IMG/VR virus record: IMGVR_UViG_3300025674_000106 | Location: 1-40,791 of that record | Direction: 5' to 3' (one strand) | Source: a virus | Length of the DNA: 40,791 nucleotides | Part shown: piece after piece, positions 1 to 40,791 of the stretch | Layout: every line of letters starts with the position of its first letter | How positions within the stretch are numbered: position 1 is the first letter of the stretch | Translations under genes and position numbers: made by a program | The notes under the pieces: model-generated | The model's input: the letters and a program-made list of their open reading frames with translations, nothing else | What the model was told of the DNA's origin: nothing | Databases searched by the model: none

Positions 1-2
1 CT

Positions 3-911
3 GGTAAGTCAGCTCCTAGCTATAGTTTAAGTGAAGATGATGATTATGATCCAGATGCTGAACAAGATGATGAAAATGTTGGTATGGGATATGATGATGA
101 AGGTAGACCATTAGGGGAAGCTAAAGATCCTCGACAGATTGAAGCTGAGAGAGAAATAAGAGATCAAGCTAAGGTATTTTTCCTCCAAAAATTACGTAGA
201 GGTGAAATTGATACCCTACCTGAAGATCCATTTCAAGCATATATGGACATGTTAACTCAATCAGCAATCGATCATGAGGAAGAAACTTTAAGAAGAGAAA
301 TAGACGAAAATAAAATGGATGAAATTAATGAAAGACTTAACGTAGCTAGAGATGCTCTTACGAAAGTATATAAGGAATTAGGAGCTACTACATTTTCCAA
401 AATGATTCTTAATTTAAGAGATGAGAATGTTTTAGATGAACTGGCAAATGAAATGGGAAATCAATATCGAGGTGTAATGCAGGAAGCTCGTGATTATAGA
501 ATGACTTATCCTAGTTATAAAGTTGAAGAATTTAACGCTATTGGAGATATGGCTCAAAATGGTATCTTAAATTTATTAGCATTTGCTGAACAGCATAAAC
601 CAGAATTAGCAGGTAAACTTAAATCCTTAGTAAATGACGTAACGGAAGTTATCTATGATGATATGGAAGAATTCGATACTCAACCTAGAATTAGTGTTAA
701 AGAAACTATTAAGGAGCAAGTAGATAAGATGGTAGGGGATGCTGTAAAAGTATTTCAGAAAGAAGGTGGTGCATTAGGAGTAAAAGCTTTAGAAGATGGT
801 TTAGAAATTAATACTAGAAAGGCCAAGGCTCTTCTTAAATCTATGATTAATAGAGATTTAGTTTTTCTTCATAGAGACGGAGATTATATTCTTAAAGAAA
901 CAAATTCTTAA
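3..911 (+). CDS. Unknown acidic helical protein, 5' end outside the window
   Basis: The reading frame is open from the first bases of the window, so the true start lies upstream; an internal ATG at 84 is only the first in-window methionine. The visible part begins with an Asp/Glu-rich stretch, continues as a long, mainly helical charged region, and ends in about 45 residues (VKALEDGLEINTRKAKALLK, then a basic-hydrophobic strand pair) that read like a winged-helix turn. I do not recognise the family. It ends just before a TATTTATT element and a small hairpin that precede the next gene. A DNA-binding or scaffold-like role would be a guess. Confidence 0.8.
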   Translation, partial: GKSAPSYSLSEDDDYDPDAEQDDENVGMGYDDEGRPLGEAKDPRQIEAEREIRDQAKVFFLQKLRRGEIDTLPEDPFQAYMDMLTQSAIDHEEETLRREIDENKMDEINERLNVARDALTKVYKELGATTFSKMILNLRDENVLDELANEMGNQYRGVMQEARDYRMTYPSYKVEEFNAIGDMAQNGILNLLAFAEQHKPELAGKLKSLVNDVTEVIYDDMEEFDTQPRISVKETIKEQVDKMVGDAVKVFQKEGGALGVKALEDGLEINTRKAKALLKSMINRDLVFLHRDGDYILKETNS

Positions 912-918
912 TATTTAT

Positions 919-942
919 TCCCACACATGACTTTTAGTGGGA
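919..942 (+). other. Small hairpin covering the GTG start of the next gene
   Basis: TCCCAC (919-924) pairs with GTGGGA (937-942) around a 12-base loop. The 3' arm contains the proposed GTG start codon at 937, and the loop contains an out-of-frame ATG at 927. No T-run follows, so it is not a convincing terminator. It may limit initiation at 937, or may be fortuitous. Confidence 0.3.
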
Positions 943-1260
943 CACGAAATTATAAGGATAAATACTCACTTCCAAGACTTAATCGGATGGATAGCAGTAA
1001 TTGGAGGTATTACTGTGGGGCATGTCTTTATGCAAATTCAAAAAGATGATAAAATAAAATTTCTAGACGCCTGGGTTCATGAGGATTATAGACGTATGGG
1101 TATTTATAGATCTTTATGGGATACACGATGGAAATATGTTAATAACACATACTCCAATAAAACTATTTATGCATGGTGTTTACCCATGTCTCTTCCACTT
1201 TTAAAAGAAAAAGGATTCGTTGAAGGCGACACTTGCGTGTACGTTGAAAAGAAAATTTAA
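937..1260 (+). CDS. GNAT-like N-acetyltransferase, short
   Basis: A 107-residue protein with a GNAT-like core: a strand around ITVGHVF (about residues 25-31), then AWVHEDYRRMGIYRSLW (about 45-61), which resembles motif A, where acetyl-CoA is bound by an R/Q-x-x-G-x-G/A loop (here RRMGIY). The family transfers acyl groups to amines; the substrate cannot be told. The chosen start is GTG at 937 because the frame is closed by TGA at 928 and the next in-frame ATG (1030) would remove the first strands. An ATG at 927 in another frame gives only a 40-residue peptide, so a small indel in this region is possible. Shorter than typical GNAT proteins (about 140-160 residues). Confidence 0.55.
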   Translation: MGHEIIRINTHFQDLIGWIAVIGGITVGHVFMQIQKDDKIKFLDAWVHEDYRRMGIYRSLWDTRWKYVNNTYSNKTIYAWCLPMSLPLLKEKGFVEGDTCVYVEKKI

Positions 1261-1261
1261 A

Positions 1262-1299
1262 GGCTTCCTCGGAGTTGCTTGGCTTCCTCAGAGTCGCTT
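1262..1299. repeat. Two tandem 19-bp units upstream of a host-type promoter
   Basis: GGCTTCCTCGGAGTTGCTT (1262-1280) is followed directly by GGCTTCCTCAGAGTCGCTT (1281-1299); 17 of 19 positions match. The units are clearly more GC-rich than their surroundings. They lie in the gap before the DUF932 gene and overlap the candidate -33 element, so an operator role is possible. Confidence 0.6.
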
Positions 1300-1309
1300 C
1301 GTATATTTA
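1278..1309 (+). promoter_or_regulatory. Candidate host-type (Bacteroidota) promoter for the DUF932 gene
   Basis: CTTG (1278-1281), exactly 20 bases, then TATATTTA (1302-1309). The Bacteroidota primary-sigma consensus is TTTG, 19-21 bases, TAnnTTTG, so this differs mainly in the last base. The downstream gene starts at 1343, giving a leader of about 25-30 bases. No experimental support. Confidence 0.45.
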
Positions 1310-1342
1310 CGTCATTGTTAAAATGATTAAATAGTAAATGTT

Positions 1343-2128
1343 ATGGAATTTTTAAGTAAAAATGATTTGAGAAGTTTAGTGCCTTCAGTATTCAGTAAAG
1401 CTCCTTCAGAGGGTCTTTCAGAAAAATACGTTCACATCCCCACTGAGGATGTATTGGATGATCTAGAAACATTAGGTTGGAAACCTGTTAAAGCTCAACA
1501 AATTAAGGTTCGTAAGAGTAGTAAAAATACTTGTAAACACTTTATCACACTCCAAAACCCAGATATCCAAATTACTGGTAATGATGGTGATATAGTTTTT
1601 CCTCAAGTATTACTTATTAACTCACATGATGGTAAATCATCATTTCAATTCCGAGTTGGATTATTTAGATTAGTTTGTTCTAATGGTTTAGTTATTTCAA
1701 CTGAAGATTTTGGTAGTATGAAAATTCGACATATTCATTATAATTTTGAAGAATTACAAAATACTATTAATGGTATTATGGAACAACTTCCATTAACAGT
1801 TGATTCAATGAATAAAATGAAAAGAATTAAGTTGGATCAAGATCAATTAATTGAGTTTGCTAAAAAAGCTGTTTCAACTCGTTTTTCAGAAGATAAATTA
1901 AAAGCGATTACTATTGATTACAAAGAATTACTTGAGCCAACTCGTAATGAGGATGCTGATGGTTCGCTTTGGTCAACATTTAATTTACTTCAAGAAAAAG
2001 TAATTCATGGAATGTTTGAGTATAATCACGGAGTTAAAACCCGTAAAGTTCGTAAAATTAAGAACTTCGCTCAAAATCAAAAAGTTAATCAAGAGTTATT
2101 CAATATGGCGCTTGAGTATGTAAACTAA
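1343..2128 (+). CDS. DUF932 family phage protein
   Basis: A 261-residue protein with the hallmarks of DUF932 (phage/plasmid-like protein family): LSEKYVHIPT near residue 25, KHFITLQ near 65, LLINSHDGKSSFQFRVG near 91-107 and LFRLVCSNGLVIS near 108-120, followed by RHIHYN and a helical C-terminal half. Members occur in many phages, plasmids and mobile elements, but their biochemical role is not established. It has its own candidate host-type promoter and a strong terminator, making a one-gene unit. Seven of its ten arginine codons are CGN, unlike the AGA-dominated structural genes, which suggests early expression or separate acquisition. Confidence 0.85.
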   Translation: MEFLSKNDLRSLVPSVFSKAPSEGLSEKYVHIPTEDVLDDLETLGWKPVKAQQIKVRKSSKNTCKHFITLQNPDIQITGNDGDIVFPQVLLINSHDGKSSFQFRVGLFRLVCSNGLVISTEDFGSMKIRHIHYNFEELQNTINGIMEQLPLTVDSMNKMKRIKLDQDQLIEFAKKAVSTRFSEDKLKAITIDYKELLEPTRNEDADGSLWSTFNLLQEKVIHGMFEYNHGVKTRKVRKIKNFAQNQKVNQELFNMALEYVN

Positions 2129-2143
2129 TTGATTACTTAGATT

Positions 2144-2170
2144 AATACCCCCTATATTGGGGGTATTTTT
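2144..2170 (+). terminator. Rho-independent terminator after the DUF932 gene
   Basis: AATACCCCC (2144-2152) pairs with GGGGGTATT (2159-2167), a 9-bp perfect stem with a 6-base loop, followed by a short T-run. It lies 16 bases after the stop codon and before the next promoter-like element. Confidence 0.85.
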
Positions 2171-2172
2171 CT

Positions 2173-2182
2173 ATATTTATAA
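2173..2182 (+). promoter_or_regulatory. ATATTTATAA element (candidate phage late promoter)
   Basis: ATATTTATAA follows the terminator and ends 8 bases before the ATG at 2191. One of eight such elements (one with G in the first position) that stand before gene groups in this window. Confidence 0.5.
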
Positions 2183-2190
2183 AAAAAACA

Positions 2191-2538
2191 ATGCCTACAT
2201 ATACTCCCGAAGAATTAAGAGAAGGACAAGATGTAAGTTCTTTAACAGCAGCAACAACATTTCAGTTTACAAATACAGGTAATTCATCTTATTTTTTCAT
2301 TGAACAAATTACAGATAGAAATACAGATGGATCGTATAATGTAAATGTTACAGATTATGCTGCGGGTTCATTTAGTAATTTTACTGGGTTAATTGAAAAA
2401 GGGATAGTACAAAATAGATTTAAATTTGGAATTTCAATTCCTACAGGTAGTTCTTCTGTAACCTTTACACCCACTAATACTTCAGGAGCAGGAGATATTA
2501 AATTAAAAGGAACAGGAAATATTGAATTAACTTTTTAA
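2191..2538 (+). CDS. Unknown beta-rich protein, probably a virion component
   Basis: A 115-residue protein rich in Ser, Thr, Asn and Gly with alternating hydrophobic residues, typical of small beta-sandwich virion proteins. No family is recognised and there is no signal peptide or membrane segment. It starts 8 bases after a candidate late promoter and is followed closely by two more small genes, so late expression is likely. Virion role is inferred from composition and context only. Confidence 0.7.
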   Translation: MPTYTPEELREGQDVSSLTAATTFQFTNTGNSSYFFIEQITDRNTDGSYNVNVTDYAAGSFSNFTGLIEKGIVQNRFKFGISIPTGSSSVTFTPTNTSGAGDIKLKGTGNIELTF

Positions 2539-2546
2539 TTAAAATT

Positions 2547-2732
2547 ATGGCTAAAGAAGTACAAGAACACATACACCTTTTAAATAAGTTGGCTAAATTA
2601 GCTATTATCAAAGATGAACTATGGTCATTCCACCCAGATAACCCAAAAAAAAGAAATATAAAGCAGGAATATGAGATTTTATGTAGTGAAATTGCTGGTT
2701 TAGAGGGGGAATTAGCTGCTTTGCATTCCTAA
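2547..2732 (+). CDS. Small unknown helical protein
   Basis: Sixty-one residues, predicted by eye to form two helices (HIHLLNKLAKLAIIKDEL and KQEYEILCSEIAGLEGELAA) separated by a Pro/Asn/Lys turn; a helical hairpin or small coiled coil. It follows the preceding gene by 8 bases and begins with the A-rich leader aaaattATG common in this phage. No family recognised. Confidence 0.6.
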   Translation: MAKEVQEHIHLLNKLAKLAIIKDELWSFHPDNPKKRNIKQEYEILCSEIAGLEGELAALHS

Positions 2733-2743
2733 TATATAAAATT

Positions 2744-3184
2744 ATGATTAATCTTCCTCGTATATTTTCCTTATTTTCTAATAATGAAGATTTAGATGGT
2801 ACCCCCATTGATGTAACCTCATATGAAGATTTTACAGCTACTCCAATTTTTTGGGTAGCTATGTTTAGAAAACTTATAAATGGTTATAAAAATATAGGTA
2901 ATGATTTTATTAACAATATTATAAAAGATGATTCTTCTCTGGATTCGGATGATATTTTAAAGGCATACGAATTTTTAACTTTTACCAGAGCCCAGAATTA
3001 CATAAAAAATATTGATCTAAGTGAATCCACACATAAGGAAGCTTTATTAAGATATAAGGGAGAATTAATGGATATAGCATTATACGAGTCACTTTTATTT
3101 TTTGAGGGTATAGAAGAATATGAAAAGTGCTTAACTCTTAAAAAAATTATAGATTTCTATAAAATTTCTTCACAAAAAACGTGA
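2744..3184 (+). CDS. Unknown helical protein
   Basis: A 146-residue, largely helical protein. A Thr/Pro/Asp-containing N-terminal 40 residues is followed by helices including FWVAMFRKLINGYKN (about 37-51), a DSSLDSDDILKAYEFL segment and a C-terminal helix around ECLTLKKIIDFYKIS. No recognised motif. It is the last gene of the small group that begins at 2191, preceded by the aaaattATG leader. Confidence 0.65.
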   Translation: MINLPRIFSLFSNNEDLDGTPIDVTSYEDFTATPIFWVAMFRKLINGYKNIGNDFINNIIKDDSSLDSDDILKAYEFLTFTRAQNYIKNIDLSESTHKEALLRYKGELMDIALYESLLFFEGIEEYEKCLTLKKIIDFYKISSQKT

Positions 3185-3287
3185 TTCCCCCAGATATTTT
3201 TCGTACCTTCAGAACATGTTTTAAGAAACATAAATAGGTTATGAGAAAAAATAGGTATTAAAGGTTTTAAAATTATAAAATTAAAAT
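3185..3287 (+). promoter_or_regulatory. Non-coding gap of 103 bases, possible promoter region
   Basis: The gap holds a weak hairpin ATGTTT-TAAG-AAACAT (3216-3231), a CATAAATA octamer (3229-3236) that resembles T4/cyanophage late promoters in the sense orientation, and two similar AATAGGTTA/AATAGGTAT strings. The ATATTTATAA element is absent. Which of these drives the next gene, if any, is uncertain. Confidence 0.3.
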
Positions 3288-3497
3288 ATGAGAAATAGAG
3301 AATACTTCTTTCGCAAACTACAAACTATTCAAACCAAACTAACAGTTGTTAATAATATGGTTTCCAGAAACACCCACCCTAGGGATATTAAAAACGAATT
3401 AGATAATATTAATGATGTAGTAGAAGATATTGCTACTCAGCTAGAGCGTGAACCTTTAGATGGTAGAGAACTTAATAATACTTCTAACATACGTTAA
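3288..3497 (+). CDS. Small unknown helical protein
   Basis: Sixty-nine residues with heptad-like hydrophobic spacing across two helices (FFRKLQTIQTKLTVVNNMV and NELDNINDVVEDIATQL), suggesting a helical hairpin or oligomeric coiled coil. It stands 3 bases before the HD-domain gene and is preceded by an A-rich leader without a Shine-Dalgarno sequence. No family recognised. Confidence 0.6.
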   Translation: MRNREYFFRKLQTIQTKLTVVNNMVSRNTHPRDIKNELDNINDVVEDIATQLEREPLDGRELNNTSNIR

Positions 3498-3500
3498 AAT

Positions 3501-4256
3501 ATGAAATTAACAGCAGAACAAATCCAGTCAAACTGGGATGAATTTTTGGGTAATATAAAAAAATATATTACAGGAGAGCGTCAACAAAAATTATTAGATT
3601 TTTATAAAAAATATGAGGAAAGAATATCACTCATGCCCGCTGCTCATAAAAAAGAATACCATAATGCATTTCCAGGAGGTTATGTTGATCATGTAAATAG
3701 AGTTGTAGCAGCATCACTCAAAATTTATGATGTATGGTGTGAATTCGAAATGGATAGATCTACATTTACTATTGAAGAATTAGTATTCTCAGCTATCAAC
3801 CATGATTTAGGTAAAATGGGTGATGAAAATAATGCTTCATATATCCCCCAGACCGATAAATGGAGACGTGAAAAGTTAGGAGAAGAATATATGTTTAATA
3901 AAGAGGTACCTTTTTCATCTGTTCCAGACAGGGGGTTATTTATGTTACAATCTCATGGTGTTTCATATACATTTAATGAAATGTTAGCTATTCAAACTCA
4001 TGATGGTTTATATGATGATGCTAATGCCAAATATTTAAAAGTATTTATGCCCGAACAGAAACCACGTACTAGTTTACCCTACATTTTACATCAGGCAGAT
4101 TTACTGGCAGCACGAATTGAATTTGAAAAAGAATGGTTATCTAAATTTAATTCCTCCTCACCCCTTCCTCCTACTAAACCTTCTACCTCAGCTAAGAAAA
4201 AGGCATTATCATCTGTTAGTAGTTCAGGTTTAAAAAATATGTTAGATAATTTATGA
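3501..4256 (+). CDS. HD-domain metal-dependent phosphohydrolase
   Basis: A 251-residue protein with an HD-superfamily metal-binding pattern: H64 in GGYVDHVNRVV, the HD pair H101-D102 in INHDLGKMG, H167-D168 in THDGLY and a final D200 in LHQADLLAARIE. These proteins hydrolyse phosphate esters or (d)NTPs and cyclic nucleotides; the substrate cannot be read from the sequence. The last 40 residues are a Ser/Pro/Lys-rich low-complexity tail ending in a short helix. Its stop overlaps the start of the following membrane protein by 4 bases (ATGA), and the late sigma gene follows, so it may act in nucleotide metabolism before the late switch. Confidence 0.8.
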   Translation: MKLTAEQIQSNWDEFLGNIKKYITGERQQKLLDFYKKYEERISLMPAAHKKEYHNAFPGGYVDHVNRVVAASLKIYDVWCEFEMDRSTFTIEELVFSAINHDLGKMGDENNASYIPQTDKWRREKLGEEYMFNKEVPFSSVPDRGLFMLQSHGVSYTFNEMLAIQTHDGLYDDANAKYLKVFMPEQKPRTSLPYILHQADLLAARIEFEKEWLSKFNSSSPLPPTKPSTSAKKKALSSVSSSGLKNMLDNL

Positions 4257-4570
4257 TTAATTACATTATAATAGGAATATTAGTAATTTTATTAGGGGTA
4301 TTAGGGTATGCCACACTTAATTTATTACGTAAAAATGAAACAGCAGAAGACCTTATTATAGGTTATTTAGGTTATTTAGAAAGGTTATCACAAGTTATTG
4401 AACTAACAGATGAAAAATTAAAAAAGTTAGACAATAAAGGTTCATTTAAATCAGACGATGAAATAGGTTTTTTCTTTAATCAGGTTATGGAATTACAAAA
4501 AATTCTTAATGAATTTAATATCAAAACCTTAGAAAAAGATGGACCGAATAATAGCCAAATACAAAGCTAA
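4253..4570 (+). CDS. Small single-pass membrane protein with coiled-coil tail
   Basis: A 105-residue protein with one N-terminal membrane helix (residues 3-24, INYIIIGILVILLGVLGYAT) followed by RKNE, suggesting the remainder is cytoplasmic, and then helical charged segments. No lipobox or cleavable signal is evident. It overlaps the HD gene by 4 bases and the late sigma gene by 32 bases, so translation of the three is probably coupled. Function unknown; spanin or holin roles are not supported by the length or by lysis genes nearby. Confidence 0.7.
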   Translation: MINYIIIGILVILLGVLGYATLNLLRKNETAEDLIIGYLGYLERLSQVIELTDEKLKKLDNKGSFKSDDEIGFFFNQVMELQKILNEFNIKTLEKDGPNNSQIQS

Positions 4571-5309
4571 AAAACAAAAAAGAAGATATTTTACTAAAGA
4601 TACTGAAGATGCAATAGTTAGGTATAATAGAAGTAGTGATCCTAAAGAAAGAAGTGACATTTATGAAGGTTATATACATTGGCCTTTTTATAAATTAACA
4701 GAAAACATAATTCATACATTTAAATTTTATAATACGGATGTAGAAGATTTAGAGGATTTACAACATGAAATAATTACATTTCTTCTTTCCAAAATACATT
4801 TATTTGATCCTTCTAAGGGTGCTAAAGCCTATTCTTATTTTGGTACTATAGTAAAAAGATATCTTATAGTATATAATGAAAAAAATTACAAAAAATTAAT
4901 TAGTAATTATTCATTAAGTCAAAATGATGATTCATCCTGGGATGAATCAAATCCCATTACTTCCCATCCTAAAATGCAATACGAGGTGGACTTAGAATGG
5001 GGGGATTTATCTTTTAATGGATATACTCAAAAAGATAGATTATCCTTATTTATGGATTATTACATCAATTATTGTTCCAGTAACTTAAATAATTTATTTC
5101 CTAAACCTGAGGATGCAAAGGTAGCAGATTGTATTTTAGAGTTATTTAGAAAAAGAGATAATATAGATGTATTTAATAAAAAAGCTTTATACATTTATAT
5201 TAGAGAAATGATGGATGTTAAAACCCCTCAAATAACTAAAAATGCTAAAGTATTATACTCTATTTTTGATGAAAAATATGAGAAATTTAATGAATTAGGA
5301 GGATTTTAA
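4539..5309 (+). CDS. 55: Late-transcription sigma factor, T4 gp55-like
   Basis: A 256-residue protein whose middle matches the gp55 sort of sigma-2 region: DVEDLEDLQHEIITFLL (about 67-83), LFDPSKGAKAYSYFGTIVKR (about 88-107) and YLIVYNEKNYKK. In T4, gp55 replaces the host sigma factor and recognises a single -10-like element at late promoters with help from the sliding clamp and gp33. The protein is longer than T4 gp55 (185 residues), with an extra acidic middle and C-terminal helical part. Its start overlaps the upstream membrane-protein gene by 32 bases. It is the obvious candidate reader of the ATATTTATAA elements here; that pairing is inference. Confidence 0.75.
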   Translation: MDRIIAKYKAKKQKRRYFTKDTEDAIVRYNRSSDPKERSDIYEGYIHWPFYKLTENIIHTFKFYNTDVEDLEDLQHEIITFLLSKIHLFDPSKGAKAYSYFGTIVKRYLIVYNEKNYKKLISNYSLSQNDDSSWDESNPITSHPKMQYEVDLEWGDLSFNGYTQKDRLSLFMDYYINYCSSNLNNLFPKPEDAKVADCILELFRKRDNIDVFNKKALYIYIREMMDVKTPQITKNAKVLYSIFDEKYEKFNELGGF

Positions 5310-5327
5310 TAATATTTAACCCTTTAT

Positions 5328-5337
5328 ATATTTATAA
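5328..5337 (+). promoter_or_regulatory. ATATTTATAA element (candidate phage late promoter)
   Basis: ATATTTATAA ends 5 bases before the ATG at 5343, directly after the late sigma gene and ahead of the spike and baseplate genes. Confidence 0.5.
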
Positions 5338-5342
5338 GAAAA

Positions 5343-5699
5343 ATGGGGTTATTAGATTCCATAATATTTAAGGATAAAAAATTTTCCGATTTGTTGGAAG
5401 AAATCTATGATTTACAACAACAAAAAAATACCCAAGTAACTGCTTTAATACAAGAATTAAAACCTTTAGTACAAGAAATAGGTGATGCTACTTTAATAGT
5501 TCCTTTAATTAAAGAATACTTAGAAATTAGCATTAAAAATAATGAACAGTTAGTTAAAATGGCTGGTATAGTACAAAGGACTTTACAATCTAGTTCATCC
5601 GGTGATGAATTTGGCTTATCAGATGAAGAAAAAGAACAATTACTTAATGGTTTAGAAGGTACTATAAAAGAATTAACGCAGGGGGATGGCAAAGAGTAG
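5343..5699 (+). CDS. Unknown helical protein in the baseplate operon
   Basis: A 118-residue, nearly all-helical protein with long heptad-like stretches (SDLLEEIYDLQQQK, LIQELKPLVQEIGDATLIVP) and an acidic C-terminus. It overlaps the spike gene by 14 bases and stands first after a candidate late promoter, so it probably works with the tail or baseplate, perhaps as an assembly chaperone or small structural part. No family recognised. Confidence 0.65.
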   Translation: MGLLDSIIFKDKKFSDLLEEIYDLQQQKNTQVTALIQELKPLVQEIGDATLIVPLIKEYLEISIKNNEQLVKMAGIVQRTLQSSSSGDEFGLSDEEKEQLLNGLEGTIKELTQGDGKE

Positions 5700-6939
5700 A
5701 ACAGGTTTATCATCTTTAATGTCATCAACAAGAACCCCTTCAAGGAAAGGAGGGATTTTTGCTGCTAGGGTATTATTAACTATGTATGATCAAACTAGTA
5801 ACCCTTATTTATTTTCTACAATAGGAGCTTGGTCGTCTATAGGAAGTATTTTTTTTAAAAAAATGACTCAACAAGCTGGGACAGCAGTAGATGTAAATAA
5901 CATAGCAAAACCTCTTTTTCCTAACTTTAAAAATTATCCTTTAAAAGACGAAATAGTTTACGTAATAGCTCTACCAGATGCAAATGCTGGGGAGGATCCA
6001 AATGATATTACTTATTATTATTTCCAACCTATAAATTTATGGAATAGTAATCACCATAATGCTTTACCCAATCCCCTAATTAATGATACTCTTCCTGAAT
6101 CCCAAAAACAAGATTACCAACAAACTATAGCAGGAGCTGTAAGAAGGGTAACTGACGGAAGCACAGAAATAGATTTAGGAAATACCTTTATTGAACGGTC
6201 AAATATTAAACCCCTCCAATCATTTGAAGGAGATATTATACATGAAGGTAGATGGGGGCAAAGTTTAAGATTTGGATCAACAGTTAATAATTCGGGTGTC
6301 CCTAATCCATGGTCTGTTTCTGGTTTAAATGGTGATCCTATTACTATTTTAAGAAATAACCAATATGATGACAATAAAGATCCTTGGATACCTCAAGTAG
6401 AAGACATAAATAAGGATGAAAGTAGTATTTACCTTACTTCTACTCAAAAAATCCCTATAGAGGTATCTTCAAAATCTTATACATCTTTTGATAAAGGATT
6501 AGAACCTAAATCTCCTAAAGAATACTCGAACCCTCAAATTATTTTAAATTCAGGTAGATTATTATTTAATTCATATGATGACAGTATTTTATTAACATCT
6601 GATGATTCTATTAATTTAAATGCTCAAGAATCTGTTAATATAGATGCTGTAGAAGGAGTATCTATTTCTGTAGGGAAAAATTCGGAAATAACTTTAGGTA
6701 GTAATGATTTTGGTGTTATAGAGCCTGTTATTTTAGGTGATAAATTTTTAGCGGATATAGAAAATTTAGCCAATATTTTATTTACTTTAGGTAATAATTT
6801 TGAATTAATTCCTATGTTAACCGAAAATAATGAATCAAATAATGAGTTATTAGATATAGGAGGTAATATTAAAAATGCTGCCCAAAAGATTCTTAATAAT
6901 ATTGATAATTATAAATCTAAAACTACTTTTTCTAAATAA
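5686..6939 (+). CDS. Baseplate spike/hub protein, gp5-like
   Basis: A 417-residue protein with features of phage spike proteins. The N-terminal half includes the region YYYFQPINLWNSNHHNALP (about 107-125) and the block FEGDIIHEGRWGQSLRFGS (about 180-198), which resembles the OB-fold part of gp5/VgrG-type spikes. Residues about 285-345 form short alternating repeats (DDSILLTSDDSINLNAQESV, NIDAVEGVSISVG) like the triple beta-helix needle of these proteins. T4 gp5 also carries a lysozyme domain; no such domain is visible here. It is followed without a gap by the 869-residue protein. The spike would pierce the outer membrane at contraction. Confidence 0.7.
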   Translation: MAKSRTGLSSLMSSTRTPSRKGGIFAARVLLTMYDQTSNPYLFSTIGAWSSIGSIFFKKMTQQAGTAVDVNNIAKPLFPNFKNYPLKDEIVYVIALPDANAGEDPNDITYYYFQPINLWNSNHHNALPNPLINDTLPESQKQDYQQTIAGAVRRVTDGSTEIDLGNTFIERSNIKPLQSFEGDIIHEGRWGQSLRFGSTVNNSGVPNPWSVSGLNGDPITILRNNQYDDNKDPWIPQVEDINKDESSIYLTSTQKIPIEVSSKSYTSFDKGLEPKSPKEYSNPQIILNSGRLLFNSYDDSILLTSDDSINLNAQESVNIDAVEGVSISVGKNSEITLGSNDFGVIEPVILGDKFLADIENLANILFTLGNNFELIPMLTENNESNNELLDIGGNIKNAAQKILNNIDNYKSKTTFSK

Positions 6940-9548
6940 TGAGTTTTAAATCCCTAATATCAAGGTTATTACAATTAGCCAGAGATCAGGTCTTTAAACT
7001 TGATGACTTAGCTGTTAGATATGGTATCCAGTTAGCAGATGGTTTATTAGATACTTTTGAAAATAGAATAGAAAATAAAATTGGAGCTCCAATACCTATT
7101 GATTTTTCAATTGAACAGTTATTTGGAGATAAATTAGTAGCATTAAGTAATAAAGCCCAAAATAAAATAGCACAAAGAGTTTCTGCAAAGGCACAAGAAA
7201 TAGGGGAAAGAAGAGCAGAAAGGTTAGCTGAAGAAAGGTCAAGGTCTGCAAGACACGAAGCTGAATTAGCCCGAATTAAAGAAGAATATAGGAATACTCT
7301 AAATGGGATAGATGAATTAGCTAGTAGAATAACTTTTTCTACTGTTATTAAATTTTTCCCTCGGGATGAAATTGTAGAAGTACCTATACCAACCTTAGGC
7401 ATAGTAAAAGAAGTTGAAAGAAAAATAGATCCATATGAAAAAGAATTTAGGGGAGATTTATTAAATGAATTACAAAATGGGTTTTATGGGTCTATATCAA
7501 GTCAAGGAGCTACTTTAGAGGAGATTAACTTAATGACTAGTTCACGATATAGAGTAGAAAATATACCCGATATCCAATATATGTATCCTGAAAATAGAAT
7601 TAGGATTAAAGTTAAAACTAATAAAAGGGATAAAGAACCAGAAATTGATGCTGAAACAGAAAAAAGACTTAGAAAAGCAGCTAGAGATGCATATCAAGAT
7701 GCTCTAGAACAAGAACGTATACTGTGGGATGAAGAAAAGAAACAATTTAGGGAAGAAGATGGAAAAAGAGTTAAATTAACCCCTGAAGAAAGAAAAGCAA
7801 GAAGAGAACAAAGAGAAAAAGATAGAAAAGCTAGACAAGCCCAAAACAAGGCAGATAGACAAGCTAGAAGAGATAAAAGAGAAGAAGAAAAACTAACCCC
7901 TGAGGAAAGAGAACAATTAAGAAAAGCTAGAAGAGCTCAAAATCAAGCAGATAGACAACAAAGAAAAGATGACAGAAAACAAGAAAGAGAGGATAATAAA
8001 GAAGCTAGAAAAGAAGCTAGAAATTTAAGACAAGAAAACAACAAAGCAGAAAGACAAAGAAAAAGAGATGAGAAAGCTGAGAGGAGAGCAGATGAAGAAG
8101 AAAGAATTGATGCAGCTAAAGAAATTAGAGATTTAGAAGAAGCGGAATTTGATAGAGAAGTAGAGGAAGTAGAACAACTTTTAGATCAACAAGTAGAAGC
8201 TGGTTTATTGACTCAAAGAGAAGCCAACCAACTCTTAAGAGAAATCAAATCAGAACAAAAAGTAGAAGTAAAAGATGCTAGACAAGGGATTAGGGAAGTA
8301 AAACAACAAATAAGACAGGAAAACCAAAATAGAAGAGCAGAAGGTAGAAATGATAGAGCAGGAAGAGAAAAAGGAGGTAAATATGATACTTCAAAATTAA
8401 GAGATCCTGAATTTGTTAGAGCTATATATCAACAAACATATCAATTTTTACCTGAACAAAATAAGGCTGATTTAGCAGATGCATTAGGGGAAGTAGAACA
8501 ACAACTACAGATAACAGTTACAGTTATTTCTTCTATTAATGCTACTATAATTGCCACTAGATCCATTTTAAATACATTAAATAGAACTAGTACTACTATA
8601 GGAGGTGTAGCTAGAAGTATTCAAATAGCTACTGATTTAATTACATCTTTACCTATACCTACAAGTACACCCCCAGGTGTAGGTATACCTGTTAGTATTA
8701 TAACTACATTGTGTAAAACTTTAGATGATTTAGCTCCTCTTGTAGAAAAAACTTCTGATTCTAGTGATGTAATAGCTACTAATAGTAAAACCATCCAAGA
8801 TAAATTAGAGATTATAGTTGATAAATTAGAACCTATTATAGATGTTATAACAATTATACAAGATATAGTAGTATTTTTACTTTATATAGCCAGATCAGGG
8901 GGTAGTTCGTTAGCAGAGATCCAAAATGAAATTTCTTTTTCTGGTGATATACCTGGAATTTCTAGTGATAAGGCTGTTAACTTAGCAAATGAAGATGATT
9001 TATTATCAAGATTAGATCCTAATTCCGATGATCCCTTATTTTATAAAGGATTTAGACTTACACTACAGTATGTATTAGGTCAAGGTGATTTAACCCAAAC
9101 AAGAGTTTTAGGTGTAAATGAAACTAATGGGGTATCATTAGCTACAGAATTATCATATACTAACTCACCCCAAGTATTAGTATTAGAAATGCAATTTCAA
9201 ATTGATAATTATAATTTAATTTTTATAAATAATCCTAATATTTCTATTGAAGATCAATTAGATATTACAGACCCTGAAATAGAAGGATTTCAAACTATTA
9301 TTCCTTCAATTGATGTAGAAGATATAGAAGTCGATATACCAGGTCTACCCCCACGTTTTACCAAAAAACAAATTAACCAATTAAGAAGAAGGGATAGACG
9401 TGAAGATAGAAAAGAAAGAAAACAATTAAGAAAAGCTGGTGATTTAACCAGAAGAGAAGCTAGACAAGATAGAAAAGCAGATAGAAGGGAAAGAAAACAA
9501 CAAACTAAAGAAAGAAGAAGAAATAGAATTCGTAAAAAAGATAGATAA
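6939..9548 (+). CDS. Large virion protein with a long charged helix
   Basis: An 869-residue protein in the baseplate cluster. Residues 1-220 are a mixed folded region; about 225-490 are an extreme Arg/Lys/Glu/Gln-rich stretch with a repeat that twice begins KLTPEER (near 278 and 316) and then ARxAQNxADRQ; about 500-690 are hydrophobic helices resembling amphipathic or tape-like segments; 690-810 are a beta-containing region; and the last 55 residues are almost purely basic. Such a charged stretch would form a single stable alpha-helix or coiled coil. The place between spike and gp25 suggests a hub or tail-tip structural role. No homologue is recognised with certainty. Confidence 0.7.
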   Translation: MSFKSLISRLLQLARDQVFKLDDLAVRYGIQLADGLLDTFENRIENKIGAPIPIDFSIEQLFGDKLVALSNKAQNKIAQRVSAKAQEIGERRAERLAEERSRSARHEAELARIKEEYRNTLNGIDELASRITFSTVIKFFPRDEIVEVPIPTLGIVKEVERKIDPYEKEFRGDLLNELQNGFYGSISSQGATLEEINLMTSSRYRVENIPDIQYMYPENRIRIKVKTNKRDKEPEIDAETEKRLRKAARDAYQDALEQERILWDEEKKQFREEDGKRVKLTPEERKARREQREKDRKARQAQNKADRQARRDKREEEKLTPEEREQLRKARRAQNQADRQQRKDDRKQEREDNKEARKEARNLRQENNKAERQRKRDEKAERRADEEERIDAAKEIRDLEEAEFDREVEEVEQLLDQQVEAGLLTQREANQLLREIKSEQKVEVKDARQGIREVKQQIRQENQNRRAEGRNDRAGREKGGKYDTSKLRDPEFVRAIYQQTYQFLPEQNKADLADALGEVEQQLQITVTVISSINATIIATRSILNTLNRTSTTIGGVARSIQIATDLITSLPIPTSTPPGVGIPVSIITTLCKTLDDLAPLVEKTSDSSDVIATNSKTIQDKLEIIVDKLEPIIDVITIIQDIVVFLLYIARSGGSSLAEIQNEISFSGDIPGISSDKAVNLANEDDLLSRLDPNSDDPLFYKGFRLTLQYVLGQGDLTQTRVLGVNETNGVSLATELSYTNSPQVLVLEMQFQIDNYNLIFINNPNISIEDQLDITDPEIEGFQTIIPSIDVEDIEVDIPGLPPRFTKKQINQLRRRDRREDRKERKQLRKAGDLTRREARQDRKADRRERKQQTKERRRNRIRKKDR

Positions 9549-9565
9549 TAATTTTTAATATTGTA

Positions 9566-9574
9566 GTATTTATA
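9566..9574 (+). promoter_or_regulatory. GTATTTATAA-type element (candidate late promoter)
   Basis: GTATTTATAA (9566-9575) lies 11 bases before the ATG at 9587 and opens the gp25-gp6 gene group. It differs from the other elements in its first base. Confidence 0.45.
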
Positions 9575-9586
9575 ACAAATAATAAG

Positions 9587-9910
9587 ATGAAAGTAGAAAG
9601 ACTAAAAAATATAATTAAAGAAGCTACTAGGGAAGTTATACATGAAGAATTAAAAGAAATTTTACTTGAAGCAGTAAAAAATAGATCATCTTCTCCTATA
9701 ACTGAAAATACGATTTCTCCCCAACAACAGGAAGGAGTAAGAAATGGTTTAAGAACTTCTTATAGAGATATTTTAGGGGAAACAGCACAAACCATGACTA
9801 CTAATAATCTTCAAGGTACTTTCCAACCCCAACCTGGAATAGATTCGGCCAATGGTACATTACCACCTGGTCAAGTATCTTTAGATCAAATAGGAGCATT
9901 CATAAAATAA
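9587..9910 (+). CDS. Small protein with the recurrent N-terminal helix motif
   Basis: A 107-residue protein. Residues 5-30 form an amphipathic helix, RLKNIIKEATREVI then HEELKEILLEAV, belonging to the same sequence pattern seen at the start of several proteins at 29-37 kb, and containing ILLE-A, a possible prohead-protease site. The rest is Gln/Pro/Gly/Thr-rich and probably flexible. It precedes gp25 by 4 bases. It may be packaged in the head or be a small baseplate part; the sequence does not decide. Confidence 0.65.
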   Translation: MKVERLKNIIKEATREVIHEELKEILLEAVKNRSSSPITENTISPQQQEGVRNGLRTSYRDILGETAQTMTTNNLQGTFQPQPGIDSANGTLPPGQVSLDQIGAFIK

Positions 9911-9914
9911 TTAG

Positions 9915-10319
9915 ATGGCTACTTTAGTTCCAAAGCAATTTCCACTTGATATAAGTCAAAGAACTGCAATAGGGTTTAATTTTCCTATTAACGGTCCTGC
10001 TGTTTTTAACCAAACTTTTGAAACTAGAGAACAAATAAAAGCTAATTTATTAAATTATTTGCTAACTAATCAGGGGGAAAGAATATTTAATCCTGATTTT
10101 GGAGCGGATTTAAGAATTTTATTATTTGATTTTAAAGATGATGTAGATAGTGATTTACGAGAAATTTTACAATCTAAAGTTCGAGAACTTTTTCCTACGG
10201 TTAGAATAGAACAATTTGAATTAAAAAGACAAGAAGACCAAAATACTATCCAATTGTCTATAGTTTACTCAATTCAAAGTTTTGGTATATCAGATTCTAT
10301 AAGTATTAATCTTACATAA
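9915..10319 (+). CDS. 25: Baseplate wedge protein gp25
   Basis: A 134-residue protein (T4 gp25 has 132) with the GPW/gp25 fold: GFNFPINGPAVFNQTF (about 20-35), the helix REQIKANLLNYLLTNQGERIFNPDFG (about 38-63) with the conserved GER-x-F-x-P-x-F-G block, and the C-terminal strand pair IQLSIVYSIQ. Gp25 joins the wedge core with gp6 and starts sheath polymerisation. Its stop overlaps the start of the gp6 gene (taATGG), matching the conserved gp25-gp6 pairing in contractile systems. Confidence 0.92.
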   Translation: MATLVPKQFPLDISQRTAIGFNFPINGPAVFNQTFETREQIKANLLNYLLTNQGERIFNPDFGADLRILLFDFKDDVDSDLREILQSKVRELFPTVRIEQFELKRQEDQNTIQLSIVYSIQSFGISDSISINLT

Positions 10320-12184
10320 TGGCAGAATTAAAAAGAAATATAAAATATATAAATAAAGATTTTAACAGTTTAAGAAATAGACTAATAGAATATACTAAAA
10401 CCTATTTTCCTAATACTTTTAATGACTTTTCTCCCGCATCTACGGGTATGTTGTTTATGGAAATGGCAGCCTATGTAGGTGATGTTTTATCCTTTTATAT
10501 TGATAATCAAATCCAAGAAACTTATATACAAAGAGCTAAACAAACTAATAATGTATTTGATTTAGCCTACTTATTAGGATATAGACCTAAGGTTTCAACA
10601 GCTGCTACAGTTGAAATACAATTTTTCCAGCAATTACCTGCTATTGTAAAAGATGGGGTAAGAGTACCGGATTATAACTATGCTTTAAATATAGGAGCAA
10701 ATACCACTGTTACAACAACTACACAAGATGCTACTTCATTTATTATAGAAGATAGTATAGATTTTTCATTTTCCTCCTCTATGGATCCTACACTAGTTTC
10801 AGTTTTTCAATTATCTGGTACAGAACCCGAATATTTCCTATTACAAAAAAATAGAAAAGCTATATCAGCAAAAATAAATTCTACACAGTTTAGCTTTGAT
10901 CAACCCGAAAAATTTGCTACTAGGAATATTAATGATGTAAATATATTAGGAATATTAGATGTATTTGATGATAATGAAAATGAATATTATGAAGTTCCTA
11001 ATTTAGCCCAAGAATCTATCTTTGATAGTATAGATAATACAAACCCTAATGATCCTAATTATTCCACAAATAGTGATGTTAATAAATTATTGAAGCTTAA
11101 AAAAGTCCAAAGAAGATTTACAACCAGGTTTTTAGATAGAACTAATCTTCAATTGGAATTTGGAGCGGGGACTACTTCCGACAATGATGAAGATATAACA
11201 CCTAATGTAAATAATGTAGGTTTAGGTCTCCCATTTGAAAAAAGTAAATTAACCACAGCATTCTCCCCTACAAATTTTGTTTTTACAGATACTTATGGGA
11301 TAGCTCCATCTGATACTACTTTAACAGTAAGATACCTTACAGGGGGAGGGGTAGGATCTAATGTTGCAGCTAATACTTTAACTAGTGTAGATGATTCACG
11401 TATTAGTTTTGTTAACCCCCAGGTAATTCAAAATCCTGGTTTAGCACAAACTATATTTAATTCAGTGGGAGCTAGTAATTTACTTGCTGCTGGTGGGGGC
11501 TCTGATGGTGATACTATAGAAGAAGTAAGGAAAAATGCTTTAGGTAATTTCCAAAATCAATTAAGAACAGTAACACCTCAAGATTATTTGATAAGAGCTT
11601 TATCTATGCCCCCACAATTTGGTACAATATCCAAGGCATATGCTATCCCTACTAAAGCTTCTGATCTTTCACCAGGTGAAATTCCTAGTATTTTAGATTT
11701 ATATGTGTTATCTCAAGATTTTAATGGAAATTTTACTACACCATCCCCTGCATTAACAAATAATTTAAGAACCTATTTATCTGAATATAGAATGGTGGGA
11801 GATTCTATTAGAATTAGAAGTGCATTTATAGTTAATATCGGAGTAGAATTTGATGTTGTAGGTAGACCTAATTATAATAATAATCAATTATTAACAAATT
11901 GTATAAATTCAATTAGACAATATTTTGATAGAGCTAATTTTGAAATTAACGAGCCCATTTTATTAACAGACCTTAATTCTTTATTATCTAATATTGAAGG
12001 AATTCAAACTGTTAAAGATATAAAAATAATTAATAAAACAGGGGCTACGCTAGGTTATAGTAATTTTGAATATGATATAGAGGGAGCAACTATAAATCAA
12101 ATAGTATATCCTTCTATAGATCCTATGATTTTTGAATTAAAATTTCCTAATCAAGATATCAAAGGAAGAGTAGTACCATTATAA
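10319..12184 (+). CDS. 6: Baseplate wedge protein gp6 (baseplate J-like)
   Basis: A 621-residue protein (T4 gp6 has 660). The N-terminus KYINKDFNSLRNRLIEYTKT with FNDFSPASTGMLFMEMAAYVGDVLSFYIDNQ (about 35-67) is the typical gp6 start, and the segment EEVRKNALGNFQNQLRTVTPQDYLIRAL (about 401-428) is the baseplate J core signature. Gp6 dimers form the inner ring of the baseplate and control its hexagon-to-star change. Only about 1 of 25 arginine codons is CGN, giving a reference for the late-gene codon style. Directly coupled to gp25 upstream. Confidence 0.93.
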   Translation: MAELKRNIKYINKDFNSLRNRLIEYTKTYFPNTFNDFSPASTGMLFMEMAAYVGDVLSFYIDNQIQETYIQRAKQTNNVFDLAYLLGYRPKVSTAATVEIQFFQQLPAIVKDGVRVPDYNYALNIGANTTVTTTTQDATSFIIEDSIDFSFSSSMDPTLVSVFQLSGTEPEYFLLQKNRKAISAKINSTQFSFDQPEKFATRNINDVNILGILDVFDDNENEYYEVPNLAQESIFDSIDNTNPNDPNYSTNSDVNKLLKLKKVQRRFTTRFLDRTNLQLEFGAGTTSDNDEDITPNVNNVGLGLPFEKSKLTTAFSPTNFVFTDTYGIAPSDTTLTVRYLTGGGVGSNVAANTLTSVDDSRISFVNPQVIQNPGLAQTIFNSVGASNLLAAGGGSDGDTIEEVRKNALGNFQNQLRTVTPQDYLIRALSMPPQFGTISKAYAIPTKASDLSPGEIPSILDLYVLSQDFNGNFTTPSPALTNNLRTYLSEYRMVGDSIRIRSAFIVNIGVEFDVVGRPNYNNNQLLTNCINSIRQYFDRANFEINEPILLTDLNSLLSNIEGIQTVKDIKIINKTGATLGYSNFEYDIEGATINQIVYPSIDPMIFELKFPNQDIKGRVVPL

Positions 12185-12195
12185 AATAATACACC

Positions 12196-12639
12196 ATGCC
12201 CATACCAGATACAGTACAATTAAGAACACCAATTCCGATTAGTTATTATGATGCATCTCAATTACCTCAACCTGAACCTAATACTTCAAACTTTTTAGAA
12301 AATAGCTTTGATAAAACTAATTTAGATTTGGAAAATAGTGATCCCGCTGGTGGTCCTATTAATGATCCAAATTCTAATTTTGTACACTTTTATACACCTT
12401 CTAAACCTTATGATAGCACACCTGAAGGTACAATTAGGGGTGAGGGAATTTTGCAATCAACCACGGGACAAACTAACTTAGATGTGGAGAATTCATTACC
12501 ATTTGGGGGACCTATTAATACAGCTTATGCTACTAGGATAGGTGGCCAACCAGCATTCTTTTCCACTACTCACCCATTTACACCTAGAAATACTTATGCC
12601 GATTCTTTTAACCCTATACCTCCTGGAATATTAATATAA
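12196..12639 (+). CDS. Unknown Pro/Asn-rich protein with an internal repeat
   Basis: A 147-residue protein low in charge and rich in Pro, Asn, Thr and Ser. It carries two copies of a 16-residue unit, TNLDLENSDPAGGPIN (41-56) and TNLDVENSLPFGGPIN (93-108), 13 of 16 identical, each followed by an aromatic segment. Extended, non-globular peptides of this sort act as tethers between baseplate subunits in several phages. It lies between gp6 and a probable surface protein. Family not recognised. Confidence 0.65.
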   Translation: MPIPDTVQLRTPIPISYYDASQLPQPEPNTSNFLENSFDKTNLDLENSDPAGGPINDPNSNFVHFYTPSKPYDSTPEGTIRGEGILQSTTGQTNLDVENSLPFGGPINTAYATRIGGQPAFFSTTHPFTPRNTYADSFNPIPPGILI

Positions 12640-12645
12640 TATATT

Positions 12646-13839
12646 ATGGCTATTTATAAATTATTTCCTACTAAAGATGCTACTTTATATACAGCATTCA
12701 GACATATGAATACTGGGTTAGATTCTATAATTGAAACTACTACTGATTACTTTTCTAGTAGAGCTGGAGTTGAAGGTGGAATTGCTAGTAGTACCCCTCA
12801 ATCCTCTAGGATTTTAATACAATTTGATTTAAGTGAAATCAATAATGTAATTACTAATATAGCTGGTGGAGCATCTTCTACCTCCTTTCTAAGACTATAT
12901 TCTGCTAATGCTAGAGGATTATCTTCGGATACTACTTTAGTAGTAAATGCAGTTGGTCAAAATTGGAACATGGGTACAGGAGAATACCTTACAGATCCTG
13001 CTATTACAGATGGTTGTGGGTGGAATGCTAGATTAAGAAAAAATAATGGTTCTTGGGAAACTGACCCTTCTGCATTAGGGTTTGACCCTACAAAAGGAAT
13101 AACAGGATCTTATAAAGATAATGAGGGTACAGTTCAAGGAGGAGGAACTTGGTATACAGCCAGCCAATCCCCTTTTATGAATATATCCCAATCCTTTGAT
13201 TATTATTCATCATTAGATTTAAATGTAAATGTTACTGAAATAGTTAATAAATGGAGATCTAATGATTTTACTAATTACGGATTTATAGTTAGACAATCAG
13301 GGTCTCAGGAATTTCTTCCCGCACTAACAAGTGTTGAAAACCAACCTAGAACTGAATTAAAATTCTTTTCTAGAGATACTAATACTATCTATTCTCCTCA
13401 ACTAGAAATTAAATGGGATGATTCAATATGGAGTACAGGTTCTTCTACTACAGTAGAACTAACCACAAATGAAGCATTAATTACATTACCTAATAATAAA
13501 AATGAATATTACCCAGAAGAAGTAGCTAAATTCAGAATAAATGCTATAGAAAGATACCCAGCACGAACTTACTTAACTGCATCTTCATATACTAGTAATT
13601 TTTATTTACCCTCTGCATCATCATTATATGCTATTAAAGATAGTAAAACTAATGATTATATTATTGATTTTGACACTACATTTACAAAAATAAGTGCAGA
13701 TGAAGAATCATCATTTTTTAAAGTGTACATGAATGGGTTAGAGCCTGAAAGGTATTATACTATTTTAATTCAAACTAACATAGATGGTGAAACTAAAATA
13801 TTTGACCAAGATTTAAATTTTAAAGTAATAGAAGGATAA
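12646..13839 (+). CDS. Tail/baseplate protein with DNRLRE-like beta domain
   Basis: A 397-residue beta-rich protein. The N-terminal part (KDATLYTAF near 10, SSRILIQFDLSEI near 53-65, SFLRLYSANA near 79-88, VNAVGQNWNMGTG near 99-111) resembles the DNRLRE type of beta-sandwich, found in extracellular and phage adhesion proteins. A second region (about 160-250) with NVTEIVNKWRSNDFTNYGFIVRQ fits the same domain, and the C-terminal 120 residues form an Ig-like portion. It precedes a coiled-coil protein and the giant tail protein, so a part in receptor contact or the baseplate periphery is likely. Confidence 0.6.
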   Translation: MAIYKLFPTKDATLYTAFRHMNTGLDSIIETTTDYFSSRAGVEGGIASSTPQSSRILIQFDLSEINNVITNIAGGASSTSFLRLYSANARGLSSDTTLVVNAVGQNWNMGTGEYLTDPAITDGCGWNARLRKNNGSWETDPSALGFDPTKGITGSYKDNEGTVQGGGTWYTASQSPFMNISQSFDYYSSLDLNVNVTEIVNKWRSNDFTNYGFIVRQSGSQEFLPALTSVENQPRTELKFFSRDTNTIYSPQLEIKWDDSIWSTGSSTTVELTTNEALITLPNNKNEYYPEEVAKFRINAIERYPARTYLTASSYTSNFYLPSASSLYAIKDSKTNDYIIDFDTTFTKISADEESSFFKVYMNGLEPERYYTILIQTNIDGETKIFDQDLNFKVIEG

Positions 13840-14306
13840 TGAGTAGACAACCAGAACCAGTAGTATTTTCAAGACAAGTTTTTAATAAACAATCGTTTAA
13901 TAACACGGTAGATACTGAATTTTCACAATTAGTAGAGACACCCGATGAAACTTTTTTTGATGTAAATTTGGGTAATGTAGAAGATTTTTTTACATTATAC
14001 CAAAATTTATTTTTTAATATACCTAAAGAGGGGGAGGTTAATTCTCATGAATTTCTAATTAAACAATCAAGTGACTATATAGGTTTTGAAGAGGTAAATC
14101 AAACTATACAAGCATTATTAGATGAAATAACTGAATTAAGAGAAGAAAATTTAGAAATTCGAAAACAAAACTTAGATCTATTACAAAGTTTTTCAACTGG
14201 AATAGCTTCTACAGATCAAAGAGAAATAGGAACTGGGGCAGAAATAGCGGGGGTTAGAACCACATCCGCTATAACTAGTGGAGGAAATTTAACTACTGGA
14301 GGGTAA
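13839..14306 (+). CDS. Small structural protein with coiled coil
   Basis: A 155-residue protein. Residues about 85-125 (TIQALLDEITELREENLEIR) form a clear parallel coiled coil with Leu/Ile heptads, preceded by an aromatic acidic region (VEDFFTLYQNLFFNIPKEG) and followed by a Gly/Thr-rich flexible C-terminus. Its start overlaps the stop of the preceding gene (taATGAG). It probably trimerises and links baseplate to fibre or giant protein; this is inference from composition and location. Confidence 0.65.
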   Translation: MSRQPEPVVFSRQVFNKQSFNNTVDTEFSQLVETPDETFFDVNLGNVEDFFTLYQNLFFNIPKEGEVNSHEFLIKQSSDYIGFEEVNQTIQALLDEITELREENLEIRKQNLDLLQSFSTGIASTDQREIGTGAEIAGVRTTSAITSGGNLTTGG

Positions 14307-14324
14307 TATTAAATAAAACAAAAA

Positions 14325-17300
14325 ATGGGAGCTGCTTTATATACAGAAGGAGGAGAATTACAATACCTTGACGGAAGAGATTATATAGGTCCATATCATA
14401 TAATGCCCGATGGTACACCTATGGCAGGTGCTACTCATAGTGGTAATGATGAAGTTTTAAAATTCTCTAGCGCTAGAGCAATAGTATCCACTACATCCCC
14501 ATCTCTTTTTACTACCCAGGGTTTTAATGATAGTGACCAACAAGTTATTCCCAGTTTTGATCTACCTAGTTATTTTGATCCTACAGTTGACAGGATAGAA
14601 TTTTTTGTTTATGATTCTTCTAGAAGATTATTATCTTTTAATTCTAATTTTAAAAATTATAGAGTAGAAAACACTCCCCAGTTAGATACTGGTGCACGCA
14701 CAACTGATCCACAGACGGGGGAAATTGAAACCATCATTCTATATCCTGCTGAGGATGTAGCTAATGAGGGTTTTAGTACAGGAAATCTTTTTGCTGTTTA
14801 TAATTTTAACACACTTGAAATTAGTGATGTTTTCATTTCTGAAATTTCACCTGATAGAACAGAAATCAGATTACAATCTAATACCGTAAGTAGTGAGGAT
14901 ATTAGAGAAGAAGTAACAAGTTTAAAAAATAAAATTGATTCAGTAGGGTATTTTGATGAATTATATCTTAACCTTGGAAGAAATAATTATTATGTATGTG
15001 TTAATATATTACTAGATGAAAGCACAACCCCAACATCATTTTTACTAAAACTCTACGAACCTCTCCCAGACACAGTAACTACTAAAACTGAGGTAGATAT
15101 AGTTAGTAAAATAGGTGAATCTAGAGCGTTTCAAATTTCATACCCACCTATACAAATTCCAACAGACGCTTTAACACCTTTAAGAGGCCCTAATATTAAT
15201 CTAGAAATTAAAGATAAAGTAAATAATTCAACCGAATTAATGAATTTATCTACTTTAACAACTTCCTCTTTTACTGCTTCTCTGGATCAATCTAGTTATT
15301 TACTAAGTCAAACAGGTATAAAGTTAAATCCTAGTTATTCCATCGGTTCATATTCTGATTTTGTACATTTTTCTTCTGCTAAGAAAAGACTTGAGAACTT
15401 TTATTATAAAGTAGGTCAAATAGAGTCTAATCGAAACTCAATAAATGACTTAAGAACTATTACTGGGGGTGCTTCTGGATCTATAACTACTATTTCTTCT
15501 ATAAAAACTTTTGAAGATAACATCTCTAGGTTTATTAAAAACTTTGATGGGTTTGAGTATTTCTTATATTTTAACAGTGGTTCTGATGCATATCCAAAAT
15601 CTAACTCTACACCACCTTATTTATTACAATCTACAGGTAGTACTGAAGTATTAACTTGGTTAGGTAGTGACGTAGTAGGAAATCCTTATTATGGGGGAGC
15701 AATATTAAACGCTTCAAGATATGATGATGATAACCCCAATAATCTAAAGTACACTATTCCTGAATTTATTAGGGATAATACAAGTAACGCTAATTATATA
15801 GATTTTGTAAGCTTAGTAGGACAACACTTTGATGATATATGGTTATACATTAAATCCTTAACCGATAAACTTAAGGCATCAAATAACTTTGAAACTGGAA
15901 TTCAACCCGAATTAGTTGAGGAAACCCTCAAGTCTTTTGGTTATGATGTTTATGGGAATAATTTTGACAATAATGATATTTTTACTAGTTTAATAGGCAT
16001 AAATGAATCAGGTTCATTTTTCCCTGAAACCGGTAAAGAGTTAATTACCACTGCTATCTCAGCGAGTAATTCACCAGTTCCTATAGATAATGTAAGTAAA
16101 GAAATTTATAAAAGATTATATCATAATTTAGTTTTTCTAGCTAAGAAAAAAGGTACAGTTTCAGGTTTAAGAAGTTTAATTAATATTTGGGGTTTACCAG
16201 ATACTGTACTAAGAATAAATGAGTTTGGGGGTAAAGATAAAGTAAATGTTAATGACTGGGATTCGTATAGAAGAATTTATAATAAAGAATTAATATCAAC
16301 AGGAAGTGTAAATCATATAACTACATTCTTTGCAAATAAAGGAACTCCAGACACAGGACTTAACTCAGATTGGGGAGTGGATCCTAACGTTCCAAGAACT
16401 GTTGAATTTAGATTTAAATCAAGAACTAATCCAAATACTCTACCTGATTGTTCAGGTTTAATAAATACACCAATAAGAGAAGAATTATTTATATTAAAAG
16501 ATACAGATGTTATAGGTTCTACAGCTTCTTCATCTTTAGCAATTACATTAGAGTATTTTGGATCAGGATCAGTAACAAGCTCATACTCAGGAAGTACTTT
16601 TGATACTAACAACCAATATGCGAATTTAACCTTATATATAAGTGGTTCAACTCAATATTATTCCTCTTCAATTAATCTACCATTTTATAATCAAGATTGG
16701 TGGAATGTAATGTTACAGTATGATAGTGGATCTAATAAATTTAACCTTAATACTGGTAATAAAATTTATATAGGTAACGATGGAACTAAATTAGGTTTTA
16801 CTGGAAGTACATCAATAACAGTCCCTACATATGACGATACATTAGGATATCGTAATGCTAATCTTGCTAATTCAGGATTCGGAGGTAGTGGATTTTTTGG
16901 AACCGGAAAAAGCGGATCTATAAAATTCTCCGGATCATTTCAAGAACACAGATACTGGACAAATCTTTTATCAGTAGAAGCATTTCATAATCATATAATG
17001 GATCCTCTTTCAATAGAAACAGGATATTTAACAGGATCACTTTCACCAGTAGAAACTCTTGCATTTAGAACTAGAGAAGGAGAAGATTGGTCAATAACGG
17101 GTTCTCTTACAAATCCCGAATACCAATCAATCCATCCGAAGGTAACAGGATCCTTCTCCCCAACCTCATCTTTTACTTCTAGGGGCAATGATACAAACCT
17201 ATATAATGTAAATGGGTTATATCAAGCAAATAGAGAAACTCAATTTTTAAATCAACCAAATTTAGGTATTAAAAATCGAATAGATGATAAAATACGTGTT

Positions 17301-20300
17301 GTTGATAATGTAGTTTATGGAAGTACTTTATCACCACTTAGATCGATTCAACAGAATTATGAAATTTCTCAATCATTTACAGAAGATAATAACTTATTAG
17401 AAGTTGCATTTTCCCCACAAGATGAAATAAATGATGATATTATCCATGAATTAGGGTTTAATAATAACCTTACCGAACAGTTAGCAGATCCTCGAAACTT
17501 ATCTTCATCTTTAGAATATTATGATGGGTTAAGAGATATAGCTTTAAAATATTTTGAAAAATATACTAAAAGTAATGCTAACGACTATTATAGATTAATT
17601 AAGTACATAGATAATTCTTTATTTAAAGCAATTAAAAATTATGTACCTGCTAGAACCTCAGTTTCCACAGGTATAATAGTTAAACAACATTTACTAGAAA
17701 GAAATAGAGTAAAACCTCCTCAGTTAGATACAAATACTGTTATAGCTAAAACACCTGAAACAGGATCAACTAAAAATGGTATATTTGAAGTAGGTAATAA
17801 CAGTCCATTATTCTTTAAAAATATAGCTTTAGAGGGTACATTAAAATCTCAACCTAGAGGGTTTATTACAGGTTCACCTATTCAAGTATTTACAGGTGGA
17901 ACTGGGGGTTCATTTGAAAAATTCAATTCTATAAATTTCTCCCCCTATGGAATATCAGGTAGTGGTCCAACTAAAAAACTAGGATTTGATATTACTCAAT
18001 CTTTTACAGAAACGATTACTACTTTGTCAGGTAGCGTAAATACTGTGATTAGTAACCAAGATGAATTTTATAATGGAGAATTTAATGGAGCTCACATTGT
18101 AGTAACTACTCAATCATTAAACCCTGCATGTGAGAAGTTTTTAAACATTAATATATCAGCTGGTGAATTATCCCATCAATTTGATAGGTTTGTTTATACA
18201 AGTAATACTTGTTCATTAGCTAAATTTAATGATATAAAAACAGCACCTAGAAGTGGAGAAATATTTTTATTTAGAAATTCTAGTAATTTGAATAATATAG
18301 AAAAAATAAAAATTTCTCATACTACTAAGGGTGGAGTAGATCTATCAAATATATTACCTACGGTAGATAGATTTACATTTGATTTTGATGGTAATAATAA
18401 AGGAGTTAATGTAGACTTCGATTATGGGGGTGGATCTTATACCACTTTTAATGTAACTTCACCTTTATTTACTTATGATTCTACTAACTTTAGTTCAAAC
18501 TTTGTTTCATATCCTTTTACAGGATCAAAAACAGGAAGTCATGAAGCTACTACAGTTATTTGGGATGGAAGTCAATTTACAAGAGGAGGTACTGAAGCAG
18601 CCGTTGGGTACAATACTCAAGAAGTCATAGTTTCTGGCTATCAAGTAGAAAGTGATAGTCATAATTTATTCGATGCTGATTCGGGTATATATACTTGTCC
18701 TTTAACTAATAATAAATTCTTATCAGTTACTAGTTCTCTTAGTTCTTTTATTATTAATTGGACTAACAATGTATCATATTCTATTGATGCAGATGTACAA
18801 TTTAGAGTAAAAAATCTTTCCACAGGTGAGGAATTAGATTCTTTGGGTGGATTTCAATTAACAATTAACCAAACCTCCAGTATAGGACAAGCATATTCGG
18901 GTGCGGAACAAAGAGCCCTTCTTACCCCTTCTCAAGCAATAAGAAGTGGGGATCAAGTAGCTTTAGTAGCACAATTAAATACAGCCTTTACTCCATTCCA
19001 AGCAATAATACCAGGACGATCTGCTGTAGCCAATATTACAGCATCCTTTTCATTTAGTAATGCTTTATTTGCTATAAGCGAATCCATAGTAACCGATAAT
19101 AATCCTGTTTCTACTCTAACAGCTGTAGAACCTGCATTTACTGTAGGTGATATTGATTTTGATCATGCGTTTGATTGTCAACCTTTATTTAATAATGCCC
19201 TAGAAAGCAGAAATTCTACATTATATCAAGATGTAGATTATTCTACAGGTATGTTAATTCCAACTAATGTAATCCCTATTACTAACAATAATGCTACCCC
19301 ATCTCAAACCCCAGATTCTAATTATACACAACAATCTAGAGTATTACCTAGATATAAAGGATCAGAATTAAAAGCATTAAGGATTAATGAATGGAACGGA
19401 AAGGGAGCATTATTGAATGATGGTACAACATGGGGAGGAGATGTATCTTATGGCAAAACCCCAGTAATCCAAAGAGTAAAACCATTCTTTAGTTATTTTC
19501 AATTATTAGTACCTTCATCACCTGAATTAGAAAATGCCACACAAGTTAAATTAGCATATCTTATAGATTCAGAAGGAAATGCTTTTAAACCTCTTTTAAA
19601 TTCTCCTGCTTTCTTTAATGTGGAAGGAACTTTCGAAAGTGGTGATGTGATCGATATTGCATTAGAAGATACTTTACAAACAGATGATGCATCTTTAGTA
19701 AATGCTGCAGTAGGAATTAATTTAGATAATTTTAATACTAGTGCTAAAGTTCTTTATGGTGCTAGAAGAGTGGACCCTATTTTAACTACACAAAAAGTAT
19801 CTATCAATGATGTATCTAATGTCGGGGATGCTTTTGTATCTTCTTTAACCTTTAGAGGAATAGGAGGAGAAACTATTAATTATGGGTTATTTGCTAATGG
19901 TAGTCAAACAGTTATTCTTTCTAATACCAATAACGTTGTAGGAGGTACAGGAATAAGTTTTAACCCCCCTGTAACAGATGGTGCAGGAGGATTTAACACT
20001 AACACGGGTATTTACACTTTCCCTAGTAATCCTATTAGTAGTAATAAAATTAAATTTGGTTGTATTATTTCATGTTACATAAGATCTATAAATACTATTT
20101 CACCAAGTTTTTATTCTATTTTTAGTACAATGAGTATAGCTAAACTCCAACTTATAAGGGAGAGAGCATCTGTAGAAACAGTATTAGGTGAAGAAATAAT
20201 AAGTTACTCTATTACTAATAATGGTGCAGAGTTATTACAGTTTAAAGGATTTGAAACTAACTTTATTGAATGTAGATCTACTGATAAAATCTTTATGAAA

Positions 20301-20858
20301 ATTGTAATTCTTAACTCTGCATTTGAGGTAGAATTAAGAGGCCAGGCTATTAGTGCTACACCTTTATTATTTCCTGAAATTACATTACAAGATAAATTTT
20401 TTGAAACAGGTAGTAGCTTCACAAATATCTTAACAGCTTCGGTTTCTATGTCACAATTTTTTGACATTAGCCCACAACTACCTATACCTGATAGTACTTT
20501 CAAACCTATTAATGAAAACTTTTCTTTTAAAGTTGGAGACGAATTAAGATTTGAAGGTAGTGAAAATTTAGTACATAGGATATATGATGTCAATCTAGAA
20601 ACAGAGGGTCATGCTTCAGGTAGTTATATTCTAAACGTACATCCTGAGGTACCTTCAAATGTAAATATAAATCAATTTTTACTGAGAAGATATAATCTTG
20701 ATGGAACTTCAGTACTAATAGATTTAGTTCCTCCTTCTGCTTCGTTTGCCACTACTAAAGGAGTAATGAAAAATAAATTAATATCAGAAGAATTAGGTCA
20801 AAACATAGATATAATAATTTCTGACCTAGTTAAAGAAGGAGTTTTAACTAATAAATAG
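14325..20858 (+). CDS. Giant tail/baseplate protein, 2177 residues, with LamG-like domain
   Basis: The largest gene of the window. The N-terminus has GRDYIGPYHIMPDGTPMAG (about 17-35). Residues about 480-640 are helical and include FLAKKKGTVSGLRSLINIWG (about 604-623), resembling the 'KGT' block of P2 gpI-type tail proteins. Residues about 650-950 form a concanavalin/LamG-like beta-sandwich (VEFRFKSRT, WWNVMLQYDSGSNKFNL, FSGSFQEHRYW). A second helical block near 1090-1140 contains DNSLFKAIKNYVPARTSVST and QHLLERNR. The remaining 1000 residues are beta-rich, ending in a folded block near 2060-2177. It probably spans the baseplate wedge and a fibre or receptor-binding role. Start at 14325 follows an A-rich leader. 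Confidence 0.75.
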   Translation: MGAALYTEGGELQYLDGRDYIGPYHIMPDGTPMAGATHSGNDEVLKFSSARAIVSTTSPSLFTTQGFNDSDQQVIPSFDLPSYFDPTVDRIEFFVYDSSRRLLSFNSNFKNYRVENTPQLDTGARTTDPQTGEIETIILYPAEDVANEGFSTGNLFAVYNFNTLEISDVFISEISPDRTEIRLQSNTVSSEDIREEVTSLKNKIDSVGYFDELYLNLGRNNYYVCVNILLDESTTPTSFLLKLYEPLPDTVTTKTEVDIVSKIGESRAFQISYPPIQIPTDALTPLRGPNINLEIKDKVNNSTELMNLSTLTTSSFTASLDQSSYLLSQTGIKLNPSYSIGSYSDFVHFSSAKKRLENFYYKVGQIESNRNSINDLRTITGGASGSITTISSIKTFEDNISRFIKNFDGFEYFLYFNSGSDAYPKSNSTPPYLLQSTGSTEVLTWLGSDVVGNPYYGGAILNASRYDDDNPNNLKYTIPEFIRDNTSNANYIDFVSLVGQHFDDIWLYIKSLTDKLKASNNFETGIQPELVEETLKSFGYDVYGNNFDNNDIFTSLIGINESGSFFPETGKELITTAISASNSPVPIDNVSKEIYKRLYHNLVFLAKKKGTVSGLRSLINIWGLPDTVLRINEFGGKDKVNVNDWDSYRRIYNKELISTGSVNHITTFFANKGTPDTGLNSDWGVDPNVPRTVEFRFKSRTNPNTLPDCSGLINTPIREELFILKDTDVIGSTASSSLAITLEYFGSGSVTSSYSGSTFDTNNQYANLTLYISGSTQYYSSSINLPFYNQDWWNVMLQYDSGSNKFNLNTGNKIYIGNDGTKLGFTGSTSITVPTYDDTLGYRNANLANSGFGGSGFFGTGKSGSIKFSGSFQEHRYWTNLLSVEAFHNHIMDPLSIETGYLTGSLSPVETLAFRTREGEDWSITGSLTNPEYQSIHPKVTGSFSPTSSFTSRGNDTNLYNVNGLYQANRETQFLNQPNLGIKNRIDDKIRVVDNVVYGSTLSPLRSIQQNYEISQSFTEDNNLLEVAFSPQDEINDDIIHELGFNNNLTEQLADPRNLSSSLEYYDGLRDIALKYFEKYTKSNANDYYRLIKYIDNSLFKAIKNYVPARTSVSTGIIVKQHLLERNRVKPPQLDTNTVIAKTPETGSTKNGIFEVGNNSPLFFKNIALEGTLKSQPRGFITGSPIQVFTGGTGGSFEKFNSINFSPYGISGSGPTKKLGFDITQSFTETITTLSGSVNTVISNQDEFYNGEFNGAHIVVTTQSLNPACEKFLNINISAGELSHQFDRFVYTSNTCSLAKFNDIKTAPRSGEIFLFRNSSNLNNIEKIKISHTTKGGVDLSNILPTVDRFTFDFDGNNKGVNVDFDYGGGSYTTFNVTSPLFTYDSTNFSSNFVSYPFTGSKTGSHEATTVIWDGSQFTRGGTEAAVGYNTQEVIVSGYQVESDSHNLFDADSGIYTCPLTNNKFLSVTSSLSSFIINWTNNVSYSIDADVQFRVKNLSTGEELDSLGGFQLTINQTSSIGQAYSGAEQRALLTPSQAIRSGDQVALVAQLNTAFTPFQAIIPGRSAVANITASFSFSNALFAISESIVTDNNPVSTLTAVEPAFTVGDIDFDHAFDCQPLFNNALESRNSTLYQDVDYSTGMLIPTNVIPITNNNATPSQTPDSNYTQQSRVLPRYKGSELKALRINEWNGKGALLNDGTTWGGDVSYGKTPVIQRVKPFFSYFQLLVPSSPELENATQVKLAYLIDSEGNAFKPLLNSPAFFNVEGTFESGDVIDIALEDTLQTDDASLVNAAVGINLDNFNTSAKVLYGARRVDPILTTQKVSINDVSNVGDAFVSSLTFRGIGGETINYGLFANGSQTVILSNTNNVVGGTGISFNPPVTDGAGGFNTNTGIYTFPSNPISSNKIKFGCIISCYIRSINTISPSFYSIFSTMSIAKLQLIRERASVETVLGEEIISYSITNNGAELLQFKGFETNFIECRSTDKIFMKIVILNSAFEVELRGQAISATPLLFPEITLQDKFFETGSSFTNILTASVSMSQFFDISPQLPIPDSTFKPINENFSFKVGDELRFEGSENLVHRIYDVNLETEGHASGSYILNVHPEVPSNVNINQFLLRRYNLDGTSVLIDLVPPSASFATTKGVMKNKLISEELGQNIDIIISDLVKEGVLTNK

Positions 20859-20874
20859 GGAAATTTAACTTAAT

Positions 20875-20884
20875 ATATTTATAA
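20875..20884 (+). promoter_or_regulatory. ATATTTATAA element (candidate phage late promoter)
   Basis: ATATTTATAA lies 13 bases before the ATG at 20898. The overlapping bases also read TATAAATA (20880-20887), the T4 late-promoter octamer in sense orientation. Confidence 0.5.
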
Positions 20885-20897
20885 ATAAAATTAAAAA

Positions 20898-21575
20898 ATG
20901 GGATATTTAAATAATCAGATAGTAACAGTTGATGCTATCCTTACTAAAAAAGGAAGAGAATTGTTAGCTAAAAATGATGGTTCTTTTCAAATTACACAAT
21001 TTGCGGTTGCGGATGATGAAATAGATTATACACTTTATAATCCAAACCACCCTTCGGGTTCGGTTTTTTATGGTGAGGCTATAGAAAATATGCCATTATT
21101 AGAAGCTTTTCCAGATGATACCCAAATCATGAAGTATAAATTGGCTACTTTACCTAGAGGTACAGCTAAATTACCAGTACTAGATTTAGGATATGCAGCT
21201 ATTACATTAAAACAAGGAGCTTCATTAGCTATAACTCCTCAAACTTTAAATTACTTAGGAGCTGCACAAGCAAATGAAACTTCGGGTTATTCATGTACTA
21301 TAGCCGATGTTAGGGTACTTAACAGTTTTACAGGAATTGGTATTGACACACCAGCAGCAGCTGCTCAAAATACTACAGTTAACCAAACTTTAGGAACTAC
21401 TTTATCACAAACAGTAATTGGTTCTCAAATTAATTTAAGAGCAACTACAGTAAATACTTTATTTGGTACTAATGCAGCTACTGGGGCTCAAATTAGAACA
21501 ACACTTACCTTTGTAGGTATAGATTCAGGTGCTAGAATAACTATTCCATTAACAATAACAAAAACTAACGCATAA
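20898..21575 (+). CDS. Probable virion structural protein
   Basis: A 225-residue protein whose N-terminus, VDAILTKKGRELLAKNDGSF then QFAVADDEIDYTLYN (about 11-52) and FYGEAIENMPLLEAFPD (about 57-73), I recall as a conserved block in structural proteins of T4-like marine phages; the exact assembly role is not known to me. The C-terminal half is Ala/Thr-rich and beta-like. It starts the group that also holds a pair of related proteins at 21575 and 22600, and its stop overlaps the next start. Confidence 0.65.
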   Translation: MGYLNNQIVTVDAILTKKGRELLAKNDGSFQITQFAVADDEIDYTLYNPNHPSGSVFYGEAIENMPLLEAFPDDTQIMKYKLATLPRGTAKLPVLDLGYAAITLKQGASLAITPQTLNYLGAAQANETSGYSCTIADVRVLNSFTGIGIDTPAAAAQNTTVNQTLGTTLSQTVIGSQINLRATTVNTLFGTNAATGAQIRTTLTFVGIDSGARITIPLTITKTNA

Positions 21576-22594
21576 TGAGTTTTAAAGCTTTTTCAACCAC
21601 AGATATAGTTGTAAGTAGTGATTCTATAACTGGTCCAGCTTGGTCAACAGGTGATCCTACTTTAACTAATTTTTTCACTTCATCTATCCAAAAGAATGGA
21701 TCTTCTGGAGATTTTTACATGAGTGTATATCAAGTTGATCCTGCACTATCTGCTTCATTAGCAGATGTTCAGTTTGATATAGCATATGCTGACCAAAAAG
21801 GAAGTGGTTCAGTTTATTATAATTCGGGTGTAACAGGTAAAACCCCTACTTTAACTAATTTTGGACAATATAGAGCATTAGTATTAGAAGATGAAAATGC
21901 TAATTTTATTTTTGGTAGTGGTACTAATACTTTAACAGCCGAAAATTTTTATGTAATTTCTGTAGAAAGAGCAAGATATAAAGAATCTTTATTTCCTGAA
22001 ACCTTTAATTTATCCCTTTCAGGATCTGGTGGATTTGGAAAAATTCAACTTACTAATGATTCTAAAGATATTTTAGTAAACACTTTTCTTGGTTCTACTA
22101 GGGTACTTCAAGTAGTATCTGGATCTAATGGTAAAGCCGTAGGTACAGATGGGTTTGTTGCTAACAGTGGATCATATGGGCTATTCTTACCGGATATAGG
22201 AACTGTATTATTAAATCCTAATGCCATATCTCAATCAATCCATGTTGCTGCTAATAGAACTAATAATTCTGATGGTTTAAATAATCAAACTCTTTATGAT
22301 GCTATTAGGTTAGGTGGGAATTTCCAACTTAATTCTCAAGAAACTATTACCTCTGATTATGTTTTTGCCAGATTAGGGAATGGGGAATTTAATTACTCAG
22401 AAAACCCTTCATTCATATCAGGCTCTACTGGAGAATTAATTTATAATAACTTTATTAACCAACCCCAAGTTTATATTACTACAATTGGTATGTATAATGG
22501 TGCTAACGAATTATTAGCCACAGCTAAACTATCTAGACCTCTTTTAAAAGACTTCACTAAAGAAGCACTAATTAGGGTTAAATTAGACTTTTAA
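21575..22594 (+). CDS. Structural protein, paralogue of the next gene
   Basis: A 339-residue beta-rich protein. It begins MSFKAFSTTDIVVS and ends with NPSFISGS, QVYITTIGMYNGANELLATA and KLSRP, followed by IRVKLDF. The neighbouring gene has the same beginning and end (see there), while the middles differ. The shared C-terminal block suggests a common attachment point with different exposed middle domains. Position after the giant tail protein suggests a baseplate or tail surface part. Function not established. Confidence 0.7.
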   Translation: MSFKAFSTTDIVVSSDSITGPAWSTGDPTLTNFFTSSIQKNGSSGDFYMSVYQVDPALSASLADVQFDIAYADQKGSGSVYYNSGVTGKTPTLTNFGQYRALVLEDENANFIFGSGTNTLTAENFYVISVERARYKESLFPETFNLSLSGSGGFGKIQLTNDSKDILVNTFLGSTRVLQVVSGSNGKAVGTDGFVANSGSYGLFLPDIGTVLLNPNAISQSIHVAANRTNNSDGLNNQTLYDAIRLGGNFQLNSQETITSDYVFARLGNGEFNYSENPSFISGSTGELIYNNFINQPQVYITTIGMYNGANELLATAKLSRPLLKDFTKEALIRVKLDF

Positions 22595-22599
22595 AGTGA

Positions 22600-23562
22600 A
22601 TGAGTTCGTTCAAACAATTCAATTCAAAGGATGTAGTAATATCACCCTTTAAAGTTAATAAAAGTTTTACTTTTAAGGGGGCTTCACAGTTTACAGGTTC
22701 TAATGTAGGGATAGATAGACTTATTGGGAAAAATATAACACCCACAAATAATATTTCTACTGAACCCACTACGGGTCAGATTTCAACTGTTCCTGAAAGA
22801 TTAGTATATGATTCAATAAAACAGTTATATTATTCTAATTTTTTATTAGATTCATCTGGTAGTATTGCTACCACAGCTTCTTTTAATAATGATGGAACTA
22901 TAACAAATTCAAGACGCACAACTAACTACTATAATTATCTATCATCAGATTTAGTACCTAGAAGAGAGTTTCCTACCCAATCTGATGCCAGGATAGGAGT
23001 AATATCTATACCATCTAAATTATTTGGAGAATATATTAAACCTGGTACTTTTGAATATGAAGAAGAAGGCACTAAAATTACAGATGATGGAGAAGGTAAT
23101 TTATTTGATACACTAGGAAATCAATTAGGTAATATAGTATATGAACATGGGATTGCTGTAATAACAGTAGATAGTACAGGTTCATATAAATCTTTATATG
23201 GTCATGCTGTTTATGGAACTGATTTGTATGGTGATAGTGGTGGATTCCCTAGTTTTTTAACTAGCTCTAACGCCACATGTTCGTTTGAAAGTACTTTAAC
23301 TTTAAATGAAGTACAATATGCTGCTCGTATTAGTGAAAATGAATTTGGATACTCTTTAAACCCTACCTTAATATCAGGGAGTAACATTAATAGTAACACT
23401 TATTATGATTTTGCTACAGGTTCATTTTTTCAACCCTACATCACTACAGTAGGGATGTATAATAATAGTTATGATTTATTAGCTACAGCAAAACTGGCTA
23501 GACCTCTTCCGGTTTCAAAGTTTACAGATACAACAATAATGGTTAATTTAGATATGTTTTAA
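22600..23562 (+). CDS. Structural protein, paralogue of the previous gene
   Basis: A 320-residue protein starting MSSFKQFNSKDVVIS and ending NPTLISGS, PYITTVGMYNNSYDLLATAK, LARP and MVNLDMF, closely parallel to the protein at 21575 in both termini. Its middle (about 75-235) is unrelated by eye and has Tyr/Gly-rich stretches such as SLYGHAVYGTDLYGDSGGF. A duplication followed by divergence or domain exchange in the middle is the simplest reading. Probably a tail surface protein; the stop overlaps the GIY-YIG gene start. Confidence 0.7.
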   Translation: MSSFKQFNSKDVVISPFKVNKSFTFKGASQFTGSNVGIDRLIGKNITPTNNISTEPTTGQISTVPERLVYDSIKQLYYSNFLLDSSGSIATTASFNNDGTITNSRRTTNYYNYLSSDLVPRREFPTQSDARIGVISIPSKLFGEYIKPGTFEYEEEGTKITDDGEGNLFDTLGNQLGNIVYEHGIAVITVDSTGSYKSLYGHAVYGTDLYGDSGGFPSFLTSSNATCSFESTLTLNEVQYAARISENEFGYSLNPTLISGSNINSNTYYDFATGSFFQPYITTVGMYNNSYDLLATAKLARPLPVSKFTDTTIMVNLDMF

Positions 23563-23984
23563 TGAATTGGATTTACGAAGGAAAAGAAATAACAGACATT
23601 TCCCATTTTCCAGAAAATACATTTGGTTTTATTTATGAAGTAACCCATATACCCTCAGGTAAGAAGTATATTGGGAAAAAACAATTATTTTTTAATAAAA
23701 AACTTCCACCTCTTAAAGGATACAAAAGGTGGAGAAAAGTAGTTAAAGAGGGTAATTGGAAAACTTATTTTGGTTCTCATGATTATATAAAGGGACTACT
23801 TAAAGAAAATAAACAAGAAGAATTTAAACGTGAAATTATACAAATTTGTTATTCCAAAAAAGAACTCACATATAGTGAAACAAAATTTCAAATGATGTTT
23901 GAAGTCCTAGAAAATCCTTCGTATATTAATAGCAACATACTGGGGAAATTCTTTAGATCCGATCTAGAGAATTATAAAGACTAA
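23562..23984 (+). CDS. GIY-YIG-type endonuclease
   Basis: A 140-residue protein with a GIY-YIG nuclease core: GFIYEVTHIPSGKKYIGKKQ (22-41) supplies the two Tyr/Gly motifs, a conserved W-x-x-Y-F-G-S block follows (WKTYFGS, 66-72), and E106 in SETKFQ fits the metal-binding glutamate. Such enzymes in T4-like phages are homing or DNA-degrading endonucleases. It is encoded directly after a structural gene (taATG overlap) and before the primase; it interrupts no gene here, so a free-standing homing or repair/degradation nuclease is equally possible. Confidence 0.75.
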   Translation: MNWIYEGKEITDISHFPENTFGFIYEVTHIPSGKKYIGKKQLFFNKKLPPLKGYKRWRKVVKEGNWKTYFGSHDYIKGLLKENKQEEFKREIIQICYSKKELTYSETKFQMMFEVLENPSYINSNILGKFFRSDLENYKD

Positions 23985-23985
23985 T

Positions 23986-24915
23986 ATGATAAATGATTTG
24001 TTAGTAAATTTAGCCAACTCCGTATTAGGAGGAGGTAGGAAAACTGCACGAGGTAATTATGCTTACACTTGTCCCTTCTGTAATCACCATAAACCTAAAT
24101 TAGAGGTTAATTTTACGGTCAATAAAAAGGGATTTAATCCTTGGAATTGTTGGGTGTGCAACACTAAAGGTAGTAGGTTAATAACCCTATTTAAAAAAGT
24201 TAATGCTGATAACTCTAAAATGCAAGAGTTAAAGTCATTAGTTAAAGTTTATGATTACGATAACGAACATGGGGTATCTGCGGAAACTCTATGTTTACCT
24301 AAGGAGTATAGTAATATATTAGGTAATAATGATATCATAGCTAAACACGCATATTCTTACCTTAAACGTAGAGGATTAACTGATAATGATATTATAAAAT
24401 ATAATATAGGGTATTGTGAAAATGGTTTATATGCTAAAATGGTAATTATACCATCCTATGATACTAATGGTAATTTAAATTACTTTACAGCTAGATCATT
24501 TGAAAAAGATCCATATGTAAAATATAGAAATCCTAGTTGGTCAAGAGATATTATACCATTTGAATTTTTTATAAATTGGAATCTTCCTATTATTCTGTGT
24601 GAAGGTCCCTTTGATGCTATTAGCATTAAACGTAATGCTATTCCTTTATTGGGGAAAAATATTCAAAAGTCTTTAATGAAAAAAATAGTATCATCAACCG
24701 TGGAAAAAATTTACTTAGCATTAGATACTGATGCTATGACAAGAGCTTTAGAATTCGCTGAAGAGTTTCTAAATGTGGGTAAAAAAGTTTACCTTGTGGA
24801 ATTAAAAGATAAGGATCCTAGTGAAATGGGTTTTATTGATTTTACTAAACTAGTCCAAACTTCTAAGAAGTTAACTTATGAAAACCTATTTGAAAAAAAA
24901 TTATCTTTAATATGA
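23986..24915 (+). CDS. 61: DNA primase, T4 gp61-like
   Basis: A 309-residue DnaG-type primase (T4 gp61 has 342). A zinc-binding motif with C29/C32 (CPFC) and C55/C58 (CWVC) lies at the N-terminus, the TOPRIM core has ILCEGPFDAIS (203-213, catalytic E206) and the acidic pair D247/D249 in LALDTDA. It makes RNA primers for lagging-strand synthesis with the gp41 helicase. Found here behind structural genes and ahead of a RecB-like nuclease, with 4-base overlap to the next gene (ATGA), so replication and late genes are mixed in this phage. Confidence 0.9.
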   Translation: MINDLLVNLANSVLGGGRKTARGNYAYTCPFCNHHKPKLEVNFTVNKKGFNPWNCWVCNTKGSRLITLFKKVNADNSKMQELKSLVKVYDYDNEHGVSAETLCLPKEYSNILGNNDIIAKHAYSYLKRRGLTDNDIIKYNIGYCENGLYAKMVIIPSYDTNGNLNYFTARSFEKDPYVKYRNPSWSRDIIPFEFFINWNLPIILCEGPFDAISIKRNAIPLLGKNIQKSLMKKIVSSTVEKIYLALDTDAMTRALEFAEEFLNVGKKVYLVELKDKDPSEMGFIDFTKLVQTSKKLTYENLFEKKLSLI

Positions 24916-25682
24916 AAAGAAATGTAAAAAAGTCCTACAATAGGATAATTGAAATATCTCCCGATGCCAAACAAATAACTTTACCTGATGCTAGGTACTA
25001 TAGAAGAAATGGTGATTACTATCCTTCTATAACTTATGTGCTAAGTCACTACCCTAAGGGTAAATTTTTTGAAGATTGGCTTAAAAAAGTAGGATACTCT
25101 GCTGATTTTATAGTTAAAAAAGCAGGAGAAGAAGGTACCCAAGTCCATGAAATGATTGAACAGTATCTAAATGGTAAAGAACTTAATTTCTTAAGTGAAT
25201 TTGGAAACCCACAATATCATCCTGATGTGTGGCAGATGTTTTTACGTTTTGTTGAATGGTGGGAAGAATATAAACCTACACTAATTGAAACTGAAGTCCA
25301 TTTATTTTCAGACGAATTAAAAGTAGCTGGTACTTGTGATATGGTTTGTGAAATAGATGGTGAAATATGGATTGTAGATTTTAAAACATCTAATTATTTA
25401 CAAACTGTTTATGACCTACAAACTGCAGTTTATGGTAAATGTTATGAGGAATGTTACGGTAAAACCCCTCAAAGATATGGAATACTATGGCTTAAATCAT
25501 CTAAAAGAAAACCTGCAAAAGGTAAAATGCAAGGTAAAGGATGGGAAATGTATGAATCCAAAAGAACCCAAGAAGAAAACCTTGACATTTTTCTTACAGT
25601 AAAAAAATTATTTGATTTAGAGAACCCAAAACATTCCCCTATATTCACGGAGTTTAAAACAACAGTCAAAAGAGAGTTGTAA
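24912..25682 (+). CDS. PD-(D/E)XK exonuclease, RecB/Cas4-like
   Basis: A 256-residue protein with the RecB-nuclease pattern: H79 in GTQVHEMIE, E126/E128 in LIETEVHL, D143 in GTCDMVCEIDG, the D156-x-K158 catalytic pair in WIVDFKTS and Q170-x-x-x-Y174 in DLQTAVYGK. Enzymes of this fold digest DNA ends in recombination or host DNA turnover. No Cys cluster typical of Cas4 iron-sulphur proteins is arranged around the core. It overlaps the primase gene by 4 bases and ends where the ATATTTATAA element of the next group starts. Confidence 0.8.
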   Translation: MKRNVKKSYNRIIEISPDAKQITLPDARYYRRNGDYYPSITYVLSHYPKGKFFEDWLKKVGYSADFIVKKAGEEGTQVHEMIEQYLNGKELNFLSEFGNPQYHPDVWQMFLRFVEWWEEYKPTLIETEVHLFSDELKVAGTCDMVCEIDGEIWIVDFKTSNYLQTVYDLQTAVYGKCYEECYGKTPQRYGILWLKSSKRKPAKGKMQGKGWEMYESKRTQEENLDIFLTVKKLFDLENPKHSPIFTEFKTTVKREL

Positions 25683-25691
25683 TATTTATAA
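25682..25691 (+). promoter_or_regulatory. ATATTTATAA element (candidate phage late promoter)
   Basis: ATATTTATAA overlaps the stop codon of the nuclease gene and ends only 2 bases before the ATG at 25694. If it works as a -10 element, transcription would start at or just inside the coding sequence, so the transcript would be leaderless or the start codon lies elsewhere. Confidence 0.4.
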
Positions 25692-25693
25692 TA

Positions 25694-26494
25694 ATGATAT
25701 CATTAATACAACTATTAAAAGAACAAACTGGTGAACCCAAAGCTGTTATTTTAGCAGGTGCTCCTGGAGCAGGAAAAGGATCCATTTTAAAAGATCTGGA
25801 TCTAGGAGGACTTAAAATACTTAATGTAGATAATATCTTTATTAAAAATCTTAAACAAGCTAATGTTAGTTTAGATTTAAAAAATGCAACACCTGAAGAA
25901 AGAGTTGAACAAGCCAAACAAATGGCGGCAGCTAATAAAGAATTTAAAGGTGAATTGCAAAGTGTAATAGATGGTAAACAATCATTTGTACTAGATGGTA
26001 CTGCAGCCTCATATAAAAAAACTGCTGAGCTAAAACAACAATTAGAAGAAGCAGGATATAAAATAATGATGCTTTATGTTTACACTGATTTAGAACGTTC
26101 TCTAAAGCAAAATGAAAAACGATTTGAAAAATCAGGTGGTGAAGATAGAAGTTTAGCACCTGCCATTGTAATGCGTACCTGGAAAAGTGTAACAGATAAT
26201 ATAGAACCCTATTTTAATCTATTTACACCTAATTTTATAGCTGTAGCTAATACGCTAAAAGGTGATAAAATGGAGGATATAGAAAAAATTATTAAAAAAT
26301 ACCTTACTCCATTTAAACCCACAGGAACTAAACCTAAAACCCCAGCACAACAACAAAAATCAAAGGAACAAAAAGCAAAATTAAACGCTGAAATTCAAGA
26401 TATGCTAGATGAAGAATTTATAGCAGATATTCTGCAATATACAATATCTAAGGAAGAAGCACAAATGAGATTAAAACAATTCCTAAATGGTTAA
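25694..26494 (+). CDS. P-loop kinase, zeta-toxin-like
   Basis: A 266-residue protein. A short N-terminal segment (MISLIQLLKEQTGE) containing LLKE-Q is followed by a Walker A motif GAPGAGKGS (22-30), NVDN (about 45-48), FVLDGTAAS (about 97-105) and LYVYTDLERSLKQNEKR (about 127-143), the order expected for zeta-toxin or polynucleotide-kinase-like enzymes. ELKQQLEEAGYK and VMRTWKSVTDNIEPYFNLF match the same family. The C-terminus (about 215-266) is a Lys/Gln-rich linker plus helix. The substrate is unknown. First gene of a late unit; overlaps the next gene by 8 bases. No antitoxin is nearby. Confidence 0.7.
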   Translation: MISLIQLLKEQTGEPKAVILAGAPGAGKGSILKDLDLGGLKILNVDNIFIKNLKQANVSLDLKNATPEERVEQAKQMAAANKEFKGELQSVIDGKQSFVLDGTAASYKKTAELKQQLEEAGYKIMMLYVYTDLERSLKQNEKRFEKSGGEDRSLAPAIVMRTWKSVTDNIEPYFNLFTPNFIAVANTLKGDKMEDIEKIIKKYLTPFKPTGTKPKTPAQQQKSKEQKAKLNAEIQDMLDEEFIADILQYTISKEEAQMRLKQFLNG

Positions 26495-28856
26495 AATAGG
26501 ATTATATGGAGGTGGGTTTAAACCCCCAACTAGGGGACATTTTGAAGTAGTTCAAAAAATTATAAACGAGTACCCTGATCTAGACATGTTAATAGTTCTA
26601 GTTGGAAAAGGTATACGTGATGGAATTTCCCAAGATGAATCTATATTGATTTGGAATTTATATAAAAAATATCTTCCACTAAAAGTAAGAATTATTCCTG
26701 TTTCATCCCCTGTAGGAGAAATTTATAGTTTATCTAAGGATAATTTAGAAGATGAATTTATTTGGTTTTTAGGTGAAAGGCAGGGTAAAGAAGAAGATGT
26801 TAAGGATATTGAAATTCGTACTAAACATCTTACTAATAAAAAAGAAAATTATCCTAATTTAACTACAGCTGTTATATCTACTAAAGATGCTAATATTAGT
26901 GGAACCCAAGCTAGAAAATATCTTAAAAATCAAGATAAAACAGGATTTTTTAGTTTAATACCTGATTCCCTTTCAAATGAAGAAAAAAATGAGGTGTATA
27001 ATATTTTATCCCCATCTATAGAAGAAGGCAGAAAGAAAAAACGTGACCCTAAAACGGGGACAGGTAAAAAACCTGAAAGATCAGGAAGACGACTATACAC
27101 AGATGAAGATCCTAAGGATACTGTAGGTATTAAATTTAGAACTAAAGAAGATGTAGTAGATACTTTAAATAAAAAATCATTTAAGGCTAAATCTCATGCA
27201 CGTCAATCTCAAATAATTAATTTAATACATCAAAGGGTAAGAGCAGCTTACCAAAATGCTAAAGATCCAGATACTAAAAATAGATTAAAACGTGGTTTAG
27301 ATTACATTACTAATAGAAAGGAAAAATCTAAAGAAAAAACAAAAAGGTTAAGACAACAAAATGAAGGTATAAAGGGATTTACTAAAGGTAATGTAGGTAC
27401 AAGATATAGAGCAATAGAAAAAAGAGGTAATAAATATTATTACAGACAAGATGATCCCTTAGGCGCTGGTATTAAACAGGAATTTGGTCCATTTGATACT
27501 AAAGCTCAAGCTATTAAAAAAATGGAAAAATTCCCTCCCGCTACTAGTTATAGAGATATTACAGATAATATAGATCCTAAATCACAAGAAAAGCATAAAG
27601 GCAAATCTTCACCTTATGGGTCAGCATATAAACCTGTGGATGAAGGAGATACCTATGAAAAAATGGCTGCTAAAGGTAAAAAGTCGGGCGATTTAAAGCA
27701 GGGTACTGTTAGAAAAAGATTAGGTATAAAAAAAGGAGAAAAGGTCCCATTATCTTTAATTAAAAAAGAAATATCACGTTTGAAAAAAATGGATAAAGAT
27801 CCTAAAAAGAAAGGAGCCCAACTAGGAGACAAAAATCAAAAATATTATAAAGCATTACAGTTGGCTAAAACTTTAAAGACAACTACTAACGTTAATGAAA
27901 ATGCCACTTATTCTAATAGTATAGATTATAAACAACAAATTTTAGATCTTACTAAACATATGTTAGAAAAAGGAGAAAAGATTACCCCTTTACCTAAGGT
28001 TATTTTTAAACATGGGGATCAAGAAAATGCCAAAGAATTTTTAGGTAAAACTGCGTATTATGATCCTAATACAATGACTATTGTATTATACACTGAAGGT
28101 AGACATCCAAAAGATATTGTTAGGTCATTTTCTCATGAAATGATCCATCACCAACAAAATTTAGAAGGTAAATTAAATAATATTAATACTACTAATACTT
28201 TAGAAGATGATTATCTTGAGGATATAGAAAAAGAAGCCTATTTAGATGGTAATATTAATTTTAGAAATTACACAGATAGTCAATTACACGAAAAGAAAAA
28301 AGTAAAAGATCCTTTTGGAATATCTGCCTTTGCTTATGAATTAGCTCGTGGTTTAGAAGAACAAGAAGAAAAAATAGAAACTAAATACACTATTTACTCA
28401 GATATGGATGGTGTATTAACTGATTTTGATAAAAGATTTAAAAAGTTTTCTAAAGGTATTGCACCTAAAGATTATGAAAATAAATTTGGATTAAAAAAGT
28501 TTTGGAATTTAGTTGATAATATTGGGGGGTTAGATTTTTGGGCCAATATGGATTGGATGTCTGATGGTAAAGAATATTGGAATTACATTTCAAAATATAA
28601 CCCTATCATTCTAACTGCCCCATCAATGAACCCAGTTTCAAGATTAGGTAAAAGACAATGGAGAGATGGTAATTTACCAGGTGTCAAAATGAAAATGGCT
28701 TCCGCAAGAAACAAACCTAATTATTCCAAAAGAAATTCTATTTTAATTGATGATAGAAAGGATACTATAGATGCATGGAACGCAGCAGGTGGTATAGGTA
28801 TACTTCATACATCTGCTGCTAGTACGATTGAAAAATTAAAAGAACTTGGTTTATGA
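26487..28856 (+). CDS. Multidomain protein: nucleotidyltransferase, basic modules, metallopeptidase, HAD phosphatase
   Basis: A 789-residue chain of at least five modules. Residues 1-175 are a NMNAT/cytidylyltransferase-like domain with GGGFKPPTRGH (8-18) and ISGTQAR (137-143). Residues 185-290 are very basic; 304-350 hold a small repeat-like module (RYRAIEKRGNKYYYRQ, EFGPFDTKAQAIKKM); 388-465 another helical basic module. Residues 473-600 hold a zinc-peptidase motif HEMIHHQQ (550-557) with E583 downstream. Residues 632-789 are a HAD phosphatase: DMDGVLTDFD (639-648), T710, and LIDDRKDTIDAW (753-764), like 5'-nucleotidases. Module borders carry IEEG (178), NEG (292), VDEG (384), VNEN (469) and LEEQ (623), resembling prohead-protease sites. 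I infer a cleaved, packaged polyprotein. Confidence 0.75.
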   Translation: MVKIGLYGGGFKPPTRGHFEVVQKIINEYPDLDMLIVLVGKGIRDGISQDESILIWNLYKKYLPLKVRIIPVSSPVGEIYSLSKDNLEDEFIWFLGERQGKEEDVKDIEIRTKHLTNKKENYPNLTTAVISTKDANISGTQARKYLKNQDKTGFFSLIPDSLSNEEKNEVYNILSPSIEEGRKKKRDPKTGTGKKPERSGRRLYTDEDPKDTVGIKFRTKEDVVDTLNKKSFKAKSHARQSQIINLIHQRVRAAYQNAKDPDTKNRLKRGLDYITNRKEKSKEKTKRLRQQNEGIKGFTKGNVGTRYRAIEKRGNKYYYRQDDPLGAGIKQEFGPFDTKAQAIKKMEKFPPATSYRDITDNIDPKSQEKHKGKSSPYGSAYKPVDEGDTYEKMAAKGKKSGDLKQGTVRKRLGIKKGEKVPLSLIKKEISRLKKMDKDPKKKGAQLGDKNQKYYKALQLAKTLKTTTNVNENATYSNSIDYKQQILDLTKHMLEKGEKITPLPKVIFKHGDQENAKEFLGKTAYYDPNTMTIVLYTEGRHPKDIVRSFSHEMIHHQQNLEGKLNNINTTNTLEDDYLEDIEKEAYLDGNINFRNYTDSQLHEKKKVKDPFGISAFAYELARGLEEQEEKIETKYTIYSDMDGVLTDFDKRFKKFSKGIAPKDYENKFGLKKFWNLVDNIGGLDFWANMDWMSDGKEYWNYISKYNPIILTAPSMNPVSRLGKRQWRDGNLPGVKMKMASARNKPNYSKRNSILIDDRKDTIDAWNAAGGIGILHTSAASTIEKLKELGL

Positions 28857-29428
28857 GAGATAATGTTTTAAAAAAAGAATTTAATAAAAAAGATGTTCAA
28901 AGAATTAGAAATTTAGTACAAGGAAAATATGGAGATAAAACCACACAAAGTGTGGGTTATAAAAAAGGTTATATTGAAAGGAAAGAAGGTGATGTTTGGG
29001 AAGAAAAAGGACAAACTTGGACTATAAAAGAAGGTATCAGACAAAATGTTACTAAATTAGATAAAGCAAAAAAAGCTTTTAAAACCCCATTATTCTGCCC
29101 TGAATGTGGTACATTAATGAAAAAAAGATTTGACTCCCAGTATTATAAAATACACAAAATGTGTTTTGATTGTGTTATTGAAAAAGAACAACTCCTTAAA
29201 TTAGAGGGTAAATGGGAAGAATATAAAAAAAATATTCATAATGCCGATATAGATGGTATGATAACTGATTATACTTCATTTATGTCTGCTGCTTTAAAAG
29301 AAACTAATGATTCATTTATAACTGAAGCTGGTGATGTAGAAAAATGGGATGGTGGTGTAAATAAAGAACGTGCTGAAGAAGCTTTAAAAAAAGGAATTGA
29401 ATATTTAGAATCTAAGAAAATAAAGTAA
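28853..29428 (+). CDS. Zinc-ribbon protein of the packaged-protein cassette
   Basis: A 191-residue protein. The N-terminal part has FNKKDVQRIRNLVQGKYGD (10-28) and a segment GDVWEEKGQTWTIKEGIRQN (46-65), followed by a four-cysteine zinc ribbon: C82/C85 (FCPECG) and C104/C107 (MCFDC). The C-terminal helices include ITEAG (156-160), a possible prohead-protease site. I recall similar proteins in marine T4-like phages, always without known function. ATGA overlap with the polyprotein gene indicates coupled translation. Confidence 0.65.
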   Translation: MRDNVLKKEFNKKDVQRIRNLVQGKYGDKTTQSVGYKKGYIERKEGDVWEEKGQTWTIKEGIRQNVTKLDKAKKAFKTPLFCPECGTLMKKRFDSQYYKIHKMCFDCVIEKEQLLKLEGKWEEYKKNIHNADIDGMITDYTSFMSAALKETNDSFITEAGDVEKWDGGVNKERAEEALKKGIEYLESKKIK

Positions 29429-29446
29429 TTCTAACTGTAAAGACAC

Positions 29447-29456
29447 ATATTTATAA
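29447..29456 (+). promoter_or_regulatory. ATATTTATAA element (candidate phage late promoter)
   Basis: ATATTTATAA lies 17 bases before the ATG at 29474, in a 45-base gap, and opens the second part of the cassette. Confidence 0.5.
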
Positions 29457-29473
29457 AATATAATACTAATACC

Positions 29474-29815
29474 ATGACCAAAAAAGAATTAAAGGAAATG
29501 ATTAAAGCATCTATAATAAATGAGATGCATTGTTCTAAAGAAGTAAGAGAACAAGAAGAAGAAGAGGTAGAAGTAGAAACTGAAGAAGAAGTTGAAATCG
29601 AAGCACCAACCAGAGAATTATCTGCTGAAGAAGAAATAGTTCAGGATAGTTTAGAAAAGGCGCTTGAGGCAGCAAAAAAACTAGATAATGAAAAGTTAGT
29701 TACCCAAATAGCTAATACTATTACCTATTTTACAAGATCTGAGGTAATTAAAGAAAATCAAAAAACAGAAGTTGACATTAAAGATAGATTTTTAAGAACC
29801 CTTAGAATGTCCTAA
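29474..29815 (+). CDS. Small acidic protein with the recurrent N-terminal helix motif
   Basis: A 113-residue protein. Residues 5-17 (ELKEMIKASIINE) show the shared helix pattern and end at IINE-M, a possible prohead-protease site. Residues about 25-55 are almost entirely Glu/Val/Thr. The C-terminal 60 residues form helices (DSLEKALEAAKKLDNEKLV, then KDRFLRTLRMS). In T4, small packaged proteins are likewise cut from an N-terminal leader. Function unknown; placed among probable packaged proteins, one base before the next gene. Confidence 0.65.
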   Translation: MTKKELKEMIKASIINEMHCSKEVREQEEEEVEVETEEEVEIEAPTRELSAEEEIVQDSLEKALEAAKKLDNEKLVTQIANTITYFTRSEVIKENQKTEVDIKDRFLRTLRMS

Positions 29816-29816
29816 A

Positions 29817-30803
29817 ATGCCTTATAAAAGAGTAGGTAAATGTGTCCATAAGAAATATGCTAATAAAAATATTTCTAAAAAACCTATAGGGTGTTCGGAT
29901 AGTACAGCAGATGCTAAAGAATACCTAAAAGCTCTTTACGCTAGCGAAATGAATGAAAGAAAAGAAATGTCCTCAAACGAAATATCTAAAAGAGAAGATA
30001 TTATAAAAGGGATGTTAAACAATAAAAGAGCCTTAGTTAAAAAATATGGTACTGATGCAGAAAAAGTAATGTATGGTACCGCAACATCAAAAGCTAAAAA
30101 AATTGCCGAAATGGAATCAAAAGATAAACTTAGAGAAATTATTAAAAATGCCCTTTCTAAACCTATGGAGGAGGAAAAAACAGATAAATATGATGATCAT
30201 CCTGCTTTAAAAGGAAAGCAAAAAGATAATTTACCTGATGGCCTCCAGAAAGCTATTATTAAGAAAAAAGGGGGTAAAGTTGAAGAGGGTGATTTAGATT
30301 TAGGCCATCAGGATGATGAACCTGGAATGTTAAAATCTAACCTTTATACTCTAGGTAAAGATGTTATAGCATTATATAAGATGGTTTCTGAATTTGATGA
30401 TATGGAAGGTGAAGTAGATTTCCCCCATTGGTGGCAATCAAAAATAATTAAAGCTAAAGATTATATTACTTCGGCTAAACAATATTTGGATTTTGAGGTT
30501 AATGAACCTAAAATAGACATTATGGTAGGTGCTACACCTAAAGTAGAGGATGGGTTAATGGAAACTATTAAAGAATTAAAAAGATCTAACCCCGAAGCCA
30601 CTGTTGAAGAAATTACTAAACAAATCCAAGAAATTAAAATCTTATCAGAAAGAAAAGATACACTTTGTAAACGAGGAAAAGATTACATTAAAGCTCGTAA
30701 AGCAGCAGGTGAAAAATCATCAGCATACCTTTCGGGTCGAGCTGTGAAAGTATGTAAAGGCGATATTAAATTTAAGGGTAAAAAAATAAATAGTTACAAA
30801 TGA
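29817..30803 (+). CDS. Modular basic protein of the packaged-protein cassette
   Basis: A 328-residue protein made of short, separately folded-looking modules. Residues 1-45 hold a Cys-containing basic unit (YKRVGKCVHKKYANK); 56-98 a module SKREDIIKGMLNNKR to AEKVMYGTATSKAKK; 102-120 the recurrent helix KLREIIKNALSKPMEEE; 155-158 VEEG, a possible cleavage site; 171-226 a helical domain with FDFPHWWQ-type centre (VDFPHWWQSKIIKAKDYI); 281-328 a Cys-containing basic end (LCKRGKDYIKARKAAG, KVCKGD). I recall some of these modules from T4-like marine phages, singly and in other combinations. Possibly DNA-condensing internal protein. Confidence 0.6.
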   Translation: MPYKRVGKCVHKKYANKNISKKPIGCSDSTADAKEYLKALYASEMNERKEMSSNEISKREDIIKGMLNNKRALVKKYGTDAEKVMYGTATSKAKKIAEMESKDKLREIIKNALSKPMEEEKTDKYDDHPALKGKQKDNLPDGLQKAIIKKKGGKVEEGDLDLGHQDDEPGMLKSNLYTLGKDVIALYKMVSEFDDMEGEVDFPHWWQSKIIKAKDYITSAKQYLDFEVNEPKIDIMVGATPKVEDGLMETIKELKRSNPEATVEEITKQIQEIKILSERKDTLCKRGKDYIKARKAAGEKSSAYLSGRAVKVCKGDIKFKGKKINSYK

Positions 30804-31081
30804 TTACTGAATCCCGTCTTAGAGAAATAGTAAGAGAATCATTAAGAGATTGGTTCAAAAAAGAAGACTGGGTAAAAATTAATACTGCTGGTACAATTGA
30901 AGGTCCTTGTGGTACAATGGATAAAAAAGAACCAACCCAAAGATGTTTACCTCGTAAAAAGGCTCAATCCATGACCAAAGCAGAACGAGCCGCTACTGCA
31001 AGGAAAAAAGTACGTGGGTCAAGGAAAGGTAAGCAATTTGTTAAAAATACTCGTAAGGGAAAGTTTAAGAAGAAATCATGA
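30800..31081 (+). CDS. Small very basic protein with the N-terminal helix motif (DUF5872-like)
   Basis: A 93-residue protein. Residues 5-17 (SRLREIVRESLRD) match the recurrent N-terminal helix. The rest (EDWVKINTAGTIEGPCG, QRCLPRKKAQSMTKAERAA) resembles DUF5872, a small family with paired cysteines (here C37 and C49) seen in phages and large DNA viruses, and ends in a Lys/Arg-rich tail. Its charge suggests DNA contact inside the head. ATGA overlaps join it to both neighbours. Confidence 0.65.
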   Translation: MITESRLREIVRESLRDWFKKEDWVKINTAGTIEGPCGTMDKKEPTQRCLPRKKAQSMTKAERAATARKKVRGSRKGKQFVKNTRKGKFKKKS

Positions 31082-31527
31082 CAGTTGAACAGTTTAAAGA
31101 AAGAATAAGAACGATTGTCAAAAAGGTGTATGTTCCTAAAGAGGAAGATGCTCCCGTAATTGATTTTGAAGAATTTAAAACATTCCCAGAACTTAGGGCA
31201 GTTATTATAGATTTATTAACTACGGATTATGGAAGTTTTATAGCATCTATTGATTATGTTGCTCCTAAACCTACTACATTTAGAATTAATTTGAAAAATG
31301 GACAATTCTTTTATTTAATTTGGAATGAAAGAAGTTGGGTTGCTCAAGTAGAGGGTAAAAAATACTATCTTTTAAATTTAAATGAAGAAGAACGTGCTAT
31401 TGAATCAATAGCTAGAATTTTAAGATTTGCTGCTCCTGAAGGTATGGAAGGAGATAATAATACAGATGTGGACACAGATGTAGAAACAGAAGAAACCGAA
31501 GAAGTAGAAACTGAAGAAACAGAATAA
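31078..31527 (+). CDS. Small protein with N-terminal helix motif and acidic tail
   Basis: A 149-residue protein. The start (QFKERIRTIVKKVYVPKEE) is a looser version of the recurrent helix. The middle (about 50-110) alternates strands, with FRINLKNGQFFYLIWNERSW and QVEGKKYYLLNLNEEERAI, and looks like a small alpha/beta domain. The last 30 residues are nearly all Asp, Glu and Thr. It overlaps the genes on both sides. No family recognised. Confidence 0.6.
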   Translation: MTVEQFKERIRTIVKKVYVPKEEDAPVIDFEEFKTFPELRAVIIDLLTTDYGSFIASIDYVAPKPTTFRINLKNGQFFYLIWNERSWVAQVEGKKYYLLNLNEEERAIESIARILRFAAPEGMEGDNNTDVDTDVETEETEEVETEETE

Positions 31528-32621
31528 TGGATAGTTTTACTAAATATTTAAATAAAATATCATATAAGTTCCCTAAGGGTTATCCTGACATTAACGACCC
31601 TAAGGATAAAAATATGCTATTTGAAATGGTAACTTCCCTACTTGAAAATGATGCAGATGAAGCTATTAATATCTTAAAGAGGGAATTAAACCTTACTGAT
31701 GAAAATTTTTCAAAGTTATCATCGGTTAGATATAAATTATTAGTTCCTAGGGCTGAAAGATATGATTATATTCAAAAAATTGAAAAAATAAAGGACTTTG
31801 AATATGACCCTAATATAAAGGGTTCTTCCATAGGAGGAGTTACTTATAAAGGTTCTACATTTCTCTTAAAACCATCTGGGGCCCAAGGCAGAGCATCTGC
31901 AGGAACCGAAAATGAAGATATTTTAGAAAATGAAATAAAAAAATACCTTGAAATGGGTGCAGTTAACGTTATATTTGATGCTCCTAATAAATCTTTAACT
32001 ATAAAAAACGTTAAGGATATTTCAGGTGTTGGATATGATGTAGCAGGTGGTAAAAAAGCTGATGTTGTTATAAAAGGAGATAAAACATATCCCATTTCAA
32101 TTAAAAAAGATAATGCGGGTTTTTGGGAATCATCTGATACTAGGTATAAAGATGTAGTAAAAAAATTATCAGAAAAAATTAAAAAAGGAGATTTTGCTCC
32201 TGAGTTAGTATTTAAACCTTTTGTAGATAAATTAGGTAGAGAAAAGGAGGGTATTAATTTAATGCATGATGATAGAACGGACACTAAAGTTACTGGTGTT
32301 ATAGTAACTGATCTTCCTGATAAGGATGAAAAGTCTATTATATTTGGTTCGGATAATGCTGTAGTAATTTACAGATCTTATTCTTCTAAAGATTTTAAAT
32401 TAGTAGATGATAATTTATATATAGAAGTTTCTAAAATTATAGAAAACCTAAAAGATGTAGAGGAATTTAATTTGGAACCTATTCTTAATATTAGACATGA
32501 TTCCACTAGAACTGCTACAGGTGGGTTAAGAGCTACCGTCCAACCTGAAAATAAAATCTATAGAGATTCTAAGGTTATAGGAAATAAAATTGAAATTCCT
32601 TACGATAAAATTATGGCGTAA
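31527..32621 (+). CDS. Putative PD-(D/E)XK-like nuclease
   Basis: A 364-residue protein. Residues 127-141 (TENEDILENEIKKYL) supply a helix with glutamates, followed by VNVIFDAP, and then KKADVVIKGDKTYPISIKKDN (176-196) gives D179 and S191-I-K193, the layout of a PD-(D/E)XK core with the usual Glu replaced by Ser. Many restriction-type enzymes have this order, but the match is by eye only. The C-terminal part (about 260-345) is unassigned. Located inside the packaged-protein cassette, so it might be injected to attack host DNA. It could also be a structural protein with coincidental residues. Confidence 0.5.
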   Translation: MDSFTKYLNKISYKFPKGYPDINDPKDKNMLFEMVTSLLENDADEAINILKRELNLTDENFSKLSSVRYKLLVPRAERYDYIQKIEKIKDFEYDPNIKGSSIGGVTYKGSTFLLKPSGAQGRASAGTENEDILENEIKKYLEMGAVNVIFDAPNKSLTIKNVKDISGVGYDVAGGKKADVVIKGDKTYPISIKKDNAGFWESSDTRYKDVVKKLSEKIKKGDFAPELVFKPFVDKLGREKEGINLMHDDRTDTKVTGVIVTDLPDKDEKSIIFGSDNAVVIYRSYSSKDFKLVDDNLYIEVSKIIENLKDVEEFNLEPILNIRHDSTRTATGGLRATVQPENKIYRDSKVIGNKIEIPYDKIMA

Positions 32622-33223
32622 TGTGTAACTGTGGGTGTAATATATGTGAAACTAAACCTTTTACTCTTAATGAGAATAAAACTTCTAAATCTCTTTTATC
32701 TGAAGGACTTAGATATTGTTTAGAAAAAGAAAAACCATTAACTGAACATGTTTACAGAGCAGGATCTGAAGCATATTTTAATTTATGGGCTGAAGCAAGA
32801 GCATTATATTCAAGAAACCTAATTAATGTGACAGGTGCAGATAAAGAAATTTTAACTGAAACTGATTTGGGTCATTATGGGATGTATGAGAATAAAAAAG
32901 TACCTTTAGATTTTATATTTGAAGCTGAATATCAAGGAAGAGAAGTAGAATTGAACCAACCTAAAAGAGGTGGTTCTAAAAAATTCTTTGTGTATGTAAG
33001 AGATCCAAAGACTAAAAATATCAAAAAAGTATCATTTGGTGCTAAAGAAGGAGGCCAGAGATTATCTGTTAAACTAGATGATCCCGATAAACGAAGAGCA
33101 TTTTCGGAAAGACATAATTGCTCTGAAAAAAACGATAAAACAAAACCTTCATATTGGTCTTGTAGATTGCCTCGTTATTGGAAGTCCTTAGGTGGAAGTA
33201 AAAATTATGGTGGATTCTGGTAA
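32621..33223 (+). CDS. Cys-rich protein with conserved RHNC/WSCR end
   Basis: A 200-residue protein. The N-terminus has four cysteines (C2, C4, C6, C9). LNEN (16-19) and LLSEG (25-29) resemble prohead-protease sites. The middle (HVYRAGSEAYFNLWAEARAL, 43-62) and the C-terminal block (KKFFVYVRDPKTKNIKKVSF, then RHNC 164-167 and YWSCRLPRYWKS 178-189) belong, as far as I recall, to a family found in T4-like marine phages and in other large DNA viruses. The paired Cys/His suggest a metal site. Function unknown; probably enters the head. Confidence 0.6.
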   Translation: MCNCGCNICETKPFTLNENKTSKSLLSEGLRYCLEKEKPLTEHVYRAGSEAYFNLWAEARALYSRNLINVTGADKEILTETDLGHYGMYENKKVPLDFIFEAEYQGREVELNQPKRGGSKKFFVYVRDPKTKNIKKVSFGAKEGGQRLSVKLDDPDKRRAFSERHNCSEKNDKTKPSYWSCRLPRYWKSLGGSKNYGGFW

Positions 33224-33488
33224 ACCATATTCTGACACTCATATTTCAGAAAATAGTTTTATAAGGGTTTTTGATGATAATATAGACCCTATAGAATTAC
33301 TCTGGCACCGTGATAAAGAAGATCGTACTGTAGAAGTACTTCACGATACAGATTGGCAGTATCAAGAAGATAATAAATTGCCTATTGAACTTAAAGAAGG
33401 TATTAGTATATTTATACCGAGATATAGTTGGCATAGACTAATCAAAGGTACAAACAAATTAAAACTTAGAATAGTTAAAAATGGATAA
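33207..33488 (+). CDS. Small cupin-like protein
   Basis: Ninety-three residues from ATG 33207. The pattern ELLWHRDKEDRTVEVLHDTD (near 32-51), DWQYQEDNKLP and IFIPRYSWHRLIKG is that of a small cupin barrel, with His residues in the usual metal-binding places. Catalysis or sugar/metal binding cannot be told. The ATG at 33207 is preferred to a GTG at 33192 because it carries the aaaattATG leader usual in this phage. It overlaps the upstream gene by 17 bases and the next by 8. Confidence 0.65.
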   Translation: MVDSGKPYSDTHISENSFIRVFDDNIDPIELLWHRDKEDRTVEVLHDTDWQYQEDNKLPIELKEGISIFIPRYSWHRLIKGTNKLKLRIVKNG

Positions 33489-34050
33489 ATTTGATTTTAA
33501 AGCTTATATAGCAGACAATCCACTTCTAAGAGAACAAGAAGAATTATCAGCTTCAGATATTGGAGCTGATATGGCTAGTTTAGCTGGAGAACTAGATGAT
33601 GTCATTGAAGATGAATTAGAAGGTAAAGAGGAAGAACTTAATGAAGCTCTGGATCCTGCATCACTTTTATCCTATCTTCTAGCATCAAATACCATAGTTA
33701 ATATTTTATCTAAAAAAGCTATGAAAATGGCTAATAAATATGATTGGGGTAAGGGTGAGGAAGCAGCTAGGAATATTTATAAGTTTACTCATGAATTAGA
33801 AGAAAAATTTAAATCTCCTATTAAGTTTATAGTTTCTAAATTTACTAAAGACCCTAAAAGAGTAAAACTTGTAACTAACTCTTTATTTATACTATTTCTA
33901 GGTTATTTAGCTTTCCACGCAGGGGGGAGTGCTCTTAAATATTTAAAACAAGCAAAACTATCAGCTGGAGGAATAGCTGGTTTAAAAGCAGCTTTGAAAG
34001 GTAAAGATATTGCAGCAACAGCACAAGATATAATTAATGATTTAGCATAA
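33481..34050 (+). CDS. Protein with membrane-active helices, last gene of the cassette
   Basis: A 189-residue protein. The start DKFDFKAYIADNPLLREQEE resembles the leader peptides of T4 internal proteins in layout and contains LLRE-Q; LNEA follows at 53-56. Residues 58-77 are hydrophobic, and 130-150 (KLVTNSLFILFLGYLAFHAG) form a probable membrane helix, followed by an Ala/Gly/Lys-rich amphipathic end. A packaged protein that inserts into the host membrane during DNA entry is a reasonable guess, nothing more. Ends 60 bases before the strong terminator. Confidence 0.6.
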   Translation: MDKFDFKAYIADNPLLREQEELSASDIGADMASLAGELDDVIEDELEGKEEELNEALDPASLLSYLLASNTIVNILSKKAMKMANKYDWGKGEEAARNIYKFTHELEEKFKSPIKFIVSKFTKDPKRVKLVTNSLFILFLGYLAFHAGGSALKYLKQAKLSAGGIAGLKAALKGKDIAATAQDIINDLA

Positions 34051-34063
34051 AAACGAATTTATA

Positions 34064-34116
34064 GCCTGATTCATAGCCAGGCGCCTTTTAGGGTCAAAAT
34101 TATGCAGCTGTGGCGC
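34064..34116 (+). other. Alternative stems ahead of the terminator (possible attenuator)
   Basis: GCCTG (34064-34068) can pair with CAGGC (34078-34082), and GCGCC (34081-34085) can pair with GGCGC (34112-34116), which is also the left arm of the terminator. These stems exclude one another, as in attenuators. They are short (5 bp) against an 11-bp terminator stem, so the effect would need a protein or ribosome. Confidence 0.3.
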
Positions 34117-34144
34117 ATCCTTTTTGGATAGCGCCACTTTTTTT
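34110..34144 (+). terminator. Strong Rho-independent terminator
   Basis: GTGGCGC-ATCC (34110-34120) pairs with GGAT-(A)-GCGCCAC (34126-34137), an 11-bp stem with one bulged A and a T5 loop, followed by seven T. It closes the 29.4-34.05 kb gene group. Confidence 0.9.
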
Positions 34145-34154
34145 CGTATATTTA
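34123..34154 (+). promoter_or_regulatory. Candidate host-type (Bacteroidota) promoter for the FAD gene
   Basis: TTTG (34123-34126), exactly 20 bases, then TATATTTA (34147-34154). This fits the Bacteroidota pattern TTTG, 19-21 bases, TAnnTTTG except for the last base. The -33 element lies in the loop of the terminator, so the two signals are nested. The gene starts at 34168. Confidence 0.5.
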
Positions 34155-34167
34155 AAAAAAAGAATTA

Positions 34168-35493
34168 ATGGATAAAAAAATAGTAATTGTAGGAGCCGGA
34201 GTTGCAGGTGTAAATGCAGCTACAAAATTAGTAGATAATGGTTATCCTGGAAGTAATATTACTATAATTGATATGGGTAAATCACCTTATGAAAGAAAAC
34301 CTGAGGAAGTAATGACAGGGTTTTTAGGAGCAGGTGGTTGGAGTGATGGTAAACTTACTTACCATACTTCCATTGGAGGACATATGTCAAAATATTGTGG
34401 TGAGGAAAAAGCAATGGAATTATTTGACCAAGTAATTACTAACTTCAAACGATTCCACCCTAACCCAGAAGAAGTACAATGTTCAGATCCACAGGCAGAA
34501 CCTGATTTTATTAAACCATATTTTGGTTTACGATTATTCCCAGTATGGCACGTTGGTACAGATTATCTACATGAAATTGGAAAAAATTGGTATGATTATT
34601 TAGTATCTAAAGGTGTTAATTTCGAATGGGAAACTAAAGTTGTATCAATTGATTTTAAAGAACAATTTTTTGAGGCACTTGATGTTTATCAACTTGACCA
34701 ACCTTATGCTAATACACGAGTTGGTAAATACGATCGTTTAATATTTGGTGTAGGTAAATCAGGTATTGATTTTGGTAAACAATTAGCAGAAGATTATTCC
34801 TTTCCTACTGAATCTAAACCTGTACAAATAGGAGTACGTTTTGAGGCCCCACAAAAACATTTTCAAAAATTAATTGATATTTCATATGACTTTAAATTAT
34901 ATAGAAAATTTGAAGATAAAGGAGTATCATTACGTTCATTCTGCACTAACAATAATGCTGCTTTTGTTGCTGTAGAAGAAACATATGGGGATCATTCATA
35001 TAATGGACATGCTAAAAAAGATGAAGCATATCGTAATGATATGACTAATTTTGGTATTTTAATGGAAATCCGAGGTATAGATAATCCTTTTGAATGGTCA
35101 AGAGAATTAGTAGAAAAAGTTCAAGCTCACGGAACAGGATTATATTATAGCCCGTCTCGTAAACCATCAACAACTTCAGAAGGTGATAATGTAAGTGCAC
35201 ACCAAATAGATTGGATGGGATTACAAGTAGTAGCTGAACATTTTCAAGGTTATTTTGAATACATTTCAGATTTTATTGATGATATGAAAAAAGTATTTCC
35301 AACACTTGAAGATGATTGGGGTATTTATATTCCTGAAGTAAAATATCTATCACCAGAACCTAAAGTAGATTATAGCAATTTAACATTAGATCAATTCGAA
35401 AATGTACATTTTGCTGGAGATGCCCTATCTGCAAGGGGTATTACAGTTTCAGGAGCACAAGGTATTTATATAGCAGAATCATTATTAAATTAA
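34168..35493 (+). CDS. FAD-dependent oxidoreductase (COG2509-like)
   Basis: A 441-residue flavoprotein. A dinucleotide-binding motif V-G-A-G-V-A-G (8-14) sits at the N-terminus, GAGGWSDGKLTYH (about 55-67) is a second conserved FAD-contact block, and FAGDALSARGITVSGAQGIY (about 414-433) is the typical C-terminal FAD segment of the COG2509-like 'FAD-dependent dehydrogenases'. The natural substrate of this family is not firmly known. A complete, apparently intact metabolic-type enzyme is unusual in a T4-like phage. It has its own host-type promoter, follows a strong terminator, and uses CGN for 9 of 13 arginines, unlike late genes. Probably an auxiliary metabolic gene acquired from a bacterium. 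Confidence 0.85.
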   Translation: MDKKIVIVGAGVAGVNAATKLVDNGYPGSNITIIDMGKSPYERKPEEVMTGFLGAGGWSDGKLTYHTSIGGHMSKYCGEEKAMELFDQVITNFKRFHPNPEEVQCSDPQAEPDFIKPYFGLRLFPVWHVGTDYLHEIGKNWYDYLVSKGVNFEWETKVVSIDFKEQFFEALDVYQLDQPYANTRVGKYDRLIFGVGKSGIDFGKQLAEDYSFPTESKPVQIGVRFEAPQKHFQKLIDISYDFKLYRKFEDKGVSLRSFCTNNNAAFVAVEETYGDHSYNGHAKKDEAYRNDMTNFGILMEIRGIDNPFEWSRELVEKVQAHGTGLYYSPSRKPSTTSEGDNVSAHQIDWMGLQVVAEHFQGYFEYISDFIDDMKKVFPTLEDDWGIYIPEVKYLSPEPKVDYSNLTLDQFENVHFAGDALSARGITVSGAQGIYIAESLLN

Positions 35494-35497
35494 AATT

Positions 35498-35767
35498 ATG
35501 TCAGACAAAAAATTTGAGTACAAAACCATTACATCTAACGGTCAAAGGATGTATTTAGCTAAAGGACCTAAAGATAAAGCTTTTAAGTTTCATAGATATG
35601 ATGGTCCTGCTATTGAACCTATTGAAAGACGTGGAGGAGCAAGAAAAGCTTATTATCTTTATGGTATAGAATATGGGTTTGAGGAATATCAAGAGTTAAT
35701 GAGGGAAAGAAAAGGTGTTCCTTTCCATAAAACAGCTTTAGGTAAACAATCTGGTGCAAGAACATAA
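35498..35767 (+). CDS. Small protein with an 'HRxDGPA' motif
   Basis: An 89-residue basic protein. The centre FHRYDGPAIEP (about 31-41) followed by KAYYLYGIEYGFEEYQEL (about 50-67) is a motif I have seen in short phage and large-virus proteins (HR-x-DGPA ... W/Y-Y-x-x-G), of unknown role. It follows the FAD gene by 4 bases with an aaaattATG leader and probably shares its transcript. Confidence 0.6.
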   Translation: MSDKKFEYKTITSNGQRMYLAKGPKDKAFKFHRYDGPAIEPIERRGGARKAYYLYGIEYGFEEYQELMRERKGVPFHKTALGKQSGART

Positions 35768-35775
35768 ATTATAGT

Positions 35776-36306
35776 ATGAAAATTGGATTATGTGGTACAA
35801 TGTCTGTAGGTAAAACTACATTAGTTAAGGCATTAGAATATGAAGTTGAATTTATTGACTATAAATTTACTACTGAACGATCTAAATACTTAAGAGATTT
35901 AGGTATTCCATTAAATACTGATTCTACAGTAAAGGGTCAATCTATATTTTTAGCGGAGAGAGCTAGTGAGTTATTAAATGAAAATATCATTACAGACAGA
36001 ACTATTATTGATGTAATGGCATTTGCTAAATGTGCGGATTCAATTAGTGAAGATGATGCTAAGAAATTTTGTGATTTTGCTTCTACTATGTTAGGGGATT
36101 ATGATCATATTTTTTATGTTTCTACTGAAGGTACTATTATAGAGGATAATGGTGTTAGGACTATAGATGAAGAGTATAGAGAAAAAATAGATAATACTAT
36201 TAGAGAATTATTATTTGAATATAGGGATCAAATAAAAGATTTTACTACTATCAGTGGCACTACAGAACAACGTTTAAAACAAATAAATGAGGTATTATTT
36301 CCTTAA
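35776..36306 (+). CDS. P-loop kinase, AAA_28/NadR-like
   Basis: A 176-residue protein with a Walker A motif GTMSVGKT (7-14), TTERSKYLRDLG (about 31-42), a DR motif in ITDRTIIDVMAFA (about 72-84) and FYVSTEGT (about 113-120). This order fits the AAA_28 group, which includes the ribosylnicotinamide-kinase part of NadR, and other deoxynucleoside-kinase-like enzymes. The substrate cannot be fixed. If it phosphorylates nicotinamide riboside, it would pair with the NMNAT-like domain encoded at 26.5 kb. It probably shares a transcript with the FAD gene and ends where the next late element begins. Confidence 0.7.
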   Translation: MKIGLCGTMSVGKTTLVKALEYEVEFIDYKFTTERSKYLRDLGIPLNTDSTVKGQSIFLAERASELLNENIITDRTIIDVMAFAKCADSISEDDAKKFCDFASTMLGDYDHIFYVSTEGTIIEDNGVRTIDEEYREKIDNTIRELLFEYRDQIKDFTTISGTTEQRLKQINEVLFP

Positions 36307-36315
36307 TATTTATAA
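36306..36315 (+). promoter_or_regulatory. ATATTTATAA element (candidate phage late promoter)
   Basis: ATATTTATAA overlaps the stop codon of the kinase gene and ends 12 bases before the ATG at 36328; TATAAATA overlaps it (36311-36318). It opens the terminase-portal group. Confidence 0.5.
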
Positions 36316-36327
36316 ATAAACTTCACC

Positions 36328-36687
36328 ATGGGACTTAATAAACCTAAACTAAAGGAAATTATAAAAAAAGAGATAGTAGAAATTCTTACTGAGGCCGATC
36401 CCGAAGATATTAAGGCTCAACAGGATTTAAATAAAGAATTAGAAACTACTAAAAGTTTAGCTGATGAAGTGGGAGATGCTTTAAGTGAACAAGATGATGA
36501 ACCCACTGCTTCTGATTTAAAAAGTGATTCTGTGGCTTCATTAGCTAGAGAATTAGGTAAAATTACCCGTGAAATGAAAACAGTAGTAAATCAGTGGAAA
36601 AAATCAGAAGGTGAAGAAAAAGAAGATTTACTTAAAAGATTAAAAGAGCTAACCGCTATGAAGAAAGAGGTTGAGGCTCTCCTCTAA
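36328..36687 (+). CDS. Small helical protein with the recurrent N-terminal helix motif
   Basis: A 119-residue, highly charged helical protein. The N-terminus KPKLKEIIKKEIVEILTEAD (5-24) is the clearest example of the recurrent helix and ends at ILTE-A, which matches the [L/I]xE-A preference of the T4 prohead protease. The remainder (ARELGKITREMKTVVNQWKK) is coiled-coil-like. Located directly before the terminase, where a small terminase or head-core protein might be expected, but neither can be shown. Confidence 0.65.
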   Translation: MGLNKPKLKEIIKKEIVEILTEADPEDIKAQQDLNKELETTKSLADEVGDALSEQDDEPTASDLKSDSVASLARELGKITREMKTVVNQWKKSEGEEKEDLLKRLKELTAMKKEVEALL

Positions 36688-36689
36688 TT

Positions 36690-38258
36690 ATGTCACAGGA
36701 TCTAAAAAAAATAATTCGTCAGGAATACATTAAATGTGCAACTGATCCTGTACATTTTATGAAAAAATACTGTTTTATTCAACACCCCCAAAGAGGTAAA
36801 ATATTATTTACTTTATACCCTTTTCAAGAAAAAGTATTGCAATTGTTTAAGGACAATCCTTATTCATTAATACTTAAATCTAGACAGTTAGGTATTTCTA
36901 CTTTAACTGCTGGATATTCTCTTTGGTTAATGTTATTCCATGAGGGGAAAAATGTATTATGTGTAGCTACTAAGCAAGAAACAGCCAAAAATCTAGTAAC
37001 TAAGGTTAAATTTATGTATGATAATTTACCTTCCTGGTTACAAATTTCAACTGAAGAAAACAATAAATTAACATTAAGATTAACTAACGGCTCCCAGATA
37101 AAAGCAACTTCAGCTGCTTCAGATGCTGGTAGATCAGAAGCTGTATCTATGTTAGTAGTTGATGAAGCAGCATTTATTGAAGGTATAGATAACATATGGG
37201 CCTCAGCTCAACAAACATTATCAACTGGAGGGGGTGCTATCGTACTTTCCACACCTAATGGAACTGGTAATTGGTTCCATAAAATGTGGACTAAAGCCGA
37301 AGCTAAAGAAAATGAATTTTTGCCTATTAGACTACCTTGGATGGTTCATCCCGAAAGAGACCAATCATGGAGAGATAGACAGGATGATTTATTAGGTGAC
37401 CCTCGTATTGCAGCTCAAGAATGTGATTGTGACTTTAATACATCAGGTGATGTTGTATTTTATAATGAATGGATTGAATTCATAAAAGAAACTACAATTA
37501 AGGATCCTGTTGAGAGAAGAGGTGTCGATCAAAATTTATGGATATGGGAATCCGCAGATTACGCCAGGGAATATCTAATTACTGCTGATATTGCCAGGGG
37601 TGATGGAAAAGATTTTTCTACCGCACATATAATAGATATTGAAACAAATACCCAAGTAGCAGAATTTAAGGGTCAATTGCCTCCTAAAGAATTTGGTTAT
37701 TTCTTAGTTGGTTTAGCTGCTGAATATAATAATGCAATGTTATGTCCTGAGAATGCTAATATAGGATGGGCTACTATTGATGCTATACGAGAAAGAGGAT
37801 ACAGAAATTTATATCATTCCCCTAAATCTGATAAACTGACTGCAGAATCATATCTTCAGACCTATGAAGGTAACTCTGAAATGGTTCCTGGTTTTACTAT
37901 GTCAATGAGGACTAGACCTTTAATTATTAATAAATTTAGGGAATTTGTAGGAGATAGAAGTGTGACAATTCGTTCTAAAAGGCTTTTAGAGGAAATGAGA
38001 GTATTTATATGGAAAAATGGTAGACCAGAAGCTCAAGTAGGATATAATGATGATTTAATTATGGCTTTTGGGATTGCTATGTTTTTAAGAGATACTTCAC
38101 TTAAATTCCAACAAGAATCACTTGATAGAGCTAAAGCTGCTCTTGGTAGTGTTAGAAAAAATGACTATTATACCCCAGGTGTAGTAAGTAATAGAACAAA
38201 AAACCCATATACTATGGAAATAGATGGGAAAAATGAAAATATAACTTGGCTTTTATAA
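36690..38258 (+). CDS. 17: Terminase large subunit, T4 gp17-like
   Basis: A 522-residue packaging ATPase-nuclease (T4 gp17 has 610). The ATPase half has KSRQLGIST (63-71) as Walker A, in which the usual lysine before Ser/Thr is Ile and a lysine stands at the start as in lambda gpA, and Walker B MLVVDEA (154-160, D158/E159). A motif III-like STPNGTGNW lies near 187-195. The nuclease half has D300 in TADIARGDGKD, E354 in CPENAN and D454/D455 in GYNDDLIMAF. It cuts concatemers and drives DNA into proheads through the portal, encoded next. Confidence 0.95.
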   Translation: MSQDLKKIIRQEYIKCATDPVHFMKKYCFIQHPQRGKILFTLYPFQEKVLQLFKDNPYSLILKSRQLGISTLTAGYSLWLMLFHEGKNVLCVATKQETAKNLVTKVKFMYDNLPSWLQISTEENNKLTLRLTNGSQIKATSAASDAGRSEAVSMLVVDEAAFIEGIDNIWASAQQTLSTGGGAIVLSTPNGTGNWFHKMWTKAEAKENEFLPIRLPWMVHPERDQSWRDRQDDLLGDPRIAAQECDCDFNTSGDVVFYNEWIEFIKETTIKDPVERRGVDQNLWIWESADYAREYLITADIARGDGKDFSTAHIIDIETNTQVAEFKGQLPPKEFGYFLVGLAAEYNNAMLCPENANIGWATIDAIRERGYRNLYHSPKSDKLTAESYLQTYEGNSEMVPGFTMSMRTRPLIINKFREFVGDRSVTIRSKRLLEEMRVFIWKNGRPEAQVGYNDDLIMAFGIAMFLRDTSLKFQQESLDRAKAALGSVRKNDYYTPGVVSNRTKNPYTMEIDGKNENITWLL

Positions 38259-38267
38259 AATTTAATT

Positions 38268-40151
38268 ATGGCTGATAAAGGATTATTTAGTAGACTGCAA
38301 AGATTATTCTCAACTGATGTTGTTATAAGAAATACAGGGAATAACCAATTAAAAACTATAGATACTAGACATATACAGGTATCTGGTAATATAGAAACTA
38401 ATTCACTTATTGATAGATTTAATAGAATTTATACTAATAGTATATCATCTTTATATGGTCAACAAGTGTCTTATAACTATAAAACTTTAAGACCATCTTT
38501 ATATGCTGAATATGATGCTATGGATACTGATGCTATCATAGCTTCTGCCTTGGATATTATTTCGGATGAAAGTACACTTAAAAATGATTTAGGAGAAGTA
38601 CTACAAATTAAATCACCAGATGAAAATATTCAAAAGATACTTTATAATCTTTTTTATGATGTGATTAACATAGAATTCAATTTATGGCCTTGGATTCGTA
38701 ATATGTGTAAGTATGGGGATTTCTTTTTAAAATTGGAAATAGCTGAAGATTTTGGAGTTTATAATGTTATCCCTTATTCTGCTTTTAACATAGAAAGAAT
38801 AGAATACTCAGACCCAGAAAACCCAGCTAAAGTAATGTTTAAGTTTGATCCGGACGGGATAGTATCTGATTCCTATGGCTATACAACTGTTCCTAACCAA
38901 AATAAGGACGCAAGAGCTATTTATTTTGATAATTACGAAGTTGCACACTTTAGATTACTTACAGACGTTAATTTTCTCCCCTATGGTAGAAGTTACATAG
39001 AACCAGCTAGAAAATTATTTAAGCAATATACTTTAATGGAGGATGCTATGTTAATTCATAGAATAGTAAGAGCTCCAGAAAAACGTATATTTTATTTAAA
39101 TATAGGTTCTATTCCTCCCAATGAAATTGAGGCGTTTATGGAGAAAACTATTTCTAAATTAAAAAGAACTCCATATGTTGACCCACAAACTGGTGATTAT
39201 AATTTAAAATATAATCTTCAAAATTCTTTAGAGGATTTTTATATCCCTGTAAGAGGCAATGATTCAGCTACTAAAATAGAAACTACTCCCGGACTACAAT
39301 ATGATGGGATTACTGATGTTATTTATTTAAGAGATAAATTATTTGCAGCCCTAAAAGTACCTAAGGCCTTTATGGGGTATGATGAAAATCTAGAGGGTAA
39401 AGCTACTTTAGCGGCACAAGATATTAGATTTGCTAGAACAATTGAAAGAATACAAAGAATTATTACATCTGAGTTATATAAAATTGCCATGGTTCATCTC
39501 TATTCACAAGGTTATACTGGTGAGCAATTAGCTAATTTTGAATTATCATTGACTAACCCATCCATTATATATGATCAAGAAAGGATTGCGTTGTTAACGG
39601 AAAAAACAGCACTAGCGAATGAATTAATTAATAATGGATTATTGCCTACTGATTGGGTGTATGAAAATATCTTCCATTTATCCGAAGATCAATATGACGA
39701 ATATAGAGAATTAATTTTACAGGATAAAAAACGTAAATTTAGACAAAACCAGATGGAAAATGAAGGTAATGATCCTATGGAATCTGGAAAGTCTTATGGT
39801 ACACCCCACGATCTAGCTTCATTGTATGGTAAAGGTAGAACATATTCTGATCCTAATAATTTGCCTGATGGGTATAATGAAAATGAACCCTTAGGTAGAC
39901 CTCAAGAAAAAGTTACTAATCGAAATACTCAAGATGATAACTTTGGTAAGGATAGATTAGGAGTAAAAAGAATGAAAGACACAGATAAGAATGAGGGATC
40001 TAGTTCTGCTTTATCTTTAGAAGGTAGGTATTATATTTCTAAATACTCAGATATGCTAAAAAATATTCCTTCTTCTAATAAGAAACGTATTATATTTGAG
40101 GATGATAAATCCGGAGAATCTTTATTAGATGAATCAAATATTAAGGACTAG
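38268..40151 (+). CDS. 20: Portal vertex protein gp20
   Basis: A 627-residue protein (T4 gp20 has 524). The N-terminal part has SLYAEYDAMDTDAIIASALD (about 83-102) and the middle has NLWPWIRNMCKYGDFFLKLE, typical of gp20, followed by KRIFYLNIGSIPPNEIEAFM and YLRDKLFAALKVPKAFMGYDE. The portal is a dodecamer at one head vertex through which DNA passes. The last 120 residues form an Asn/Gly/Pro/Lys-rich extension absent from T4. It follows the terminase directly; in T4 the tail sheath and tube genes stand between the two. Confidence 0.95.
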   Translation: MADKGLFSRLQRLFSTDVVIRNTGNNQLKTIDTRHIQVSGNIETNSLIDRFNRIYTNSISSLYGQQVSYNYKTLRPSLYAEYDAMDTDAIIASALDIISDESTLKNDLGEVLQIKSPDENIQKILYNLFYDVINIEFNLWPWIRNMCKYGDFFLKLEIAEDFGVYNVIPYSAFNIERIEYSDPENPAKVMFKFDPDGIVSDSYGYTTVPNQNKDARAIYFDNYEVAHFRLLTDVNFLPYGRSYIEPARKLFKQYTLMEDAMLIHRIVRAPEKRIFYLNIGSIPPNEIEAFMEKTISKLKRTPYVDPQTGDYNLKYNLQNSLEDFYIPVRGNDSATKIETTPGLQYDGITDVIYLRDKLFAALKVPKAFMGYDENLEGKATLAAQDIRFARTIERIQRIITSELYKIAMVHLYSQGYTGEQLANFELSLTNPSIIYDQERIALLTEKTALANELINNGLLPTDWVYENIFHLSEDQYDEYRELILQDKKRKFRQNQMENEGNDPMESGKSYGTPHDLASLYGKGRTYSDPNNLPDGYNENEPLGRPQEKVTNRNTQDDNFGKDRLGVKRMKDTDKNEGSSSALSLEGRYYISKYSDMLKNIPSSNKKRIIFEDDKSGESLLDESNIKD

Positions 40152-40161
40152 ATATTTTCAT

Positions 40162-40171
40162 ATATTTATAA
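40162..40171 (+). promoter_or_regulatory. ATATTTATAA element (candidate phage late promoter)
   Basis: ATATTTATAA ends 12 bases before the ATG at 40184. Confidence 0.5.
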
Positions 40172-40183
40172 AAAAACCCTAGA

Positions 40184-40791
40184 ATGAAAATCAAACACTC
40201 CAAGTATCGGAATACAGGTTTGTTGTTTGAATTGCTTGTGAGGAGGATCACTGCAGATACTCTTTCCGGAAAGAAGTCACCTGCATCCAAACTCTTAAAA
40301 AAATACTTTGTTAATACAGAGTTAGGTAAAGAGTATAAATTGTACGAATCATTTTTCCAAAAAAGAGGTATTAGTGAATCTAAAGCTTCTTTAGTTATTT
40401 CTACAATTTTAGAATCTTCTAAAAAGTTATCTAAACAAAAACTAAAAAGAGAAAAGTATAATTTAATTAAGGAATTGAAAGAAAATTATAACATTAATGA
40501 TCTCTTCAATACCAAAATCCCAGAATACAAGGAAATGGCTTCTCTGTACCAATTAGTTGAAGCATATAATTCTACTGAAGTAAATCCATCTTTACTTATT
40601 GAAGTAAGATTAAATCTAATGGAATTTCTTACACAATCAAAGGTAAATAAAGATTCAGTTGCAGACACAGTAATGGAGGAGTTTAGTTCATATGATAGTG
40701 ACCTTAGAATTTTAACTTATAAAATACTATTAGAAAAATTTAATAGTAAATATTCCACTTTAAATACTGATCAAAAACGCATTCTTAGGGA
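40184..40791 (+). CDS. Head-gene-cluster protein, 3' end outside the window
   Basis: An open frame from ATG 40184 to the end of the window with no stop (about 202 residues visible). The start KIKHSKYRNTGLLFELLVRR is followed by ITADTLSGKKSPA, KKYFVNTELGKEYKLYE and later MEEFSSYDSDLRILTYKIL. I recall similar proteins next to the portal in T4-like marine phages. The role is unknown; the place corresponds to the small prohead-core genes between gp20 and gp21 in T4, but it is larger and not clearly related to gp67 or gp68. Confidence 0.8.
   Translation, partial: MKIKHSKYRNTGLLFELLVRRITADTLSGKKSPASKLLKKYFVNTELGKEYKLYESFFQKRGISESKASLVISTILESSKKLSKQKLKREKYNLIKELKENYNINDLFNTKIPEYKEMASLYQLVEAYNSTEVNPSLLIEVRLNLMEFLTQSKVNKDSVADTVMEEFSSYDSDLRILTYKILLEKFNSKYSTLNTDQKRILR

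Follow-up and report, generated by a model that had tools for sequence, protein, structure and literature searches.

Head-targeting propeptides in described phages

The internal proteins IPI, IPII and IPIII of bacteriophage T4 carry an N-terminal capsid targeting sequence (CTS), in which the hydrophobic residues 4, 7 and 8 and a glutamate at position 10 are the positions that matter, and the T4 protease gp21 cleaves after L/I-X-E (PMC9026906). An enzyme cargo of the T4 head is Alt, an ADP-ribosyltransferase with short gp21-cleaved propeptides (PMC9026906). In phiKZ and SPN3US, which belong to a different lineage and use a different protease, head ejection proteins are described whose propeptides are targets of the prohead protease (PMC5694885, PMC10052503); in the sections of these sources drawn on here, many proteins are cleaved and packaged, with the cut placed after E behind a short motif (PMC9026906), and those sections mention no limited group of leader sequences that are shared and swapped between proteins.

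In this work we describe four families of short N-terminal leaders in T4-like phages, which very probably, judging by comparative sequence evidence, direct otherwise unrelated proteins to the inside of the virus head, from where they would be delivered to the next bacterium. The window, meaning the whole 40,791-nt stretch of DNA that was analysed, comes from a T4-like marine myovirus, of which it represents the late region; it encodes, on the + strand, TerL (36690-38258) and the portal protein gp20 (38268-40151). A megablast search of the region against isolate phages gave no match. A second contig, L019, is the rightward continuation of the window and encodes gp21, gp22 and gp23, with the S77 protease gp21 at positions 3854-4453 of that contig (PF03420, E 1.8e-25), to the right of the window as the earlier note had anticipated. 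The gp23 shell gene is equally recognisable there (PF07068, E 2.5e-77), and both the S77 prohead protease and gp23 are also found in relatives.

As with the T4 CTS, each leader is a short, putatively removable N-terminal segment common to otherwise unrelated proteins, with an L/I-x-E end of the gp21 type. Only leader D, however, is like the T4 sequence itself (MKTYQEFIAE/A; a slash marks the end of a leader or propeptide), which it matches in length, in hydrophobic positions 4, 7 and 8, and in E10, whereas leaders A, B and C, at 20-29 aa, are longer and do not resemble MKTYQEFIAEA in sequence. A further difference is that four interchangeable leader types coexist here, on cargoes that far outnumber the handful known from T4. 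Among the bodies that follow leader D is an ADP-ribosyltransferase (ART-PolyVal, PF18760, 1.3e-27) from a related contig, which recalls Alt as a putative enzyme cargo, although its ART family differs from that of Alt.

Four leader families, their conserved end and their exchange

The leaders are carried by hundreds of unrelated phage proteins and comprise leader A (MKKSELKQIIKEEISKVLNE, the motif singled out in the earlier note), leader B (MENFDLKKFLVENKLTxNSRxLxE), leader C (ILSEEFRRMQKLAGIITE) and leader D (MIKLxDILKE). The retrieved loci contain 976 ORFs tagged at the N-terminus, the bodies of which resolve into 543 clusters, 425 of them singletons, and individual large genomes that were tested encode up to 12 tagged proteins, mostly without recognisable domains. 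Searches of the A-, B- and C-led cargo against Pfam and PHROGs mostly returned no match, and one tagged protein matched a DNA-polymerase exonuclease family. Within a genome, leaders are more similar to one another than expected by chance (0.526 vs 0.438 for leader A, sd 0.005). In form, leader A is no more than an amphipathic helix, with a consensus made up of the residues that are most frequent in these genomes. Tags are clustered in tandem small genes, and some tagged genes are located among early or replication genes.

The leaders end sharply. Counting only the positions that the search pattern left free, leader A retains 1.3-1.8 bits of conservation across [VI]-L-x-E, with 0.9 at x, and then drops to 0.5 at the next residue and to about 0.2 or less thereafter; leader B loses conservation in the same way directly after hydrophobic-x-E. 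In 74% of the body clusters for A and 86% of those for B the leader closes with an LxE, as against 15% and 10%, respectively, in control segments. The corresponding sequence of T4 gp23, FLTE/A, resembles the ILTE/A that ends the leader of window protein 36328.

Leaders are also exchanged between bodies. Homologous bodies with different leaders were found in 20 body clusters, where the clearest junctions lie immediately after the E, and 40 D-led proteins are homologous to proteins led by A, B or C. A possible link to the scaffold core comes from leader C, whose core coincides with the C-terminal tail of the scaffold protein gp22 in 11/11 phages, the window phage included (RFKKLAGL). T4 gp22 lacks this LAG tail, so that leader C is without T4 precedent. 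Small proteins encoded between gp20 and gp21, the position of T4 gp67/68, have A-like starts ending E/xSxTGGG, and xSxTGGG also follows the presumed maturation site of the MCP.

The S77 gp21 was detected in 62 of 85 tag-bearing contigs (29/35 and 33/50 in the two sets), compared with 2/32 random contigs (Fisher 9e-11 and 4e-8, respectively). Equal frequency of the motif on clearly non-virion enzymes had been named in the earlier note as evidence against targeting; of 134 proteins labelled as enzymes of replication or metabolism or as chaperone enzymes, none has a tag, whereas of the other 1859 proteins 63 do (p = 0.02). A cellular origin is rejected, since among 84,980 cellular (GTDB) species the sole match is one MAG bin whose contigs carry phage genes. 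Among isolate phages, tblastn with the leader peptides gave matches in the immuto group and in a single 484-kb metagenomic phage and in no others, a search in which the low-complexity filter may hide further ones. In Flavobacterium phage immuto (NC_055915) the genes for led proteins start at positions 1803, 25061, 102880, 103806, 111675, 113188, 117631 and 118632.

We therefore place a probability of roughly 0.8 on the reading, drawn from these sequence comparisons, in which the N-terminal segments serve as capsid-targeting leaders that gp21 cuts off, with their cargo freed in the head and injected; the comparative evidence strongly supports the T4-like targeting leader, removed by a gp21-type protease, that the earlier note had proposed. 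In the proposed mechanism a leader would bind the prohead scaffold core (gp22 and the small core proteins) and so bring its protein into the prohead, where the S77 protease would cut after hydrophobic-x-E at the leader end to leave the mature protein free in the head. The freed protein would then be injected together with the DNA, and leaders A to D would serve this one destination while being exchanged between cargo genes.

Candidate carriers in the window

Window proteins were scored with a profile of leader A trained on IMG/VR pattern matches with the window left out, which at a threshold of 10 passes 43 of 2510 N-termini, 8 of 16,074 internal windows of equal size and no shuffled N-termini. 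The earlier note had proposed a single pattern for six segments, all of which are present in the window in the frames and at the places it gave; four of them fit the profile, while those of 30800 and 31078 do not. All features in this section lie on the + strand. Leader A is predicted for the 107-aa protein 9587 (leader 9587-9670, score 15.9), which adjoins baseplate genes and ends its leader at residues 25-29 with ILLE/A; 11 of its 13 homologues score as A, with EELKEILLEA in common. The protein at 29474-29815 has a lower-scoring candidate leader A (29474-29524, score 10.5) ending IINE/M, and homologous proteins have A, B or C in this place, some with a repeat of the A-like helix downstream. 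For the protein at 36328-36687 the leader (36328-36393, score 14.5) ends ILTE/A, a predicted helix over residues 5-22 terminates exactly at E22, and the A profile recognises 48 of 52 homologues. In the protein at 29817-30803 the A segment is internal (30123-30173, score 13.4 at residue 103) and lies between two domains, the second of which is a separate protein with an N-terminal leader A in a related contig, L182. The three leader ends just named were quoted correctly in the earlier note, and its LSE-G corresponds to LLSE/G in protein 32621.

The two remaining segments are weak candidates and may be part of the protein body rather than leaders. In the 93-aa protein at 30800-31081 (score 2.7) the A-like start, RLREIVRE/SLRDWF, may belong to the body because its helix runs directly into a conserved domain that is 65-72% identical in homologues. 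The 149-aa protein at 31078-31527 (score -1.1) has a degenerate A-like start without an LxE end, and may likewise start with body sequence because a conserved helix lacking this end opens 60-odd homologues; an A leader is scored in 6 of 69 homologues (e.g. MKRSELKDIIVEAYVELLRE).

Further candidates came from the cargo list of the earlier note, which had included a kinase, an NMNAT/peptidase/HAD chain, and nuclease-like, zinc-ribbon and cupin proteins. The zeta-toxin-like kinase at 25694-26494 (PF06414, E 4e-17) is indeed tagged, but with leader D (MISLIQLLKE, 25694-25723) rather than with the motif that had been noted: MIxLxxLLKE starts most homologues having intact N-termini, and M1, L4, L8 and E10 are invariant across 7 aligned homologues. 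The 789-aa chain at 26487-28856 joins an NMNAT-like start, a linker domain, a peptidase-like part and a HAD/5'-deoxyribonucleotidase (residues 632-789; PHROG 5'-3' deoxyribonucleotidase, E 1.7e-23). It has no N-terminal leader in the window phage, although in relatives the linker domain and the HAD each have a gene of their own with a D-like leader (L508, MIKLVDILKEITEGDPKVGTGKK...; L564, MIKLKDIFENE...). In the chain itself SIEE/G precedes the linker domain and GLEE/Q precedes the HAD, and it is possibly a prohead polyprotein. The Cys-rich, zinc-ribbon-like protein at 32621-33223 is similarly leaderless here, whereas relatives have a leader A or D before the CGCG motif, as in MNNLRELIRKVLKE/RTHDCGCGC and MKLIDILKE/SIQPAKKGCSCGC. 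The nuclease-like protein 31527 and the cupin 33192 are untagged in every homologue found, and no tag was seen in any homologue found of the FAD protein 34168 or of 35776. Conversely, the protein at 33481-34050, absent from the earlier selection, has a short B-like leader (33481-33534, MDKFDFKAYIADNPLLRE/Q); the window copy is under the B profile threshold (-11.6), although homologues, which align from residue 1, carry B, A, C or D-like leaders. The predicted carriers in the window are thus 9587, 29474 and 36328 for leader A, 29817 for an internal A, the kinase for leader D and 33481 for a B-like leader.

Alternative readings and implications

Several observations count against the targeting reading. 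TerL (36690), which in T4 is not known to belong to the virion, also opens with an A-like helix without an LxE end, with scores of 4-13 in this clade (3.8 here, 8 and 13 in two relatives). An LxE near the leader end is missing from about a quarter of the body clusters led by A, and the tagged genes in early or replication regions, the exonuclease-family match and the lack of T4 precedent for leader C point in the same direction. The T4-like Microcystis phage Mel-JY01 has gp21 and no A-C leader above threshold. Our literature searches found no virion proteome or N-terminal sequence for a phage with these leaders, one paper examined on Flavobacterium phage immuto contained no virion proteomics, and nothing was found on the leader peptide strings or on capsid targeting sequences in metagenomic T4-like phages.

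Such observations would fit leaders that are address tags for another place or partner, such as host RNA polymerase, the membrane, the nucleoid or a non-head phage assembly, with the LxE ends as incidental helix caps. Packaging of the led proteins is deduced from their sequences, some tagged genes lie in early clusters, and an amphipathic helix such as leader A, of which TerL carries a similar one, could bind many partners. We nevertheless consider this unlikely given the identity of leader C with the head scaffold tail, the presence of A on proteins in the core position, the association of tags with gp21, and the halt of conservation exactly at the gp21 site in leaders unrelated in sequence. 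Far less probable is that the repeats reflect DNA-level recombination or a translation signal that spreads genes and leaves the peptide functionless. The swapping of tags between bodies and their clustering in tandem small genes would be expected from such a process, but the same leader residues are encoded by different codons in 26-36% of within-genome comparisons, on which ground a DNA-level repeat is rejected; moreover, conservation tracks the peptide and stops at the E rather than at the start codon region, and distinct peptide leaders exchange at the same place. That the helix is a chance product of AT-rich, Lys/Glu-rich coding sequence, as its use of common residues and the failure of two of the six original examples might suggest, is scarcely credible and is rejected for the family as a whole by the internal and shuffled controls, by random viral loci (0/872 ORFs tagged) and by unbiased N-terminal seed searches, which in several genomes rank A, B and C at the top, although the helices of 30800 and 31078 possibly have such an origin.

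Returning to capsid targeting, we see an even chance that head loading in environmental T4-like phages follows a general code, in which four interchangeable, removable leaders, one of them copied from the scaffold tail, would serve a large and fast-changing cargo for host takeover and counter-defence, with 29817 and 26487 as polyproteins whose internal leaders or sites gp21 would cut within the prohead. The agreement of leader C with the gp22 tail points to a way in which such tags may originate, and the leaders offer new short packaging tags for protein delivery. They also provide a means of listing, directly from genomes, the probably injected proteins of unknown function of environmental T4-like phages, which opens a large set of candidate early effectors and anti-defence proteins to direct tests.

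Leader families in T4-like phages

The window, a 40.8-kb IMG/VR virus contig, carries late genes of a T4-like myovirus in the order baseplate and fibre genes, small-gene cluster, TerL (36690) and portal gp20 (38268), with Flavobacterium phage immuto as its closest isolate (TerL identity 58%). By eye, positions 23562-23984, adjoining the primase gene, have a GIY-YIG-like start (FIYEVTHIPSGKKYIGKK), which suggests a homing-type endonuclease.

The earlier note had proposed that six segments, an N-terminal helix with an xxE site, form a head-targeting signal. All six are present, but only four pass a profile trained on leaders from degenerate DNA patterns in IMG/VR, a training set from which the window was absent. 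When every ORF was scored at a threshold of 10, the genes starting at 9587 (15.9), 36328 (14.5) and 29474 (10.5) and the internal segment of 29817 (13.4) passed, while 30800 (2.7) and 31078 (-1.1) fell below; overall, 43/2510 N-termini, 8/16,074 internal windows and none of the shuffled N-termini passed. In several genomes, an unbiased N-terminal seed search ranked these leader families highest among repeated starts; none of 872 ORFs from random viral loci carried them.

Four families are distinguished: A, the motif of the earlier note (MKKSELKQIIKEEISKVLNE or MKITKSQLKQIIKEELxxVLxE), and, from reading relatives, B (MENFDLKKFLVENKLTxNSRxLxE), C ((MKKQ)ILSEEFRRMQKLAGIITE) and D (MIKLxDILKE). 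The scan for C gave 110 stretches; figures for A, B and D rest on the matches listed and are lower bounds. In the fetched loci, at least 976 proteins in at least 543 clusters of bodies (the protein minus its leader) are tagged with A, B or C. Leaders are also stacked within one protein, in the orders C-A, B-A or A-C (relative loci L524, 11840-12592; L577, 8065-8793, minus strand; L565, 8719-9009).

Leaders as exchangeable modules with a cleavage-like end

By their design, as read from sequence, leaders A-D are predicted capsid-targeting sequences. The T4 capsid-targeting sequence has no sequence match to A, B or C, whereas it shares with D its length, hydrophobic positions and E10. Homologous bodies stand behind differing leaders in 20 clusters: one bears B in immuto, A in two relatives (L517, L529) and C in two others (L534, L537), in another YxIELLVPxVxF is directly preceded by B or C, and 40 D-led proteins are homologous to A-, B- or C-led ones. 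The leaders thus appear to behave as interchangeable, detachable modules of equal standing. At identical leader residues, codons differ in 26-36% of comparisons, which argues for selection on the peptide. Leaders within a genome are more alike than expected (for A, 0.526 against 0.438, sd 0.005), as if fitted to a phage-specific receptor.

Beyond its pattern-fixed part, leader A holds 1.3-1.8 bits over [VI]-L-x-E (0.9 at x); the residue that follows has 0.5 bit, and those beyond it about 0.2 or less. B shows the same fall-off after LL[KNES]E. Hydrophobic-x-E ends the leader in 74% of A and 86% of B body clusters, whereas a control segment deeper in the protein has it in 15% and 10%, respectively. 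T4 gp21 cleaves after L/I-X-E (PMC9026906); T4 gp23 reads FLTE|A and 36328 reads ILTE|A. An AlphaFold prediction for 36328, run with 26 relatives, places a helix at residues 5-22, ending at the glutamate of ILTE|A (local confidence moderate, block means 75-82; pTM 0.41).

Searches of the open literature for the leader peptides, or for capsid-targeting sequences with metagenomic and T4-like phages, gave no match; subscription journals may hold an earlier description.

Probable association with the prohead

A near-identical contig, L019, whose portal is 100% the same as that of the window over residues 163-627, continues rightward with the S77 prohead protease gp21 (3854-4453), scaffold gp22 (4559-5803) and shell protein gp23 (5823-7454), placing the protease where the earlier note had predicted it. 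Tag-bearing contigs encode gp21 in 29/35 large (Fisher p = 9e-11) and 33/50 mid-size cases (p = 4e-8), compared with 2/32 random contigs, many of them isolate-derived and mostly <60 kb and so a better match for the mid-size group.

In 11/11 scaffolds examined, that of the window phage included, the gp22 C-terminal tail resembles the leader C core, RMQKLAGI(I) (also written RxxKLAG(I/L)-like, as in L019 4559-5803), with the tail of genome G025 (RMRELAFGKK) deviating; T4 gp22 has no such tail. Between gp20 and gp21, the site of T4 gp67/gp68, most genomes encode a small protein with an A-like helix at its start, ending at a glutamate and followed by xSxTGGG and an FTxGxGxQ stretch. The shell protein bears the same sequence after its presumed maturation site, QLVxE; in the window phage the two read E|ISLSGGGVAGGTF (L019 2273-3061, the stretch also occurring in relatives) and E|SSLSGGGVAGGSF. 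Through this local similarity, the maturation site is linked to the end of an A-like leader, and the two proteins may dock alike or be cut in one complex.

The motif is not equally common on replication enzymes, the case that the earlier note said would count against it: in ten whole genomes, 0/134 enzymes labelled as acting in replication, nucleotide metabolism, protein folding (chaperones) or DNA modification were tagged, versus 63/1859 other proteins (p = 0.02; p = 0.04 for proteins of at least 150 aa). Since early clusters contain some tagged genes, position alone cannot tell the classes apart. Among labelled virion and packaging proteins TerL is the sole exception, its conserved N-terminus being A-like without LxE.

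Among 84,980 cellular species scanned, a single MAG bin gave a match, and its contigs carry phage genes. In this GTDB bacterial bin, 0.2_20180319_Bin_61_1, phage contigs L622-L624 (CAJQGZ01) bear leader A and are apparently misbinned virus.

Predicted cargo of the window and its relatives

Gene by gene, the cargo list of the earlier note wants correcting. Leader A on 9587, 29474 and 36328 stands; 25694 carries D (M1, L4, L8 and E10 do not vary among the seven relatives aligned). 33481 has a B-like leader by homology, its homologues bearing A, B, C or D-like leaders. Leader A lies internally in 29817, between two domains, the second of which is a stand-alone A-led protein in relative L182; this suggests that two proteins have been fused and that the leader still separates them. 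26487 is a leaderless chain joining pieces that in relatives are D-led proteins of their own; two of its joints read SIEE|G and GLEE|Q, and on this basis it may be a polyprotein. 32621 lacks a leader here and bears A or D in relatives. None of the homologues found for 28853, 31527, 33192, 34168, 35498 or 35776 is led, the nuclease-like (31527) and cupin (33192) proteins of that list among them. Positions 34168-35493, upstream of TerL, encode an FAD-dependent oxidoreductase with 120 untagged homologues in the fetched loci (up to 78% identity).

Most A-, B- and C-led bodies gave no known-family match. Among the bodies behind leader D are an ADP-ribosyltransferase (PF18760, above cut-off; the activity of the head-packaged T4 Alt, PMC9026906), a zeta-toxin-like kinase, a 5'-nucleotidase, a phage nuclease domain and, unusually for cargo, an Fe/Mn superoxide dismutase (PF02777, 1.2e-30; alignment A2). 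A D-led 2H phosphoesterase (relative locus L719, 96-635, minus strand), a weak match to the anti-CBASS protein Acb1 below the Pfam cut-off, is a possible head-delivered anti-defence enzyme. These D-led functions are of kinds that could benefit the phage if delivered alongside its DNA.

Follow-up and report, generated by a model that had tools for sequence, protein, structure and literature searches.

A COG2509-type flavoprotein that a large marine clade of T4-like phages encodes at a fixed place beside the packaging genes

Flavoproteins of the COG2509/VP0956 type form a wider family that is cellular (bacteria and archaea) and includes VP0956 of Vibrio parahaemolyticus (PDB 3nlc), while in cultured phages they are represented by the “NAD(FAD)-utilizing dehydrogenases” (PHROG 12409) of Campylobacter Fletchervirus, such as gp008 of phage NCTC12673. 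In the sources searched we found no substrate for any COG2509-type family member, the neighborhoods of bacterial homologues yielded no recurrent partner gene, and literature searches returned no paper on COG2509 in phages. Campylobacter phages are also of interest for their DNA—a passage of PMC8713573 that cites Crippen 2019 describes replacement of guanosine by deoxyinosine or deazaguanosine in two genera. Here, we describe a homologue (the FAD gene, encoding the FAD protein) in a viral DNA fragment of 40,791 bases, hereafter the window, whose nearest isolate is Flavobacterium phage immuto (Immutovirus).

The open reading frame of the FAD gene begins with ATG and contains no internal stop, with the dinucleotide-binding motif VGAGVAG at residues 8-14 and the C-terminal block FAGDALSARG at residues 415-424, bearing out an earlier sequence-only reading that had taken it for an intact, full-length flavoprotein. 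Ratios of dN/dS against relatives are 0.04-0.27, so the gene is under constraint, and we regard its product as a real, intact, constrained enzyme encoded by a core phage gene. Close alleles of the protein diverge in two stretches (approximately residues 145-200 and 300-375); in the comparison of the window with the allele of contig L009, these are variable patches at 34600-34770 and 35065-35290, the remainder being 85-98% identical at the DNA level, and they look as if segments had been exchanged or diversified. Some relatives (L028, L094, L093, L110, and L122) carry C-terminal extensions, reaching up to 538 amino acids in total.

Table 1. Predicted features at and around the FAD gene, in window coordinates
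Feature	Position	Strand	Basis and details
Intrinsic terminator	34110..34144	+	folding and conservation; hairpin GTGGCGCATCC-TTTTT-GGATaGCGCCAC at 34110-34137, then T7 at 34138-34144
Bacteroidota (sigma-ABfr)-type promoter, TTG-N20-TATATTTA	34124..34154	+	TTG at 34124-34126, TATATTTA at 34147-34154
FAD-dependent oxidoreductase, COG2509/VP0956-type, phage subfamily, 441 aa	34168..35493	+	homology, fold, fixed residues
89-aa protein directly behind the FAD gene	35498..35767	+	accompanies the FAD gene in 168 loci at a median gap of 15 nt
P-loop nucleotide kinase (AAA_28; PHROG 2107 “thymidylate kinase”)	35776..36306	+	profile matches, synteny
119-aa protein between kinase and terminase	36328..36687	+	recognizable in many relatives
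Terminase large subunit (T4 gp17-like)	36690..38258	+	profile matches
Portal protein (T4 gp20-like)	38268..40151	+	profile matches

Family membership was assessed from profiles, fold, and fixed residues. An alignment of the phage sequences matched one of 16 cellular homologues over 424 columns (hhalign probability 100, E 2.1e-47), the phage profile matched 3nlc only among PDB chains, and 3nlc was also the best match of the cellular profile. An AlphaFold2 model of the FAD protein (pLDDT 80.7, pTM 0.82) aligned with 3nlc over 379 residues (VIA-align Z 25.0, rmsd 3.8), the next family reaching Z 19.1 over 227 residues. In addition, tblastn linked the protein to gut bacterial members at E 1e-25, and the PHROG 12409 profile matched at E 1.2e-20 (75 bits) in two stretches, the best covering residues 4-274; Pfam and NCBIfam gave N-terminal Rossmann matches only, near or below cut-offs. 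The name COG2509 itself rests on an annotated BFVD entry (A0A6J5M0P4, 44% identical). Across the family, 49 positions are fixed in at least 97% of 173 phage and at least 90% of 95 cellular sequences, including the motifs GxGxxG/A, R43, G51-x2-GxG, SDGK, HxG, RxFC, NGH, ExK, and GD, and nearly all residues fixed in the 95 cellular homologues are kept; the FAD contacts whose loss would, in the sequence-only reading, have argued against activity are largely in place. A Cys-rich insert before SDGK is found in 0 of 173 phage and 81 of 88 cellular sequences (seven cellular members do not have it), and because it is common but not universal among cellular members, it distinguishes a subfamily and is not decisive for COG2509/VP0956 membership. 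By these computations, the FAD protein is a full-length VP0956/COG2509-type FAD-dependent oxidoreductase of a phage-specific subfamily without the Cys-rich insert. It is probably an active flavoenzyme of the COG2509 kind: FAD would probably be bound in a two-dinucleotide-binding fold, and a two-electron oxidation or reduction would probably proceed via the family-fixed residues R256-x-F-C259-x-N, N279-G-H281, and H128-x-G.

A protein scan of IMG/VR found at least 594 stretches encoding a relative of the FAD protein, the best 80 of them at 74-100% identity. That sample, being chosen by protein, is biased towards carriers of the FAD gene, and a second sample of 80 loci was chosen by terminase; the gene is present in all 19 of its loci that extend 4 kb or more upstream, answering positively the earlier question of whether related phages have it at the same site. 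Every one of 179 loci keeps the order FAD gene, kinase, terminase, all on the same strand. Where the genes are complete (72 loci, 2,492 pairs), the FAD protein has a mean pairwise identity of 75.0%, ahead of terminase at 70.0%, portal at 66.1%, and the kinase at 62.9%, although these samples were partly picked by FAD or terminase similarity and the exact ranking is approximate; the safer statement is that conservation of the FAD protein roughly equals or exceeds that of the packaging genes. Its identity holds near 72-76% whether the terminases are 55% or 80% identical, including pairs with terminases of just 55-65% identity. The 89-aa protein behind it matched nothing among 50,697 phage records. 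Contig L127, which has the kinase and more than 1.5 kb upstream, contains no recognizable FAD gene, and none was found in Immutovirus, the nearest isolates (terminase 58% identical); because of these two absences, the gene is not strictly universal or essential. It is nonetheless a core gene with a constant position across a large marine clade of T4-like phages, which probably infect Bacteroidota, and since it keeps that place beside the packaging genes and is at least as conserved as the packaging motor, it probably does something that its carriers need. Elsewhere in the window, an ORF at 26487-28856 fuses NadR-like cytidylyltransferase and 5'-nucleotidase parts that are separate genes in phage immuto.

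The closeness of immuto by terminase, the promoter type, and the absence of an evident Shine-Dalgarno sequence together suggest a Bacteroidota host for the phage of the window. Among eight FAD-carrying contigs of at least 110 kb, six encode DpdA (G002, G003, G554, G555, and G557, with an end fragment in G001) and five encode QueC, and 7-deazaguanine DNA modification seems, from gene content, to be common in the marine carrier group.

Directly upstream of the FAD gene, the sequence-only reading had placed a strong terminator, and this is upheld by comparison: the leader folds at -32.5 kcal/mol over its whole length (z -3.0), and of 97 distinct homologous upstreams, 68 have a terminator-like hairpin with a T run, where shuffles give 0-1. 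CTGTGGC serves as the 5' arm in 70 of the 97, and 57 different pairs of 5' and 3' arms occur among the terminator-like upstreams—that is, the stem persists although its bases vary. The same reading had proposed a host-type promoter, which stands as to the presence of a conserved TTG-N20-TATATT element (spacing exactly 20 nt in 74 of 97 distinct upstreams and 19-20 nt in 75 of 97, against 0.5% of shuffles) and needs correction as to kind. The Bacteroidetes consensus is TTTG at -33 and TAnnTTTG at -7 (PMC6847099; see also PMC9723704). Both TTTG and TATATTTA are present here, the last G of the -7 box being A, and the element resembles a Bacteroidota sigma-ABfr-type promoter. An E. coli sigma-70-type promoter was rejected, as a generic sigma-70 promoter/terminator scan of the window found sites no more frequently than in shuffles. 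That scan omitted the hairpin at 34110, probably owing to its bulge, and the hairpins in the leaders were revealed by per-sequence folding against shuffles; no consensus structure came out of RNAalifold when 14 leaders were aligned without an anchor, probably owing to variation in the lengths of stem and loop. Rfam had no match anywhere in the window, hence no known riboswitch upstream of the gene.

Because the TTG lies in the terminator hairpin, within its loop and 3' arm, terminator and promoter overlap, and the upstream element, newly described here, is predicted to be a composite of a terminator and a Bacteroidota-type promoter. It occurs once in the window, and one was seen in contig G001. 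A second promoter-like TTG-N20-TATATTTA site lies at 1279-1308, upstream of an ORF at 1343, and the TTCGTATATTTA motif, as at that site, recurs through phage immuto. With the composite element directly upstream, the FAD gene is likely the first gene of a packaging/portal transcription unit; the regulation of its own that had been claimed for it is supported in the form of its own predicted transcription start.

The sequence-only reading had also proposed a foreign codon style and a recent acquisition. Nine of the 13 arginine codons of the FAD gene are indeed CGN, compared with approximately 15% in most genes of the window, but arginine is the only amino acid with an odd codon choice: codon usage of the whole gene is not deviant (z +1.0, with several window genes deviating more), and its GC content of 0.324 is ordinary. 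Across 111 relatives, the CGN share of arginine codons is 51% in FAD genes versus 29% in terminases, and because the bias recurs in this way it is an old, long-standing trait that does not point to a recent move of the gene. In an IQ-TREE phylogeny that included 17 cellular sequences, the 12 from marine phages group together (99/98), separately from the cellular ones. The description of COG2509-like enzymes as bacterial is half correct: the family at large is cellular, archaea included, and the gene's own clade is phage. The Campylobacter Fletchervirus copies join the marine group (100/98). At 2.4-4.3 changes per column, the phage branches are long, and the joining could be partly long-branch attraction; separate support for the kinship of the two phage groups comes from residues that they share on the phage side (F225, D241, A265, A282, and I425). 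Gut “Bacteriophage sp.” matches were discarded as phage evidence, since the three that were opened carry ordinary bacterial housekeeping genes. These fecal records (MT836377, MT835490, and MT836034; L164-L166) encode, by eye, HflX, DnaX, RecR, SmpB, thymidylate synthase/DHFR, or glutaminyl-tRNA synthetase, and are most likely bacterial contigs.

A recent transfer from the bacterial host would account for the CGN-rich arginine codons and the gene's own promoter, but we consider it very improbable: the gene sits inside a phage-only clade—the very outcome that the sequence-only reading had named as its refutation—cellular homologues are 24-31% identical among the matches listed, a search of 395 Bacteroidota genomes gave no match at E≤1e-20 (a threshold without a positive control), and the codon bias recurs across relatives. 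A cellular relative closer than about 31% identity may exist. The related proposal of an auxiliary metabolic gene of foreign origin likewise finds no support in a syntenic gene, present in 19 of 19 terminase-selected loci of sufficient length, that evolves no faster than terminase and portal. On the sequence evidence, then, the FAD gene does not appear to be a recent foreign acquisition, and single-codon bias together with an own promoter should be treated with caution as weak evidence of recent gene acquisition in phages.

As to its role, we lean towards a COG2509-type phage core enzyme that heads the packaging block and is made together with the packaging proteins, with a nucleotide or base substrate as a guess. 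The composite element would end the preceding unit and start one running from the FAD gene through the 89-aa protein and the P-loop kinase to terminase and portal, presumably transcribed by the host's Bacteroidota-type RNA polymerase; because the unit it starts is headed by the FAD gene, the enzyme would be co-produced with the packaging proteins. That the enzyme acts on a nucleotide, a deoxynucleotide, or a modified base that serves to make or protect the phage genome, and not on a host metabolite, is a tentative proposal that we hold to be rather doubtful. A less favored but serious reading is an old auxiliary enzyme that alters host redox or cofactor metabolism and has no direct part in DNA chemistry, with which the intact protein, the retention of nearly all family-fixed residues, and the cytidylyltransferase (NadR-like)/5'-nucleotidase functions encoded nearby (26487-28856) would agree. 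Auxiliary genes tend to be patchy, and it would be unusual for one to be present almost everywhere, to stay in tight synteny with terminase, and to evolve no faster than structural genes.

Slightly less probable again is an enzyme of DNA precursors or base modification, acting with the neighboring kinase on a (deoxy)nucleotide or modified guanine. Deoxyinosine is said to belong to the DNA of Fletchervirus, and the report of its replacing guanosine, together with the FAD gene in that genus, hints at a possible link. The kinase is a neighbor in 179 of 179 loci, in Firehammervirus its homologue adjoins DpdA and in Immutovirus it is close by, DpdA/QueC occur in most long carriers, and a dUTPase lies two genes from the Fletchervirus homologue. 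The FAD gene shows no consistent co-occurrence with DpdA, however—Immutovirus and Firehammervirus have DpdA without the FAD gene, and Fletchervirus has the FAD gene without DpdA or QueC—and in Streptomyces phages the kinase occurs with neither a FAD gene nor DpdA detected, leaving the nucleotide/base link circumstantial. More specifically, the phage-specific COG2509 branch and adjacent kinase might make or alter purine DNA precursors or bases (guanine-type) through an undescribed flavin-dependent step, which both marine Bacteroidota T4-like phages and deoxyinosine-containing Fletcherviruses would have retained, an idea that we regard as unlikely in this full form. Still more unlikely is a virion or packaging-associated flavoprotein that enters the head with the DNA, by analogy with the GMC-type oxidoreductases of the mimivirus genomic fiber: the probable position at the head of the terminase/portal unit would fit, and oxidoreductases of that fiber (7ptv and 4z24) are among the fold matches, but they rank lower (Z 16-17) and are of another family, and a protein in such a role would have no need to keep its catalytic residues fixed.

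In widespread uncultured marine phages, a metabolic-looking enzyme is thus as conserved and position-fixed as the packaging machinery. The phage version—enzyme, small protein, and kinase—offers a compact system for finding the function of the COG2509-type family, for which gp008 of Campylobacter phage NCTC12673, a cultured distant cousin, is also suited.

Among known proteins, the FAD protein is most like VP0956, over the full-length fold, and like the cellular COG2509-type dehydrogenases, with which it shares nearly all family-fixed residues, among them the dinucleotide motif and the motifs from SDGK to GD. It differs from these in being 25-31% identical, in the missing insert, and in phage-fixed substitutions (W58, K197, Q220, N262, and G385, among others). 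Flavoproteins of the HI0933/BaiN and aminoacetone-oxidase types (2gqf, 2i0z, 4cnj) have the same FAD-binding fold, but only 220-227 of their residues align (Z ~19), and profile matches are far below curated cut-offs. The Fletchervirus homologues lack the Cys insert like the marine copies, fold like the window protein (TM 0.79-0.82), and fall on the same side of the tree, but they are 24% identical to it and neighbor dUTPase and clamp loader genes, unlike the terminase-side gene of the window. Immutovirus is related by terminase, portal (also 58%), primase, and other orthologous genes, has the capsid and sheath common to long relatives of the window's phage, and repeats a TTG-spacer-CGTATATTTA promoter motif as in the window; it differs in having no FAD gene and in placing the kinase homologue in a DpdA/Que cluster. 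In Firehammervirus, a gene annotated as hypothetical (CP21_069; NC_019507.1 41312-42088, L350) is 44% identical to the annotated DpdA of immuto and adjoins the kinase CP21_068. Finally, four long carrier contigs were compared with Fletchervirus: among the genes that it shares with two or more of them, only the FAD gene is missing from both Immutovirus and Firehammervirus, the others including T4-type structural and replication genes.
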